This document shows, one piece after another, positions 1 to 64,000 of a stretch of 64,000 nucleotides of DNA. This stretch comes from Lota lota. Taxonomy: Eukaryota > Chordata > Actinopteri > Gadiformes > Lotidae. The translations under genes were made by a program, and so were the position numbers. The stretch lies in NCBI GenBank assembly GCA_026745465.1, contig JACYXH010000398.1, positions 173,335 through 237,334 on the forward strand, in the 5' to 3' direction. How positions within the stretch are numbered: position 1 is the first letter of the stretch; every line of letters begins with the position of its first letter. A model generated the notes under the pieces. The model made no database searches and was not told the DNA's origin. It worked only from the letters and a program-made list of their open reading frames with translations.

Positions 1-600
1 ACGGCTTGTAATGGTTAATCACACTCACACCTGGTGAACACATGAACGCGCAAAAGCCGCAACTGCATTTAACTTGGGTCTGCTGTCTACTCATCTCTGA
101 TCCAGCAGTGTTACTATGTTATATAATAACAGATATATCCTTTAGATATGGATCTAAAGTCTCATTTGAGTAGCTGACTACCGAACTCAAGCAAATTATA
201 ACTGCGTCACATCAAAACTGAAACCAGGGGTGCAGTTACATATTTTGCCAGCAGGTGTCACTAGCTCATAAAGCAGTGTCGCGTCGGTCCCCAGGCTGCA
301 GCCTTCGTGACACTGAGGGGAGGTCTGACCGAACAGAACCTTACGTCAACCTAGTCTGATGTATCACCTGGTTCCTGACTCTTAAAGGTTATTTTGAGGA
401 TGAGTGAAGTGAACATAGTGAGTATTCACTATGCTCACCAGACCGAAGGCAATGGGAATAGAGAACAATATTTTGAACACGTTGACAAACTGCCAAGATA
501 TGAAACATGAAAGCCTAAAATAGTTTCTTTAGCATTTTATATACATAATACTGCAGGTAAAATAAAGTTAATTCAAAAGACAATTAAACAATGTAAAAAG
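1..600. other. Distal flank downstream of gene 1; fragment of a dispersed repeat at the left edge
   Basis: No coding exon is visible. Bases 1-45 are the reverse complement of the arm starting CACCAGGTGTGAGTGTGATT that opens the foldback element at about 12.14 kb, so a repeat copy runs off the left edge. A weak inverted repeat (CATAGTGA/TCACTATG) lies at about 413-434. Bases 600-760 resemble 61.6-61.7 kb, which also lies downstream of a receptor terminal exon (gene 5), so both are the 3' flank of paralogous genes. Confidence 0.5.
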
Positions 601-805
601 ACCAATAAAAGTATCCCTCTTGATATTCAGATGGACGGCATTTTTCAGATCTGAAAAAGCCTTCTGTGTTGAATTCTGGTCATCTCTTAATGTCATTGTT
701 CATTCTGTTTCAGCACAACATACTTTCCTTGGGCGCCGTTGTTCTTTTTCTATTCAGCAGACGGCGGCGCTCCATGTTTGTCATGAGCTGAAGCGCCCGC
801 CCCCA

Positions 806-1332
806 GGCACTGATTGGTCCTGGCATACCTCCCCCGGGCACTGAGTGGTCCTGGCATACCTCCCCCAGGCACTGATTGGTCCTGGCATACCTCCCCCGGG
901 CACTGATTGGTCCTGGCATACCTCCCCCAGGCACTGATTGGTCCTGGCATACCTCCCCCAGGCACTGATTGGTCCTGGCATACCTCCCCCAGGCACTGAT
1001 TGGTCCTGGCATACCTCCCCCAGGCACTGATTGGTCCTGGCATACCTCCCCCGGGCACTGATTGGTCCTGGCATACCTCCCCCAGGCACTGATTGGTCCT
1101 GGCATACCTCCCCCAGGCACTGATTGGTCCTGGCATACCTCCCCCAGGCACTGATTGGTCCTGGCATACCTCCCCCAGGCACTGAGTGGTCCTGGCATAC
1201 CTCCCCCAGGCACTGATTGGTCCTGGCATACCTCCCCCAGGCACTGATTGGTCCTGGCATACCTCCCCCAGGCACTGATTGGTCCTGGCATACCTCCCCC
1301 GGGCACTGAGTGGTCCTGGCATACCTCCCCCG
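806..1332. repeat. 31-bp minisatellite, 17 copies
   Basis: The unit begins GGCACTGATTGGTCCTGGCA and ends in a C-run (TACCTCCCCCA). The array is 527 bp, exactly 17 x 31, with few variants (CTGAGTGG for CTGATTGG, CCGGG for CCAGG). Because 31 is not a multiple of three and no unit contains a stop on the minus strand, all three minus frames stay open with a 31-residue super-period containing GGGMPGPISAWGRYARTNQ. It abuts the gene 1 terminal-exon relic, whose normal stop codon has been lost. Confidence 0.95.
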
Positions 1333-1473
1333 AGGTTGACTCTTGACTCCGATGCCTCAGACTGAGCGTAGTGGAGGGTCGTTGTTTCTTCCCCAAGTCT
1401 ACTTTTCACTTGGTCTCCATCTTCTTCTAGTAGGTCACTGGAGTTTAGTGGTTTTTAGTAGTTTGTGGAAGAG
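1333..1473 (-). pseudogene. Relic of the gene 1 terminal (type Y) cytoplasmic exon
   Basis: This is homologous to the gene 5 terminal exon (62295-62425). The minus strand reads DLLEEDGDQVKSRLGEET where gene 5 reads DLQEEAGDPVDSGLGGETL followed by a stop. Here the stop is gone and the frame runs on into the 31-bp minisatellite. The pyrimidine tract before the exon (CTCTCTGCTGCCTTCTCTTCC) is present, but the acceptor AG has become AC, and a TAA lies early in the homologous frame. It therefore looks non-functional as the tail exon of gene 1, unless a cryptic CTCCAG acceptor 30 nt further on is used, which would stop after three codons. Confidence 0.6.
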
Positions 1474-1714
1474 AAGGCAGCAGAGAGTCAGGACATACAG
1501 CCAGCCTCCACATGCAGCAACACTCTGCCTGAAGACTGAAGCCCAGTGGAGCAGCTCTGCAGCTGATTACTCTCAGGTGGAGATGAGGACACAAACCATA
1601 TGTGGCACTTTAGGGAGGGTCCACATCATGATCATTCACAGCTACAGCAGGTTCTTGTGGGTCCCTGGTTGGTGCAGGACGGTCACTGGACATTAGCGGT
1701 GTAGTTACTGGAAG

Positions 1715-3000
1715 ATAAGTATTAAGTATTATTACTGTATTGTTCAATTACATGAGTGAAAAAAGGTCTTAGTTTCAATAATTATTTGATGGGAATAAGT
1801 TATTCTAGTTTTTATGTGTCCTGTAGACAATTTGAATAAATATAGATGGTTGCAGTCTAATATATATTCCAATAGATTCCCTAGCATCCATTTGTGAACA
1901 AAACATTCCAGGTGTCCAGGGTGAGTTATGCATGTTCATAACTGATCGTGAATATTTGATAGAATTATAGCCAGCGTGACCTGTAGGCTGTATTCAAACA
2001 TACCGTTTTTTCACCGTGCATAAAAGTTAAAATATGTTGAACTTTGGGAGCTGGGCCTAGGGCAGCACAAAACAAAACAATATACATAATAAATAACAAA
2101 ACACAAGCGCTCAGAGCCGCTCTCACAGAGCGCTCAGAGCGGCTCTCACAGAGCGGCTCTCACAGAGCGGCTCTCACAGAGCGGCTCTCACAGAGCGGCT
2201 CTCACAGAGCGGCTCTCACAGAGCGGCTCTCACAGAGCGGCTCTCACAGAGCGGCTCTCACAGAGCGGCTCTCACAGAGCGGCTCTCACAGAGCGGCTCT
2301 CACAGAGCATCTCACAGAGCGGCTCTCACAGAGCGGCTCTCACAGAGCGGCTCTCACAGAGCGGCTCTCACAGAGCGGCTCTCACAGAGCATCTCACAGA
2401 GCGGCTCTCACAGAGCGGCTCTCACAGAGCGGCTCTCACAGAGCGGCTCTCACAGAGCGGCTCTCAGAGCGGCTCTCACAGAGCGGCTCTCACAGAGCGG
2501 CTCTCACAGAGCGGCTCTCACAGAGCGGCTCTCACAGAGCGGCTCTCACAGAGCGGCTCTCACAGAGCGGCTCTCACAAAGCGCTCAGAGCCGCTCTCAC
2601 AGAGACGCTCTCACAAAGCGGCTCTCACAGAGCCGCTCTCACAAAGCGGCTCTCACAGAGCCACTCTCACAAAGCGGCTCTCACAGAGCTGCTCTCGCAA
2701 AGCGGCTCTCAAAGCGCTCAGAGCCGCTCTCACAGAACGCTCGATGCAGCACTCACAGAGAAAGCGGTTCTCTACACTTGTGTCTGCGCTGTCTTGGTGC
2801 TTGGGGTCTCTGCACTTCAAATGAGACTGGGGATTTCTGTTGTTCTACATTAAATAGACAAGCTTTGATGTGGAAACTCAAATGTGGATATAGCATCGCT
2901 GGCCCTTCTCACGTCTCTGACTTGATGTGATGCGCATCAAACGGTAACCCATCCCCCCACTTTCAGTGCACAAAGTAGGATACAAGAGGAAAACTTGTGA
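1715..3000 (-). mobile_element. Partial copy of a transposon-like segment, interrupted by a minisatellite
   Basis: Bases 1715-2100 match 41.76-42.55 kb in parts and 44.36-44.60 kb (shared CTAGCATCCATTTGTG, AACATTCCAG). Bases 2736-2990 match 43.73-43.94 kb (shared GAAAGCGGTTCTCTA, ATTAAATAGACAAGCTTTGA). The copies near 42 and 44.9 kb contain short exon-like pieces on the minus strand. Here only the non-coding flanks and the GC-rich array survive. The class is inferred from dispersal within the window; no terminal repeat was found. Confidence 0.4.
2104..2735. repeat. 14-bp minisatellite (GAGCGGCTCTCACA)n
   Basis: About 45 units of GAGCGGCTCTCACA, degenerating at both ends into units with CGCTCAGAGCCGCTCTCACA. 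The plus strand is open throughout and would encode a Ser/His/Arg/Ala/Leu-rich repeat, but the composition is set by the repeat. The paralogous array at 42.66-43.73 kb has the same bases arranged in 13-bp and 23-bp periods. Confidence 0.95.
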
Positions 3001-3898
<898 letters not shown>

Positions 3899-4154
3899 GG
3901 GGTATAAACACTACTGTCATTGCCATGGCAACTTGCAAGCCTGCGTTTTCGTTCACCAACTTACTGTACAAAAAACATACTACACAAAAACTTTCAAACT
4001 GAGGGTCTGAGCCTACTTGCCAGATATATAATTATTACATATTTTAGTAACACATTGGTGAACTGAAAAAGGTGGAGGAAGACCTCACCGCTTGGCTGAG
4101 GTTCTGATCTCCAGAACTGCAGCCTCCACATGACAGCAGTCCTTTTCATTCAGC

Positions 4155-4665
4155 ATAATGACCATGATACATGTTAGTTTAATGTAACCATAATACATGT
4201 TAGTTTAATGTATCCATAATACATGTTAGTTTAATGTAACCATAATACATGTTAGTTTAATGTAACCATAATACATGTTAGTTTAATGTAACATGATACA
4301 TGTTAGTTTAATGTAACCATAATACATGTTTGTTTAATGTAACCATAATACATGTTTGTTTAATGTAACCATAATACATGTTAGTTTAATGTAACCATAA
4401 TACATGTTAGTTTAATGTAACATGATACATGTTAGTTTACTGTAACCATGATACATGTTAGTTTAATGTAGCATGATACATGTTAGTTTAATGTAACATG
4501 ATACATGTTAGTTTACTGTAACCATGATACATGTTAGTTTAATGTAGCATGATACATGTTAGCTTAATGTAACATGAAACATGTTGGTTGAATGTAACAT
4601 GATATTGATTTAATGTAACCATAATACATGATGGTTTAATCTAACATGATAAATATTAGATTACT
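4155..4665. repeat. 25/26-bp minisatellite in intron 5 of gene 1
   Basis: About 20 units around ATGATACATGTTAGTTTAAT followed by GTAAC or GTAACC, which gives 25- and 26-bp forms. Each unit holds the inverted repeat AACATG-ATA-CATGTT. It begins within about 10 nt of the transmembrane-exon donor at 4676, as in every paralogue. Confidence 0.95.
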
Positions 4666-4676
4666 GTAACACTTAC

Positions 4677-6117
4677 CTCTTTTCCACAGAATAATGGCTA
4701 TGATTATTAAAGCCATTACCAGTATGATTCCTGATATTATTCCTGCCAATAGTTCTATGTGTGCACCATGTTTTCCACATTCAGAATCAGTATAATCATT
4801 TCCTGGTTTTATCAGTTTCAGTCCCACAGATTCACATCTGAAATGAGAAGGACAAAACAACACGTTTAGTTTCAGGGTGTGTAGTGTATACACTATCCTG
4901 GGGGCAGGAAAGTAGATTGGGTGTTTGACTCCTGATCCAAAGGTACTGTTTGATCCCCAATGTCCACAACCTACCTGTAGGCCTACAGGTGGGTTCTTGA
5001 GCTAGATGCCTAACCCCTGCTCCTAATGACCTGTGTCTGAATTCACTGTAAACCGCTTTGGAGAAAAATACTAAATAGTCAACTATATTTATTGTCAAGC
5101 ATTAATGACGCTTTTACAATATCTAATTCAGACAATTGTATGATTAACTAGAAGAGACTATTTTATGTATTCTGAGAACAGGGAAATAAAATGTACACAC
5201 CAGTATACATATGATATATTGCCCATGCCTAATTCTAAACATACCATTATTATACTGTATATACAGATTGTTAAATTAACTCTACTTACATCGTGTGGCG
5301 TTGGCATGATGATGTGGCATCTGGCAATTTTTCTGCTGAGTCAGTACAGAAGTATCCATCCAGGGGCTCACACAGAGCATCTGATGTTGATGTACACGAC
5401 TTCTTCACCTTCAGGCCGAGACCTGTCAATCACAACAGTTACAGAGGAACCGGAGAGAATGAGAAGGTTGTCTGAGGAAGCATTTGATTTGAATAACTTG
5501 ATAGGAAAAGCAGGTGATTATTCAGTGCATTCGAGGGACATTTAGGTATCTTTAACCCTCATTAATCCTAAACTCATGTTTCTCATTCATGCCCTGACAT
5601 GTCATTGTATTCATGGTCTTTTTTTTTTTAAGGGGGAAAGGGTTTTAAATGACATGTGTACATATCACTGAGCCATCAGGGTTTTAAACCGGGATATTTG
5701 TAATATTACCAAGGGGTTTGTGAAATAATAGGATGAAAAGTGAAAATGTACCTGCATCACAAGTTCTACATGAAAAGCACTGTTCACGCCAATTGTAGCC
5801 ATTTTGGAATGTACCTTCTGTGCAAGGTGCACATGATGTACTTGTGTCTTCTGTGCAATGTCTTTTAACATGCATTCCTGTTGGACAGAAAACAATGGAC
5901 TGGTTGAAGTTTGTTACAAATTCATTTGTATTTCTTCAGGTAATTTTTTCATTCATATATTTAACAACAGTTCAGAAATGTGGCTCTTACCAGGAAGACA
6001 TAAAGGGCAACATTCATTTCCCGCTCTGTACTCATCCCATGGACAAATTGCTGATGCAATAGCATGATGGCCAATTAAATGAGAGAAACCTAAACATATG
6101 AACACGAGGGGCTCCAT
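4677..6117 (-). CDS. tnfrsf14-like: Gene 1: TNFRSF14 (HVEM)-like receptor, tail degenerate
   Basis: Exons in reading order: 6117-5991 (start codon, hydrophobic signal MEPLVFICLGFSHL, then CRD1 with DEYRAGNECCPLCLPG), 5877-5752 (126 nt, CRD1/2, CTEDTSTSCAPCTEGTF and CRTCDAG), 5422-5290 (133 nt) and 4837-4677 (161 nt: CESVGLKLIKPGNDY, then the membrane span GIISGIILVMALIIIAIILW and WKR). Phases are 1, 1, 2, 1. The cysteine spacing and DEY.(A/V)G..CCP.C.PG identify a TNFR cysteine-rich domain closest to HVEM, a type I cell-surface receptor of immune cells. The 133-nt exon is a fusion: it starts as the CRD2/3 exon (GLGLKVKKSCTSTSDALCEP) and ends as the 85-nt exon (ATSSCQRHTI), with the intervening intron lost and the frame kept. 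The 26-nt tail exon is missing, a 28-nt exon-7-like piece at 4089-4116 is out of phase, and the terminal acceptor is dead. If the intron is retained, the tail is only 12 residues (KCYSNLIFIMLD). The gene is possibly expressed as a short-tailed form, or it is a decaying copy. Confidence 0.8.
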
Positions 6118-6157
6118 GATATGCAGTTTGACTTGATACCTTGAATTTCCAAAGTGT
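5991..6157 (-). other. Gene 1 exon with 5'UTR acceptor
   Basis: The acceptor TCTCTCCCCAG ends just above 6157, giving 40 nt of 5'UTR before the ATG at 6117. The exon ends CTTCCTG|GTAAGAGCC. A second copy of the same acceptor (TCTCTCCCCAG|ATATTGCGG) sits 740 bp upstream, ending above 6899, next to the 40-bp repeats. It may be an alternative 5' exon or a duplicated fragment. Confidence 0.6.
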
Positions 6158-6607
6158 CTGGGGAGAGATTAAAGGGTTAATAAAGATGCGGCGATGATTG
6201 AAGCTTTGATACAGTGGTTAATACATAATATATTAATATTATTATTATTATATTATTATTATATTATTATTAATTAATTATTATATTATTATAATTAATA
6301 CATAATATAGTATATGGTCATATTATATTATGTTATCTTACATATTAATGGTTTTTTTGTATGTGTGTTTTTGTTGTATGTGTGTGTAAGTTTCGATACA
6401 GTGGTTGTGCGCTGCCTGCTGCACGGTGGTGCCGTGTTTCCATCTCATGTTTAAAAAGACATTTTGAAATGTCGCAATTAAGAAGAAAAAATTGATTAAA
6501 GGTGTGTTTCGATCCAATGGTTTTGAGCGAATAAACTAGGCTACGCGAAGTTACGTAGGTAATTATACACAGCAGTAGAGGTTATGATGCGAACACGAAT
6601 CAAAGTC

Positions 6608-6845
6608 CACTTCACCTCTGAATCAAGTGAAAATGTAACAAAGTATAAACTTCACCTCTGAATCAAGTGAAAATGTAACAAAGTATAAACTTCACCTCTG
6701 AATCAAGTGAAAATGTAACAAAGTATAAACTTCACCTCTGAATCAAGTGAAAATGTAACAAAGTATAAACTTCACCTCTGAATCAAGTGAAAATGTAACA
6801 AAGTATAAACTTCACCTCTGAATCAAGTGAAAATGTAACAAAGCT
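6608..6845. repeat. 40-bp tandem repeat, about 6 copies
   Basis: The unit contains ACTTCACCTCTGAATCAAGT followed by GAAAATGTAACAAAGTATAA. Units are almost identical. On the minus strand each unit carries a donor-like CAGAG|GTGAAGT. Copy B (17393-17630) has about 6 units and copy C (34499-34645) about 3.5. Confidence 0.95.
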
Positions 6846-7860
6846 TCCACATCATCACTGCCATGCAGCTCCTCTAAATGGATTGAAGTTCCGCAATATC
6901 TGGGGAGAGACAAAAGCACGACAGCAGTTAATAAAAATCTTTAGACAAGTAGGTGAAATCAAGTTTAAATTATAGTATTAGCCACGTTTGTATGTTACTT
7001 AACACCTTTTCTATTACCTAAATTAAAATACAGTTTGAAAATATTAAACGTAGTTGTGAGGCCTCGTCAGAAGATCTCCGCTCACATAAAAGGCCATGAG
7101 GGCGGCTGTAGTGACTCCAAGGAATGACCCAAACGCTGTCCCTCTGCAGGACATGGGCCGTCCATCCTGACATGAAATAATCAACATCGAACATGCTTTA
7201 AGAGCTGGGGCGGACACCGGAAGTTAAAATGGGAACCAAGCTGCTTCTGTGTTGCTGAGCCACGTCATGGAAGAGATTAAAGTTGGTTTGTCCTCTGTCG
7301 TTCACATGGCTGTCTGACAGCTAATTTGCTATATTCGTTAAGGTATCAACATTTTTAAAAGGGAAATATGGAAAAAACTAAGTGGTTAATTGGTGGGGAC
7401 ACGTCATATAATAGGTTAAAGTTGGGTTGACCTCTGTGGGTCACATAGTCAGACAGCTATTGATTCTTGAAATATTTGAGACCCATTGAAATTTGAATAT
7501 TGAATGTTTATTGTAATACATGCATTATGAGTTGAACGGACACTTTCCGCAAACTGGAAATACTAAACACATTTAGCCAGGTTTAGGTGAACTTTTCCTA
7601 TATTAAAATGAGTTGCAATCAGACGTGACAGAATTCGTCCTCCATTCACATAGGGGCTGTTTAGCCTGGAGGACTGCGTGTAGGCCTGGACACAATGAGT
7701 AGGCCCTAGGCCTACATGAGGTCTGCACCTGGAGTTATGGCACTATTGGACCCTCAGAGGGATGCGAGTGTTCAGCTGAGACACAGGGTACCGCATTGGT
7801 TCTCAATGTGTGGCAGAAAATGGTGATGCACTTAACGTTTGCCTCATAATGACAGAAAGA

Positions 7861-8979
7861 GCCCCTAATGGGAGTGGGACATGCATACAGGGCCTCGCTA
7901 AGTGTTCAACCCCCATGCTAAATGACTCATTTCACTGGATAACAATTAATACATTCACATTGTTCTATATATTCTATTTTAATTTATATTTTAATCTACA
8001 ACAATAATAATTTTAAACGAATTACTACTACGTTCAGTAACGTGGGTTTTACACCACAAAATATTTTTCAAGAAAATGAAAAATGGAATATGCTGTTTGC
8101 TCAAGTATTCAACCCCTTTCACTTTGCTAAACCACAATTAAATTACATGCACAATGTTACCTTTAGAAGCAACCTAATTAGTTGGGTGGTCTGTTGTAGT
8201 GTATAATAATAATGGTTCAGAAGGAAAGAGAGGACCCTTAGTTAATGAAAAGGGAGGCAAAGATTCAATCATAATGACAGGACAGAAGTAACAGATCAAG
8301 TTATAGCAAAGCAGATATGTGGAGAAATGTACACAACATTGTTTCAATCTCTGAACCCCATGAGGACAGTCCACCCTATCCTCAAGAAATTAAAAATGAA
8401 TCATACAATACAGATATTGTCAAATCAGGCCCTCCCTCCAATCTGTGCACCTGGGCAAGAAGCAACAGGTAAGATAAAACGATCTCAGACTAAAAACCAG
8501 TTGAGTGGCTGCTGTAAAAAAAATAGTGCATGAGTCACATTTTCTGAAAGCTGTACAAGTATAACCTATATGGCATTAGGACATGAAGAAGCCATTACTT
8601 TTTTTTTTTTAAAGGTGGGGAAAACTCAGCGATGATCCAGCTTGGAGTGGCAGTGATCCAGTTCAAGCCTTGCTTTGAATGCTATGAAGAGTCGGTGCTG
8701 ACACTTGAAAAAACGCCATCTACAAGTGAAGTCCATGCAACTTCATTTGCCAATTTTCACACAACTGCGAGTCACAGTAATAACGACCAATTTGAGCAAA
8801 CCTGTCACAACAAAGTTTCCACTTTAAACTGCGCCGTGAAATTCACTACTTACTACTAAAATGAAATTGGAAAATAAAAATAATAATAATGAATAATAAT
8901 TACAATATTTTTGTAGGGGTGCTGATATAAAATGTAGGAGTGCTTGAGCACCCCTAAAAAGTGTCTAAAATCGCCACTG
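7861..8979. mobile_element. Nonautonomous hAT-like element, copy A, left end deleted
   Basis: The right terminus reads CTAAAATCGCCACTG, followed by CTGGAAAT. The left terminus (CAGAGGCGAATCTAG in copy B) has been removed together with flanking sequence by the deletion at about 7861. The interior encodes no recognisable transposase. Confidence 0.65.
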
Positions 8980-9280
8980 CTGGAAATGGGACAGTTGTTA
9001 AACATTCATTCTTTCCGTGGCACAATTCCTCCTCATGTTTTAACAGGATGGATGACTGCAAGGTTTAAATTAAACCTTTGACACGTTTGAGTAGATTTTT
9101 GTTTCTCTGGTTTAAAAAACAAACAATTTAAATGAACCTACACTGATTTAATTTCCATTAAAGGCAGGTACCATCAACGTATCACTGTTTATAAATGTCA
9201 TACTTTGATAGACAACCTTAACTTATACACTAATGACGAAGATATTAGATTTGACTTACAGAGCGTTTAGATGACCTTAC

Positions 9281-9410
9281 TTTAATTGAGAGCGTCGTAA
9301 CTTTCAGGTTGCAGACGAATCAAACAACTCACACAGGTGAGAAAACCTAACCCTTACCCTCATGAATATTCATGAGGTGTTGCCGCTCTACACGCCTTCT
9401 CATTGGTCGA
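9281..9410 (-). promoter_or_regulatory. Promoter-like module and 5'UTR exon for gene 1
   Basis: Reading the minus strand: inverted CCAAT box (ATTGG at 9402-9406), a perfect 20-bp palindrome CCTCATGAATATTCATGAGG (9358-9377), then sequence ending CTCTCAATTAAA|GTAAGG with the donor at 9281/9280. The same arrangement occurs upstream of genes 2, 3 and 4 and once without a gene. It lies 3.1 kb upstream of the gene 1 coding start, so intron 1 would contain the hAT-like element and the 40-bp repeats. The transcription start is not visible; this is inference from conservation and motif order. Confidence 0.55.
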
Positions 9411-9539
9411 ATTTGTTAGGTGCCCCTTAAGGGAATTGCATAAAATAAGAAAACAAATATATATATGAGGTCTGAATATATGCAGTAGAAATGTCTGCAG
9501 TTAAAACGTTTCACCCCACTATTTTTATTTATTTATTTA

Positions 9540-9770
9540 TTTTTCCCTCAAGGTTGGTCCCGTCCTATTTTCATTCCTCAATCCCGATGTTGGATTCGCG
9601 CGCTGATCGACGGATTGCTGCGTGCGCGCCGCGGCGCACTGGCTACGTCTCGCACGTCGCCGTGGCGTGCACGGACAGTCATGTGCGCGCTGCGGTGAAA
9701 GGACCCGGACGGCAAGGTCCGCACCTCGGCTTGTGTTTAGCGTTAAACTGCGATGTTTTCACATTGTGAA
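9540..9770. promoter_or_regulatory. CpG-rich block beside the promoter module
   Basis: GC-rich with many CpGs (CGCGCGCTGATCGACGG, GTGCGCGCCGCGG) in otherwise AT-rich DNA, just upstream of the CCAAT box relative to minus-strand transcription. Retained in copies B (about 20.75-20.95 kb) and C (about 37.3-37.5 kb). Probably a small CpG island; an open plus-strand frame over it is not convincing as a gene. Confidence 0.45.
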
Positions 9771-10382
9771 TGAGGATACAAATCAATCCTTTCCCTGCAT
9801 AATCAATCGAAATGAATGCACTGCCAAACAGCAGCTTGTTCAAACTTGAACATGAGTTTTTACTGGTGCACAGCAGATCAACACCGGGGCACGTACCCCT
9901 ATAAAGGGGTCTAGCGACGCTATGTCCTGGATATGGTAATATCCGGTGTCCCCATATATCCCCATATACCCCCAATATCCCCATGGTAATGAAGGGGAAT
10001 GCCCAGAGGTCCTCGATAAAATCAAATAACCAACTGGCGAGATAAAAAATGGCTAAGTGTTGGCTAGAAAGTGTTTGCTTATCCACTATAAGCAAGGTAT
10101 AGGTATATTGCTCACTGCCATTCACCCCACTTTGACGCGGCAAATAGGCTGCTTTTGGTCCACAGGTCACTCTGTCCTTGTCACCAAGGTCACTGGAGCT
10201 TTAGTTCGTTATTGGGAGTTCCCAACTGCCAATCTAGCTGTGTCAACCTGTCCAACCCGTCCAGCAGTCGGAGCGGTTAGGGAAGGCTGCACACCAGGAG
10301 CTCTGAGAGGAACACTCCTGTACCTTAGAGATCCAAGAGGCGGATTATTTAGTTTTCACTGTCTCTTGATCATCATCATCAT

Positions 10383-10725
<343 letters not shown>

Positions 10726-11356
10726 GACACAGAACCAGACACAAAACCAAACACACAAGGACCCACAACAAGACCCACACAACCAGAGACATAAAGACCC
10801 ACAACCAACTCATTAGCTATACCCATAATGATTATTAGTGTCAGATAACATAAGTAACTTGATATTGTTCATAATGTTCATAAAGGAGGTAGTTTACATG
10901 TCTAACATCCCCAAACTCCCGTTCCAAGTGTGTCCAGCCATTTTGTGTTGTGTAAATAGTTATACTTTTTGGTATGATTTCAGAATGTATTTTATAGATG
11001 GGAGAAGACCTCAAACATTGTCTTTAGTTCAGCTGTTTGAGCAGAAAAGTGTAAATTTGACTAAATATCCATTAAAATGTTTTCAGTACATAAGACCATG
11101 GCACATATTTATACTGCTCTGTGGAAATGGGACGTTTATTTCAAAAACCACAATTTGTCGTGCATTCCTTTTGAACATCTTGTTTTGAAAAGACGTTGAA
11201 GTTTTTTTATTGCTTTTATAAATGTTGCATTGATTATATTTTCTTTGCTCTGTGTACATTCAATTACTAATTAGTTGGGTTACTTCTGTTGACCGATTCT
11301 GTGGACCTTCCTCTGAATAGACTCCCTTCAGACTGGAGTTGTAAATACTTACGTGT

Positions 11357-11409
11357 ACTTTGCACAATGTCATGATCCAATGACATTGGATCATGACATT
11401 GTGCAAAGT
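11357..11409. repeat. 53-bp perfect palindrome (26-bp arms, 1-bp centre)
   Basis: The left arm begins ACTTTGCACAATGTCATGAT and the right arm ends ATCATGACATTGTGCAAAGT, with a single central A at 11383. Copies B and C at the homologous site have only one arm, with ATCATCC in place of ATGATCC, so the palindrome arose after the segment was duplicated. Confidence 0.95.
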
Positions 11410-12134
11410 GTTTTTTAATATTTGACTTTTAATTTGACGTTTTTTTTCTTTACTTGTTTGGCATCGCAGAAACTTGTATTTTATTTGTGCTCAATGTCGC
11501 CTCCTTGTGGTCGTTACGGGGTTGTGCCGTGTTATTTGAGGGCAGTTCTAGGCGGTGGTTCGAAACCGGTCTAGCCTCAGGACCCACATGTGTCAATAAA
11601 TCAAATAAAAAAAATCTATTTACCAAAATTGCAGTAATCAACAAAGCCTTCACGTACTGTTAAAAACAACGAGCGAACAAAAAGCTGCAACAATTGGGGC
11701 TTAACTCAATGAAATAGGAAGCCATTGAACCATGAATTAACATTGAAACAGTAGTTCATTCACGGGCTTCTTTCTACAGATCAAGCCTTGGCATATGCTA
11801 TGGCATAACCTCAACTTTCATCTCTTATAAATGTGTTGCAGGGAGCTCCCTTGTCCTCACAAATGTCTGCACTCGGTCGTTTCATCGAGTCGGCGGCAAA
11901 ATGAGACGACAGACTAAACGGCCGGTGGCTACGATCGCTTCAACATGAAAGCGGTTAGAAATGTACTTTCTCAAAAGACAAATTCATGAAATTCAATGCA
12001 TAACAAATGACACGTGCCCGTTGACCAACCTATAAATAAATGGTGTGCATTGACTTCACCAAACACTTCAATATCATTAGGTTACATTTATGGAATTTAT
12101 TTACAGATTTCAGATATTGGACATGTGTCGTATT

Positions 12135-12325
12135 TTATTAAAGGGCCCCTATTACACCACCAGGTGTGAGTGTGATTGGCCATTACAAGCCGTTTGAAAT
12201 TCTGCCTTTTCCTGTGCCTTACTGACATCACAAGTGGGCGTGTCCACCTAGAGGTATGCTGGATAGATCAGTCTACCAGCCTACCCAGTGGACTGTATCA
12301 AATGTTGCTTATCTATCCAGCATAC
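12135..12325. mobile_element. Foldback repeat fragment, copy A
   Basis: Starts near GGGCCCCTATTACACCACCA and contains GTATGCTGGATAGAT, matched by its reverse complement ATCTATCCAGCATAC at the right end. Copies occur at about 23.45 and 39.86 kb, a longer relative at 59.99-60.46 kb and an arm at 1-45. Probably a MITE-like family; the superfamily is not assigned. Confidence 0.5.
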
Positions 12326-12642
12326 ATACACTTATAAACATATCCCCTGTATTTCCTGTGGTTACCGTTTTTTGATGAGCCAATCACAAAATGCCTACTC
12401 CACCTCTTAAGCTGATCAACAGGTGGGATGTGATACCTGGGTGAGATTGGCACACAGACCAGTAGGTCTGTGGAGAATCTATTGTTTGACTGACACGTCA
12501 AAGAAGGCCATTTGATGCTAATCCAAACCCCCACATGCTGTTAAAAAAAAACAGTAAAATGTAAGTAAAATATCTTAATTCAAATGAAGTGCACAATCAA
12601 TACATTTACAGACATTTTCATTAATGGTTTTGCAGAGAGAGT

Positions 12643-12933
12643 TGTTGCGGAGTGTGTGTGGATGATGGCTGGTTCAAGCAGCCTCACCTGGCCCGAGTCA
12701 GACTGATTGGACTCTGGGGATGGGTGAGGCTGCACACCTGTTGTACATTGAGTAATCAATGTGCACAGGTTAAGCCAGCCTCCACCACACACACTCAAGG
12801 AGATCCCCTGCATGGCAATGTGGAGCACCAGGTCATGTATCTACAAATCTTTCAATAAACCGGCTTCCAACACCACCACCCTGCGTCCTTGTCTGGAGGA
12901 GCCCAGTAAAAGTCACCTTGGTGGCGTGTAACA
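12643..12933 (+). mobile_element. LTR-like element, copy A
   Basis: Begins TGTTGCGGAGTG and ends GGCGTGTAACA, with CAATAAA near the 3' third. It is the same family as the solo LTR at 55388-55757 (shared GATGGCTGGTT, CAGCCTCACCTGG, CAGACTGATTGGA). No convincing target-site duplication remains. Confidence 0.6.
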
Positions 12934-13342
12934 ATGTCCAAATCCAAATGGTTCACTCTCACAACTACACAAGTGTCACGTGACTTTAGCTAGTAATTAA
13001 AATGTAATAAAATGTAAGACAAAAATATAATACTAAAACATTTTCTCTCAAAGACAAGTGGTTCCTCTCACCCAACATCTCCACCTTCATATCTCCTTAT
13101 AAACATTCCCTGTACCTCTTCCTTGGTGGTCGCCCAAGAGAGGTGGAGCTTGGACACAAGCCAAGGTTACCCATCATATTCCCAGGACAAGACCTCACAG
13201 AGCACACCTCACACATCTGTCAACACCTGGCTTGGCTTTGCTCTGTGAGCCATATATAGAATAACAATGTGAGGATTTATCACGTTCTCCTGTGAAAGCT
13301 GGCATCAGGAGAGAATCAGACAGGTGTATTTCCTCCACTAGT

Positions 13343-13435
13343 TCATGAGTTTGAGTCATCACATTCACCTTCAGGTTGATCCGGGATTTCTAGAACTGGC
13401 ATTACTTTGTCTTCTGCAATGTCATTACCCATCAA
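13343..13435 (-). pseudogene. Ty3/Gypsy-like protease-end fragment, copy A
   Basis: The minus strand reads MGNDIAEDKVMPVLEI and ends DDSNS-stop. The GNDIA block is typical of the end of the aspartic-protease region of fish Ty3/Gypsy polyproteins. The longer copy at 41055-41240 supports this. It directly adjoins the terminal exon of gene 2. Confidence 0.5.
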
Positions 13436-13546
13436 TAGTGGAACACGGCCTGTAGGCTGACTGGGAGGTGGAGGGGATGGACTGGGAGGCGCCAATGTCT
13501 CCTGATGAAGACCGGGGGTTATTCTTCAGGATGTCCTGTGAGTTCA

Positions 13547-16500
13547 TCAAAAAAAATTAAAAAAAATAAAAAAAATAAAAATAAAATAAAAATAAACATC
13601 ATCATGATCATCCGTAGTTACAGCAGGGATAGTTATGATATGTTCTTGTAGGTCCCTGGTTGGTTCAGGACTGTCACTGGACATTAGCGGTGTCGTTTCT
13701 CTGTGTGGTCATGATGACTTTTTACAAAGTGAAACATATGGAATAAGAACTCAGTGAACTATCTCTCCCGTTCCTGTATAAAATAAAATAAAATGAGAAT
13801 AAAATATTAACATTGGGTTCATTACAAGGTCATCATCTAATAACTCCACCACTGCCAGCTAGGTTCACACATATTATTGTGTCCTGTATACAACCAGTAA
13901 TAACACTTACCTTCTCACAACTTAGATCATCCAATTCTATATAGAGATAAACAATACAGCAACATGTCAGGACAGCAGTCACTATCATTCAGCATTACCA
14001 TGATACATGTTAGTTTAGTGTAACATGATACATGTTAGTTTAATGAAACATGATACATGTTAGAGTTTATTGTAACGTTTACCTCCCAGGACTATGAGTG
14101 ATATTATGAAAAATATGCATCCTATTATTATGAACTAATCAATATATTCTATACATGTAGAATCAGTTTAATCAGTTCCTGGTTTCCACTCTGAATTAGC
14201 CTCTACACAGAAGAACATCTTGACAGACTGAATAAGTGTAGGGAGACGGCTGCCATTATCGTGGTTAAACAAGGACAAAGTGATGGAAGCGTGCTTCCAC
14301 ACCAGAGCTGTTTGGTCCGTTTGAATCTAACCCTGGAGTTTTCTATAATATAATATCTAGAGGATGTTGTTCAGTAGGTCTGCCACTCTGGTCCCTCTGC
14401 TAGGTAGGCTCTGACTCTCTGCTACTATTAGTTAAAATGTTTTCAATCACAGCCATATAATATAATTTGGTGTGAGTCAGTTACTCTTGCAAATCACTGG
14501 ATATAAATAAATGATCTATAACTCATTTACAAAGTGAAACACATGGAATAAGAACTTACCAGCGTAGTCCCTCTCCCACTCCCTCTCCCGTTTGTTTAAA
14601 ATAAAATAAAATGTGAATAAAATATTAACACTGGGTTCTTTACAAGGTCATCATCTAATAACTCCACCACTGCCAGCTAGGTTCACACATATTATTGTGT
14701 TCTGTATCCAACCAGTAATAACACTTACCTTGACACGTCTTCGATAAACCAATGCTATATAGACATAAACAATACAGCAACATGTCAGGACAGCAGTCAC
14801 TATCATTCAGCACAACCATGATACATGTTAGCTTAATATAACCATGATACATGTTAGAGTTGAATGTAACACGATACATGTTAGAGTTGAATGTAACACG
14901 ATACATGTTAGAGTTGAATGTACCATGATACATGTTAGTTTAATGTAACCTTGATACATGTTAGAGTTGAATGTAACATGATATATGTTAGAGTTGAATG
15001 TAACATGATACATGTTAGAGTTTAATGTAACATGATACATGTTAGAGTTTAATGTAACATGATACATGTTAATTTAATAAAACGCTTACCTCCTATGATT
15101 GATGTCATTACTAATAAGAACAATCCTATTATTATGAACATAATAGTAACATATTTAATACATGTAGAATCAGTTGAATCAGTTCCTGGTTTTATCTGCA
15201 CCCCTCCCACAGAATCACATCTGAAATGATAAGGACAAAACCCCATGTTTAGTTCTAAGGTAGTATAGTGTATATACGTTCTTAGGGTATGATAGAGATA
15301 TGGTGTTGGGACTCCTGGTCCAAAGGTACTGGGTTCGATCCCCAATGTCCACGACCTACCTGTAGGCCTACAGGTAGGTTCTTGAGCTAGATGCCTAACC
15401 CCTACCTGCTCCTAATGACCTGTATCTACCTGTGTCTGAATTCACTGTACATCGCTTTGGAGAAAATGACTAAATAGTAAATAATATTTATTGTCAAGCA
15501 TTAATTACTTTTACAATTTGTATGATTAACTAGAAGAGTAAATGTTATAACATTATGACTATTTTATGTATTCTGAGAACAGGCAAATAAAAGCCACACC
15601 AGTACATCATATTTGCCCAGGCCTAATTCTAAAACATTGCATTATTATACTGTATATATAGATTGTTAAATTAACTCCACTTACATCGTGTGGGGTTGGC
15701 ATGACGACGTGCCATTTGAGAATGTTCCATAAGTACATCGAAGGCACTCTGGGTCTTTATCTGCTGTTCCTGTATGAATATACATGTTTTATTGAACCAC
15801 GACTGTTCTTAGATGTGGTGTGAACATTTGTGACAACATCTTTGTTTTTGTTTTTATCGGTTAACAGTTAAAATATCACAAGCGCAAATTCACCAACATC
15901 GTAGGAAAAAGAAAATCGAGAATTGAAATTCAAAGGAGTTGCTGGCTATTGAGTCATTGCCAGACTGTTGTAGATGATCATGGAGTAACTTACACACTAA
16001 TGCATTCAATGGTAAGAAGCTGGATGGGCCCTTATAGGGCTGAATAGATTACAGCAGATGTCAATTTTTTTTAACAATTTAGCTATAATTAATGTTGACA
16101 TACAGTATATATGTTAACACCAACCTCTTTGACCGATGTATTGACCAGGACTGCAGCTCAGATGGTGTCTCTGAGCGGCCATACATCCTCTGTTAGAGTC
16201 ACTACAGAAGTATCCATCCAGGGGCTCACACAGAGCATCTGATGTTGATGTACACGACTTCTTCACCTTCAGGCCCAGACCTGTCAATCACAACAGTCAC
16301 AGAGGAACCGGAGAGAATGAGAAGGTTGTCTGAGGAAGCATTTGATTTGAATAACTTGATAGGAAAAGCAGGTGATTATTCAGTGCATTTGAGGGACATT
16401 TAGGTATCTTTAACCCTCATTAATCCTAAACTCATGTTTCTCATTCATGCCCTGACATGTCATTGTATTCATGGTCTTTTTTTTTAAGGGGGAAAGGGTT

Positions 16501-16973
16501 TTAAATTACATGTGTACATATCACTGAGCCATCAGGGTTTTAAACCGGGATATTTGTAATATTACCAAGGGGTTTGTGAAATAATAAGATGAAAAGTGAA
16601 AATGTACCTGCATCACAAGTTCTACATGAAAAGCATTGGTCACGCTCATTGTAGCCATTTTGGAATGTACCTTCTGTGCAAGGTGCACATGATGTACTTG
16701 TGTCTTCTGTGCAATGTCTATTAACATGCATTCCTGTTGGACAGAAAACAATGGACTGGTTGAAGTTTGTTACAAATTCATTTGTATTTCTTCAGGTAAT
16801 TTTTTCATTCATATATTTAACAACAGTTCAGAAATGTGGCTCTTACCAGGAAGACATAAAGGGCAACATTCATTTCCCACTCTGTACTCATCCCATGGAC
16901 AAATTGCTGATGCAATAGCATGATGGCCAATTAAATGAGAGAAACCTAAACATATGAACACGAGGGGCTCCAT
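13547..16973 (-). CDS. tnfrsf14-like: Gene 2: TNFRSF14 (HVEM)-like receptor, altered C-terminus
   Basis: Exons: 16973-16847 (signal MEPLVFICLGF, CRD1 CPWDEYRVGNECCP), 16733-16608 (126 nt), 16280-16125 (156 nt, ending SCSPGQYIGQRG), 15769-15685 (85 nt, TADKDPECLRCTYGTF, SNGTSSCQPHT), 15220-15090 (131 nt, CDSVGGVQIKPGTD and span TIMFIIIGLFLLVMTSIIGG), 14754-14729 (26 nt, ALVYRRRVK), 14584-14560 (25 nt, weak acceptor) and 13698-13547. Phases are 1,1,1,2,1,0,1, and the sum is 828 nt, about 275 residues. CRD order and the PGQ..GTxxKDxECLxC block match HVEM, a receptor for TNF-family and Ig-family ligands. The terminal exon starts ETTPLMSSDSPEPTRDLQEH but runs into an A-rich insertion that encodes VYFYFIFIFFIFFNFF before the stop. 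The upstream 5'UTR acceptor is mutated (AG to TG at 17014-17015). A degenerate extra cassette lies at 13911-14202. I see no canonical TRAF-binding motif. Confidence 0.8.
13550..13598. repeat. A-rich insertion inside the gene 2 terminal exon
   Basis: Runs of A broken by single T residues. In gene 4 (41.39-41.41 kb) the corresponding place reads GGATCCAGGCTCTGG, so this is an insertion/replacement specific to gene 2. On the minus strand it reads as Phe/Ile/Tyr codons followed by TGA. Confidence 0.8.
13911..14202 (-). pseudogene. Decayed transmembrane/tail cassette of gene 2
   Basis: Transmembrane exon 14202-14083: homologous to the gene 4 cassette exons (EANSEWKPGTD) but with an in-frame TAA in the TDSTDST stretch and a second stop after EYID. 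The 26-nt exon 13936-13911 (ELDDLSCEK) is open with both splice sites, but the following small exon near 13.75 kb has lost its donor. Short 25/26-bp repeats lie between the first two exons (about 13.99-14.06 kb). Confidence 0.7.
14815..15075. repeat. 25/26-bp minisatellite in intron 5 of gene 2
   Basis: About 9-10 units of the ATGATACATGTTAG family, here mostly the 27-28-bp form with an extra GAG (TTAGAGTT). It starts 14 nt inside the transmembrane-exon donor. Confidence 0.9.
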
Positions 16974-17392
16974 GATATGCAGTTTGACTTGATCCCTTGA
17001 ATTTCCAAAGTATCAGGGGAGAGATAAAAAAAAAAGTGTTAATAAAGATGCGCCGATGATTGAAGTTTTGATACAGTGGTTAATACATAATATAGTATAT
17101 GGTCATATTATATTATGTTATCTTACATATTAATGTTTTTTTTGTATGTGTGTTTTTGTTGTGTGTGTGTGTAAGTTTTGATACAGTGGTTGTACGCTGC
17201 CTGCTGCACGGTGGTGCCGTGTTTCCATCTCATGTTTAAAAAGACATTTTGAAAAGTCGCAATTAAGAAGAAAAAATTGATTAAAGGTGTGTTTCGATCC
17301 AATGGTTTGGAGCGAATAAACCAGGCTACGCGAAGTTACGTAGGTAATTATACACAGTAGTAGAGGTTATGATGCGAACACGAATCAAAGTC

Positions 17393-17630
17393 CACTTCAC
17401 CTCTGAATCAAGTGAAAATGTAACAAAGTATCAACTTCACCTCTGAATCAAGTGAAAATGTAACAAAGTATCAACTTCACCTTTGAATCAAGTGAAAATG
17501 TAACAAAGTATCAACTTCACCTCTGAATCAAGTAAAAATGTAACAAAGTATCAACTTCACCTCTGAATCAAGTGAAAATGTAACAAGTATCAACTTCACC
17601 TCTGAATCAAGTGAAAATGTAACAAAACTT
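17393..17630. repeat. 40-bp tandem repeat, about 6 copies (copy B)
   Basis: Same unit as at 6608-6845, with AAAGTATC in place of AAAGTATA. Confidence 0.95.
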
Positions 17631-19043
17631 CCATATCATCACTGCCATGCAGCTCCTCTAAAAGGATTGAAGTTCCGCATTACAAAAGCACGACAGCAGT
17701 TAATAAAAATCTTGAGACAAGGAGGTGAAATCAAGTTTAAATTATAGTGTTAGCCACGTTTGTATGTTACTTAACACCTTTTCTATCACCCAAATTAATA
17801 TACAGTTTGAAAATATTAAACGTAGTTGTGAGGCCTCGTCAGAAGATCTCCGCTCACATAAAAGGCCATGAGGGAGGCTGTAGTGACTCCAAGGAATGAC
17901 CCAAACGCTGTCCCTCTGCAGGACATGGGCCGTCCATCCTGACATGACATAATCAACATCGAACGTGCTTTAAGAGCTGGGGCGGACAGCGGAAGTTAAA
18001 ATGGGAACCAAGCTGCTTCTGTGTTGCTGAGCCACGTCATGGAAGAGATTAAAGTTGGTTTGTCCTCTGTCGTTCATATGGCTGTCTGACAGCTAATTTG
18101 CTATATTTGTTAAGGTATCAACATTTTTAAAAGGGAAATATGGAAAAAACTAAGTGGTTAATTGGTGGGGACACGTCATATAATAGGTTAAAGTTGGGTT
18201 GACCTCTGTGGGTCACATAGTCGGACAGCTATTGAATCTTGAAATATTTGAGACCCATTGAAATTTAAATGTTGAATGTTTATTGTAGTACATGCATTGT
18301 GGGTTGAACGGACACTTTCCGCAAACTGGAAATACTAAACACATTTAGCCAGGTTTAGGTTAACTTTTCCTACATTCAAATGAGTCGCAATCAGACGTGA
18401 CAGAATTCGTCCTCCATACACATAAGGGCTGTTTAGCCTGGAGGACTGCGTGTAGGCCTGGACACAATGAGTAGGCCCTAGGCCTACATGAGGTCTGCAC
18501 CTGGAGTTATGGCACTATTGGACCCTCAGAGGGATGGGAGTGTTCAGCAGCTGAGACACAGGGTACCGCATTGGTTCTCAATGTGTGGCCGAAAATGGTG
18601 ATGCACTTAAAGTTTGCCTCATAATGACAGAAAGAGCCTCCATTGTAATAGGTGTCACTTTATACAAGAACAGATTCAATTCATCAAATCATGTCTTTAA
18701 TATAATGGTATCAAATATGCCACGCTGTCCAGTGGGTCAAAGGGGAGAGCACCCAAAGAAATCCAATATTAAAGTTCCATCATCCAATAACCAAACGATA
18801 TCTAGAAGTCGATGCAGCCTAATGAACATAGCTCAACTGAGACATTATATTTGGGATAGGCCAAACTTTATTTATTTATTAACAATTCTTCTTGAAAGTA
18901 CTTCCGCTAGTTGATGCTGTCACTTAAAAAAAAAATACTATTTTAAGTGTCCCCTCATCTGCTGATTTGAATGCTCCATAAAAAAGCGTCTGATAGTTTG
19001 ATAGTTGACAACAATGCGTTCTTTACTAAAAGAGCCTTGAAAT

Positions 19044-20174
19044 CAGAGGCGAATCTAGGACCACGCCTTTAGGGGTCTCCGCCCCTAATGGGAGTGGGAC
19101 ATGCATACAGGGCCTCGCTAAGTGTTCAACCCCCATGCTAAATGACTCACTGGATAACAATTAATACATTCACATTGTTCTATATATTATATTTTAATTT
19201 ATATTTTAATCTACAACAATAATAATTTTAAATTAATTACTACTAAGTTCAGTAACGTGGGTTTTACACCACAAAATATGTTTCAAGAAAAATGGAATAT
19301 GCTGTTTGCAAAAGTATTCAATCCCTTCTTTCACTTTGCTAAACCGCAATTAAATTGCATCCACAAAGTTACCTTTAGAAGCAACCTAATTAGTTGGGTG
19401 GTCTGTTGTAGTGTATAATAATAATGGTTCAGAATGAAAGAGAGGACCCTTAGTTAATGAAAAGGGAGGCAAAGATTCAATCATAATGACAGAAATAAAA
19501 TAAAAGCAAAGCAGATATAAGGAGAAATGTACACAACATTGTTTCATCTCTGAACTCCATGGGGACAGTCCACCCTATCCTCAAGAAATTAAAAAAGAAT
19601 CATACAATACAGATATTGTCAAATCAGGCCCTCCCTCCAATCTGTGCACCTGGGCAAGAAGCAACAGGTAAGATAAAACGATCTCAGACTAAAAACCAGT
19701 TCAGTGGCTGCTATAAAAAAATAGTGCATGAGTCACATTTTCTGAATGCTGTACAAGTATGGCCTGTATGGCATTAGGACATGAAGAAGCCATTACTTTT
19801 CCTAAAAAGGCAGGGAAAACTCAGCGATGATCCAGCTTGGAGTGGCAGTGATCCAGTTCAAGCCTTGCTTTGAATGCTATGAAGAGTCTGTGCTGACACT
19901 TGAAAAAACGCCATCTACAAGTGAAGTCCATGCAACTTCATTTGCCAATTTGCACACAACTGCGAGTCACAGTAATAACGACCAATTTGAGCAAACCTGT
20001 CACAACAAAGTTTCCACTTTAAACTGCGCCGTGAAATTCACTACCAACTACTTAAATTTAATTGGAAAATAAAAATAAAGATATTGAATAATAATTACAA
20101 TATTTTTGTAGGGGTGCTGATATAAAATGTAGGAGTGCTTGAGAACCCCTAAAAAGTTTCTAAAATCGCCACTG
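19044..20174. mobile_element. Nonautonomous hAT-like element, copy B
   Basis: Left end CAGAGGCGAATCTAGG, right end CTAAAATCGCCACTG: the terminal inverted repeats start CAGNGGCGA, as in hAT elements. Flanks CTTGAAAT and CTGGAAAT form an 8-bp target duplication with one mismatch. Small open frames inside match no transposase that I recognise. Confidence 0.65.
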
Positions 20175-20477
20175 CTGGAAATGGGACAATTGTTAAACAT
20201 TCATTCTTTCCGTGGCACAATTCGTCCTCATATTTCAACAGGATGGATGACTGCAAGGTTTAAATTAAACCTTTGACACGTTTGCGTTGATTTTTGTTTC
20301 TCTGGTTTAAAAAACAGAAACAATTTAAATGAACCTACACTGATTTAATTTCCATTAAAGGCAGGTACCATCAACGTATCACTATTTATAAATGTCATAC
20401 TTTGATAGACAACCTTAATTTATACACCAATGACGAAGATATTAGATTTGACTTACAGAGCGTTTAGATGACCTTAC

Positions 20478-20605
20478 TTTAATTGAGAGCGTCGTAACTT
20501 TCAGGTTGCAGACGAATCAAACAACTCACACAGGTGACAAAACCTAACCCTTACCATCATGAATATTCATGAGGTGTTGCCGCTATACACGCCTTCTCAT
20601 TGGTC
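20478..20605 (-). promoter_or_regulatory. Promoter-like module and 5'UTR exon for gene 2
   Basis: ATTGG at 20599-20603, palindrome TCATGAATATTCATGA at 20557-20572 (outer two pairs lost relative to copy A), donor AAA|GTAAGG at 20478/20477. It lies 3.5 kb upstream of the gene 2 ATG. Confidence 0.5.
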
Positions 20606-21573
20606 GAATTTGTTAGGTGCCCCTTAATGGAATTGCATAAAATAAGAAAACAAATATATATATGAGGTCTGAATATATGCAGTAAAAATGTCTGCAGTTA
20701 AAACGTTTCACCCCACTGTTTTTATTTATTTATTTATTTTTTCCTCAAGGTTGGTCCCGTCCTATTTTCATTCCTCAATCCCGATGTTGGATTCGCGCGC
20801 TGATCGACGGATTGCTGCGTGCGCGCCGCGGTGCACCGGCTACGTCTCGCACGTCGCCGTGGCGTGCACGGACAGTAATGTGTGCGCTGCGGTGAAAGGA
20901 GCCGGACGGCAAGGTCCGCACCTCGGATTGTGTTTAGCGTTAAACTGCGATGTTTTCACATTGTGAATGAGGATACAAATCAATCCTTTCCCTGCATAAT
21001 CAATCGAAATGAATGCACTGCAAAACACAGCAGCTTGTTCAAACTTGAACATGAGTTTTTACTGGTGCACAGCAGATCAACACCGGGGCACGTACCCCTA
21101 TAAAGGGGTCTAGCGACGCTATGTCCTGGATATGGTAATATCCGGTGTCCCCATATATCCCCATATACCCCCAATATCCCCATGGTAATGAAGGGGAATG
21201 CCCAGAGGTCCTCGATAAAATCAAATAACCAACTGGCGAGATAAAAAAAATGGCTAAGTGTTGGCTAGAAAGTGTTTGCTTATCCACTATAAGCAAGGTA
21301 CATTGCTCACTGCCATTCACCCCACTTTGACGCGACAAATAGGCTGCTTTTGGTCCACAGGTCACTCTGTCCTTGTCACCAAGGTCACTGGAGCTTTAGT
21401 TCGTTATTGGGAGTTCCCAACTGCCAATCTAGCTGTGTCAACCTGTCCAACCCGTCCAGCAGTCGGAGCGGTTAGGGAAGGCTGCACACCAGGAGCTCTG
21501 AGAGGAACACTCCTGTACCTTAGAGATCCAAGAGGCGGATTATTTAGTTTTCACTGTCTCTTGATCATCATCA

Positions 21574-21803
<230 letters not shown>

Positions 21804-23932
21804 CTGGAAGAGAAGGCAGAAGAGAGTCAGGACATACAGCCAGCCTCCACATGCAGCAACACTCTGCCTGAAGACTGAAGCCCAGTGGAGCAGCTCCGCA
21901 GCTGGCTATTCTCAGGTGGAGATGAGATCACAACCAGACACACAACCAGTCACAACCAGAGACACAAACAGACACACAACCAGGCACACACAACCAGACA
22001 CAAAACCAGACACACAAAGACCCACAACAAGACACACACAACCAGAGACATAAAGACCCACAACCAACTTATTAGCTATGTACCCATAATGATTATTAGT
22101 GTCAGATAACACAAGAAGTAACTTGATATTGTTCATAATGTTCATAAAGGAGGTGGTTTACATGTCTCAACATCCCCAAACTCCTGTTCCAAGTGTGTCC
22201 TGCAAAACACCGTTAGCAGTCAGCCATTTTGTGTTGTGTAAGTAGTAAAAATGTATTACCAAATAGTATTATTGAATTCATACCAAAAATATTTTTGTTA
22301 TGATTTCTGAATGTATTTTATAGATGGGAGAAGACCTCAAAGATTGTCTTTGATTCAGCTCCGTTTGAGCAGAAAAGTGTAAATTTGACTAAATATCCAT
22401 TCAAATGTTTTAAGTACATAAGACCATGGCACATATTTATACTGCTCTGTGGATGGATATGGGACGTTTATTTCAAAAACCAAAATTTTTCTTGCATTCC
22501 TTTTGAACATCTTGTTTTGAAAAGACGTTGAAGTTTTTTATTGCTTTTCAAAATTTTGCATTGATTATGTTTTATTTGCTCTGTGTACATTCAATGACTA
22601 ATTAGTTGGGTTACTTCTGTTGACCGATTCTGTGGACCTTCCTCTGAATAGAATTCCTTCATACTGGAGTTGTAAATACTTAATGTACTTTGCACAATGT
22701 CATCATCCAATGTACAGTGTTTTTTTAATATTTGACTTTTAGTTTGACGTTTTTCTTTTACTTGTTTGGCATCGCAGAAACTTGTATTTTATTTGTGCTC
22801 AATGTCGCCTCCTTGTGGTCGTTACGGGGTTGTGCCGTGTTATTTGAGGGCAGTTCTAGGCGGTGGTTCGAAACCGGTCTAGCCTCAGGACGCACATGTC
22901 CCAATAAATCAAATAAAAAAAATCTATTTACCAAAATTGCAGTAAACAAAGCCTTCACGTACTGTTAAAAACAACGAGCGAACAAAAAGCTGCAACAATT
23001 GGGGCTTAACTCAATGAAATAGGAAGCCATTGAACCATGAATTAACATTGAAACAGTAGTTCATTCACGGGCTTCTTTCTACAGACCAAGCCTTGGCATA
23101 TGCTATGGCATAACCTCAACTTTCATCTCTTATTAATGTGTTGCACAGAGCTCCCTTGTCCTCACAAATGTCTGCACTCGGTCGTTTCATCGAGTCGGCG
23201 GCAAAATGAGACGACAGACTAAACGGCCGTTGGCTACGATCGCTTCAACATGAAAGCGGTTAGAAATGTACTTTCTCAAAAGACAAATTCATGAAGTTCA
23301 ATGCATAACAAATGACACGTGCCCGTTGACCAACCTATAAATAAATGACATGCATTGACTTCACCAAACACTTCAATATTATTAGGTTACATTTATGGAA
23401 TTTATTTACAGATTTCAGATATTGGACATGTGTCGTATTTTATTAAAGGGCCCCAATTACACCACCAGGTGTGAGTGTGATTGGCCATTACAAGCCGTTT
23501 GAAATTCTACCTTTTCCTGTGCCTTACTGACATCACAAGTGGGCGTGTCCACCTAGAGGTATGCTGGATAGATCAGTCTACCAGCCTACCCAGTGGACTG
23601 TATCAAATGTTGCTTATCTATCCAGCATACATACACTTATAAACATATGTGGTTACCGTTTTTTGATAAGCCAATCACAAAATGCCTACTCCACCTCTAA
23701 GCTGATCAACAGGTGGGATGTGATACCTGGGTGAGATTGGCACAGACCAGTTGGTCTGTGGAGAATCTATTGTTTGACTGACACGTCAAAGAAGGCCATT
23801 TGATGCTAATCCAAACCCCCACATGCTGTTAAAAAAAAACACCGTAAAATGTAAGTAAAATATCTTAATTCAAATGAAGTGCACAATCAATACATTTACA
23901 GACATTTTCATTAATGGTTTTGCAGAGAGAGT

Positions 23933-24218
23933 AGTTGTGGAGTGTGTGTGGATGATGGCTGGTTCAAGCAGCCTCACCTGGTCAGACTGATTGGACTCTG
24001 GGGCTGGGTGAGGCTGCACACCTGTTGTACATTGAGCAATCAATGTGCAACAGGTTAAGCCAGCCTCCACCACACACACTCAAGGAGATCTCCTGCATGG
24101 CAATGTGGAGCACCAGGTCATGTATCTACAAATCTTTCAATAAACCGGCTTCCAACACCACCACCCTGCGTCCTTGTCTGGAGGAGCCCAGTAAAAGTCA
24201 CCTTGGTGGCGTGTAACA
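23933..24218 (+). mobile_element. LTR-like element, copy B
   Basis: Same family and position as 12643-12933. The first bases are altered (TAGTTGTGG for TGTTGCGG). CAATAAA is retained. Confidence 0.55.
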
Positions 24219-24537
24219 ATGTCCAAATCCAAATGGTTCACTCTCACAACTACACAAGTGTCACGTGACTTTAGCTATTCATTAAAAAGTAATAAAATGT
24301 AAGACAAAAATATAATACTAAAACATTTTCTCTCAAAGACAAGTGGTTCCTCTCACCCAACATCTCCACCTTCATATCTCCTTATAAACATTCCCTGTAC
24401 CTCTTCCTTGGTGGTCGCCCAAGAGAGGTGGAGCTTGGACACAAGCCAAGGTTACCCATCATATTCCCAGGACAAGACCTCACAGAGCACACCTCACACA
24501 TCTGTCAACATATAATAATACTTCTTCTGCAATGTCA

Positions 24538-27500
24538 TTAGCCATCAATAGTGAAACACGGTAGTTTATGGTAGGTTCTTGTAGTTTCTGGAAGAGAAGG
24601 CAGAAGAGAGTCAGGACATACAGCCAGCCTCCACATGCAGCAACACTCTGCCTGAAGACTGAAGCCCAGTGGAGCAGCTCTGCAGCTGGTTATTCTCAGA
24701 TGGCGATGAGGTCACAACCAGATACACACAACCAGACACACAGCCAAATACATACCCAGACAAACACAACCAGAGGAGCAAGCTACTGAATACACTTTTA
24801 TAACTATTTTATAATCACGTTTCCATTTAGAATGAGTCTCTACACAGAAGAACATCTTGACAGACTGGATAAGTGTAGGGAGATGGCTGCCATTATCGTG
24901 GTCAAACAAGAACAAAAGTCTTTCAAGCCTTTGTCCCTGCTCTGTGTGGTCATGATGACTCAGTGAGCTACGTTATAAACGCCACTGAGCTGACGTTATG
25001 CTGGCCACATTGCCCCAGCTATGAAAGTAGTGTCTTATATACATGGATAGCTCCATTCTATAATATAATATCTAGAGGATGTTGTTCAGTAGGTCTGCCA
25101 CTCTGGTCCCTCTGCTAGGTAGGCTCTGACTCTCTGCTACAATTAGTTGAAATGTTTTTAATCACAGCCATATCATTTAACTTGGTGTGAGTCAGTAACC
25201 CTTGCAAATCACTGGATATAAATAAAAGATCTATTACTCGTTTACAAAGTGAAACACGTGGAATAAGAACTTACCAGTTCTCTTCCTCTCCAGTTCCTGT
25301 ATAACCTAAAATAAAATGAGAATAAAATATTAACATTGGGTTCATTACAAGATCATCATCTAGTAACTCCACCACTGCCAGCTAGGTTCACACATATTAT
25401 TGTGTTCTGTATCCAACCAGTAATAAGTTGATCATCCAATTCTATATAGAGATAAACAATACAGCAACATGTCAGGACAGCAGTTACTATCATTCAGCAT
25501 AACCATTATACATGTTAGTTTAATGTAACCATGATACATGTTAGTTTAATGTAACATGATACATGTTAGATTAATGTAACATGATACATGCTAGTTTAAT
25601 GTAACATGATACATGCTAGTTTAATGTAACATGATACATGTTAGAGTTTAATGTAATGCTTAAATCCCAGGACTACGAGTGATATTATGAAAAATATGCA
25701 TCCTATTATTATGAACTGCTCAATATATTGTATACATGTAGAATCAGTTGAATCAGTTCCTGGTTTCCACTCTGAATTAGCCTCTACACAGAAGAACATC
25801 TGGACAGACTGAATAAGAGTAGGGAGACGGCTGCCATTATTGTGGTCAAACAAGGACAAAAGTGATGGAAGCGTGCTTCCACACCAGAGCTGTTTGGTCC
25901 GTTTGAATCTAACCCTGGAGTTTCCTCCGATGGCATCTTTCGTTTGGGGTGGTGTGTCATTTGAACTCTAGTTTGGTCCAAACTAAACAACTGTGGTCCA
26001 CTTGAAAACGGGGTTCTATGTCCGCTTCCAGGTGAACTCTGGTTTGGTTTGCTTTAGGTTTTGAACGTGATTCTACACAACTATAACAGCGGTCAAGCTA
26101 GCCGTCACTCACAACTCCGTGGTGAAGCCAGCCGCCCCTAAATTTGGAGTGCACGCGTATTCTATCCTTTATGGCAAATGCATTTAAACGGCCAAGCTCA
26201 AGCAGATATGGAGAGTTAGCGACTTTTTAAATGTGACTACGTCCGGTTTTCACAATAAAGGGTTAACACTGGGTATGTACAAAAACTGCAGTGCCTACAC
26301 ACTTAAATAAAATCAAGCAATTTTTACTTTTTATCATTTTAGAGAATAAAAAGTCCCACATTATTACATTGAGATGACTTTATGTCTGAAACTTGCTCTA
26401 AAAACAATTAGCTGTATAAGTTCTGACAGTGGGTGATATATTTGAGATCAGGACAACTCTGAAAACCGGACATAGTCACATGTGAAAAGTCTAACTCTCC
26501 ATGTCAACTCTCGCTTGGCTGTTTCAATGCATTTGCCATAAAGGATAGAATATGCGTGCACTCCAAATTCAGGGCCGGCTGGCTTGACTGCAGTCAACTA
26601 TAGGAAGCGAACCAACACTCAATGCCTTGTGGGTTGAATGTGCACTTTTTTCGCTTACTGGAAATAATATAAAAGCCGATTCAGCCAGGTATACGTGAAC
26701 TTTTCAGAGATTAAAGTGAGTCAGACGTGGTGCAGCCAGGAGGTGAAAGCACTTATCGAAATATGTCCTAAGGAATATATAAAGACATTTTTGCGGCTTA
26801 TACAATTGTGTGTCACCAATTGCTTGTTTTTAAATTATTCAGTTAAGGAATGGTGGAAGTTCCTCCCAATTATTTTTAATTTGTAGGAACACCAAAGCAA
26901 AATGTAAAAACCAAAGACAGCACAAAGTCGTTCCATTAATATTGTCCGCAACTAGGAAGCGTTGTGAGTTTCCCTCGGAGGTTCTGTCCAATAGACGAGC
27001 AAAGTAGAATATTTGCTTCGCTTTTGGTGAACGCACTTTTAGGTGGACCAGATTGTAAACAAACGCCTCGCGGTCGGGCGAACCGCAAACTTTTTAAGTG
27101 ATTTTGATTTTGACTTTTTTTGCGAGTGATTCAGCATCAACCGAAATTCGCCATCAGCCGGCGGCGCCAAGCCGTGTCATCCATATCATTTAACTTCTGT
27201 TCGTGTCTTTGCAGTGACTTTGTATGTATTCACAACACACCTTCGTGTTTGGTGTGAACTCACGGTAAGAGTCCAGTGTGAACGCTAACCGAACCAAATT
27301 AAAATGCAACAAAGTATCACCTTCACCCTGAGTCGGACCGAGTCTACGAACTAAAGGAGTGAAAGCGACCTTTCTACCCTTTGTCCCTGCTCTGTGGGGT
27401 CATGATGACTCAGTGAGCTACGTTATAAACGCCACTGAGCTGACGTTATGCTGGCCACATTGCCCCAGCTATGAAAGTAGTGTCTTATATACATGGATAG

Positions 27501-30500
27501 CTCCATTCTATAATATAATATCTAGAGGATGTTGTTCAGTAGGTCTGCCACTCTGGTCCCTCTGCTAGGTAGGCTCTGACTCTCTGCTACTATTAGTTGA
27601 AATGTTTTGAATCACAGCCATATCATTTAACTTTGTTACGCCGTCCACCTCCGCCACCTAGCGGGCGCAGGCTGCCACTTCTCCACGTGCTCCTTGTTTA
27701 CACACCTGCCGACAATCTCCAATCTACGCTCCCTATTTCAGCCGTGGTTTTCCTAGCAGCCGGTGCTAGTTTGTTGTTTACTCTACTCGTGTTAGTATCC
27801 ACGTCCCCAGCTCTTGCATGCTTGCCCTTTACCCGGTACCTACCCGTAACCCGTTCTCTCCCTGTAACCCGTTCTCTCCCTGTGCTCAGCTGGCCCCCGG
27901 ATTTTCTGCCTGTTGCTGAACCCGCCTGCCTGCTTCACTGCCTGCCTGTTGCCGAACCCCTGCCTGCATGCCTGCCTGTTGCTGAACCCCTGCCTGCCTG
28001 CCTGCCTGTTGCTGAACCCCTGCCTGCCTGCCTGCCTGTTGCTGAACCCCTGCCTGCCTGTTGCCGAGCCCTTGCCTGTCTTACTGCCTGCCTGCCTGTT
28101 GCTGAACCCCTGCCTGCCTGCCTGCCTGTTGCTGAACCCCTGCCTGCCTGTTGCTGAACCCCTGCCTGCCTGCCTGCCTGTTGCTGAACCCCTGCCTGCC
28201 TGTTGCCGAGCCCTTGCCTGTCTTACTGCCTGCCTGCCTGTTGCTGAACCCCTGCCTGCCTGCCTGCCTGTTGCCGAGCCCTTGCCTGTCTGACCACGGT
28301 TTGCCTAGCCTCCGGCTTGTCTGCACTCGCCCACAATAAACTCCCTTGAACCTCTTCGCCGTCTCCGCCTCTCTGTGTCGTGTGTTTGGGGCCCCTCGCT
28401 CTGTTCCCCATATCAAACTTGGTGTGCGTCAGTAACCCATGCAAATCACTAGGTATAAATAAATGATCTATAACTAATTTACAAAGTGAAACATGTGGAA
28501 TAAGAACTTACCAGTTAACTTCCTCTTCTTTTCCGCTGTTCCCTTTTTCCATAAAATAAAAATGTTAATAAAATATCCACATTGGGTTCATTACTAGGTC
28601 ATGATCTAATAACTCCACCACTGCCAGCTAGGTTCACATGTATTATTGTGTTCTGTATCCAACCAGTAATAACACTTACCTTGTCAAGTATTAGATGAGC
28701 CAATGCTATATAGAGATAAATACAGCAACATGTCAGGACAGCAGTCACTATCATTCAGCATAACCATGACACATGTTAGTTTAATGTAACATGATACATT
28801 TTAGTTTAATGTAACCATGATACATGTTAGTTTAATGTAACATGATACATGTTAGTTTAATGTAACCATGATACATGTTAGTTTAATGTAACATGATACA
28901 TGTTAGTTTAATGTAACCATGATACATGTTAGTTTAATGTAACCATGATACATGGTAGTTTAATGTAACATGATACATTTTAGTTTAATGTAACCATGAC
29001 ACATGTTAGTTTAATGTAACCATGATACGTGTTAGTTTAATGTAACCATGATACATGCTAGTTTAATATAACATGATACATTTTAGTTTAATGTAACCCT
29101 GATACATGTTAGTTTAATGTAACATGATACATGTTAGTTTAATGTAACCATGATACATGTTAGTTTAATGTAACCATGATACATGTTAGTTTAATGTAAC
29201 ATGATACATTTTAGTTTAATGTAACCATGACACATGTTAGTTTAATGTAACCATGATACGTGTTAGTTTAATGTAACCATGATACATGCTAGTTTAATAT
29301 AACATGATACATTTTAGTTTAATGTAACCATGATACATGTTAGTTTAATGTAACATGATACATGTTAGTTTAATGTAACCATGATACATGTTAGTTTAAT
29401 GTAACCATGATACATGTTAGTTTAATGTAACATGATACATGTTAGTTTAATGTAACCATGATACATGTTAGTTTAATGTAACATGATACATGTTAGAGTT
29501 TAATGTAACCATGATACATGTTAGTTTAATGTAACATGATACATGTTAGTTTAATGTAACCATGATACACGTTAGTTTAATGTAACATGATAAATATTAG
29601 ATTAATGTAACACTTACCTCTTATTTTCTTCCTCTGAATAATGGCTATGATTATTATTAAAGCCATTACCAGTATGACTATTACTCCTGCCACTAGTCCT
29701 GTGTGTGCACCATGTTTTCCACATTCAGAATCAGTTGAATCAGTTCCTGGGTTTATCTGTTTCAGTCCAACAGATTCACATCTGAAATGAGAAGGACAAA
29801 ACCACACATTTAAGTTATGTTTAGGATGAGAAGTGGCTGGGGGCAGGATAGTAAACCTGGTGTTTGACTCCTGGTCCAAAGGTACTGGGTTTGATCCCCA
29901 ATGTCCACTACCTGTAGGCCTACAGGTAGGTTCTTGAGCTAGATGCTTAACCCCTACCTGCTCCTAATGGCCTGTATCTACCTGGGTCTGAATTCACTGT
30001 ACACCACTTTGGAGAAATTGACTAAATAGTAAATTATATTTATTGTCAAGCATTAATTACTTTTACAATTTGTATGATTAACTAGAGGAGGAAATGTTAT
30101 ACCATTATGACTATTTTATGTATTCTGAGAACAGGCAAATAAAAGCCACACCAGTACATCATATATTGCCCAGGCCTAATTCTAAAACATTGCATTATTA
30201 AACTGTATATAGAGATTGTTAAATTAACTCCACTTACATCGTGTGGGGTTGGCATGACGACGTGCCATCTGAGAATGTTCCATCAGTACATCGAAGGCAC
30301 TCTGTGTCTTTATCTGCTGTTCCTGTATGAATATACATGTTTTATTGAAACACGACCGTTCTCAGATGTGGTGTGAACATTTGTGACAACATCTTTGTTT
30401 TTGTTTTTATCGGTTACCAGTTAAAATATCACAAGCTCAAATTCAGCAACATCGTAGGAAAAAGGAAATAGAGAATTGTAATTCAAAGGAGTTGCTGGCT

Positions 30501-32536
30501 ATTGAGTCACTGCCAGACTGTTGTAGATGATCATGGAGTAACTTACACCCTAATACATTCAATGGTAAGAAGCTGGATGACCCCTTATAGGGCTGAATAG
30601 ATTACAGCAGATGTCAATTTATTTAATAATTTAGCTATAATTAATGTTGACGTACAGTATATATGTTAACACCAACCTCTTTGACTGATGTATTGACCAG
30701 GACTGCAGCTTAGACGGTGTCTCTGAGCGGCCATACATCTACCTCTGTTAGAGTCACTACAGAAGTATCCATCCAGGGGCTCACACAGAGCATCTGATGT
30801 TGATGTACACGACTTCTTCACCTTCAGGCCGAGACCTGTCAATCACAACAGTTACAGAGGAACTGGAGAGGGCACAACTTTTCCCAGCTGAGATCCACCT
30901 GAACCAACTTTAACATCATAACATACTCAACAGTATATTTAAAATAATCAAATAATATGAATGTACCTGTGTCACACTTTGTACAGTTAGAGCATTGCTT
31001 CTGTTCATTAAGGCCTTCTTGGAAAGTACCTTTGGTGCAATATGTGCACTTTGTTATGCTGCTCTCTGTGCAGTCCCTTTCAACATGCATTCCTGTTGGA
31101 AAGAACGTTTTAAACATGTTGTAGATTCATGGACAGTTTATGTTGTACATGTTGTCCATTTGTGGACAGTCAAAGTTGTAGATTTGTGGACAGTATACCT
31201 TGTATATGTTTTAGATTAGTAGACAGCATATTTTGCATATATTTTAGAGTAGTAGACCGTATATGTTGTATATTTGTAGACAGTATATGTTGTACATAAA
31301 CCAGACGAAACCTGTTAATTGCATACCCAATTTTACGCCAAAATGTTTATGATTATCCGATACATGCCATTATCCGAAGAGGAAATTAGAAAACCAATTA
31401 CAGGCTACAGGTACATTCCACTGGAGAATAACTTGTTCGACGTCTTCATGAGAACTCTCAAAGGCCCTTTTCCTTCTTGGGTTTACGTTGCTTTGGTGAG
31501 CACTGAGAAGCTTATCCTTTTGTTTCCCGATCCTGGAAATCTACGACTATGAGACACCAAAACACTAATATTTCTAACTCATTCAAAACAATAATTTGGT
31601 CAGCAAGACAAAGGACTTTTTTTTTCTGCCATGGCGCATAAAGTCTTGCTAGATATGGCTGGAATGGCCGTAACTAATGAAAAGATCAAATCAAATAAAC
31701 CCACGTGACTATTCTCATCAGAAAAACTCGCCAGGCTTGTGCACATGTAAGAGCAATATCAAGGAAGTTCTGCGGAGAAAAAGGAACAGGGCCAGGCGAT
31801 AAAGGCACTTGTTTTAAAGGAGGTGTACTGAGTAGGCGTGGAAGGGTCTTTTGATCGGTCTACTTTTGAAGCAAGTGTACTTGTTAGAAGACATTTATAG
31901 AGTAAACCCGCTGTGAGGTGGACGCCCCGCGGTGATTCTAATGGTTTTGGGATGAAGACGAGTATGCAATTAGCCGGTTTATGCAAATAAGCAGTTGAAA
32001 CAATATTTATTTGGTAATGTCATTGAAGGAAAAAATCTGGACTTTTAATGGGTATGCATACATCCGATATATGCGTTTATCCAACATGCAATTAAACTAT
32101 TTTCCCTGTATATATTGTCGATTTGTAAACAGTACATGTCGTTGATTCCTAGACAGTATATGTTGTAGATTTGTAGACAGTATATGTTGTATATGTCGTA
32201 GATTCCTAGACAGTATATGTTGTAGATTCGTAGACAGTATGTTTTAGATTCGTAGACAGTATATGTTGTATATGTCATAGACAGTATATGTTTTAGATTC
32301 GTAGACAGTATATATTGTATATTTGTAGACAGTATATGTTGTAGATTTGTAGACAGCTTGACAAGAATTTATATTTGACCCTTACCAGGAAGACATGCAG
32401 GGCAACACAAAAGTCCTACTCTGTACTCATCCTCGTAACACCGTGAAGCAACGGCAACGTACAAAGTATTAGAAACTAAACAAATTAACATGAATTGTAG
32501 AAACATGGTTGCCAGGTTTGTAGGAGCTTCAACCAT
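24538..32536 (-). CDS. tnfrsf14-like: Gene 3: TNFRSF14 (HVEM)-like receptor
   Basis: Exons: 32536-32386 (ATG in MVEAPTNLATMF; an internal ATG at 32506 starts MFLQFMLICLVSNTLYV, the likelier signal peptide; CRD1 CYEDEYRVGLLCCPACLPG), 31092-30967 (126 nt, CTKGTFQEGLNEQKQCSNC), 30835-30677 (159 nt, one codon longer than in paralogues), 30322-30238 (85 nt), 29781-29618 (164 nt, CESVGLKQINPGTDSTDSEC, span VAGVIVILVMALIIIIAII, then QRKKIR), 28705-28680 (26 nt, ALAHLILDK), 28542-28512 (31 nt, GTAEKKRKLT) and 24587-24538 (ETTRTYHKLPCFTIDG). Phases close and the total is 792 nt, about 263 residues. A solo LTR (27634-28415) sits in the last intron. The C-terminal FTIDG comes from a retroelement fragment read in another frame. 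A further decayed cassette lies at about 25.43-25.78 kb. The extracellular type differs from genes 1/2 while the membrane exon matches gene 1. Confidence 0.82.
25431..25783 (-). pseudogene. Decayed transmembrane/tail cassette in the last intron of gene 3
   Basis: Transmembrane exon 25783-25664 is open (EANSEWKPGTDSTDST, CIQYIEQFIIIGCIFFI) but its donor GGAG|GTAAG has become GGGATTTAAG. The following 26-nt exon at about 25431-25456 has lost its donor by deletion. The third small exon, starting at about 25276, keeps its donor. A short 25/26-bp repeat array (25500-25655) separates the exons. Confidence 0.7.
25866..27320. mobile_element. Foldback-type transposon relic with internal inverted repeat
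   Basis: Begins GGAAGCGTGCTTCCACACCA. The block around AAGGATAGAATACGCGTGCA appears in both orientations (about 26.14-26.17 and 26.54-26.57 kb), as do CCGGTTTT and GGCAAATGCATT. Truncated relatives occur at 52212-53110 and 14283-14340, each beside a transmembrane cassette, so it was inserted before those cassettes were copied. Confidence 0.5.
27634..28415 (+). mobile_element. 782-bp solo LTR with 5-bp target duplication
   Basis: Begins TGTTACGCC and ends CCCCATATCA, flanked by AACTT at 27629-27633 and 28416-28420. Paralogous flanks (for example about 25.17-25.20 kb: CATCATTTAACTTGGTGTG pattern) show the empty site with one AACTT. AATAAA at 28335-28340 fixes plus orientation, opposite to gene 3. 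It contains an internal tandem repeat of TGCCTGCCTGTTGCTGAACC type. Confidence 0.85.
27895..28290. repeat. About 30-bp minisatellite inside the solo LTR
   Basis: Units combine CCTGCCTG repeats with TTGCTGAACCC or TTGCCGAGCCC, lengths roughly 18-30 bp. Both strands have long open frames (Pro/Ala/Cys/Leu-rich), a consequence of the repeat rather than a gene. Confidence 0.9.
28765..29600. repeat. Largest 25/26-bp minisatellite (intron 5 of gene 3)
   Basis: More than 30 units of the ATGATACATGTTAGTTTAAT family, with higher-order duplication: a block holding TACATTTTAGTTT, TACGTG and TACATGCTAG variants recurs at about 28.97-29.08 and 29.20-29.31 kb. Confidence 0.95.
31120..32355. repeat. Degenerate TAGACAGTATATGTTGTA repeat split by a small transposon (intron 1 of gene 3)
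   Basis: Repeats at about 31120-31300 and 32100-32355. The sequence between them (about 31305-32095) has imperfect inverted ends (TTAATTGCAT ... ATGCAATTAA) and inner ATTATCCGA-type motifs seen in pogo/Tigger-like elements; that assignment is tentative. The same arrangement is in gene 4 (56640-57720), so it predates their split. Confidence 0.5.
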
Positions 32537-32594
32537 CAAACTGTTTTTACAACATGTAGTCACAGACTTTTCTTGAAATTCTGAAATATCTGGG

Positions 32595-34095
32595 GAGAGA
32601 AAAAAAAGCAGTAAATACATTTAATAAATTATTTAAGAAAATATATTTACTAGTTCTGACCAAGTAATTGAACAAGAGGCATTTGTGACGAGACGTTTAA
32701 CTGTACATGTATCACTCCGCTGTACAGGTGTTTCTAAGAACCATTGATCCCATTAACCATGTAAGCTGTCAACTCATCAGAATCACACCTGCCACCAAAG
32801 CAACTGTCAACAGACTCTTATTTCACTGGCTGCACAATAAATGGAAACATACAGATCAACATACATGATACAGAGTAGCTGGCCTGTGGTAACGAGTAGA
32901 CCTACACAAAGTAGAAGCTAGTGTGCAGGACGATGTTAATGCATTACATGGCAACAGTCAAAAAAATGAATAAAATCAACAATCATTATATGTTGTCTCT
33001 TATTACTGTAACCTAATAAATATATAAGTAAGTATATATTTAGCTATACTTACTATTTAGCTGATATTGTTATTTATGCTGTTTTGTGCCAATGTGGTCT
33101 TTGTTTGTTTTTAGATCAGATTCCCTGTAATTAATTATTCAAAATAGCTATTTCAAATTCTGTTGGCCAAAGTAAAGGTTACAATTCTAGTTAGTATAGC
33201 TTGTTCTCAAATGTTCACCTCTAGTTAGTAGAGCTTGTTCTCAAATGCTCCCCTCTAGTTAGTAGAGCTTGTTCCACCTCTAGTTAGTTTCACCCCTATG
33301 CCATCTTCACGTATGAACTCTGGACAACGTCCAGAGAATCATGTCCAGACATTATTCCAGAGTCGCACTTTCCTACATGTATCACAACAGAAGATCATCC
33401 GTGTCAGACGAGTCTCACTGGAAACACTGCGTTTGGTTTAGGCGAGGGGAAAAGTCATCAACACTATCTGTGAATTCTTTTTTGCATTTACTGCCACCTA
33501 CTATGGTTGCAATAAATACCAAAAAATTTAAATATCAAACAGCAATTTTAATGATATAACTATTGGGGACACTTTGAAACATGAGACGTATCTGCAGCAC
33601 CCCCTGGTGGTTCATTCTGAACTACATGAGTTATGGTCTATACTATAGGGAGCTGTGAATCGGGAGCTAACTTCAGCTTCGTCATGCGTCTCAGGTTAAT
33701 TTACACCAGGATTTCTAAGCCTTTTGGCGAATTCCGGTTCATCTCCGAGCTCCCAAAACGCATGTTAATACCAGGTGCAACATGGGGAGTTAATCACTGC
33801 GAACATTTTGTCGTTTTTTGAAAATACAACTAATGAATCATTCTTCACATACCTTATGATGTTCCCAGGTGCCAGAATTTTTGTTGAAAAGAACAAATGG
33901 TATTTTATAACAAAGTGAAGGTCTTCCTAGTTTTTCCGAGAGCGATCTGAGTGGACGCGAAAGTAAGAATGGCATTATCAACTTATCACTATTTTTATAC
34001 AGTTTAAGTTTTATAAACCACTTGAAATTATAAAAGAATGACTTGTATATATTGACGAGGATATCACATTTGACTTAAACAGCGTTTATATTACC
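32595..34095. other. Intron 1 of gene 3, otherwise unassigned
   Basis: No coding exon seen. Bases 33370-33560, 33580-33790 and 33850-33980 are shared with the equivalent part of gene 4 (58.1-58.45, 59.0-59.15 kb). The ISRE-like box of gene 4 is disrupted here (GGACGCGAAAG at about 33.95 kb). Tandem copies of CTCTAGTTAGTAGAGCTTGT lie at about 33.19-33.28 kb. Confidence 0.45.
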
Positions 34096-34099
34096 TTAC

Positions 34100-34250
34100 T
34101 TTAATTGAGAGCGTCGAAACATTGAGTGCAGGTCGAATCACACTCTTCCACCATCACCAGCAACCAAACCTAGGAGGCAATCCTGAATATTCATGAGGTG
34201 TTCCTGAATATTCATGAGGCGTCGACGCTGCAAACGCGTTCTCATTGGTT
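34100..34250 (-). promoter_or_regulatory. Promoter-like module and 5'UTR exon for gene 3 (proximal)
   Basis: ATTGG at 34244-34248, then two copies of CCTGAATATTCATGAGG (34182-34198 and 34203-34219), then a 5'UTR exon ending AAA|GTAAGG at 34100/34099. It lies 1.5 kb upstream of the signal-peptide exon, whose acceptor TCTCTCCCCAG is intact above 32589. Confidence 0.55.
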
Positions 34251-35599
34251 GGATTGTACTGCTTCCCCATAACTTATTCGAGACAGAATTGTGGAACTGG
34301 GGTTATTTTCAGTTTGTATAAACACCAACGAAAAACAATAAAAAATAAAAAACCCAAGACCACACAAAGTTGCAGCATTATTACTGTCCGCCACATGAAG
34401 CCCTGCGAGTTCACCATCTGCTCTGTCCAATAGACGAAAGACACTTCAACCACGTGACGTGTTGCGGTTTGGTTGACTTGAGTCAGTGCTCGAGCTCACC
34501 AAATCAAGTGAAAATGTAACGAAGTATAAACTTCACCTCTGAATCAAGTGAAAATGTAACAAAGTATAAACTTCACCTCTGAATCAAGTGAAACTATAAC
34601 AAAGTATAAACTTCACCTCTGAATCAAGTGAAAATGTAACAACAATGTTTTGCTATATTCGTTAAGGTATAAACATTTTTAAAAGGGAAATATGGAAAAA
34701 ACTGTAAGTGGTTAATTGGTGGGGACACGTCATAGAATAGGTTAAAGTTGGGTTGACCTCTGTGGGTCACATAGTCAGACAGCTATTGAATCTTGAAATA
34801 TTTGAGACCCATTGAAATTTGAATGTTGAATGTTTATTGCATGCATTGTGGGTTGAACGGACACTTTCCGCAAACTAAAAAATACTAAACACATTTAGCC
34901 AGGTTTAGGTTAACGTTTCCTACATTAAAATGAGTTGCAATCAGACGTGACAGAATTCGTCCTCCATACACATAGGGGCTGTTTAGCCTGGAGGACTGCG
35001 TGTAGGCCTGGACACAATGAGTAGGCCCTAGGCCTACATGAGGTCTGCACCTGGAGTTATGGCACTATTGAACCCTCAGAGGGATGGGAGTGTTCAGCAG
35101 CTGAGACACAGGGTACCGCATTGGTTCTCAATGTGTGGCAGAAAATGGTGATGCACTTAAAGTTTGCCTCATAATGACAGAAAGAGCCTCCATTCTGATA
35201 GGCGTCACTTTATACAACAGATTCAGTTCCTCAAATCATGTCTTTAATATAATGGTATCAAATATGCCACGCTGTCCAGTGGGTCAAAGGGGAGAGCACC
35301 CAAAGAAATCCAATATTAAAGTTCCATCATCCAATAACCAAACGATATCTAGAAGACGATGCAGCCTAATGAACATAGCTCAACTGAGACATTATATTTG
35401 TGATAGGCATAACTTTATTTATTATCAATTTTTCATTAAAGTGCTTCCGCTAGTTGATGCAGCCACTTAAAATAAATACTATTTTAAGTGCCTATTTAAT
35501 ACTTTTCCCCTCATCTGTTGATTTGAATGCTCCATAAAAAAGCGTCTGATAGTTTGATAGTTGACAACAATGCGTTCTTTACTAAAACAGCCTTGAAAT

Positions 35600-36723
35600 C
35601 AGAGGCGATTCTAGGACCACACCTTCAGGGGTCTCCGCCCCTAATGGGAGTGGGACATGCATACAGGGCCTCGCTAAGTGTTCAACCCCCATGCTAAATG
35701 ACTCACTGGATAACAATTAATACATTCACAATTCGATATATTTTAATTTATATTTTAATCTACAACAATAATAATTTTAAATTAATTACTACTAAGTTCA
35801 GTAACGTGGGTTTTACACCACAAAATATGTTTCAAGAAAAATGGAATATGCTGTTTGCTAAAGTATTCAACCCCTTCTTTCACTTTGCTAAACCGCAATT
35901 AAATTGCATCCACAAAGTTACCTTTAGAAGCAACCTAATTAGTTGGGTGGTCTGTTGTAGTGTATAATAATAATGGTTCAGAATGAAAGAGAGGACCCTT
36001 AGTTAATGACAAGGGAGGCAAAGATTCAATCATAATGACAGAAATAAAATAAAAGCAAAGCAGATATAAGGAGAAATGTACACAACATTGTTTCATCTCT
36101 GAACCCCATGGGGACAGTCCACCCTATCCTCAAGAAATTAAAAAAGAATCATACAATACAGATATTGTCAAATCAGGCCCTCCCTCCAATCTGTGCACCT
36201 GGGCAAGAAGCAACAGGTAAGATAAAACGATCTCAGACTAAAAACCAGTTCAGTGGCTGCTATAAAAAAATAGTGCATGAGTCACATTTTCTGAATGCTG
36301 TACAAGTATGGCCTGTATGGCATTAGGACATGAAGAAGCCATTACTTTTCCTAAAAAGGCAGGGAAAACTCAGCGATGATCCAGCTTGGAGTGGCAGTGA
36401 TCCAGTTCAAGCCTTGCTTTGAATGCTATGAAGAGTCTGTGCTGACACTTGAAAAAACGCCATCTACAAGTGAAGTCCATGCAACTTCATTTGCCAATTT
36501 GCACACAACTGCGAGTCACAGTAATAACGACCAATTTGAGCCAGCCTGTCACAACAAAGTTTCCACTTTAAACTGCGCCGTGAAATTCACTACCAACTAC
36601 TTAAATTTAATTGGAAAATAAAAATAAAGATATTGAATAATAATTACAATATTTTTGTAGGGGTGCTGATATAAAATGTAGGAGTGCTTGAGAACCCCTA
36701 AAAAGTTTCTAAAATCGCCACTG
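35600..36723. mobile_element. Nonautonomous hAT-like element, copy C
   Basis: 1124 bp. Left end CAGAGGCGATTCTAGG, right end CTAAAATCGCCACTG, flanked by CTTGAAAT (35592-35599) and CTGGAAAT (36724-36731), an 8-bp duplication with one mismatch. Confidence 0.68.
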
Positions 36724-37026
36724 CTGGAAATGGGACAATTGTTAAACATTCATTCTTTCCGTGGCACAATTCGTCCTCATATTTCAACAGGATGGATGAC
36801 TGCAAGGTTTAAATTAAACCTTTGACACGTTTGCGTTGATTTTTGTTTCTCTGGTTTAAAAAACAGAAACAATTTAAATGAACCTACACTGATTTAATGT
36901 CCATTAAAGGCAGGTACCATCAACGTATCACTATTTATAAATGTCATACTTTGATAGACAACCTTAACGTATACACTAATGACGAAGATATTAGATTTGA
37001 CTTACAGAGCGTTTAGATGACCTTAC

Positions 37027-37151
37027 TTTAATTGAGAGCGTCGTAACTTTCAGGTTGCAGACGAATCAAACAACTCACACAGGTGACAAAACCAAGGAGG
37101 CACCTCATGAATATTCATGAGGTATTGCCGCTCTACACGCCTTCTCATTGG
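37027..37151 (-). promoter_or_regulatory. Orphan promoter-like module (distal to gene 3)
   Basis: ATTGG at 37147-37151, perfect palindrome CCTCATGAATATTCATGAGG at 37103-37122, donor AAA|GTAAGG at 37027/37026. The next coding exon on the minus strand is the signal-peptide exon of gene 3 at 32.5 kb, beyond the proximal module of gene 3. Confidence 0.45.
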
Positions 37152-38132
37152 TCGGATTTGTTAGGTGCCCCTTTAGGGAATTGCATAAAATAAGAAAACA
37201 AATATATATATATGAGGTCTGAATATATGCAGTAAAAATGTCTGCAGTTAAAACGTTTCACCCTACTGTTTTTATTTATTTATTTATTTATTTTTCCCTC
37301 AAGGTTGGTCCCGTCCTATTTTCATTCCTCAATCCCGATGTTGGATTCGCGCGCTGATCGACGGATTGCTGCGTGCGCGCCGCGGTGCACCGGCTACGTC
37401 TCGCACGTCGCCGTGGCGTGCACGGACAGTCATGTGCGCGCTGCGGTGAAAGGACCCGGACGGCAAGGTCCGCACCTCGGCTTGTGTTTAGCGTTAAACT
37501 GCGATGTTTTCACATTGTGAATGAGGATACAAATCAATCCTTTCCCTGCATAATCAATCGAAATGAATGCACTGCCAAACAGCAGCTTGTTCAAACTTGA
37601 ACATGAGTTTTTACTGGTGCACAACAGATCAACACCGGGGCACGTACCCCTATAAAGGGGTCTAGCGACGCTATGTCATGGATATGGTAATATCCAGTGT
37701 CCCCATATATCTCCATATACCCCCAATATCCACATGGTAATAAAGGGGAATGCCCAGAGGTCCTCGATAAAATCACATAACCAACTGGCGAGATAAAAAA
37801 TGGCTAAGTGTTGGCTAGAAAGTGTTTGCTTATCCACTATAAGCAAGGTATAGGTATATTGCTCACTGCCATTCACCCCACTTTGACGCGACAAATAGGC
37901 TGCTTTTGGTCCACAGGTCCCTCTGTCCTTGTCACCAAGGTCACTGGAGCTTTAGTTCGTTATTGGGAGTTCCCAACTGCCAATCTAGCTGTGTCAACCT
38001 GTCCAACCCGTCCAGCAGTCGGAGCGGTTAGGGAAGGCTGCACACCAGGAGCTCTGTGAGGAACACTCCTGTACCTTAGCGATCCAAGAGGCGGATTCTT
38101 TAGTTTTCACTGTCTCTTGATCATCATCATCA

Positions 38133-38133
<1 letters not shown>

Positions 38134-38183
<50 letters not shown>
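38134..38183. repeat. (CA)n microsatellite, about 25 units
   Basis: Position matches 10385-10568 and 21591-21714 in copies A and B, but much shorter. Confidence 0.98.
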
Positions 38184-38185
<2 letters not shown>

Positions 38186-38199
38186 CTTCTTCTCGTAGG

Positions 38200-38255
38200 T
38201 CAGTGACTGATGCAGTAGAGCGACTGGTTGCTTTCCTGTTCCAGTGGTGTCAGTT
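38200..38255 (-). CDS. Spare terminal exon, type Y (possible alternative tail of gene 4)
   Basis: Acceptor CCTTCTCTTCCAG intact. In the frame set by exon 7 it reads ELTPLEQESNQSLYCISH and stops at 38200. It lies 3.1 kb beyond the type X terminal exon of gene 4, so it could serve as an alternative last exon. Confidence 0.45.
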
Positions 38256-40352
38256 CTGGAAGAGAAGGCAGAAGAGAGTCAGGACATACAGCCAGCCTCC
38301 ACATGCAGCAACACTCTGCCTGAAGACTGAAGCCCAGTGGAGCAGCTCTGCAGCTGGTTATTCTCAGGTGGAGATGAGATCACAACCAGACACACAACCA
38401 GGCACACACAACCAGACACACAAGGACCCACAACAAGACACACACAACCAGAGACATAAAGACCCACAACCAACTCATTAGCTATGTACCCATAATGATT
38501 ATTAGTGTCAGATAACACAAAAAGTAACTTCATATTGTTCATAATGTTCATAAAGGAGGTGGTTTACATGTCTCAACATCCCCAAACTCCTGTTCAAAGT
38601 GTGTCCTGCAAAACACCGTTAGCAGTCAGCCATTTTGTGTTGTGTAAATAGTAAAAATGTATTACCAAATAGAATTATTAAATTCATACCAAAAATTATT
38701 TTTGGTATGATTTCCGAATGTATTTTATAGATGGGAGAAGACCTCAAAGATTGTCTTTGATTCAGCTCCGTTTGAGCAGAAAAGGGTAAATTTGACTAAA
38801 TATCCATTCAAATGTTTTAAGTACATAAGACCATGGCACATATTTATAGTGCTCTGTGGAAATGGGACGTTTATTTCAAAAACCACCGTTTTTCTTGCAT
38901 TCCTTTTGAACATCTTGTTTTGAAAAGACGTTGAAGTTTTTTTATTGCTTTTATAAATTTTGCATTGATTATGTTTTCTTTGCTCTGTGTACATTCAATT
39001 ACTAATTAGTTGTGTTACTTCTGTTGACCGATTCTGTGGACCTTCCTCTGAATATAATTCCTTCATACTGGAGTTGTAAATACTTACGTGTACTTTGCAC
39101 AATGTCATCATCCAATGTACAGTGTTTTTTAATATTTGACTTTTAATTTGACGTTTTTTTTCTTTACTTGTTTGGCATCGCAGAAACTTGTATTTTGTTT
39201 GTGCTCAATGTCGCCTCCTAGTGGTCGTTACGGAGTTGTGCCGTGTTATTTGAGGGCAGTTCTAGGCGGTGGTTCGAAACCGGTCTAGCCTCAGGACCCA
39301 CATGTGTCAATAAATCAAATAAAAAAATCTATTTATCAAAATTGCAGTAATCAACAAAGCCTTCACGCACTGTTAAAAACAACGAGCGAACAAAAAGCTG
39401 TAACAATTGGGGCTTAACTCAATGAAATAAGAAGACATTGAACCATGAATTAACATTGAAAAAGTAGTTCATTCACGGGCTTCTTTCTACAGATCAAGCC
39501 TTGGCATATGCTATGGCATAACCTCAACTTTCATCTCTTATAAATGTGTTGCACAGAGCTCCCTTGTCCTCACAAATGTCTGCACTCGGTCGTTTCATCG
39601 AGTCGGCGGCAAAATGAGACGACAGACTAAACGGCCGGTGGCTACGATCGCTTCAACATGAAAGCGGTTAGAAATGTACTTTCTCAAAAGACAAATTCAT
39701 GAAATTCAATGCATAACAAATGACACGTGCCTGTTGACCAACATATAAATAAATGACGTGCATTGACTTCACCAAACACTTCAATATCATTAGGTTACAT
39801 TTATGGAATTTATTTACAGATTTCAGATATTGGACATATGTCATATTTTATTAAAGGGCCCCTATTTTACCACCAGGTGTGAGTGTGATTTACAAGCCGT
39901 TTGAAATTCTGCCTTTTCCTGTGCCTTAGTGACATCACAAGTGGCCGTGTCCACCTAGAGCTGTGCTGAATAGATCAGTCTACCAGCCTACCCAGTGGAC
40001 TGTATCAAATGTTGCTTATCTATCCAGCATACATACATTTATAAACATATCCCCTGTATTTCCTGTGCTTACCGTTTTTTGAAAAGCCAATCACAAAATG
40101 CCTACTCCACCTCTAAGCTGATCAACAGGTGGGATGTGATACCTGGGTGAGATTGGCACACAGACCAGTTGGTCTGTGGAGAATCTATTGTTTGACTGAC
40201 ACGTCAAAGAAGGCCATCTGATGCTAATCCAAACCCCCCAAATGCTGTTAAAAAAAACACACCGTAAAATGTAAGTAAAATATCTTAATTCAAATGAAGT
40301 GCACAATCAATACATTTACAGACATTTTCATTAATGGTTTTGCAGAGAGAGT

Positions 40353-40643
40353 TGTTGCAGAGTGTGTGTGGATGATGGCTGGTTCAAGCAGCCTCACCTG
40401 GCCCGAGTCAGACTGATTGGACTCTGGGGCTGGGTGAGGCTGCACACCTGTTGCACATTGAGCAATCAATGTGCACAGGTTAAGCCAGCCATCGCCACAC
40501 ACACTCACGGCGATCCCTTACATGGCAATGTGGAGCACCAGGTCATGTATCTACAAATCTTTCAGTAAACCGGCTTCCAACACCACCACCCTGCGTCCTT
40601 GTCTGGAGGAGCCCAGTAAAAGTCACCTTGGTGGAGTGTAACA
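40353..40643 (+). mobile_element. LTR-like element, copy C
   Basis: Begins TGTTGCAGAGTG, ends GGAGTGTAACA. Same family as 12643-12933. CAGTAAA replaces CAATAAA. Confidence 0.55.
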
Positions 40644-41054
40644 ATGTCCAAATCCAAATGGTTCACTCTCACAACTACACATGTGTCACGTGACTATAGC
40701 TAGTAATTAAAATGTAATAAAATGTAAGACAAAAATATAATACTAAAATATTTGCTCTCAAAGACAAGTGGTTCCTCTCACCCAACATCTCCACCTTCAT
40801 ATCTCCTTATAAACATTCCCTGTACCTCTTCCTTGGTGGTCGCCCAAGAGAGGTGGAGCTTGGACACAAGCCAAGGTTACCCATCATATTCCCAGGACAA
40901 GGCACTTCACAAAGCACACCTCACACATCTGTCAACACCTGGCTGGGCTTTGCTCTGTGAGCCATATATAGAAGAACAATGTGAGGATTTATCACGTTCT
41001 CCTGTGAAAGCTGGCATCAGGAAAGAATCAGACAGGTGTATTTCCTCCACTAGT

Positions 41055-41240
41055 TCATGAGTTTGAGTCATCACATTCACTTTCAGGTTGATCCAGGATT
41101 TCTAGAACTGGCATTACTTTGTCTTCTGCAATGTCATTACCCATCAATAGTGGAACACGGTCGATGGGCAACATGGGACTAACTGTGATATTAAAGAATC
41201 CTGTTACCAGCTTAGAGCGGCGCTTAGACTGGAACCATCT
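41055..41240 (-). pseudogene. Ty3/Gypsy-like protease-end fragment
   Basis: The minus strand reads MRWFQSKRRSKLVTGFFNIT, then PMLPIDRVPLLMGNDIAEDK, then VMPVLEILDQPE. The LLMGNDIA block is characteristic of the C-terminal part of retroelement aspartic proteases in fish Ty3/Gypsy polyproteins. Only about 62 codons remain. Shorter copies occur beside the terminal exons of genes 2 and 3. Confidence 0.5.
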
Positions 41241-41355
41241 CAATGTCTAGCAGTCCAGCACCAGCCCTGCAGGCTGACTGGGAGGTGGAGGGGATGGACT
41301 GGGAGGTGGAGGGGATGGACTGGGAGGCGCCAATGTCTCGTGATGAGGACAGGGG

Positions 41356-44300
41356 TTAGACTTCAGGATGTCCTGTGAGTGGATCCAGGCTCTGGTCATC
41401 ATCATGATCATCGATAGTTACAGCATGGCTAGTTATGGTATGTTCTTGTAGGTCACTGGTTGGTTCAGGACTGTCACTGGACATTAGCGGTGTCGTTTCT
41501 GGAAGAGAAGGCAGAAGAGAGTCAGGACATACAGCCAGCCTCCACATGCAGCAACACTCTGCCTGAAGACTGAAGCCCAGTGGAGCAGCTCTGCAGCTGG
41601 TTATTCTCAGGTGGAGATGAGGACACAACCAGGCACACACAGTACCACGCCACACAACCAGGGACACACAACCAGCTCTAGATATTTTGGTGCCCTAGAT
41701 GAGATTAGGATTTGGAAACATAAACACATCTGAAGCATAATTATAGATAACGGTTGACCAGTACTGTTCAATTACACGAGTGAAAAAAAGGTCAAGAACC
41801 TTGGTTTAAATTAATTGTGGTGAGTTACGTATGTTCATAACTGATTTAATATAATTATAGCAAAAATGTGTCTGGATTAGGCCATATTGACATTAGTTAC
41901 ATAACTGCAGCTGTAACATAGAAATAACACAATTCACCTGTAGCAGGATGTGTTGCACTGGAAGTAGATGGAGTGCTGGATGTTGCTTGACCTGCAGGCT
42001 GTATCCAAACACACAGTTCATCCATACTGTTACACCACTGCATTAAGTCCTTTGTCATTCTACTGCATATAAGGTAGCACTGTATAAATACACTTTATAT
42101 AATTTGACTAAGACCTACATTTAATTAGTAACAAGGTGTAACTAACATTCAACAATAAAAACAATATAATAATGACATGATAATTGGCTGAACGTACATG
42201 CTCTGTAGAGAGGAGAGGTGAAGATGGGAGAACAGATGCCTCTTCTACAGCAGGTGTGCGCTTCGGTGGATATTTCCTGAATGCAGCTGGAGAGTTATAG
42301 AGTAGATAAAGTTAGCCTATTACAAATAAAAACATGTTGCTGCAGCTGAAGAGTAGCTAGCTAGCTAGCCACTACAAATGAAGGCTCTCCAGTTTTCTAA
42401 ATAGCACACCTGAAGGCTTGGACCTTTTCATTGTGGAAAACTGATCAGTCGGATCGGTTCAGAGCAGCGTGCCTCGCGCTTTCTGACGTTTTTTCACCGT
42501 GCATAAAAGTTAAAATATGTTCAACTTTGGGCGCTGGGCCCAGGGCAGCACCGCTCATCAACTAAACAATAGACGTAACAAAATGTCCAACAACGTTGAG
42601 AAACCTTCGAAATTACATTTTTACAGTTCTAAGTTTAAATGGCACAAGACAACAAGCTCAAAACCGCTCAGAGCAGATCTCACTGCGCTCAGAGCAGGAG
42701 CCGCTCTCACAGATCGCTCGGAGTTGATCTCACAGAGCGTCCGGAGCCGCTCTCACAGAGCGCTCTCACAGAGCGCTCTCACAGAGCGCTCTCACAGAGC
42801 GCTCTCACAGAGCGCTCTCACAGAGCGCTCTCACAGAGCGCTCTCACAGAGCGCTCTCACAGAGCGCTCTCACAGAGCGCTCGGAGCCGCTCTCACAGAG
42901 CGCTCGGAGCCGCTCTCACAAAGCGCTCGGAGCCGCTCTCACAGAGCGCTCGGAGCCGCTCTCACAGAGCACTCGGAGCCGCTCTCACAGAGCGCTCGGA
43001 GCAGCTCTCAAAGAGCGCTCGGAGCCGCTCTCACAGAGCGCTCGGAGCCGCTCTCACAGAGCGCTCGGAGCCGCTCTCACAAAGCGCTCGGAGCCGCTCT
43101 CACATAGCGCTCGGAGCCGCTCTCACAGAGCGCTCGGAGCCGCTCTCACAGAGCGCTCGGAGCCGCTCTCACAGAGCGTTTGGAGCCGCTCTCATAAAGC
43201 GCTCTGAGCCTCTCTCACAGAGCGCTCAGAGCCGCTCTCATAAAGCACTCTGAGCCGCTCTCACAGAGCGCTCAGAGCCGTTCTCACAGAGCGCTCGGAG
43301 CCGCTCACACAGAGCAGCTCTCACAGAGCCGCTCTCACAGAGCGCTCGGAGCCGCTCTCACAGAGCGCTCGGAGCCGCTCTCACAGAGCGCTCGGAGCAG
43401 CTCTCACAGAGCGCTCGGAGCAGCTCTCACAGAGCGCTCGGAGCAGCTCTCACAGAGCGCTCGGAGCAGCTCTCACAGAGCGCTCGGAGCAGCTCTCACA
43501 GAGCGCTCGGAGCCGCTCTCATAAAGCGCTCTGAGCCGCTCTCACAGAGCGTTCGGAGCAGCTCTCACAGAGCGCTCTGAGCCGCTCTCACAGAGCGCTC
43601 GGAGCCGCTCTCACAGAGCGCTCGGAGCCGCTCTCACAGAGCGCTCGGAGCAGCTCTCACAGAGCGCTCGGAGCCGCTCTCACAGAGCGCTCGGAGCCGC
43701 TGTCACAGAGCGCTCGGAGCCGCTGTCACAGAGAAAGCGGTTCTCTAAACTTGCGTCTGCGCTGTCTTGGTGCTTGGGGTTTCTGCACTTCAAATGAGAC
43801 GGGGGATTTCTGTTACTCTACATTAAATAGACAAGCTTTGATGTGGATATAGCATCGCTGGCCCTTCTCACATCTCTGACTTGATGTGATGCGCATCAAA
43901 CGGTAACCCATCCCCCCACTTTCAGTGCACAAAGTAGGAAGACGGCTGCCATTATCGTGGTCAAACAAGAACAAAAGTCTTTCTAGCCTTTGTCCCTGCT
44001 CTGTGTGGTCATGATGACTTAGTGAGCTACGTTATAAACGCCACTGAGCTGACGTTATGCTGGCCACATTGCTCCAGCTATGAAAGTAGTGTCGTATATA
44101 CATGGATACCTCCATTCTATAATATAATATCTAGAGGATGTTGTTCAGTAGGTCTGCCACTCTGGTCCCTCTGCTAGGTAGGCTCTGACTCTCTGCTACA
44201 ATTAGTTGAAATATTTTGAATCACAGCCATATCATTTGACTTGGTGTGAGTCAGTAACCCTTGCAAATCACTGGATATAAATAGGATAGACAATGATTCA

Positions 44301-47300
44301 TAAATAACAAGACATCAGGCAATAAACACATCTGAAGCATAAATGATAGATAACGGTTGACCAGTACTGTTCAATTACACGAGTAAAAGAAGGTGAAAAA
44401 TGGTCTTGGTATGCAATTTCTTTGATGGGAATAAGTCTTTTTATGACTCCTGTAGAAATTTTGAATAAATATAGATGGTTGCAGTCTAATATATAGTCCA
44501 ATAGATTCCCTAGCATCCATTTGTGGACAAAACATTCCAGATGTCCAGGGTGAGATACGCATGTTCATAACTGATCGTGAATATTTGATAGAATTATAGC
44601 CAACATTTTTACATAACTGCAGCTGTAACATACAATTAACAGAACTCACCTGTAGCAGGCTGTGTTTCACTGGAAGAAGCTGGAGTGCTGGACGTTGCTT
44701 GACCTGCAGGCTGTATTCAAACATACAGTTCATCCATACTGTTACACCACTGCATTAAGTCCTTTGTCATTCTACTGCATATAAGGTTGCACTGTACAAA
44801 TACACTTTATATAATTTGACTAAGACCTACATTTAATTAGTAACAAGGTGTAACTGTAACATTCAACAATAAAAACAATTATAATAATGACAAAATAGCA
44901 GTGTATTATCAATTGCACAGAGACCACAAATAATTGGCTGAACGTACATGCTCCTTAGGGAGAGGTGAAGATGGGAGATCAGATGCCTCTTCTCCAGCTT
45001 CTGGGGGCTTCTGCATATCTGGACAGTTATAGAGAAGATAGAGGTCTGACTTTTCGATACGCTCAGCCATCTCATTCCTTCGGTGGTGGTTAGCAGTGGT
45101 AGCTAGCTGTCGTGCGGGGAATGGGAACGACCCCTTTTCTTCTCCCTCCTCCTTTTCCCTCCAACTCTCTGTTCCCTTCTCAGCCCCCTCCCCTTTTCTG
45201 AACCTGATCTATCAGCTGAACTAGGGGTGAGGTAAAGGTACTTTCATTGTCACATACACATACAAATAGTGAGATTTTCCCTCTGCATTTAACCCATCCC
45301 TCAAGGGAGCAGTGGGCAGCCAATCACAGCGCTCGGGGAGCGGTTGGGGTTAAGTGTCTTACTAAGGACACCTCGACATAGTTAGGGTTGAAGTCGGGGC
45401 TCAAACTAGCAACCTTCCGATTTTTGCCAGCCGGTTGCCAGTCCACCCGCCTTAACTCCTGAGCTAATGTCCCACCCCATCATCTTCCCACCATGAACTC
45501 CCCAAGAGTCTCTTCCATGTTAGTCCTGCAGGGTCGCTATAATATAATATCTAGAGGATGTTGTTCAGTAGGTCTGCCACTCTGGTCCCTCTGCTAGGTA
45601 GGCTCTGACTCTCTGCTACAATTAGTTGAAATGTTTTGAATCACAGCCATATCATTTAACTTGGTGTGGGTCAGTAACCCTTGCAAATCACTGGATATAA
45701 ATGAATGATCTATTACTCATTTACAAAGTGAAACATGTAGAATAAGAACTTACCAGTTATCTTCCTCTCCCGTTCCTGTGCTTTCTTTTTTTATAAAGTA
45801 AAATGTGAATAAAATATCAACATTGGGTTCATTACAAGGTCATCTTCTAATAACTCCACCACTGCCAGCTAGGTTCACACGTATTATTGTGTTCTGTATC
45901 TAACCAGTAATAACACTTACCTTGTAAAGTTGATCAAGCAATTCTATATAGATATAAAGAATACAGCAACATGTCAGGACAGCAGTCACTATCATTCAGC
46001 ATAACCATGATACATGTTAGTTTAATGTAACCATGATACATGTATGAGTTTAATGTAACATGATACATGTTAGTTTAATGTAACATGATACATGTTAGTT
46101 TAATGTAACATGATTTTACAAAGTGAAACATGTGGAACAAGAACTTACCAGTTAACTCCCTCTTCTGCTCCGGTGCTTCCTTTTTCAATAAAATATTTCT
46201 TTTTATAAAATATCAACATTGGGTTCATTACAAGGTCATGATCTAATAACTCCACCACTGCCAGCTAGGTTCACACATATTACTGTGTTCTGTATCCAAC
46301 CAGTAATAACACTTACCATCTCAAGTATTAGATGAGCCAATGCTATATAGAGATAAACAATACAGCAACATGTCAGGACAGCAGTCACTATTATTCAGCA
46401 AAACTATGATACATGTTAGAGTTTAATGTAACCATGATACATGTTTGTTTAATGTAACCATGACACATGTTAGTTTAATGTAACATGATACATGTTAGTT
46501 TAATGTAACCATGATACATGTTAGTTTAATGTAACCATGATACATGTTAGTTTAATGTAACCATGATACATGTTAGTTTAATGTAACCATGACACATGTT
46601 ACTTTAATGTAACATGATACATGTTAGATTTAAATGTAACCATGACACATGTTAGTTTAATGTAACATGATACATGTTAGATTTAAATGTAACCATGATA
46701 CATGTTAGTTTAATGTAACCATGATACATGTTAGTTTAATGTAACCATGATACATGTTAGTTTAATGTAACCATGACACATGTTAGTTTAATGTAACCAT
46801 GACACATGTTAGTTTAATGTAACATGATACATGTTAGATTTAAATGTAACCATGACACATGTTAGTTTAATGTAACATGATACATGTTAGATTTAAATGT
46901 AACCATGATACATGTTAGAGTTTAATCAAACGTTTATCTCCCAGGACTATGATTGATATTATGGAAAATATGCATGCTATTATTATGAAGTGCTCAATAT
47001 ATTCTATACATGTAGAATCAGTTCCTGGTTTCCACTCTGAATTAGCCTCTACACAGAAGAACATCTTGACAGACTGAATAAGTGTAGGGAGACGGCTGCC
47101 ATTATCGTGGTCAAACAAGAACAAAAGTATTTCTACCCTTTGTCCCTGCTCTGTGTGGGCATGATGACTCAGTGAGCTACGTTATAAACGCCACTGAGCT
47201 GACGTTATGCTGGCCACATTGCCCCAGCTATGAAAGTAGTGTCTTATACACATGGATAGATCCATTCTATGATATAATATCTAGAGGATGTTGTTCAGTA

Positions 47301-50300
47301 GGTCTGCCACTCTGGTCCCTCTGCTAGGTAGGCTCTGACTCTCTGCTACAATTAGTTGAAATGTTTTTAATCACAGCCATATCATTTGACTTGGTGTGAG
47401 TCAGTAACCCTTGCAAATCACTGGATATAAATGAATAATCTAATACTCATTTACAAAGTGAAACATGTTGAATAAGAACTTACCAGCTCTCTCCCTCTCC
47501 CGTTCCTGTGCTTTCTTTTTTTATAAAGTAAAATGTGAATATAATATCAACATTAGGTTCATTACAAGGTCACCATGTAATAACTCCACCACTGCCAGCT
47601 AGGTTCAAACTAATTATTATGTTCTGTATTCAACCAGTAATAACACTTACCTTCTCAAGTATTAGATGAGCCAATTCTATATAGAGATAAAGAATACAGC
47701 AACATGTCAGGATAGTAGTCACTATCATTCAGAAAAACCATGATACATGTTAGTTTAATGTAACCATGATACATGTTAGTTTAATGTAACATGATACATG
47801 TTAGAGTTTCATGTAACGCTTACCTCCAAGGACAGTGGTTGATATTATGAAAAATATGCATATTATTATTATGAACTGCTCAATATATTGTATACATGTA
47901 GAATCAGTTGAATCAGTTCCTGGTTTCCCCTCTGAATTAGCCTCTACACAGAAGAACATCTTGACAGACTGAATAAGTGTAGGGAGACGGCTGCCATTAT
48001 CGTGGTCAAACAAGGACAAAAGTCTTTCTAGCCTTTGTCCCTACTCTGTGTGGTCATGATGACTCAGTGAGCTACGTTATAAACGCCACTGAGCTGACGT
48101 TATGCTGGCCACATTGCCCCAGCTATGAAAGTAGTGTCTTATATACATGGATAGATCCATTCTATAATATAATATCTAGAGGATGTTGTTCAGTAGGTCT
48201 GCCACTCTGGTCCCTCTGCTAGGTAGGCTCTGACTCTCTGCTACAATTAGTTTAAATGTTTTGAATCACAGCCATATTATTTAACTTGGTGTGAGTCAGT
48301 CACCCTTGCAAATCACTGGATATAAATACATGATCTATTACTCATTTACAAAGTGAAAAATATAGAATAAGAACTTACCAGTTAACTGCCTCTTCTGTTC
48401 CGGTGTATCCTTTTTCAATAAAATAAAAAGGTAAATAAAATATAAACATTGGGTTCATTACAAGGTCATCATCTAATTACTCCACCACTGCAAGCTAGGT
48501 TCACACTTATTATTGTGTTCTGTATCCAACCAGTAATAACACTTACCTTGTCAAGTATTAGATGAGCCAATGCTAGAAAGAGATAAAGAATACAGCAACA
48601 TGTCAGGACGGCAGTCACTATAATTCAGCATAACCTTGATACATTTTAGTTTAATGGAACATGATATATCATTGAGTTTAATGTAAAATAATACATGTTA
48701 GTTTAATGTAATTTTACCTCCCAGGACTATGATTGATATTATGAAAAATATGCATCCTATTATTATGAACTTCTCAATATATTCTATACATGTAGAATCA
48801 GTTGAATCAGTTCCAATTTTCCACTCTGAATTAGCCTCTACACAGAAGAACATCTTGACAGACTGAATAAGTGTAGGGAGACGGCTGCCATTATCGTGGT
48901 CAAACAAGAACAAAAGTCTTTCTAGCCTTTGTCCCTGCTCTGTGTGGTCATGATGACTCAGTGAGCTACGTTATAAACGCCACTGAGCTGACGTTATGCT
49001 GGCCACATTGCCCCAGCTATGAAATTAGTGTCTTATATACATGGATAGCTCCATTCTATAATATAATATCTAGAGGATGTTATTCAGTAGGTCTGCCACT
49101 CTGGTCCCTCTGCTAGGTAGGCTCTGACTCTCTGCTACAATTAGTTAAAATATTTTTAATCACAGCCATATCAATTATTTTGGTGTGAGTCAGTAACCCT
49201 TGCAAATCACTGGATATAAATAAATGATCTATTACTCATTTACAAAGTTAAAAATATAGAATAAGAACTTACCAGTTAACTGCCTCTCCCGTTGCTGTTC
49301 TTTCTTTTTTTACAAAATAAAATGTGAATAAAATATCAACATTCGATTAATTACAAGGTCATGATCTAATAACTCCACCACTGCCAGCTAGGTTCACACA
49401 TATTATTGTGTTCTGTATCCAACCAGTAATAACACTTACCTTGTCAAGTATTAGATGAGCCAATGCTAGAAAGAGAAAGAATACAGCATCATGGAAGGAC
49501 AGCAGTCACTATCTTTCAGCAAAACTATGATACATGTTAGTTTAATGTAACCATGATACATGTTAGACTTTAACATAACACGATACATGTTAAAATTTAA
49601 TGCAACATGATACATGTTAGAGTTTAATGTAACCATGATACATGTTAGTTTAATGTAACCTTGATACATGTTAGAGTTTAATGCAACATGATACATGTTA
49701 GAGTTTAATGTAACCATGATACATGTTAGTTTAATGTAACCATGATACATGTTAGTTTCATGTAACCATGATACATGTTAGAGTTTAATGTAACCATGAT
49801 ACATGTTAAGAGTTTAATCAAACGTTTATCTCCCAGGACAATGATTGATATTATGAAAAATATGCATCCTATTATTATGAACAGCTCAATATATTCTATA
49901 CATGTAGAATCAGTAGAATCAGTTCCTGGTTTCCACTCTGAATTAGCCTCTACACAGAAGAACATCTTGACAGACTGAATAAGTGTAGGGAGACGGCTGC
50001 CATTATCGTGGTCAAACAAGGACAAAAGTCTTTCTAGCCTTTGTCCCTGCTCTGTGTGGTCATGATGACTCAGTGAGCTACGTTATAAACGCCACTGAGC
50101 TGACGTTATGCTGGCCACATTGCCCCAGCTATGAAAGTAGTGTCTTATACACATGGATAGCTCCATTCTATAATATAATATCTAGAGGATGTTGTTCAGT
50201 AGGTCTGCCACTCTGGTCCCTCTGCTAGGTAGGCTCTGACTCTCTGCTACACTTAGTTGAAATGTTTAGAATCACAGCCATATCATTTAACTTGGTGTGA

Positions 50301-53300
50301 GTCAGTAACCCTTGCAAATCACTGGATATAAATAAATGATCTATAGCTAATTTACAAAGTGAAGCATATGGAATAAGAACTTACCAGTTAACTCCCTCTT
50401 CTGTTCTGGTTTATCCTTTTTCAATAAAATACAAATGTAAATAAAATATCAACATTGGGTTCATTACAAGGGCATCATCTAATAACTCCACCACTGCCAG
50501 CTAAGTTCACACATATTATTGTGTTCTGTATCCAACCAGTAATAACACTTACCTTCTCAAGTATTAGATGAGCCAATGCTATATAGAGATAAACAATACA
50601 GCAATATGTCAGGACAGCAGTCACTATCATTCAGCATAACCTTGATACATGTTAGTTTAATGTAACATGATACATGTTAGACTTTAATGTAACATGATAC
50701 ATGTTCAAGTTTAATGTAACATGATACATGTTAGAGTTTAATGAAACCATGATACATGTTAGTTTAATGTAACATGATACACGTTAGTTTAATATAACAT
50801 GATACATGTTAGACTGTAATGTAACTTGATACATGTTAGAGTTTAATGTAACATGATACATGTTAGTTTAATGTAACCATGATACATGTTAGTTTAATGT
50901 AACCATGATACATGTTAGACTTTAATGTAACATGATACATGTTAGACTTTAATGTAACATGGTACATGTTAGAGTTTAATGTAACATGATACATGTTAGT
51001 TTCATATAACACTTACCTCCCAGGACTATGATTGATATTATGAAAAATATGCATCCTATTATTATGAACAGCTCAATATATTCTATACATGTAGAATCAG
51101 TTGAATCAGTTCCTGGTTTCCACTCTGAATTAGCCTCTACACAGAAGAACATCTTCACAGACTGAATAAGTGTAGGGAGACGGCTGCCATTATCGTGGTC
51201 AAACAAGGACAAAAGTCTTTCTAGCCTTTGTCCCTGCTCTGTGTGGTCATGATGACTCAGTGAGCTACGTTATAAACGCCACTGAGCTGACGTTATGCTG
51301 GCCACATTGCCCCAGCTAGGAAAGTAGTGTCTTATATACATGGATAGATCCATTCTATAATATAATATCTAGAGGAATTTGTTCAGTAGGTCTGCCACTC
51401 TGGTCCCTCTGCTAGGTAGGCTCTGACTCTCTGCTACAATTAGTTGAAATGTTTTGAATCACAGCCATATCATTTGACTTGGTGTGAGTCAGTAACTCTT
51501 GCAAAACACTGGATATAAAGAAATGATCTATTACTCATTTACAAAGTGAAACATGTGGAATAAGAACTTACCAGTTAACTCTCTCTTCTCTTTTGGTGTA
51601 TCCTTTTTCAATAAAATACAAATGTAAATACAATATCAACATTGGGTTCATTACAAGGTCATCATCTAATAACTCCACCACTGCCAGCTAGGTTCAAACT
51701 AATTATTGTGTTCTGTATGCAACCAGTAATAACACTTACCTTCTCAAGTATTTGATGAGCCGATGCTATATAGAGATAAAGAATACAGCAACATGTCAGG
51801 ACAGCAGTCACTATCATTCAGCAAAACCATGATACATGTTAGTTTAATGTAACCATGATACATGTTAGTTTAATGTAACCATGACACATGTTAGTTTAAT
51901 GTAACCATGATACATGTTAGTTTAATGTAACCATGATACATGTTAGTTTAATGTAACCATGATACATGTTAGTTTAATGTAACCATGATACATGTTAGAG
52001 TTGAATGTAATGCTTACCACCCAGGACTATGAGTGATATTATGAAAAATATGCATGCTATTATTATGAACAGCTCAATATATTCTATACATGTAGAATCA
52101 GTTTAATCAGTTCCTGGTTTCCACTCTGAATTAGCCTCTACACAGAAGAACATCTTGACAGACTGAATAAGTGTAGGGAGACGGCTGCCATTATCGTGGT
52201 CAAACAAGGACAAAAGTGATGGAAGCGTGCTTCCACACCAGAGCTGTTTGGTCCGTTTGAATCTAACCCTGAAGAGTTTCCACCGATGTCATCTTTCGTT
52301 AGGGGTGGTGTATCATTTGAACTCTAGTTTGGTCCAAACTAAACCACTGTGGTCCACTTGAAAACGGGGTTCTATGTCCGCTTCCAGGTGAACTCTGGTT
52401 TGGTTTGCTTTAGGTTTTGAACGTGATCCTACACAACTATAACTGCGGTCAAGCTAGCCGTCACTCGCAACTCCGTGGTCAAGCCAGCCACCCCTAAATT
52501 AGGAGTGCACGTGTATTTTATCCTTTATGGCAAATGCATTTAAACGGCCAAGCACAAGCAGACATAGAGAGTTAGCGACTTTTCACATGTGACTATGTCC
52601 GGTTTTAAAAATAAAGGGTTAACACAGGGTATGTGCAAAAACTGCAGTGACTACACACTTAAATAAAATCAAGCATATTTTCCTTTAAAAAAAAATCATT
52701 TTAGAGAATGAAAAGTCCCACATTATGACATTGAGATGACTTTATGTCTGAGACTTGCTCTAAAAACAATTTGCTCCATAACTTCTGACAGTGGCTGATA
52801 TATTTGAGATCAGGACATTTTTGATATTACAGTGTGTTAATACAATGCCATAACACATGTGTTATTACATTTACAATGTTAATACAATGTGTTATTACAG
52901 CAAGTTTCAGTCATTCTTAGGTAAAAATGTGAGACTTTAATTTTGAAATTCTCTAAAATAACAGTAAAAACGCTTGATTTTGGGTAAATGTATATTCAGA
53001 GTTGTCATTATCTCAAATATATCAGGCATTGTCAGAATTAATTGAGCAATGTGTTTTTACAGCAAGTTTCAGTAATAACGATACTGTAAAAATGCTTGAT
53101 TTGGTTTAAGTGTGTAGAGGATGTTGTTCAGTAGGTCTGCCACTCTGGTCCCTCTGCTAGGTAGGCTCTGACTCTCTGCTACAATTAGTTGAAATGTTTT
53201 GAATCACAGCCATATTATTTGACTTGGTGTGAGTCAGTAACCCCTGCAAATCATTGGATATAAATGAATCATCTATTACTCATTTACAAAGTGAAACATA

Positions 53301-56300
53301 TGGAATAAGAACTTACCAGTTAACTGCCTCTCCTTTTCCTGTTCTTTCTTTTTCTATAAATGTGAATAAAATATAAATATTGGGTTCATTACAAGGTCAT
53401 CATCTAATAACTCCACCACTGCCAGCTAGGGTCACGGAAATTATTGTGTTCTGTACCAAACCGGTAATAACACTTACCTTCTCAAGTAATAGATGAACCA
53501 ATTCTATATAGAGATAAAGAATACAGCAACATGTCAGGACAGCAGTCACTATCATTCAGCATAACCATGATACATGTTAGTTTAATGTAACATGATACAT
53601 GTTAGTTAATTGTAACATGATACATGTTAGTTTAATGTAACATGATACAAGTTAGTTTAATGTAAACATGATACATGTTAGTTTAATGTAACGCTTACCT
53701 CCCAGGACTATGATTGATATTATGAAAAATATGCATCCTATTATTATGAACTGCTCAATATATTCTATACATGTAGAATCAGTTCCTGGTTTCCACTGTG
53801 AATTAGCCTCTACACAGAAGAACATCTTGACAGACTGAATAAGTATAGGGAGACGGCTGGAATTATCGTGGTCAAACAAGGACAAAAGTCTTTCTAGCCT
53901 TTGTCCCTGCTCTGTGTGGTCATGATGACTCAGTGAGCTACGTTATAAACGCCACTGAGCTGACGTTATGCTGGCCACATTGCCCCAGCTAGGAAAGTAG
54001 TGTCTTATATAGATGGATAGCTCCATTCTATAATATAATATCTAGAGAATGTTCTTCAGTAGGTCTGCCACCCTGATCCCTCTGCTAGGTAGGCTCTGAC
54101 TCTCCGCTACAATTAGTTGAAATGTTTTGAATCACAGCCATATAATTTGACTTGGTGTGAGTCAGTTACCCTTGCAAATCATTGGATATAAAGGAATGAT
54201 ATATTACTAATATACAAAGTGAAACATGTGGAATCAGAACTTACCAGTTAACTGCCTCTTTGTTTCCTGTTCTCTCTTTTTCTATAAAATAAAATGTGAA
54301 TAGAATATCAACATTGGGTTCATTACAAGGTCATCATCTAATAACTCCACCACTGCCAGCTAGGTTCACACATATTATTGTGTTCTGTATCAAACCAGTA
54401 ATAATACTTACCTTCACATGTCTTAGACAAAGAAATGCTATAAAGTGATAAACAACACAGCAACATGTCAGGACAGCAGTCACTATTATTTAGCATAACC
54501 ATGATAAATGTTACTTTAACGTAACCATGATACATTTTAGAGTTTAATGTAACCTTGATACATGTTAGAGTTGAATGTAACCATGATACATGTTAGAGTT
54601 TAATGTAACCATGATACATGTTAGAGTTTAATGTAACCATGATGCATGTTAGTTTAATGTAACAATGATACATGTTAGAGTTTAATGTAACCATGATACA
54701 TGTTAGTTTAATGTAACGTGATTCCGGTTAGTTTAATGTAACATGATACATGTTAAGATAAGAGTTAAGAGTTTAATAAAACGCTTACCTCCTATGATTG
54801 ATGTCAACACTAGTAAGCATCCTATTATTATGAACACAATAGTAACATATTCAATACATTTAGAATCAGTTGTATCAGTTCCTGGTTTTGTCTGCACCCC
54901 TCCCACAGAATAACATCTGAAATGAGAATGACAAAACCACGTTTAGTTCTTAGGGTAGGATAGTGTATATACGTTCTTAGGGTAGGATAGAGATATGGTG
55001 TTGGGACTCCTGGTCCAAAGGTACTGGGTTCGATCCTCAATGCCCACTACCTGTAGGCCTTCAGGTAGGTTCTTGAGCTACATGCCTAACCCCCACCTGC
55101 TCCTAATGACCTGTATCTACCTGGGCCTGAATTCACTGTATGCTGCTTTGCAGAAAATTACTAAATAGTCAATTATATTTATTGTCAAGCATCATTAACA
55201 TTTTAACAATATGTAATTCTGACATTTGTATGATTAAATAGAACAGTAAACAATATGACATTATGACTATTGAATGTATTCTGAGAACAGGCAAACAAAA
55301 GCCACAACAGTGCATGATATATGGCCCAGGCCTAATTCTAAACATACCATTATTGTACTGTCTATATAGATTGTTAAATTAACTCCATGTGGGAGTGTGT
55401 GTGGATGATGGCTGGTTTAAGCAGCCTCACCTGGCCCGAGTCAGACTGATTGGAGTCTGGAGCGAGGTGATGCTGCACACCTGTTGCACATTGAGTAATC
55501 AATGTGCACACCTGTTGCACATTGAGTAATCAATGTGCACAGGTTAAACCAGCCATCACCGCACACACTCAAGGAAAGCTCTCCGGCATGGCAGCATGGA
55601 GCACCATCTGCGTGCCTCATTCTACGCAACCTTTACAATAAACCGGTTTTCCAAAATCACCATCCTGTGTCCATTGGTTCGGAGGAGCCCGAGGAAAGTC
55701 AAGGAGGTGGAGTGGGAAAAGCCACTTAGGTGGTGTGTAGTATGGGACTATGCTACACTCCACTTACATCGTGTGGGGTTGGCATGACGACGTGCCATCT
55801 GAGAATGTTCCATCAGTACATTGAAGGCACTCTGTGTCTTTATCTGCTGTTCCTGTATGAATATACATGTTTTATTTAAACATGACTGTTCTTCGATGTT
55901 GTGTGACCATTTGTGACAACATGTTTGTTTTTGGTTTTATCGGTTAACAGTTAAAATATCACAAGCTCAAATTCACCAACATTGTAGGAAAAAGGAAATA
56001 GAGAATTGTAATTCAAAGGAGTTGCTGGCTACTGAGTCATTGCCAGACTGTTGTAGATGATCATGGAGTAACTTACACACTAATACATTCAATGGTAAGA
56101 AGCTGGATGGCCCTTTATAGGGCTGAATAGATTGCAGCAGATGTCAATTTATTTATCAATTTAGCTATAATTAATGTTGACATACAGTTTATATGTCAAC
56201 ACTAACCTGTTTGACTGATGTATTGACCAGGACTGCAAACCGTGTGTCTCTGAGCGGCCATACATCCCCCTCTGTTAGAGTCAGTACAGAAGTATCCATC

Positions 56301-57898
56301 CAGGGGCTCACACAGAGCATCTGATGTTGATGTACACGACTTCTTCACCTTCAGGCCGAGACCTGTCAATCACAACAGTTACAGAGAAACCTCAGAGGGC
56401 ACAACTTCTCCCAACTGAGATCCACCTGAACCAACGTTAACATCATAACATAATCAACAGTATATTTAAAATAATCAAATTATAGGAATGTACCTGTGTC
56501 ACACTTTGTACAGTTAGAGCATTGCTTCTGTCCATTAAGGCCTTTTTTGAAAGTACCTTTGGTGCAATCTGTGCACTTTGTTATGCTGATCTCTGTGCAG
56601 TCCATTTCAACATGCATTCCTGTTGGAAAGAACGTTTTAAATATGTTGTAGATTAATAGATAGTTTATGTTGTACATGTTGCCTATTTCTGGACAGTCCA
56701 TGTTGTAGATTTGTTGACAGTATACATTGTATATGTTTTAGATTAGTAGACAGCATAGTTTGTCTATCTTTTAGAGTAGTAGACCATATATGTTGTATAT
56801 TTGTAGACAGTATATGTTGTACATAAACCAGACGAAACCTGTTAATTGCATACCAAATTTTACGCCACAATTTTTGCGATTATCCAATATATGCCATTAT
56901 CCGAAGAGGAGTTTAGAAAACCAATTACAGGCTACAGGTACATTCCACTGGGGAATAACTTCTTCGACGTCTTCATGAGAACTCTCAAAGACCCTTTTCC
57001 TTCTTGGGTTTACGTTGCTTTGGTGAGCACTGAGAAGCTTATCCTTTTGTTTCCCGATCCTGGAAATCTACGGCTTTGAGACGCCAAAACACTCCTTTTC
57101 TAACTCTTTCAAAACATTAATTTGGTCAACAAGACACAGGACTTTCGTTTCGACTTTTTTCTGCCATGGCGCATAAAGTCTTGCTAGATATGGCTGTAAC
57201 TAATGAAGATATCAAATCAAATAAACCCACGTGACTAATCTCATCAGAAAAACTTGCCAGGCTTGTGCACATGTAAGAGCAATATCAAGGAAGTTCTGCG
57301 GAGAAAAAGGAACAGGGCCAGGCGATAAAGGCACTTGTTTTAAAGGAGGTGTACTGAGTAGGCGTGGAAGGGTCTTTTGATCGGTCTACTTTTGAAGCAA
57401 GTGTACTTGTTAGAAGACATTTATAGAGTAAACCCGCTGTGAGGTGGACGCCCCGCGGTGATCCTAATGGTTTCGGGATGAGTATGCAATTAGCCGGTTT
57501 ATGCAAATAAGCAGTTCAAACAATATTTATTTGGTAATGTCATATACTTTTAATGGCTATGCATACATCCGATATATGCGTTTATCCAACATGCAATTAA
57601 ACTATTTTGCCTGTATATATTGTTGATTTGTAGACAGTACATGTCGTAGATTCCTAGACAGTATATGTTGTCGATTTATAGACAGTATATCTTGTATATG
57701 TTGTAGATTTGTAGACAGCTTGACAATAATTCATATTTTACGCTTACCAGGAGGACATGCAGGGCAACACTCAAGTCCTACTCTGTACTCATCCAGCAGA
57801 CACCGTGAAGCAACGGCAACGTACAAAGTATTAGAAACTGAACATATTAACATGAATTGTAGAAACATGGTTGCCAGGTTTGTAGGAGCTTCAACCAT
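41356..57898 (-). CDS. tnfrsf14-like: Gene 4: TNFRSF14 (HVEM)-like receptor with expanded tail-exon array
   Basis: Core exons: 57898-57748 (ATG of MVEAPTNLATMF; second ATG 57868 begins MFLQFMLICSVSNTLYV; CRD1 DEYRVGLECCPACPPG), 56619-56494 (126 nt), 56362-56207 (156 nt, ALCEPLDGYFCTDSNRGG, QYISQTG), 55852-55768 (85 nt), 54916-54789 (128 nt, CYSVGGVQTKPGTDTTDSKC, span TIVFIIIGCLLVLTSIIGG), 54437-54412 (26 nt, AFLCLRHVK), 54281-54245 (37 nt, KKREQETKRQLT) and terminal exon 41498-41356 (ETTPLMSSDSPEPTSDLQEH ... GHPEV). Phases 1,1,1,2,1,0,1 give 852 nt, 283 residues, the size expected of an HVEM-type receptor. A type I membrane receptor with three to four CRDs is inferred. Eight tandem cassettes lie between exon 7 and the terminal exon. 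A solo LTR sits 10 nt inside the intron 4 donor. The 5'UTR acceptor AG is AT (57951-57952), with TTTCAG nine nt downstream as a likely replacement. Confidence 0.82.
41700..42440 (-). mobile_element. Transposon-like fragment with three exon-like pieces
   Basis: Minus strand: 42431-42410 (MKRSKPS, donor GTGTGC), 42286-42198 (AAFRKYPPKRTPAVEEASVL, PSSPLLSTEH) and 41991-41938. The opening MKRSKPSGA resembles the start of hAT-related ZMYM1-like proteins common in fish genomes; that is recognition from a short motif and uncertain. The third piece is open in two frames and I cannot fix its phase. No transposase core is present. Confidence 0.35.
42660..43735. repeat. 13-bp and 23-bp GC-rich minisatellite
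   Basis: Starts with about ten 13-bp units (GAGCGCTCTCACA), then 23-bp units joining GAGCGCTCG and GAGCCGCTCTCACA. Same flanks as the 14-bp array at 2104-2735, so the two arrays are alleles-by-descent at paralogous loci with different unit lengths. Overlapping plus-strand open frames are repeat artefacts. Confidence 0.95.
43935..44290 (-). other. Truncated cassette flank
   Basis: Contains the roughly 350-bp sequence found upstream of each cassette transmembrane exon (GACGGCTGCCATTATCG, TTGTCCCTGCTCTGTG, CTAGAGGATGTTGTTCAG) but no transmembrane exon. Its left side is fused to the minisatellite flank at 43.94 kb. Confidence 0.6.
44300..45080 (-). mobile_element. Third copy of the transposon-like fragment
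   Basis: Minus strand: exon-like piece starting at 45069 (MAERIEKSDLYLLYNCPDMQ, then KPPEAGEEASDLPSSPLPKE) with donor at about 44948, and a 54-nt piece at about 44651-44704. The second half aligns with 42198-42286, but the N-terminus differs (MAERIEK instead of MKRSKPS). The element family is not certain. Confidence 0.35.
45222..45480. mobile_element. Dispersed teleost repeat
   Basis: Contains TTTCATTGTCACATACACAT, TGCATTTAACCCATCCCTCA, GGAGCAGTGGGCAGCC and TAAGTGTCTTACTAAGGACA, the hallmarks of a short repeat widespread in teleost genomes. Single copy in this window. Class not assigned from sequence alone. Confidence 0.55.
45754..45943 (-). pseudogene. Cassette C8 of gene 4, transmembrane exon missing
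   Basis: The 23-nt exon 45943-45921 (ELLDQLYK) and the 31-nt exon 45784-45754 (KAQERERKIT) have good splice sites and correct phases. Upstream, the 25/26-bp repeats (46005-46115) run directly into the sequence before the small exon of C7, so the transmembrane exon was deleted. Confidence 0.7.
46149..47048 (-). pseudogene. Cassette C7 of gene 4, donor lost
   Basis: Transmembrane exon 47048-46938 (111 nt, lacks one DST triplet, span FIIIACIFSIISIIVLG) ends GGAG|ATAAAC instead of GGAG|GTAAGC. Followed by exons 46342-46317 (ALAHLILEM) and 46179-46149 (EAPEQKRELT), both with intact sites. A 500-bp 25/26-bp array lies between the first two exons. Confidence 0.75.
47484..47943 (-). CDS. Cassette C6 of gene 4: transmembrane and tail exons
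   Basis: Exons 47943-47824 (120 nt, EANSEGKPGTDSTDST, CIQYIEQFIIIICIFFIIST), 47676-47651 (26 nt, ELAHLILEK) and 47514-47484 (31 nt, KAQERERERA). All donors and acceptors are present; phase 1 in, 1 out. Could be included after exon 7, or be a non-expressed duplicate. Confidence 0.6.
48379..48837 (-). CDS. Cassette C5 of gene 4: transmembrane and tail exons
   Basis: Exons 48837-48718 (EANSEWKIGTDSTDST, CIEYIEKFIIIGCIFFI), 48572-48547 (26 nt) and 48409-48379 (DTPEQKRQLT). The donor of the first is GTAAAA, weaker than the others. A lysine precedes the membrane span. Confidence 0.6.
49273..49949 (-). pseudogene. Cassette C4 of gene 4, donor lost
   Basis: Transmembrane exon 49949-49830 is open but ends GGAG|ATAAAC. 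Without splicing the frame continues into the 25/26-bp repeat as DKRLIKLLTCIMVTLNSNMY before stopping. Downstream exons 49465-49440 (ALAHLILDK) and 49303-49273 (KEQQRERQLT) are intact. Confidence 0.75.
50385..51136 (-). CDS. Cassette C3 of gene 4: transmembrane and tail exons
   Basis: Exons 51136-51017 (EANSEWKPGTDSTDST, CIEYIELFIIIGCIFFIIS), 50578-50553 (ALAHLILEK) and 50415-50385 (DKPEQKRELT), all with GT/AG sites and phase 1 in, 1 out. The 25/26-bp array occupies 50640-51005. Confidence 0.62.
51137..51560 (-). promoter_or_regulatory. Representative cassette upstream flank with TATA-like box
   Basis: Each cassette is preceded on the minus strand by the same roughly 400-bp flank. It holds CATGTATATAAGACAC (TATA-like, here near 51.33 kb), TGAGTCA (AP-1-like, near 51.255 kb) and a 17-codon frame MAAVSLHLFSLSRCSSV that stops inside the transmembrane exon. 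Conservation may only reflect recent duplication, so promoter activity is a guess. Confidence 0.3.
51572..52137 (-). pseudogene. Cassette C2 of gene 4, in-frame stop
   Basis: Transmembrane exon 52137-52018 has TAA in the TDSTDST stretch (the same change as the gene 2 cassette). Exons 51765-51740 (ASAHQILEK) and 51602-51572 (DTPKEKRELT) are intact. Its upstream flank was replaced by the transposon relic at 52212-53110. Confidence 0.75.
52212..53110. mobile_element. Truncated copy of the foldback-type transposon
   Basis: Shares GGAAGCGTGCTTCCACACCA and GGGTTCTATGTCCGCTTCCA with 25866-27320. Right part lost; joined at about 53.11 kb to the CTAGAGGATGTTGTTCAG flank of the next cassette. Confidence 0.5.
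53317..53809 (-). CDS. Cassette C1 of gene 4: transmembrane and tail exons
   Basis: Exons 53809-53699 (111 nt, EANSQWKPGTDSTCIEYIEQ, span FIIIGCIFFIISIIVLGG), 53503-53478 (ELVHLLLEK) and 53353-53317 (37 nt, KKKEQEKERQLT). All sites intact. It is nearest to gene 4 exon 7 (54281-54245), whose phase-1 donor fits the phase-1 acceptor here. Confidence 0.62.
54495..54775. repeat. 25/26-bp minisatellite in intron 5 of gene 4
   Basis: About 10 units, several with the extra GAG. Lies within 15 nt of the donor at 54788. Confidence 0.9.
55388..55757 (+). mobile_element. 370-bp solo LTR in intron 4 of gene 4
   Basis: Begins TGTGGGAGTG, ends ATGCTACA, flanked by CTCCA at 55383-55387 and 55758-55762. Genes 2 and 3 show the empty site (TTAACTCCACTTACATCG). 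An internal 29-bp block starting CACCTGTTGCACATTGAGTA is duplicated in tandem (about 55477-55540). Orientation by AATAAA at about 55.637 kb is opposite to gene 4. Confidence 0.85.
56640..57720. repeat. Intron 1 repeats and small transposon of gene 4
   Basis: TAGACAGTATATGTTGTA repeats (about 56640-56820, 57610-57720) flank a roughly 770-bp insertion homologous to 31305-32095. A 77-codon plus-strand frame (56846-57079) is kept in both copies, but I see no family signature in it. Confidence 0.5.
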
Positions 57899-59133
57899 CA
57901 AACTGTTTAACAACGTGTAGTCACAGACTTTTCTTGAAGTTCTGAAATATATGGGGAGAGAAAAAAATAACGATTAATAAATAAAATAAATTAATATAAT
58001 TTATTTACTGGTTCTGACCAAGTAATTTAATTGGACAAGAGGCATTTGTGACAGCTATACAGCTATACAGCTGTTTCTAAGAACCATTGATCACATGTAT
58101 CACAACAGAAGTTCATCCGTGTCAGACAAGTCTCACTGGAAACACTGCGTTTGGTTTAGGCGAGGGGAAAAGTCATCAACACTATCTGTGAATTCTTATT
58201 TGCATTTACTGCCACCTACTATGGTTGCAATAAATACCAAAAAGTAATATATCAAACAGCTATTGGAAATGATATATCTATTGGGGACACTTTGAAACAT
58301 GAGACGTATCTGCAGGACCCCCTGGTGGTTTATTCTGCACTACATGAGTTATGGTCTATAGGGAGCTGTGAATCGGGAGCTAATTTCAGCTTCGTCGTGC
58401 GTCTCAGGTTAATTTATACCAGGATTTCTAAGCCTTTCGGCGATATCCAGTGCGATGGAAAATGACACAAGGCCCTATTCCGAGGTCAGCTCGCTTAAAC
58501 TAATTAGTTGTGATGTTCAAGTTGTTATGTGCACACTATAGTGGCCTATGTCTTTCTAACTATCTAACTCCCCACAGCTGCCCGTTTTCCTGTTTTCCTG
58601 TTTTCCTGCATTGTGCTCTTTTCTCATGTGAGAAACTCCTGACTAAGCTTCTCTCCCCAACAATGTGTCTCTTCTTGACTGCACATCCTCTCCCTAAATC
58701 GTGTATGTTGCCTTGACCGTACATTGTATCCATTATAAATAATACATGGCGCCATAGATGATGAATCACGACAAGGTGTCTGGCCGTAACTGTGCATTGA
58801 ACCCGTTATAGATGGCAAATGGCGCCATCTAGTGACGTCTGAGATGGTGTTTGCTCCACTCTACAAAAAGGGCTTCATCCAGGGCGCTTTTTTCACAGTT
58901 GCCTTTGAAACTGTGTCTTTTATGTGCTGCAGCATATGAAATAATGAAATTATTCGAGCCAGCCACCAGGTATTCAATTTGCTACAACACCGGTAAAACG
59001 CATGTTAATACCAGGTGCAACGCGGGGAGGTAATCAGTCAAATACATCTAATGAATCATTCTTCACATACCTTATGATGTTCCCAGGAGCCAGAATGCTT
59101 GGTCTTCGCATAGTTTTTCCGAGAGCGATCTGA

Positions 59134-59143
59134 GAAAGCGAAA
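59134..59143 (+). promoter_or_regulatory. ISRE/IRF-like box GAAAGCGAAA
   Basis: A perfect match to the GAAANNGAAA core of interferon-stimulated response elements, about 580 bp downstream of the gene 4 promoter-like module (in intron 1). The gene 3 counterpart at about 33.95 kb is disrupted. Confidence 0.35.
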
Positions 59144-59211
59144 GTAAGAATGGCATTATCAACTTATCACAATTTTTTTTTACAGTTTAAGTTTTAGAAA
59201 CCACCTGAAAT

Positions 59212-59700
59212 TATATCTGTCTCGGGGCCGTTATATTGAACATTGAGTTTTGATGAAATTGCACAGCAGGACTTGCGCTATTCACCCCAAGATAAATCAC
59301 ACGGGAGCTATTGTGGGTCCCAATAAAAAAGGAAAAACACATTGCTACCGGTTTTATTCATGTTTATTAAATTACCAATCCATTATTTTAAGTTGGTATA
59401 TTTCACCTCGTTCTAACCTTGAAATAGCTGCTACGCTCGTTATTTAAACCCTTCTAACCCCCCCCCCCCCCCCCCCCCCCCCCAACAAACTATTTATTTG
59501 CTATTTGTTTGCTGTTGATATATCTGGTTTTAAAAAGAAAAACAATGTTAACTAATCTACATAGTGATTACAGTGACTTACCAGAGTAAAAGCAAAAGTA
59601 AGTATAGCACAATTTATCACTATTTTTATACACTAGTTTTATATACAACCAAAACGATTTACTAATGACTTTAATGACGAGGGTATCATATTTGACTTAA
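59212..59700. repeat. Direct repeat, left copy, with poly-C tract
   Basis: Duplicated at 61001-61500 (shared CTCGGGGCCGTT, AAATTGCACAGCAGGACTTG). Each copy carries a C-run (about 59459-59483; about 61246-61261). A 65-codon frame starting MMKLHSRTC is kept in both, with no recognised function. Confidence 0.85.
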
Positions 59701-59721
59701 ACAGCGTTTATATTACCTTAC

Positions 59722-59869
59722 TTTGATTGAGAGCGTCGAAACATTGAGTGCCAGTCGAATCACACTCTTCTACCTTCACCCAACGAAACCTAGGAGGCAA
59801 TACCTGGACATTCCTGAGGGATTCCTGAATATTCATGAAGTGTCGACGCTGCAAACGCCTTCTCATTGG
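59722..59869 (-). promoter_or_regulatory. Promoter-like module and 5'UTR exon for gene 4
   Basis: ATTGG at 59865-59869, TCCTGAATATTCATGAAG at about 59823-59840 (palindrome imperfect), donor AAA|GTAAGG at 59722/59721. It lies 1.8 kb upstream of the gene 4 ATG. Confidence 0.5.
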
Positions 59870-59984
59870 TCGGATGCTTCCCCATACGCCGAGTTGAGAA
59901 ATGGAAAAGGATGATGGTGCTATCCCACGGCTTGAAGAAGGCACGGAAGAAACAGATCTACTACAAACTCATACCTACCCTTAA

Positions 59985-60455
59985 AGGGCCTGCAATTTAC
60001 AACCAGGTGTGAGTGTGATAAATCAAAACACGTCGCTTCAAAATCCGCCCTGCCCTGTGACTTACTGACCTCACAAGTGGGAGTGTCCAACCAGATGTAT
60101 GCTGGATAGATCGGTCTACAAGGAGTGGCTGCTCACTGCAGAGCCAGTGGGTGGAGCTTGCCGAGACCAGCTCCACCTATAGGTCCAGCCCCACCCCAAC
60201 TCCCTCATACAACTGGTAGTGCAAGTTCAAGAAGCATCCACCTGCAGCCCCAGAGGAGCGCCCTTGGCTTGTCAAGCCTCTGGCATGATAGATATTCCCC
60301 TGGTTACAAGCTCCACCCATTTGGATCTGCAATGAGCACCACTTGTCTACCAGCCTACCCAGTGGACTGTACCAACTGGTAGGCTTATCTATCCATCCAG
60401 GTGGACACTCCCACTTTTGATAATGTGGGGGCAGGGCAGATTTTGGAATGGCTAA
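59985..60455. mobile_element. Foldback element with long inverted arms
   Basis: The left arm (CAAGTGGGAGTGTCCAACCA, TATGCTGGATAGATC) is mirrored on the right (TTATCTATCCATCCAGGTGG, ACACTCCCACTT). Outer parts AAAATCCGCCCTGCC and GGCAGGGCAGATTTTGG also pair. A longer member of the family seen at about 12.14 kb. Confidence 0.55.
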
Positions 60456-60524
60456 CCTAATACCTAAACTAACCTGAATCCAAACCCTTAACATAACTAT
60501 CTCTAACCCAAATACTTTAATAAT

Positions 60525-60527
60525 AAT

Positions 60528-60589
<62 letters not shown>

Positions 60590-60765
60590 CATCTCTAACC
60601 CAATTCCTAAACTTCACCATCTCTAACCTAATACCTAAACTAACCATCTCTAACCTAACACCTAAACTAACCATCTCTAACCTAATACCTAAACTAACCA
60701 TCTCTAACCTAATACCTAAACTAACCATCTCTAACCTAATACCTAAACTAACCATCTCTGACAGA
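60525..60765. repeat. (TA)n tract and 27-bp minisatellite
   Basis: TA run at about 60533-60578, then about 6 units starting CCATCTCTAACCTAATACCT. Since 27 is a multiple of three, the minus strand shows a MVSLGIRLE repeat; it is not a gene. Confidence 0.9.
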
Positions 60766-60873
60766 TGCCGTGGGATATTCCAGTTAATTGCTCAAAGTAT
60801 TAAATAATAAATGTAGACTTTTCCCCTTACTTGCATTTGCAATGTATTGGGGAAAACAAACAAAAAATATAGT

Positions 60874-60997
<124 letters not shown>

Positions 60998-61000
60998 TTT

Positions 61001-61500
61001 ATATCTGTCTCGGGGCCGTTGTATTGAACATTGAGTTTTGATGAAATTGCACAGCAGGACTTGCGTTATTCACCCCAAGATAAATCACACGGGAGCTATT
61101 GTGGGTCACAATAAAAAAGGAAAAACACATTGCTACCGGTTTTATTCATGTTTATTAAATTACCAATCCATTATTTTAAGTTGGTATATTTCGCCTCGTT
61201 CTAACCTTGAAATAGCTGCTACGCTCGTTATTTAAACCCTTCTAACCCCCCCCCCCCCCCCTCCAACAAACTATTTATTTGCTATTTGTTTGCTGTTGGT
61301 GTATCTGGTTTTAAAAAGAAAAACAATGTTAACTAATCTACATAGTTATTACAGTGACTTACCAGAGTAAAAGCAAAAGTATGGCACAACTTATCACTAT
61401 TTTTATACACTTTAGTTTTATATACAACCAAAATGATACACTAATGACTTCAATGACTTCAATGACGAGGATATCATATTTGACTTACAGAGCGTTTATA
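61001..61500. repeat. Direct repeat, right copy, with poly-C tract
   Basis: Partner of 59212-59700. The C-run is shorter here and two substitutions separate the first 150 bp. Confidence 0.85.
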
Positions 61501-61509
61501 TTAGCAATT

Positions 61510-62290
61510 TATATTAACAAATGCAGGTAGTAAAAAAGTGCTCTCATCTTCCCTATTGTCGAATCTGGTTGGAAGTAAAGAACAAAAAAAAGTTTAACAG
61601 AGAAAAGCCTTCTGTGCAGAATTCTGTTAATCTTAACATCATTACTCAGTCTATTTCAGATAAATACACACTTTCCTTTCCTGTTGTGGTTTCCACTGCG
61701 ACGGAATTTGTTCATTGACTGTGTGCAATCAACCGTGAGCAGATATTACGGCGCTCTGCTATAATGCAGTCGAAGTTATAGTTGTTGAAGTCAGAGGCCA
61801 AGAAAGACAGTAAAGAGACTTTCAAGGGATTTTCAGGATGTGCAGGACAAGCAGCCAACGAGTTCTCACGGCGTGACGTGGATGCATCGAAGGAAAGGAT
61901 GTGCAAGGCAATAAACGCCCGTTTCAAAGAACCAACCCGAGTCTGTGTTGTCGTGAAGAGAGCTACAGTACCTGTCCACCCTGCTGATTGGTCCGTGCAT
62001 TTGAAGAGTCAAACCTGAGCGGCTACAGCCATGTGAGACCAGCCTAGTCTTGCATTGTTTGACTCATACGCCTCCAGTAGCCCTGTAGTCACAGTGATGC
62101 GCCTAGCGGGAAGTGCGACGACCACGGACTTGGCATTTATAGTCGTCATTTGGCCCCAACATTGGCGTGGGCGCGCAGTTCACACACTCTCCGTGTGGGG
62201 CTTCAACATTTCATAGGTGCACGACAAAAATCGCAGAATGAACCGAGCACAGGGCTGAGATGAAGTCTTTTTTTTGCATTGGGGAGTATA
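61510..62290. other. 3' flank of gene 5, unassigned
   Basis: 61597-61700 resembles the flank of gene 1 (650-740). A 78-codon plus-strand frame at 61782-62018 is present without family resemblance or splice context. 62090-62260 is CpG-rich. No gene is called. Confidence 0.4.
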
Positions 62291-62294
62291 GTCG

Positions 62295-64000
62295 CTAGAG
62301 TGTTTCTCCCCCAAGTCCACTGTCTACTGGGTCTCCAGCTTCTTCTTGTAGGTCACTGGTTGATGTGGTAAAGCCACTGGATTGGTCAGAATATAGGATG
62401 CTCTCCTGTCCCATGGGTGTCAGTTCTGGAAGAGAAGGCAGAAGAGAGTCAGGACATACAGCCAGCCTCCACATGCAGCAACACTCTGCCTGAAGCCCAG
62501 TGGAGCAGCTGGTTACTCTCAGGTGGAACACACACACACACACACACCCCAAATAACCAGACACACAACCAAATATATACAACCACCCTACTAAACAAGA
62601 CACAACTAGCCAGAGGTGCAAGCTACTGAATTATTACTTGTATTTTATCAGAATCAGATATATCACATCATATATCATATGATGTTTCCACTCTGAATTA
62701 GCCTCTACACAGAAGAACATCTTGACAGACTGAATAAGTGTAGGGAGACAGCTGCCATTACCGTGGTCAAACAAGGACGAAGTCTTACACTTTGTCCCTG
62801 CTCTGTGTTTTGTAATGAGTCAAAACAAATTGCTGAGCCAAAACTCAGGCTTGCAAGTGTCCACATTGCAATGACAGTAGTGTCCAAGTTTATAGCCCTA
62901 TCATTTATAATACAGTTGTCATGTGACCACTCTGGCAGGTAGGCTCTGACCTACAGCTTGAATTTGAATTTGAAACATTCAAACTGAGGGTCTGAGGCTA
63001 CCTGCCAGATATGACTTATTTCTGTTCTATGTTAGACCTCCTTTGGTCTATTCTAATTGATGAACTGAAATAAGTGGAGGAAGAGCTTACCGCTTGGCTG
63101 AGGGACTGATGTTACATCCTCGCTTGGTGTTTTCTTGTAAATAAAATATTCACATTCATTATTTTAAAGGTATTACATGTATTAATTGCATTTAAAAAAA
63201 GTGTTATGAGTTATTTACAAGGTGCATCATTTAATAAATATCACAGTATAGGTGCACACACACTCCAGGGTCAAACTAAAGTAATAACACAAACCTGTTT
63301 TTGTTTAAGGGTTTGGTATCCATGCTATATAGTGATAAACAATACAGCAACATGTCAGGACAGCAGCCACCACATGACAGCAGTCACTATCATTCAGCAT
63401 AATGAGCATGATACATGTTAGTTTAATGTAACCATGATACATGTTAGTTTAATGTAACCATGATACATGTTAGTTTAATGTAACCATGATACATGTTAGT
63501 TTAATGTAACATGATACATGTTAGTTTACTGTAACATGATACATGTTAGTTTAATGTAACATGATACATGTTAGTTTAATGTAACATGATACATGTTAGT
63601 TTAATGTAACCATGATACATGTTAGTTTAATGTAACATGATACATGTTAGTTTAATGTAACATGAGACATGTTAGTTTAATGTAACATGAGACATGTTAG
63701 TTTAATGTAACCATGATACATGTTAGTTTAATGTAACACAATACATGTTAGTTTAATGTAACCATGATACATGTTAGTTAAATGTAACACTTACCTCTTA
63801 TTTTCTTCCTCTGAATAATGGTTATGATTATTATTAAAGCCATTAATAGTATGACTCCTGATATTACTCCTGCCACTAGTCCTGTGTGTGCACCATGTTT
63901 TCCACATTCAGAATCAGTTGAATCAGTTCCTGGTTTTATCTGTTTCAGTCCAACAGATTCACATCTGAAATGAGAAGGACAAAACAACACGTTTAGTTTC
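62295..64000 (-). CDS. tnfrsf14-like: Gene 5 (partial): TNFRSF14-like receptor, 3' exons
   Basis: The upstream exons lie beyond the right edge. Exons seen: 63964-63795 (170 nt, CESVGLKQIKPGTDSTDSEC, GKHGAHTG, span LVAGVISGVILLMALIIIIT, then QRKKIR), a 30-nt exon 63324-63295, 63133-63091 (43 nt, KTPSEDVTSVPQPS) and terminal exon 62425-62295 (ELTPMGQESILYSDQSSGFT ... GLGGETL, stop at 62295). The 43-nt and terminal exons join in phase. The 30-nt exon, in the frame set by the membrane exon, reads AWIPNP and then a stop, and its length is 0 mod 3 where paralogues are 2 mod 3, so inclusion truncates the tail. Skipping both small exons keeps the frame (RKKIR then ELTPMG). The membrane exon is closest to gene 3, the 43-nt exon closest to gene 1. 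Confidence 0.75.
62686..62960 (-). pseudogene. Truncated cassette fragment near gene 5 terminal exon
   Basis: Homologous to the cassette flank and the first codons of the transmembrane exon (complement of TCCACTCTGAATTAGCCTCT and ACACAGAAGAACATCTTGAC), then cut off. A similar stub lies at 24825-24925. Both show that cassettes once existed near several gene tails. Confidence 0.6.
63408..63785. repeat. 25/26-bp minisatellite in intron 5 of gene 5
   Basis: About 14 units, regular, ending next to the donor at 63794. Confidence 0.95.

Follow-up and report, generated by a model that had tools for sequence, protein, structure and literature searches.

A tandem array of transmembrane and tail exon cassettes in intron 7 of a TNFRSF14-like gene of Lota lota, and its probable origin in one duplication

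Results

We analyzed a window of 64,000 nucleotides from Lota lota (contig JACYXH010000398.1, positions 173,335 to 237,334; coordinates below are those of the window). Gene 4, on the minus strand, is an intact TNFRSF14 (HVEM)-like gene, and the array described here sits in its intron 7. Modeled without the array, gene 4 has 8 exons encoding 283 residues with zero internal stops; the frame is complete and open, with a transmembrane (TM) segment (hydropathy maximum 2.86, in E5–E7) and a tail. Pfam TNFR_c6 matched the protein in 3 stretches (E 2.9e-18), its cysteine-rich TNFR domains. The leading solved-structure matches were ELR1 (3wvt), HVEM (1jma, 4fhq), and CD40. The match to HVEM 1jma reached E 6.8e-28, and HVEM outscored CD40 among the structure matches. 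The best protein matches came from codfishes and hakes, none of them near-identical, and TNFRSF14-like proteins, isoforms counted, made up much of the 116-cluster match list. The exons of gene 4 are as follows, E5 to E7 forming unit 0.

57748..57898, minus: E1, start codon, signal peptide, and first cysteines, phase 1 out (gene 4 model)
56494..56619, minus: E2, cysteine-rich domain exon, phase 1-1 (gene 4 model)
56207..56362, minus: E3, cysteine-rich domain exon, phase 1-1 (gene 4 model)
55768..55852, minus: E4, cysteine-rich domain exon, phase 1 in, phase 2 out (gene 4 model)
54789..54916, minus: E5 (unit 0), end of the last cysteine-rich domain and TM segment, phase 2 in, phase 1 out
54412..54437, minus: E6 (unit 0), 26-nt juxtamembrane exon
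54245..54281, minus: E7 (unit 0), 37-nt tail exon, acceptor and donor canonical
41356..41498, minus: terminal exon, cytoplasmic tail and stop, phase 1 in

The initial annotation described eight units after E7, each made of a TM exon and two small exons. Eight tandem units do lie where it placed them, from the C1 TM acceptor at 53809 to the end of C8 at 45754. The pair of tail exons is present in 8/8, but the TM exon only in 7/8, because C8 begins with its small exon. The first tail exon of each unit measures 26 nt, except in C8 (23 nt); the second measures 37 nt, shortened to 31 nt when a downstream AG is used. The units also contain a 25–28-bp minisatellite.

53699..53809, minus: C1 TM exon, open, both splice sites present
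53478..53503, minus: C1 small exon, 26 nt
53317..53353, minus: C1 tail exon, 37 nt, alone among the cassettes in keeping a canonical AG acceptor
52018..52137, minus: C2 TM exon, in-frame TAA
51740..51765, minus: C2 small exon
51572..51608, minus: C2 tail exon, canonical acceptor lost (TG)
51017..51136, minus: C3 TM exon, open, both splice sites present
50553..50578, minus: C3 small exon
50385..50421, minus: C3 tail exon, canonical acceptor lost (TG)
49830..49949, minus: C4 TM exon, donor AT instead of GT
49440..49465, minus: C4 small exon
49273..49309, minus: C4 tail exon, canonical acceptor lost (AA)
48718..48837, minus: C5 TM exon, open, both splice sites present, donor weaker
48547..48572, minus: C5 small exon
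48379..48415, minus: C5 tail exon, canonical acceptor lost (TG)
47824..47943, minus: C6 TM exon, open, both splice sites present
47651..47676, minus: C6 small exon
47484..47520, minus: C6 tail exon, canonical acceptor lost (AA)
46938..47048, minus: C7 TM exon, donor AT instead of GT
46317..46342, minus: C7 small exon
46149..46185, minus: C7 tail exon, canonical acceptor lost (TG)
45921..45943, minus: C8 small exon, 23 nt; C8 is without a TM exon
45754..45790, minus: C8 tail exon, canonical acceptor lost (AA)

The array matched itself far above chance, in blocks of 0.5–1.9 kb at about 87–94% identity. Gene 4 holds adjacent homologous exons within one gene, as a Dscam-type array does. Across the aligned TM and tail blocks, the units are 86–97% identical. 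The closest pair is C3/C4 (98.0% over 404 nt); that piece aside, identity does not exceed 93.5% in the tail block and 97% in the TM block. The units differ by stops, donors, and small indels, and an insertion precedes C2.

All TM-bearing units share a junction that joins intron 7 sequence (up to GTGGAAAC) to the interior of exon 5 (from CCAGGAACTG), with AAAC common to both sides. This junction, GGAAAC/CAGG, was found in 6/7 TM units of gene 4 (it is altered in C5) and in the cassettes of genes 2 and 3. The cassettes can be aligned through GGAAAC with gene 5 intron 7 and with the end of the gene 3 array; beyond that point those two sequences diverge, where the cassettes run on as exon 5. The relevant features of the sister genes are these.

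25665..25783, minus: gene 3, single cassette TM exon, donor lost
14084..14202, minus: gene 2, single cassette TM exon, two in-frame stops
62684..62808, minus: gene 5, intron 7 copy of the sequence found at the cassette TM 5′ end

The single cassettes of the two sister genes are thus both broken. Because the sister genes place the breakpoint inside exon 5, the 5′ end and acceptor of the cassette TM exons derive from intron 7; because the TM cassettes have one founder junction in common, as neutral duplication predicts, their phase was set once, not eight times. We therefore rejected eight independent phase matches. We also rejected a transposon origin of the TM 5′ end, a sequence found near 62.7 kb as well, since both gene 5 and the end of gene 3 carry it as intron leading to a copy of the terminal exon.

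Splice sites are unevenly preserved. A canonical AG precedes the 37-nt exon in unit 0 and in 1/8 cassettes (C1); the other seven have TG or AA, and there the exon must rely on a weak A-rich AG six bases downstream. With a splice-site matrix, the A-rich AGs score at most 1.9, versus 9.3 for unit 0 and 5.4 for C1. The TM acceptor scores 7.9 in 7/7 cassettes, the C3 site falling in the top 1.8% of 3837 AG sites. TM donors are dead in two of the seven (C4 and C7, AT for GT) and the C2 TM exon has an in-frame TAA, which leaves four (C1, C3, C5, and C6) open with good sites. Both splice sites of the small exon and the E7 donor are kept in 8/8. C1 is the sole fully intact cassette; every other unit has at least one broken splice site or stop. 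The view that C1, C3, C5, and C6 are all intact thus stands for their TM exons but not for their tail exons, where C1 alone among the cassettes has the canonical AG.

The claim that every unit is phase 1-1 and matches the E7 donor is borne out: joins to the cassette TM acceptor fit in phase after E7 and E5, and also after E1, E2, and E3. That claim does not extend to E4, from which the join meets a stop at codon 175 in 7/7, or to E6 (a stop in 7/7). Through their own acceptor, the cassette TM exons therefore cannot substitute in frame for the constant E5, as Dscam-type exons would. Alternative AGs 47–89 nt upstream of the cassette TM exons give open joins from E4 in 6/6 cassettes (C2 left out; AG strength unscored). 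On paper, frames are open for C1 and C3–C7, though C4 and C7 have no donor. The path from E7 through cassette E6–E7 to the terminal exon is open in 8/8, and a cassette E6 without its E7 breaks the frame (phase 0 out).

The core of the TM exon has accumulated 0.19 changes per site among the seven cassettes, versus 0.24 upstream (p 0.42), 0.24 before E6 (p 0.45), and 0.31 in intron B (p 0.048); it is slightly lower than intron B. Its pN/pS is 0.77, and one TM-exon stop was observed where about 1.1 were expected from 21 changes. Purifying selection on the cassettes was not accepted, since the TM core is not clearly below the upstream and pre-E6 flanks; the coding constraint of a Dscam-type array was not found. 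The eight tail exons have a pN/pS of 1.41 and the seven cassette small exons have zero synonymous changes, a pattern that could be compatible with diversifying use. The tail exon diverges faster than three flanks (p 0.007, 0.017, and 0.052) and slower than the post-E7 flank (p 0.07), which C7 inflates. Compared with unit 0, the small exon differs at 8–10 of 23–26 sites while neighboring intron differs at 5–10%, an excess with p ≤0.003 in 8/8 comparisons that are not independent of one another. Judged from the sequence, the divergence of the small exon from unit 0 is not neutral-looking before amplification. Overall, intron-like exon divergence is combined with disabling changes, as neutral duplication predicts, the tail-exon rates deviating.

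A 441-residue cassette query matched 17 proteins at E ≤10 (7994 candidates sharing the most words were scored), each over 8–16% of the query, about one unit. In a motif search, cassette-TM words were absent from 116 proteins. A hydropathy screen of 122 proteins, 36 of which had no recognizable last-domain end, found no tandem TM of the cassette kind in the remaining 86. It flagged 9/86 with two segments past the last domain; by eye, seven were overlapping windows of one segment and the other two, P0048 and P0049, had unrelated C-terminal hydrophobic stretches.

Variation of the tail was found in Gadus. Isoforms X18, X21, X23, and X24 of G. macrocephalus have 244 residues in common and then different tail segments. 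In G. chalcogrammus, the receptor P0078 and P0121, which has no ectodomain, each carry the tail repeat twice in tandem (51% and 68% identity, respectively); blastp self-comparison of four Gadus proteins gave no repeat, but direct half-versus-half comparison of P0121 and P0078 found one. The cassette tail LAHLI-LDKKKDTPEQKRQLT resembles LANQIRLKRKK-TPEEKRGLT in Gadus P0006 (short-query E 0.002), and the cassette tail peptide matched ANLILDKK in Gadus P0029 (short-query E 0.004).

Discussion

Taken together, these results suggest, with a probability of roughly 0.6, that the array is a mostly neutrally decaying by-product of one duplication, with possible low-level isoforms. The founding step would have been a single tandem duplication from the interior of exon 5 to the interior of intron 7. 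The resulting unit (the 3′ part of exon 5, E6, E7, and proximal intron 7) would then have been amplified to eight copies, the last without a TM exon. The cassette TM exon would be a hybrid in which ∼20 nt that once belonged to intron 7, including a ready acceptor-like AG, are fused to the exon 5 core. In the main transcript, E7 is probably joined straight to the terminal exon, leaving out the array, which may have persisted through unequal recombination while decaying neutrally. Low-level splicing may include the cassettes whose sites are good, namely all of C1 and the TM exons of C3, C5, and C6. Inclusion would either add another hydrophobic segment downstream of the E7 tail or, with a join from E3, give a receptor without the membrane-proximal cysteine-rich part.

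It had been proposed that this one gene could make receptors with different or repeated membrane and tail segments. In such a scheme, E7 (or E5, or E3) would be spliced to a single cassette or to several in a row ahead of the terminal exon. Favoring this are the open paper frames (among them C1, C3, C5, and C6), the TM acceptor kept in every TM cassette, the four open TM exons with good sites, and Gadus database models in which tail segments are exchanged or repeated at the matching protein position. However, the units go back to a single breakpoint in exon 5, purifying selection is not clear, sites are broken in 7/8 units with the canonical E7 acceptor confined to C1, and the sister cassettes are broken. 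Moreover, the TM cassettes cannot replace E5 after E4 through their own acceptor, a second TM would be expected to place the signaling tail across the membrane, and none of the retrieved proteins has tandem TM cassettes. We consider such functional cassettes possible but unlikely. The case for a novel switchable receptor array is not made by the sequence evidence, and the interpretation is partly supported.

A related proposal, which we regard as doubtful, is that duplication through the TM exon was turned into optional hybrid exons with an intron-derived 5′ end and acceptor, splicing either adding a second membrane segment or bypassing the membrane-proximal domain.

Use of the tails only, with extra E6–E7 copies after E7 and the cassette TM skipped, would lengthen the cytoplasmic tail by ∼20 residues per copy. 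This path is open in all eight cassettes and their tail peptides resemble the Gadus tails of P0006 and P0029, but seven of the eight need the weak A-rich acceptor and any E6 taken without E7 is frame-breaking; we find it improbable. A collapsed or falsely expanded repeat in the assembly is very improbable: tandem repeats are a known general source of assembly error (PMC6868369, in the part of that source available), and the minisatellite and the C3/C4 pair fit one, but the other blocks are less alike, the units are so distinct in stops, donors, indels, and the pre-C2 insertion that a trivial duplicate is unlikely, and genes 2 and 3 have the same founder junction.

Gene 4 resembles TNFRSF14 (HVEM) and TNFRSF5 (CD40) in its cysteine-rich TNFR domains, TM segment, and short tail. 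It differs in its array: in the portion of the published literature available to us, we found no TNFRSF14/CD40-type receptor with a tandem TM/tail exon array. Gadus TNFRSF14-like genes vary at the same protein position, past the juxtamembrane part but ahead of the terminal tail, and the phase 1-1 nature of their variable exons is deduced from protein alone. Unlike in gene 4, the repeated part in the proteins inspected is the tail only, with no TM repeat; these proteins are known from database gene models, and P0121 is without an ectodomain.

In Dscam, the choice of exon 17 is the choice of the TM exon. As far as the available parts of the sources describe them, Drosophila Dscam has mutually exclusive tandem exons in clusters 4, 6, 9, and 17 (PMC1397879), mrp has eight interchangeable exons (PMC9741552), and both, like gene 4, place tandem homologous exons between constant exons. 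In contrast, gene 4 has units of three exons that show no clear coding constraint, and the acceptor of its TM cassettes does not allow them to take the place of E5 in frame. Chelicerate short Dscam genes, again from the available part of the source, carry tandem two-exon cassettes of the 5′ ectodomain with their own promoters (PMC4835542). Like gene 4, they are cell-surface receptor genes with tandem cassettes of more than one exon, whereas the gene 4 cassettes are 3′ partial exons inside an intron.

The fish order concerned is known for having rebuilt its immune system. Codfishes have lost MHC class II, as stated in the available parts of two sources (PMC5894186, PMC9276791). If the hybrid-exon reading is true, a TNFR-type receptor would be switchable between signaling, tail-inverted, and shortened forms. 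If at least one cassette is used, the array would show in nature how an intragenic duplication can give rise to a new exon in an immune receptor; if the cassettes are unused, it would be a warning that phase-matched, open tandem exons can be neutral by-products. The array suggests a route by which this gene cluster may arrive at new exon combinations: exon-internal breakpoints, intron-derived acceptors, and tail-exon turnover at one intron.

Gene 4 carries a tandem array of exon cassettes

The TNFRSF14 (HVEM)-like gene 4 has an open gene model in which E1–E7 and the terminal exon encode 283 residues in one open frame.

Exons of gene 4 (open gene model)
57898-57748, minus strand, E1
56619-56494, minus strand, E2
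56362-56207, minus strand, E3
55852-55768, minus strand, E4
54916-54789, minus strand, E5 (transmembrane, TM)
54437-54412, minus strand, E6
54281-54245, minus strand, E7
41498-41356, minus strand, terminal exon

The protein matched Pfam TNFR_c6, and its best solved-structure matches were ELR1, HVEM, and CD40. The best of its 116 protein matches were TNFRSF14-like or unnamed proteins from codfishes and hakes, with weaker ones from Lucifuga, Lates, Stegastes, and Thunnus. On these matches, the window most likely comes from a gadiform.

We located eight repeated units (C1–C8) between E7 and the terminal exon. On sequence, the tandem array proposed in the initial annotation is right in outline. 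The count of eight also stands, but a TM exon is found in seven units rather than in all: these comprise a TM exon (111 or 120 nt), a 26-nt small exon, and a 37-nt tail exon, whereas C8 has 23-nt and 37-nt exons only. Aligned blocks are 86–93.5% identical around the tail exon and 92–97% identical around the TM exon; the closest stretch is shared by C3 and C4 (98.0% over 404 nt). A 25–28-bp minisatellite precedes the small exon in all eight units and in gene 4's own E5–E7 (unit 0). The tail exon falls into two interspersed sequence classes (C1/C4/C6/C8 versus C2/C3/C5/C7), hinting that the array may have been amplified partly in two-unit steps. Distal intron 7 also holds a 23-bp minisatellite array of ∼42 copies (42697-43733), which a repeat-rich ORF region at 2041-2930 resembles.

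Origin of the cassettes

In C3, the sequence leading from just upstream of the TM exon into it reads GTGTAG, followed by AGGCTAATTCAGAGTGGAAAC and then CAGGAACTG. When the cassette TM exon and the sequence just upstream are compared with exon 5, the match begins only at about CCAGGAACTG; comparison with genes 5 and 3 identified the upstream part as intron 7 sequence. Gene 5 (62.7 kb) and gene 3 (24.8 kb) carry related sequence up to GGAAAC and then other sequence towards their terminal exon copy. We infer that a tandem duplication running from within exon 5 to within intron 7 founded the cassettes; the two sequences share AAAC where they meet. Genes 2 and 3 each contain one cassette with the same junction as those of gene 4, and the stop of C2 is also present in the gene 2 cassette. 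Thus, the founder duplication would be older than the gene duplications or would have crossed them. Additional terminal-exon-like copies (38243-38357, 21794-21905, and 10605-10694), superfluous to the gene models, apparently belong to segmental duplications.

Splice sites and reading frames

Splice sites were scored with an approximate consensus matrix. All seven cassettes scored 7.9 at the intron-derived TM acceptor, which places it in the top 1.8% of the 3837 minus-strand AGs. TM donors were good in C1, C2, C3, C5, and C6 (6.5–11.6; gene 4's own exons gave 6.0–12.5), whereas those of C4 and C7 are dead (GT to AT). Small-exon sites were good in all eight units. C1, C3, C5, and C6 had been called intact: TM acceptors and donors are indeed good in all four, but only C1 has a usable tail-exon acceptor (5.4; the other seven reach at most 1.9 at either position).

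Inclusion of any cassette had also been expected to keep the frame. On paper, the frame stays open when a cassette is joined after E1, E2, E3, E5, or E7, except for C2 with its stop; joining after E4 or E6 brings a stop in 7/7. Thus, a cassette could be added to E5 or replace E4 and E5 jointly, but not replace E5 alone through the intron-derived acceptor. AGs 47–89 nt further upstream would put the E4 join in frame in all six cassettes tested.

Sequence change among the units

Among the seven TM-bearing units, changes per site were 0.19 in the TM core, 0.27 in the small exon, and 0.49 in the tail exon. Flanks gave 0.24 (upstream), 0.24 (pre-E6), 0.31 (intron B), and 0.65 (post-E7), the last inflated by C7, which is non-homologous there. 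The tail exon was more variable than upstream, pre-E6, and intron B sequence (p 0.007, 0.017, and 0.052, respectively). With C8 included, mean pairwise differences were 0.134 for the small exon, 0.198 for the tail exon, and 0.109 for intron B. TM exons gave a pN/pS of 0.77 (stop codons skipped), and tail exons one of 1.41; cassette small exons showed no synonymous differences. One stop was observed versus ∼2.8 expected from 46 changes, given stop-making fractions. We take the TM and small exons to be indistinguishable from neutral sequence. The tail exon is changing somewhat fast, in part through the coexistence of its two sequence classes.

The unit 0 small exon (54412-54437) does not fit simple neutrality: it differs from every cassette at 8–10 of 23–26 sites, versus 5–10% in the adjoining intron. 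Cassette small exons are similar to a Gadus tail (ANLILDKK, database protein P0029), so this divergence may stem from recombination between paralogues, or from positive selection that preceded amplification.

Relatives and parallels

Four G. macrocephalus isoforms (P0018, P0030, P0033, and P0041) have 244 residues in common and then differ in their tails; isoform numbering up to X24 suggests heavy alternative splicing of a TNFRSF14-like gene. Two tandem tail repeats (∼59 residues) occur in G. chalcogrammus P0121, a model without ectodomain (halves 68% identical), and P0078, a receptor (51%). The start of P0121 looks like a translated minisatellite intron. These Gadus entries, database models read at protein level, suggest recurrent tail change between the juxtamembrane part and the terminal tail. 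The relatives' proteins inspected contained no TM-segment repeat of the cassette kind. In a 481-residue Merluccius polli model (P0001), a TM-like segment follows each of two receptor ectodomains; this would represent either fused neighbouring genes or a model error.

The exon array of gene 4 is unusual, and searches of open-licence full-text papers listed none that describes a TNFR-superfamily gene with tandem TM/tail exons. Published work offers parallel cases in Dscam exon clusters (PMC1397879), the eight interchangeable exons of mrp (PMC9741552), and chelicerate Dscam cassettes (PMC4835542). That the cassettes give receptor variants, as first proposed, is possible but unproven. The DNA evidence points rather to an intragenic array in neutral decay, in which at most a few cassettes, C1 first, would be usable.
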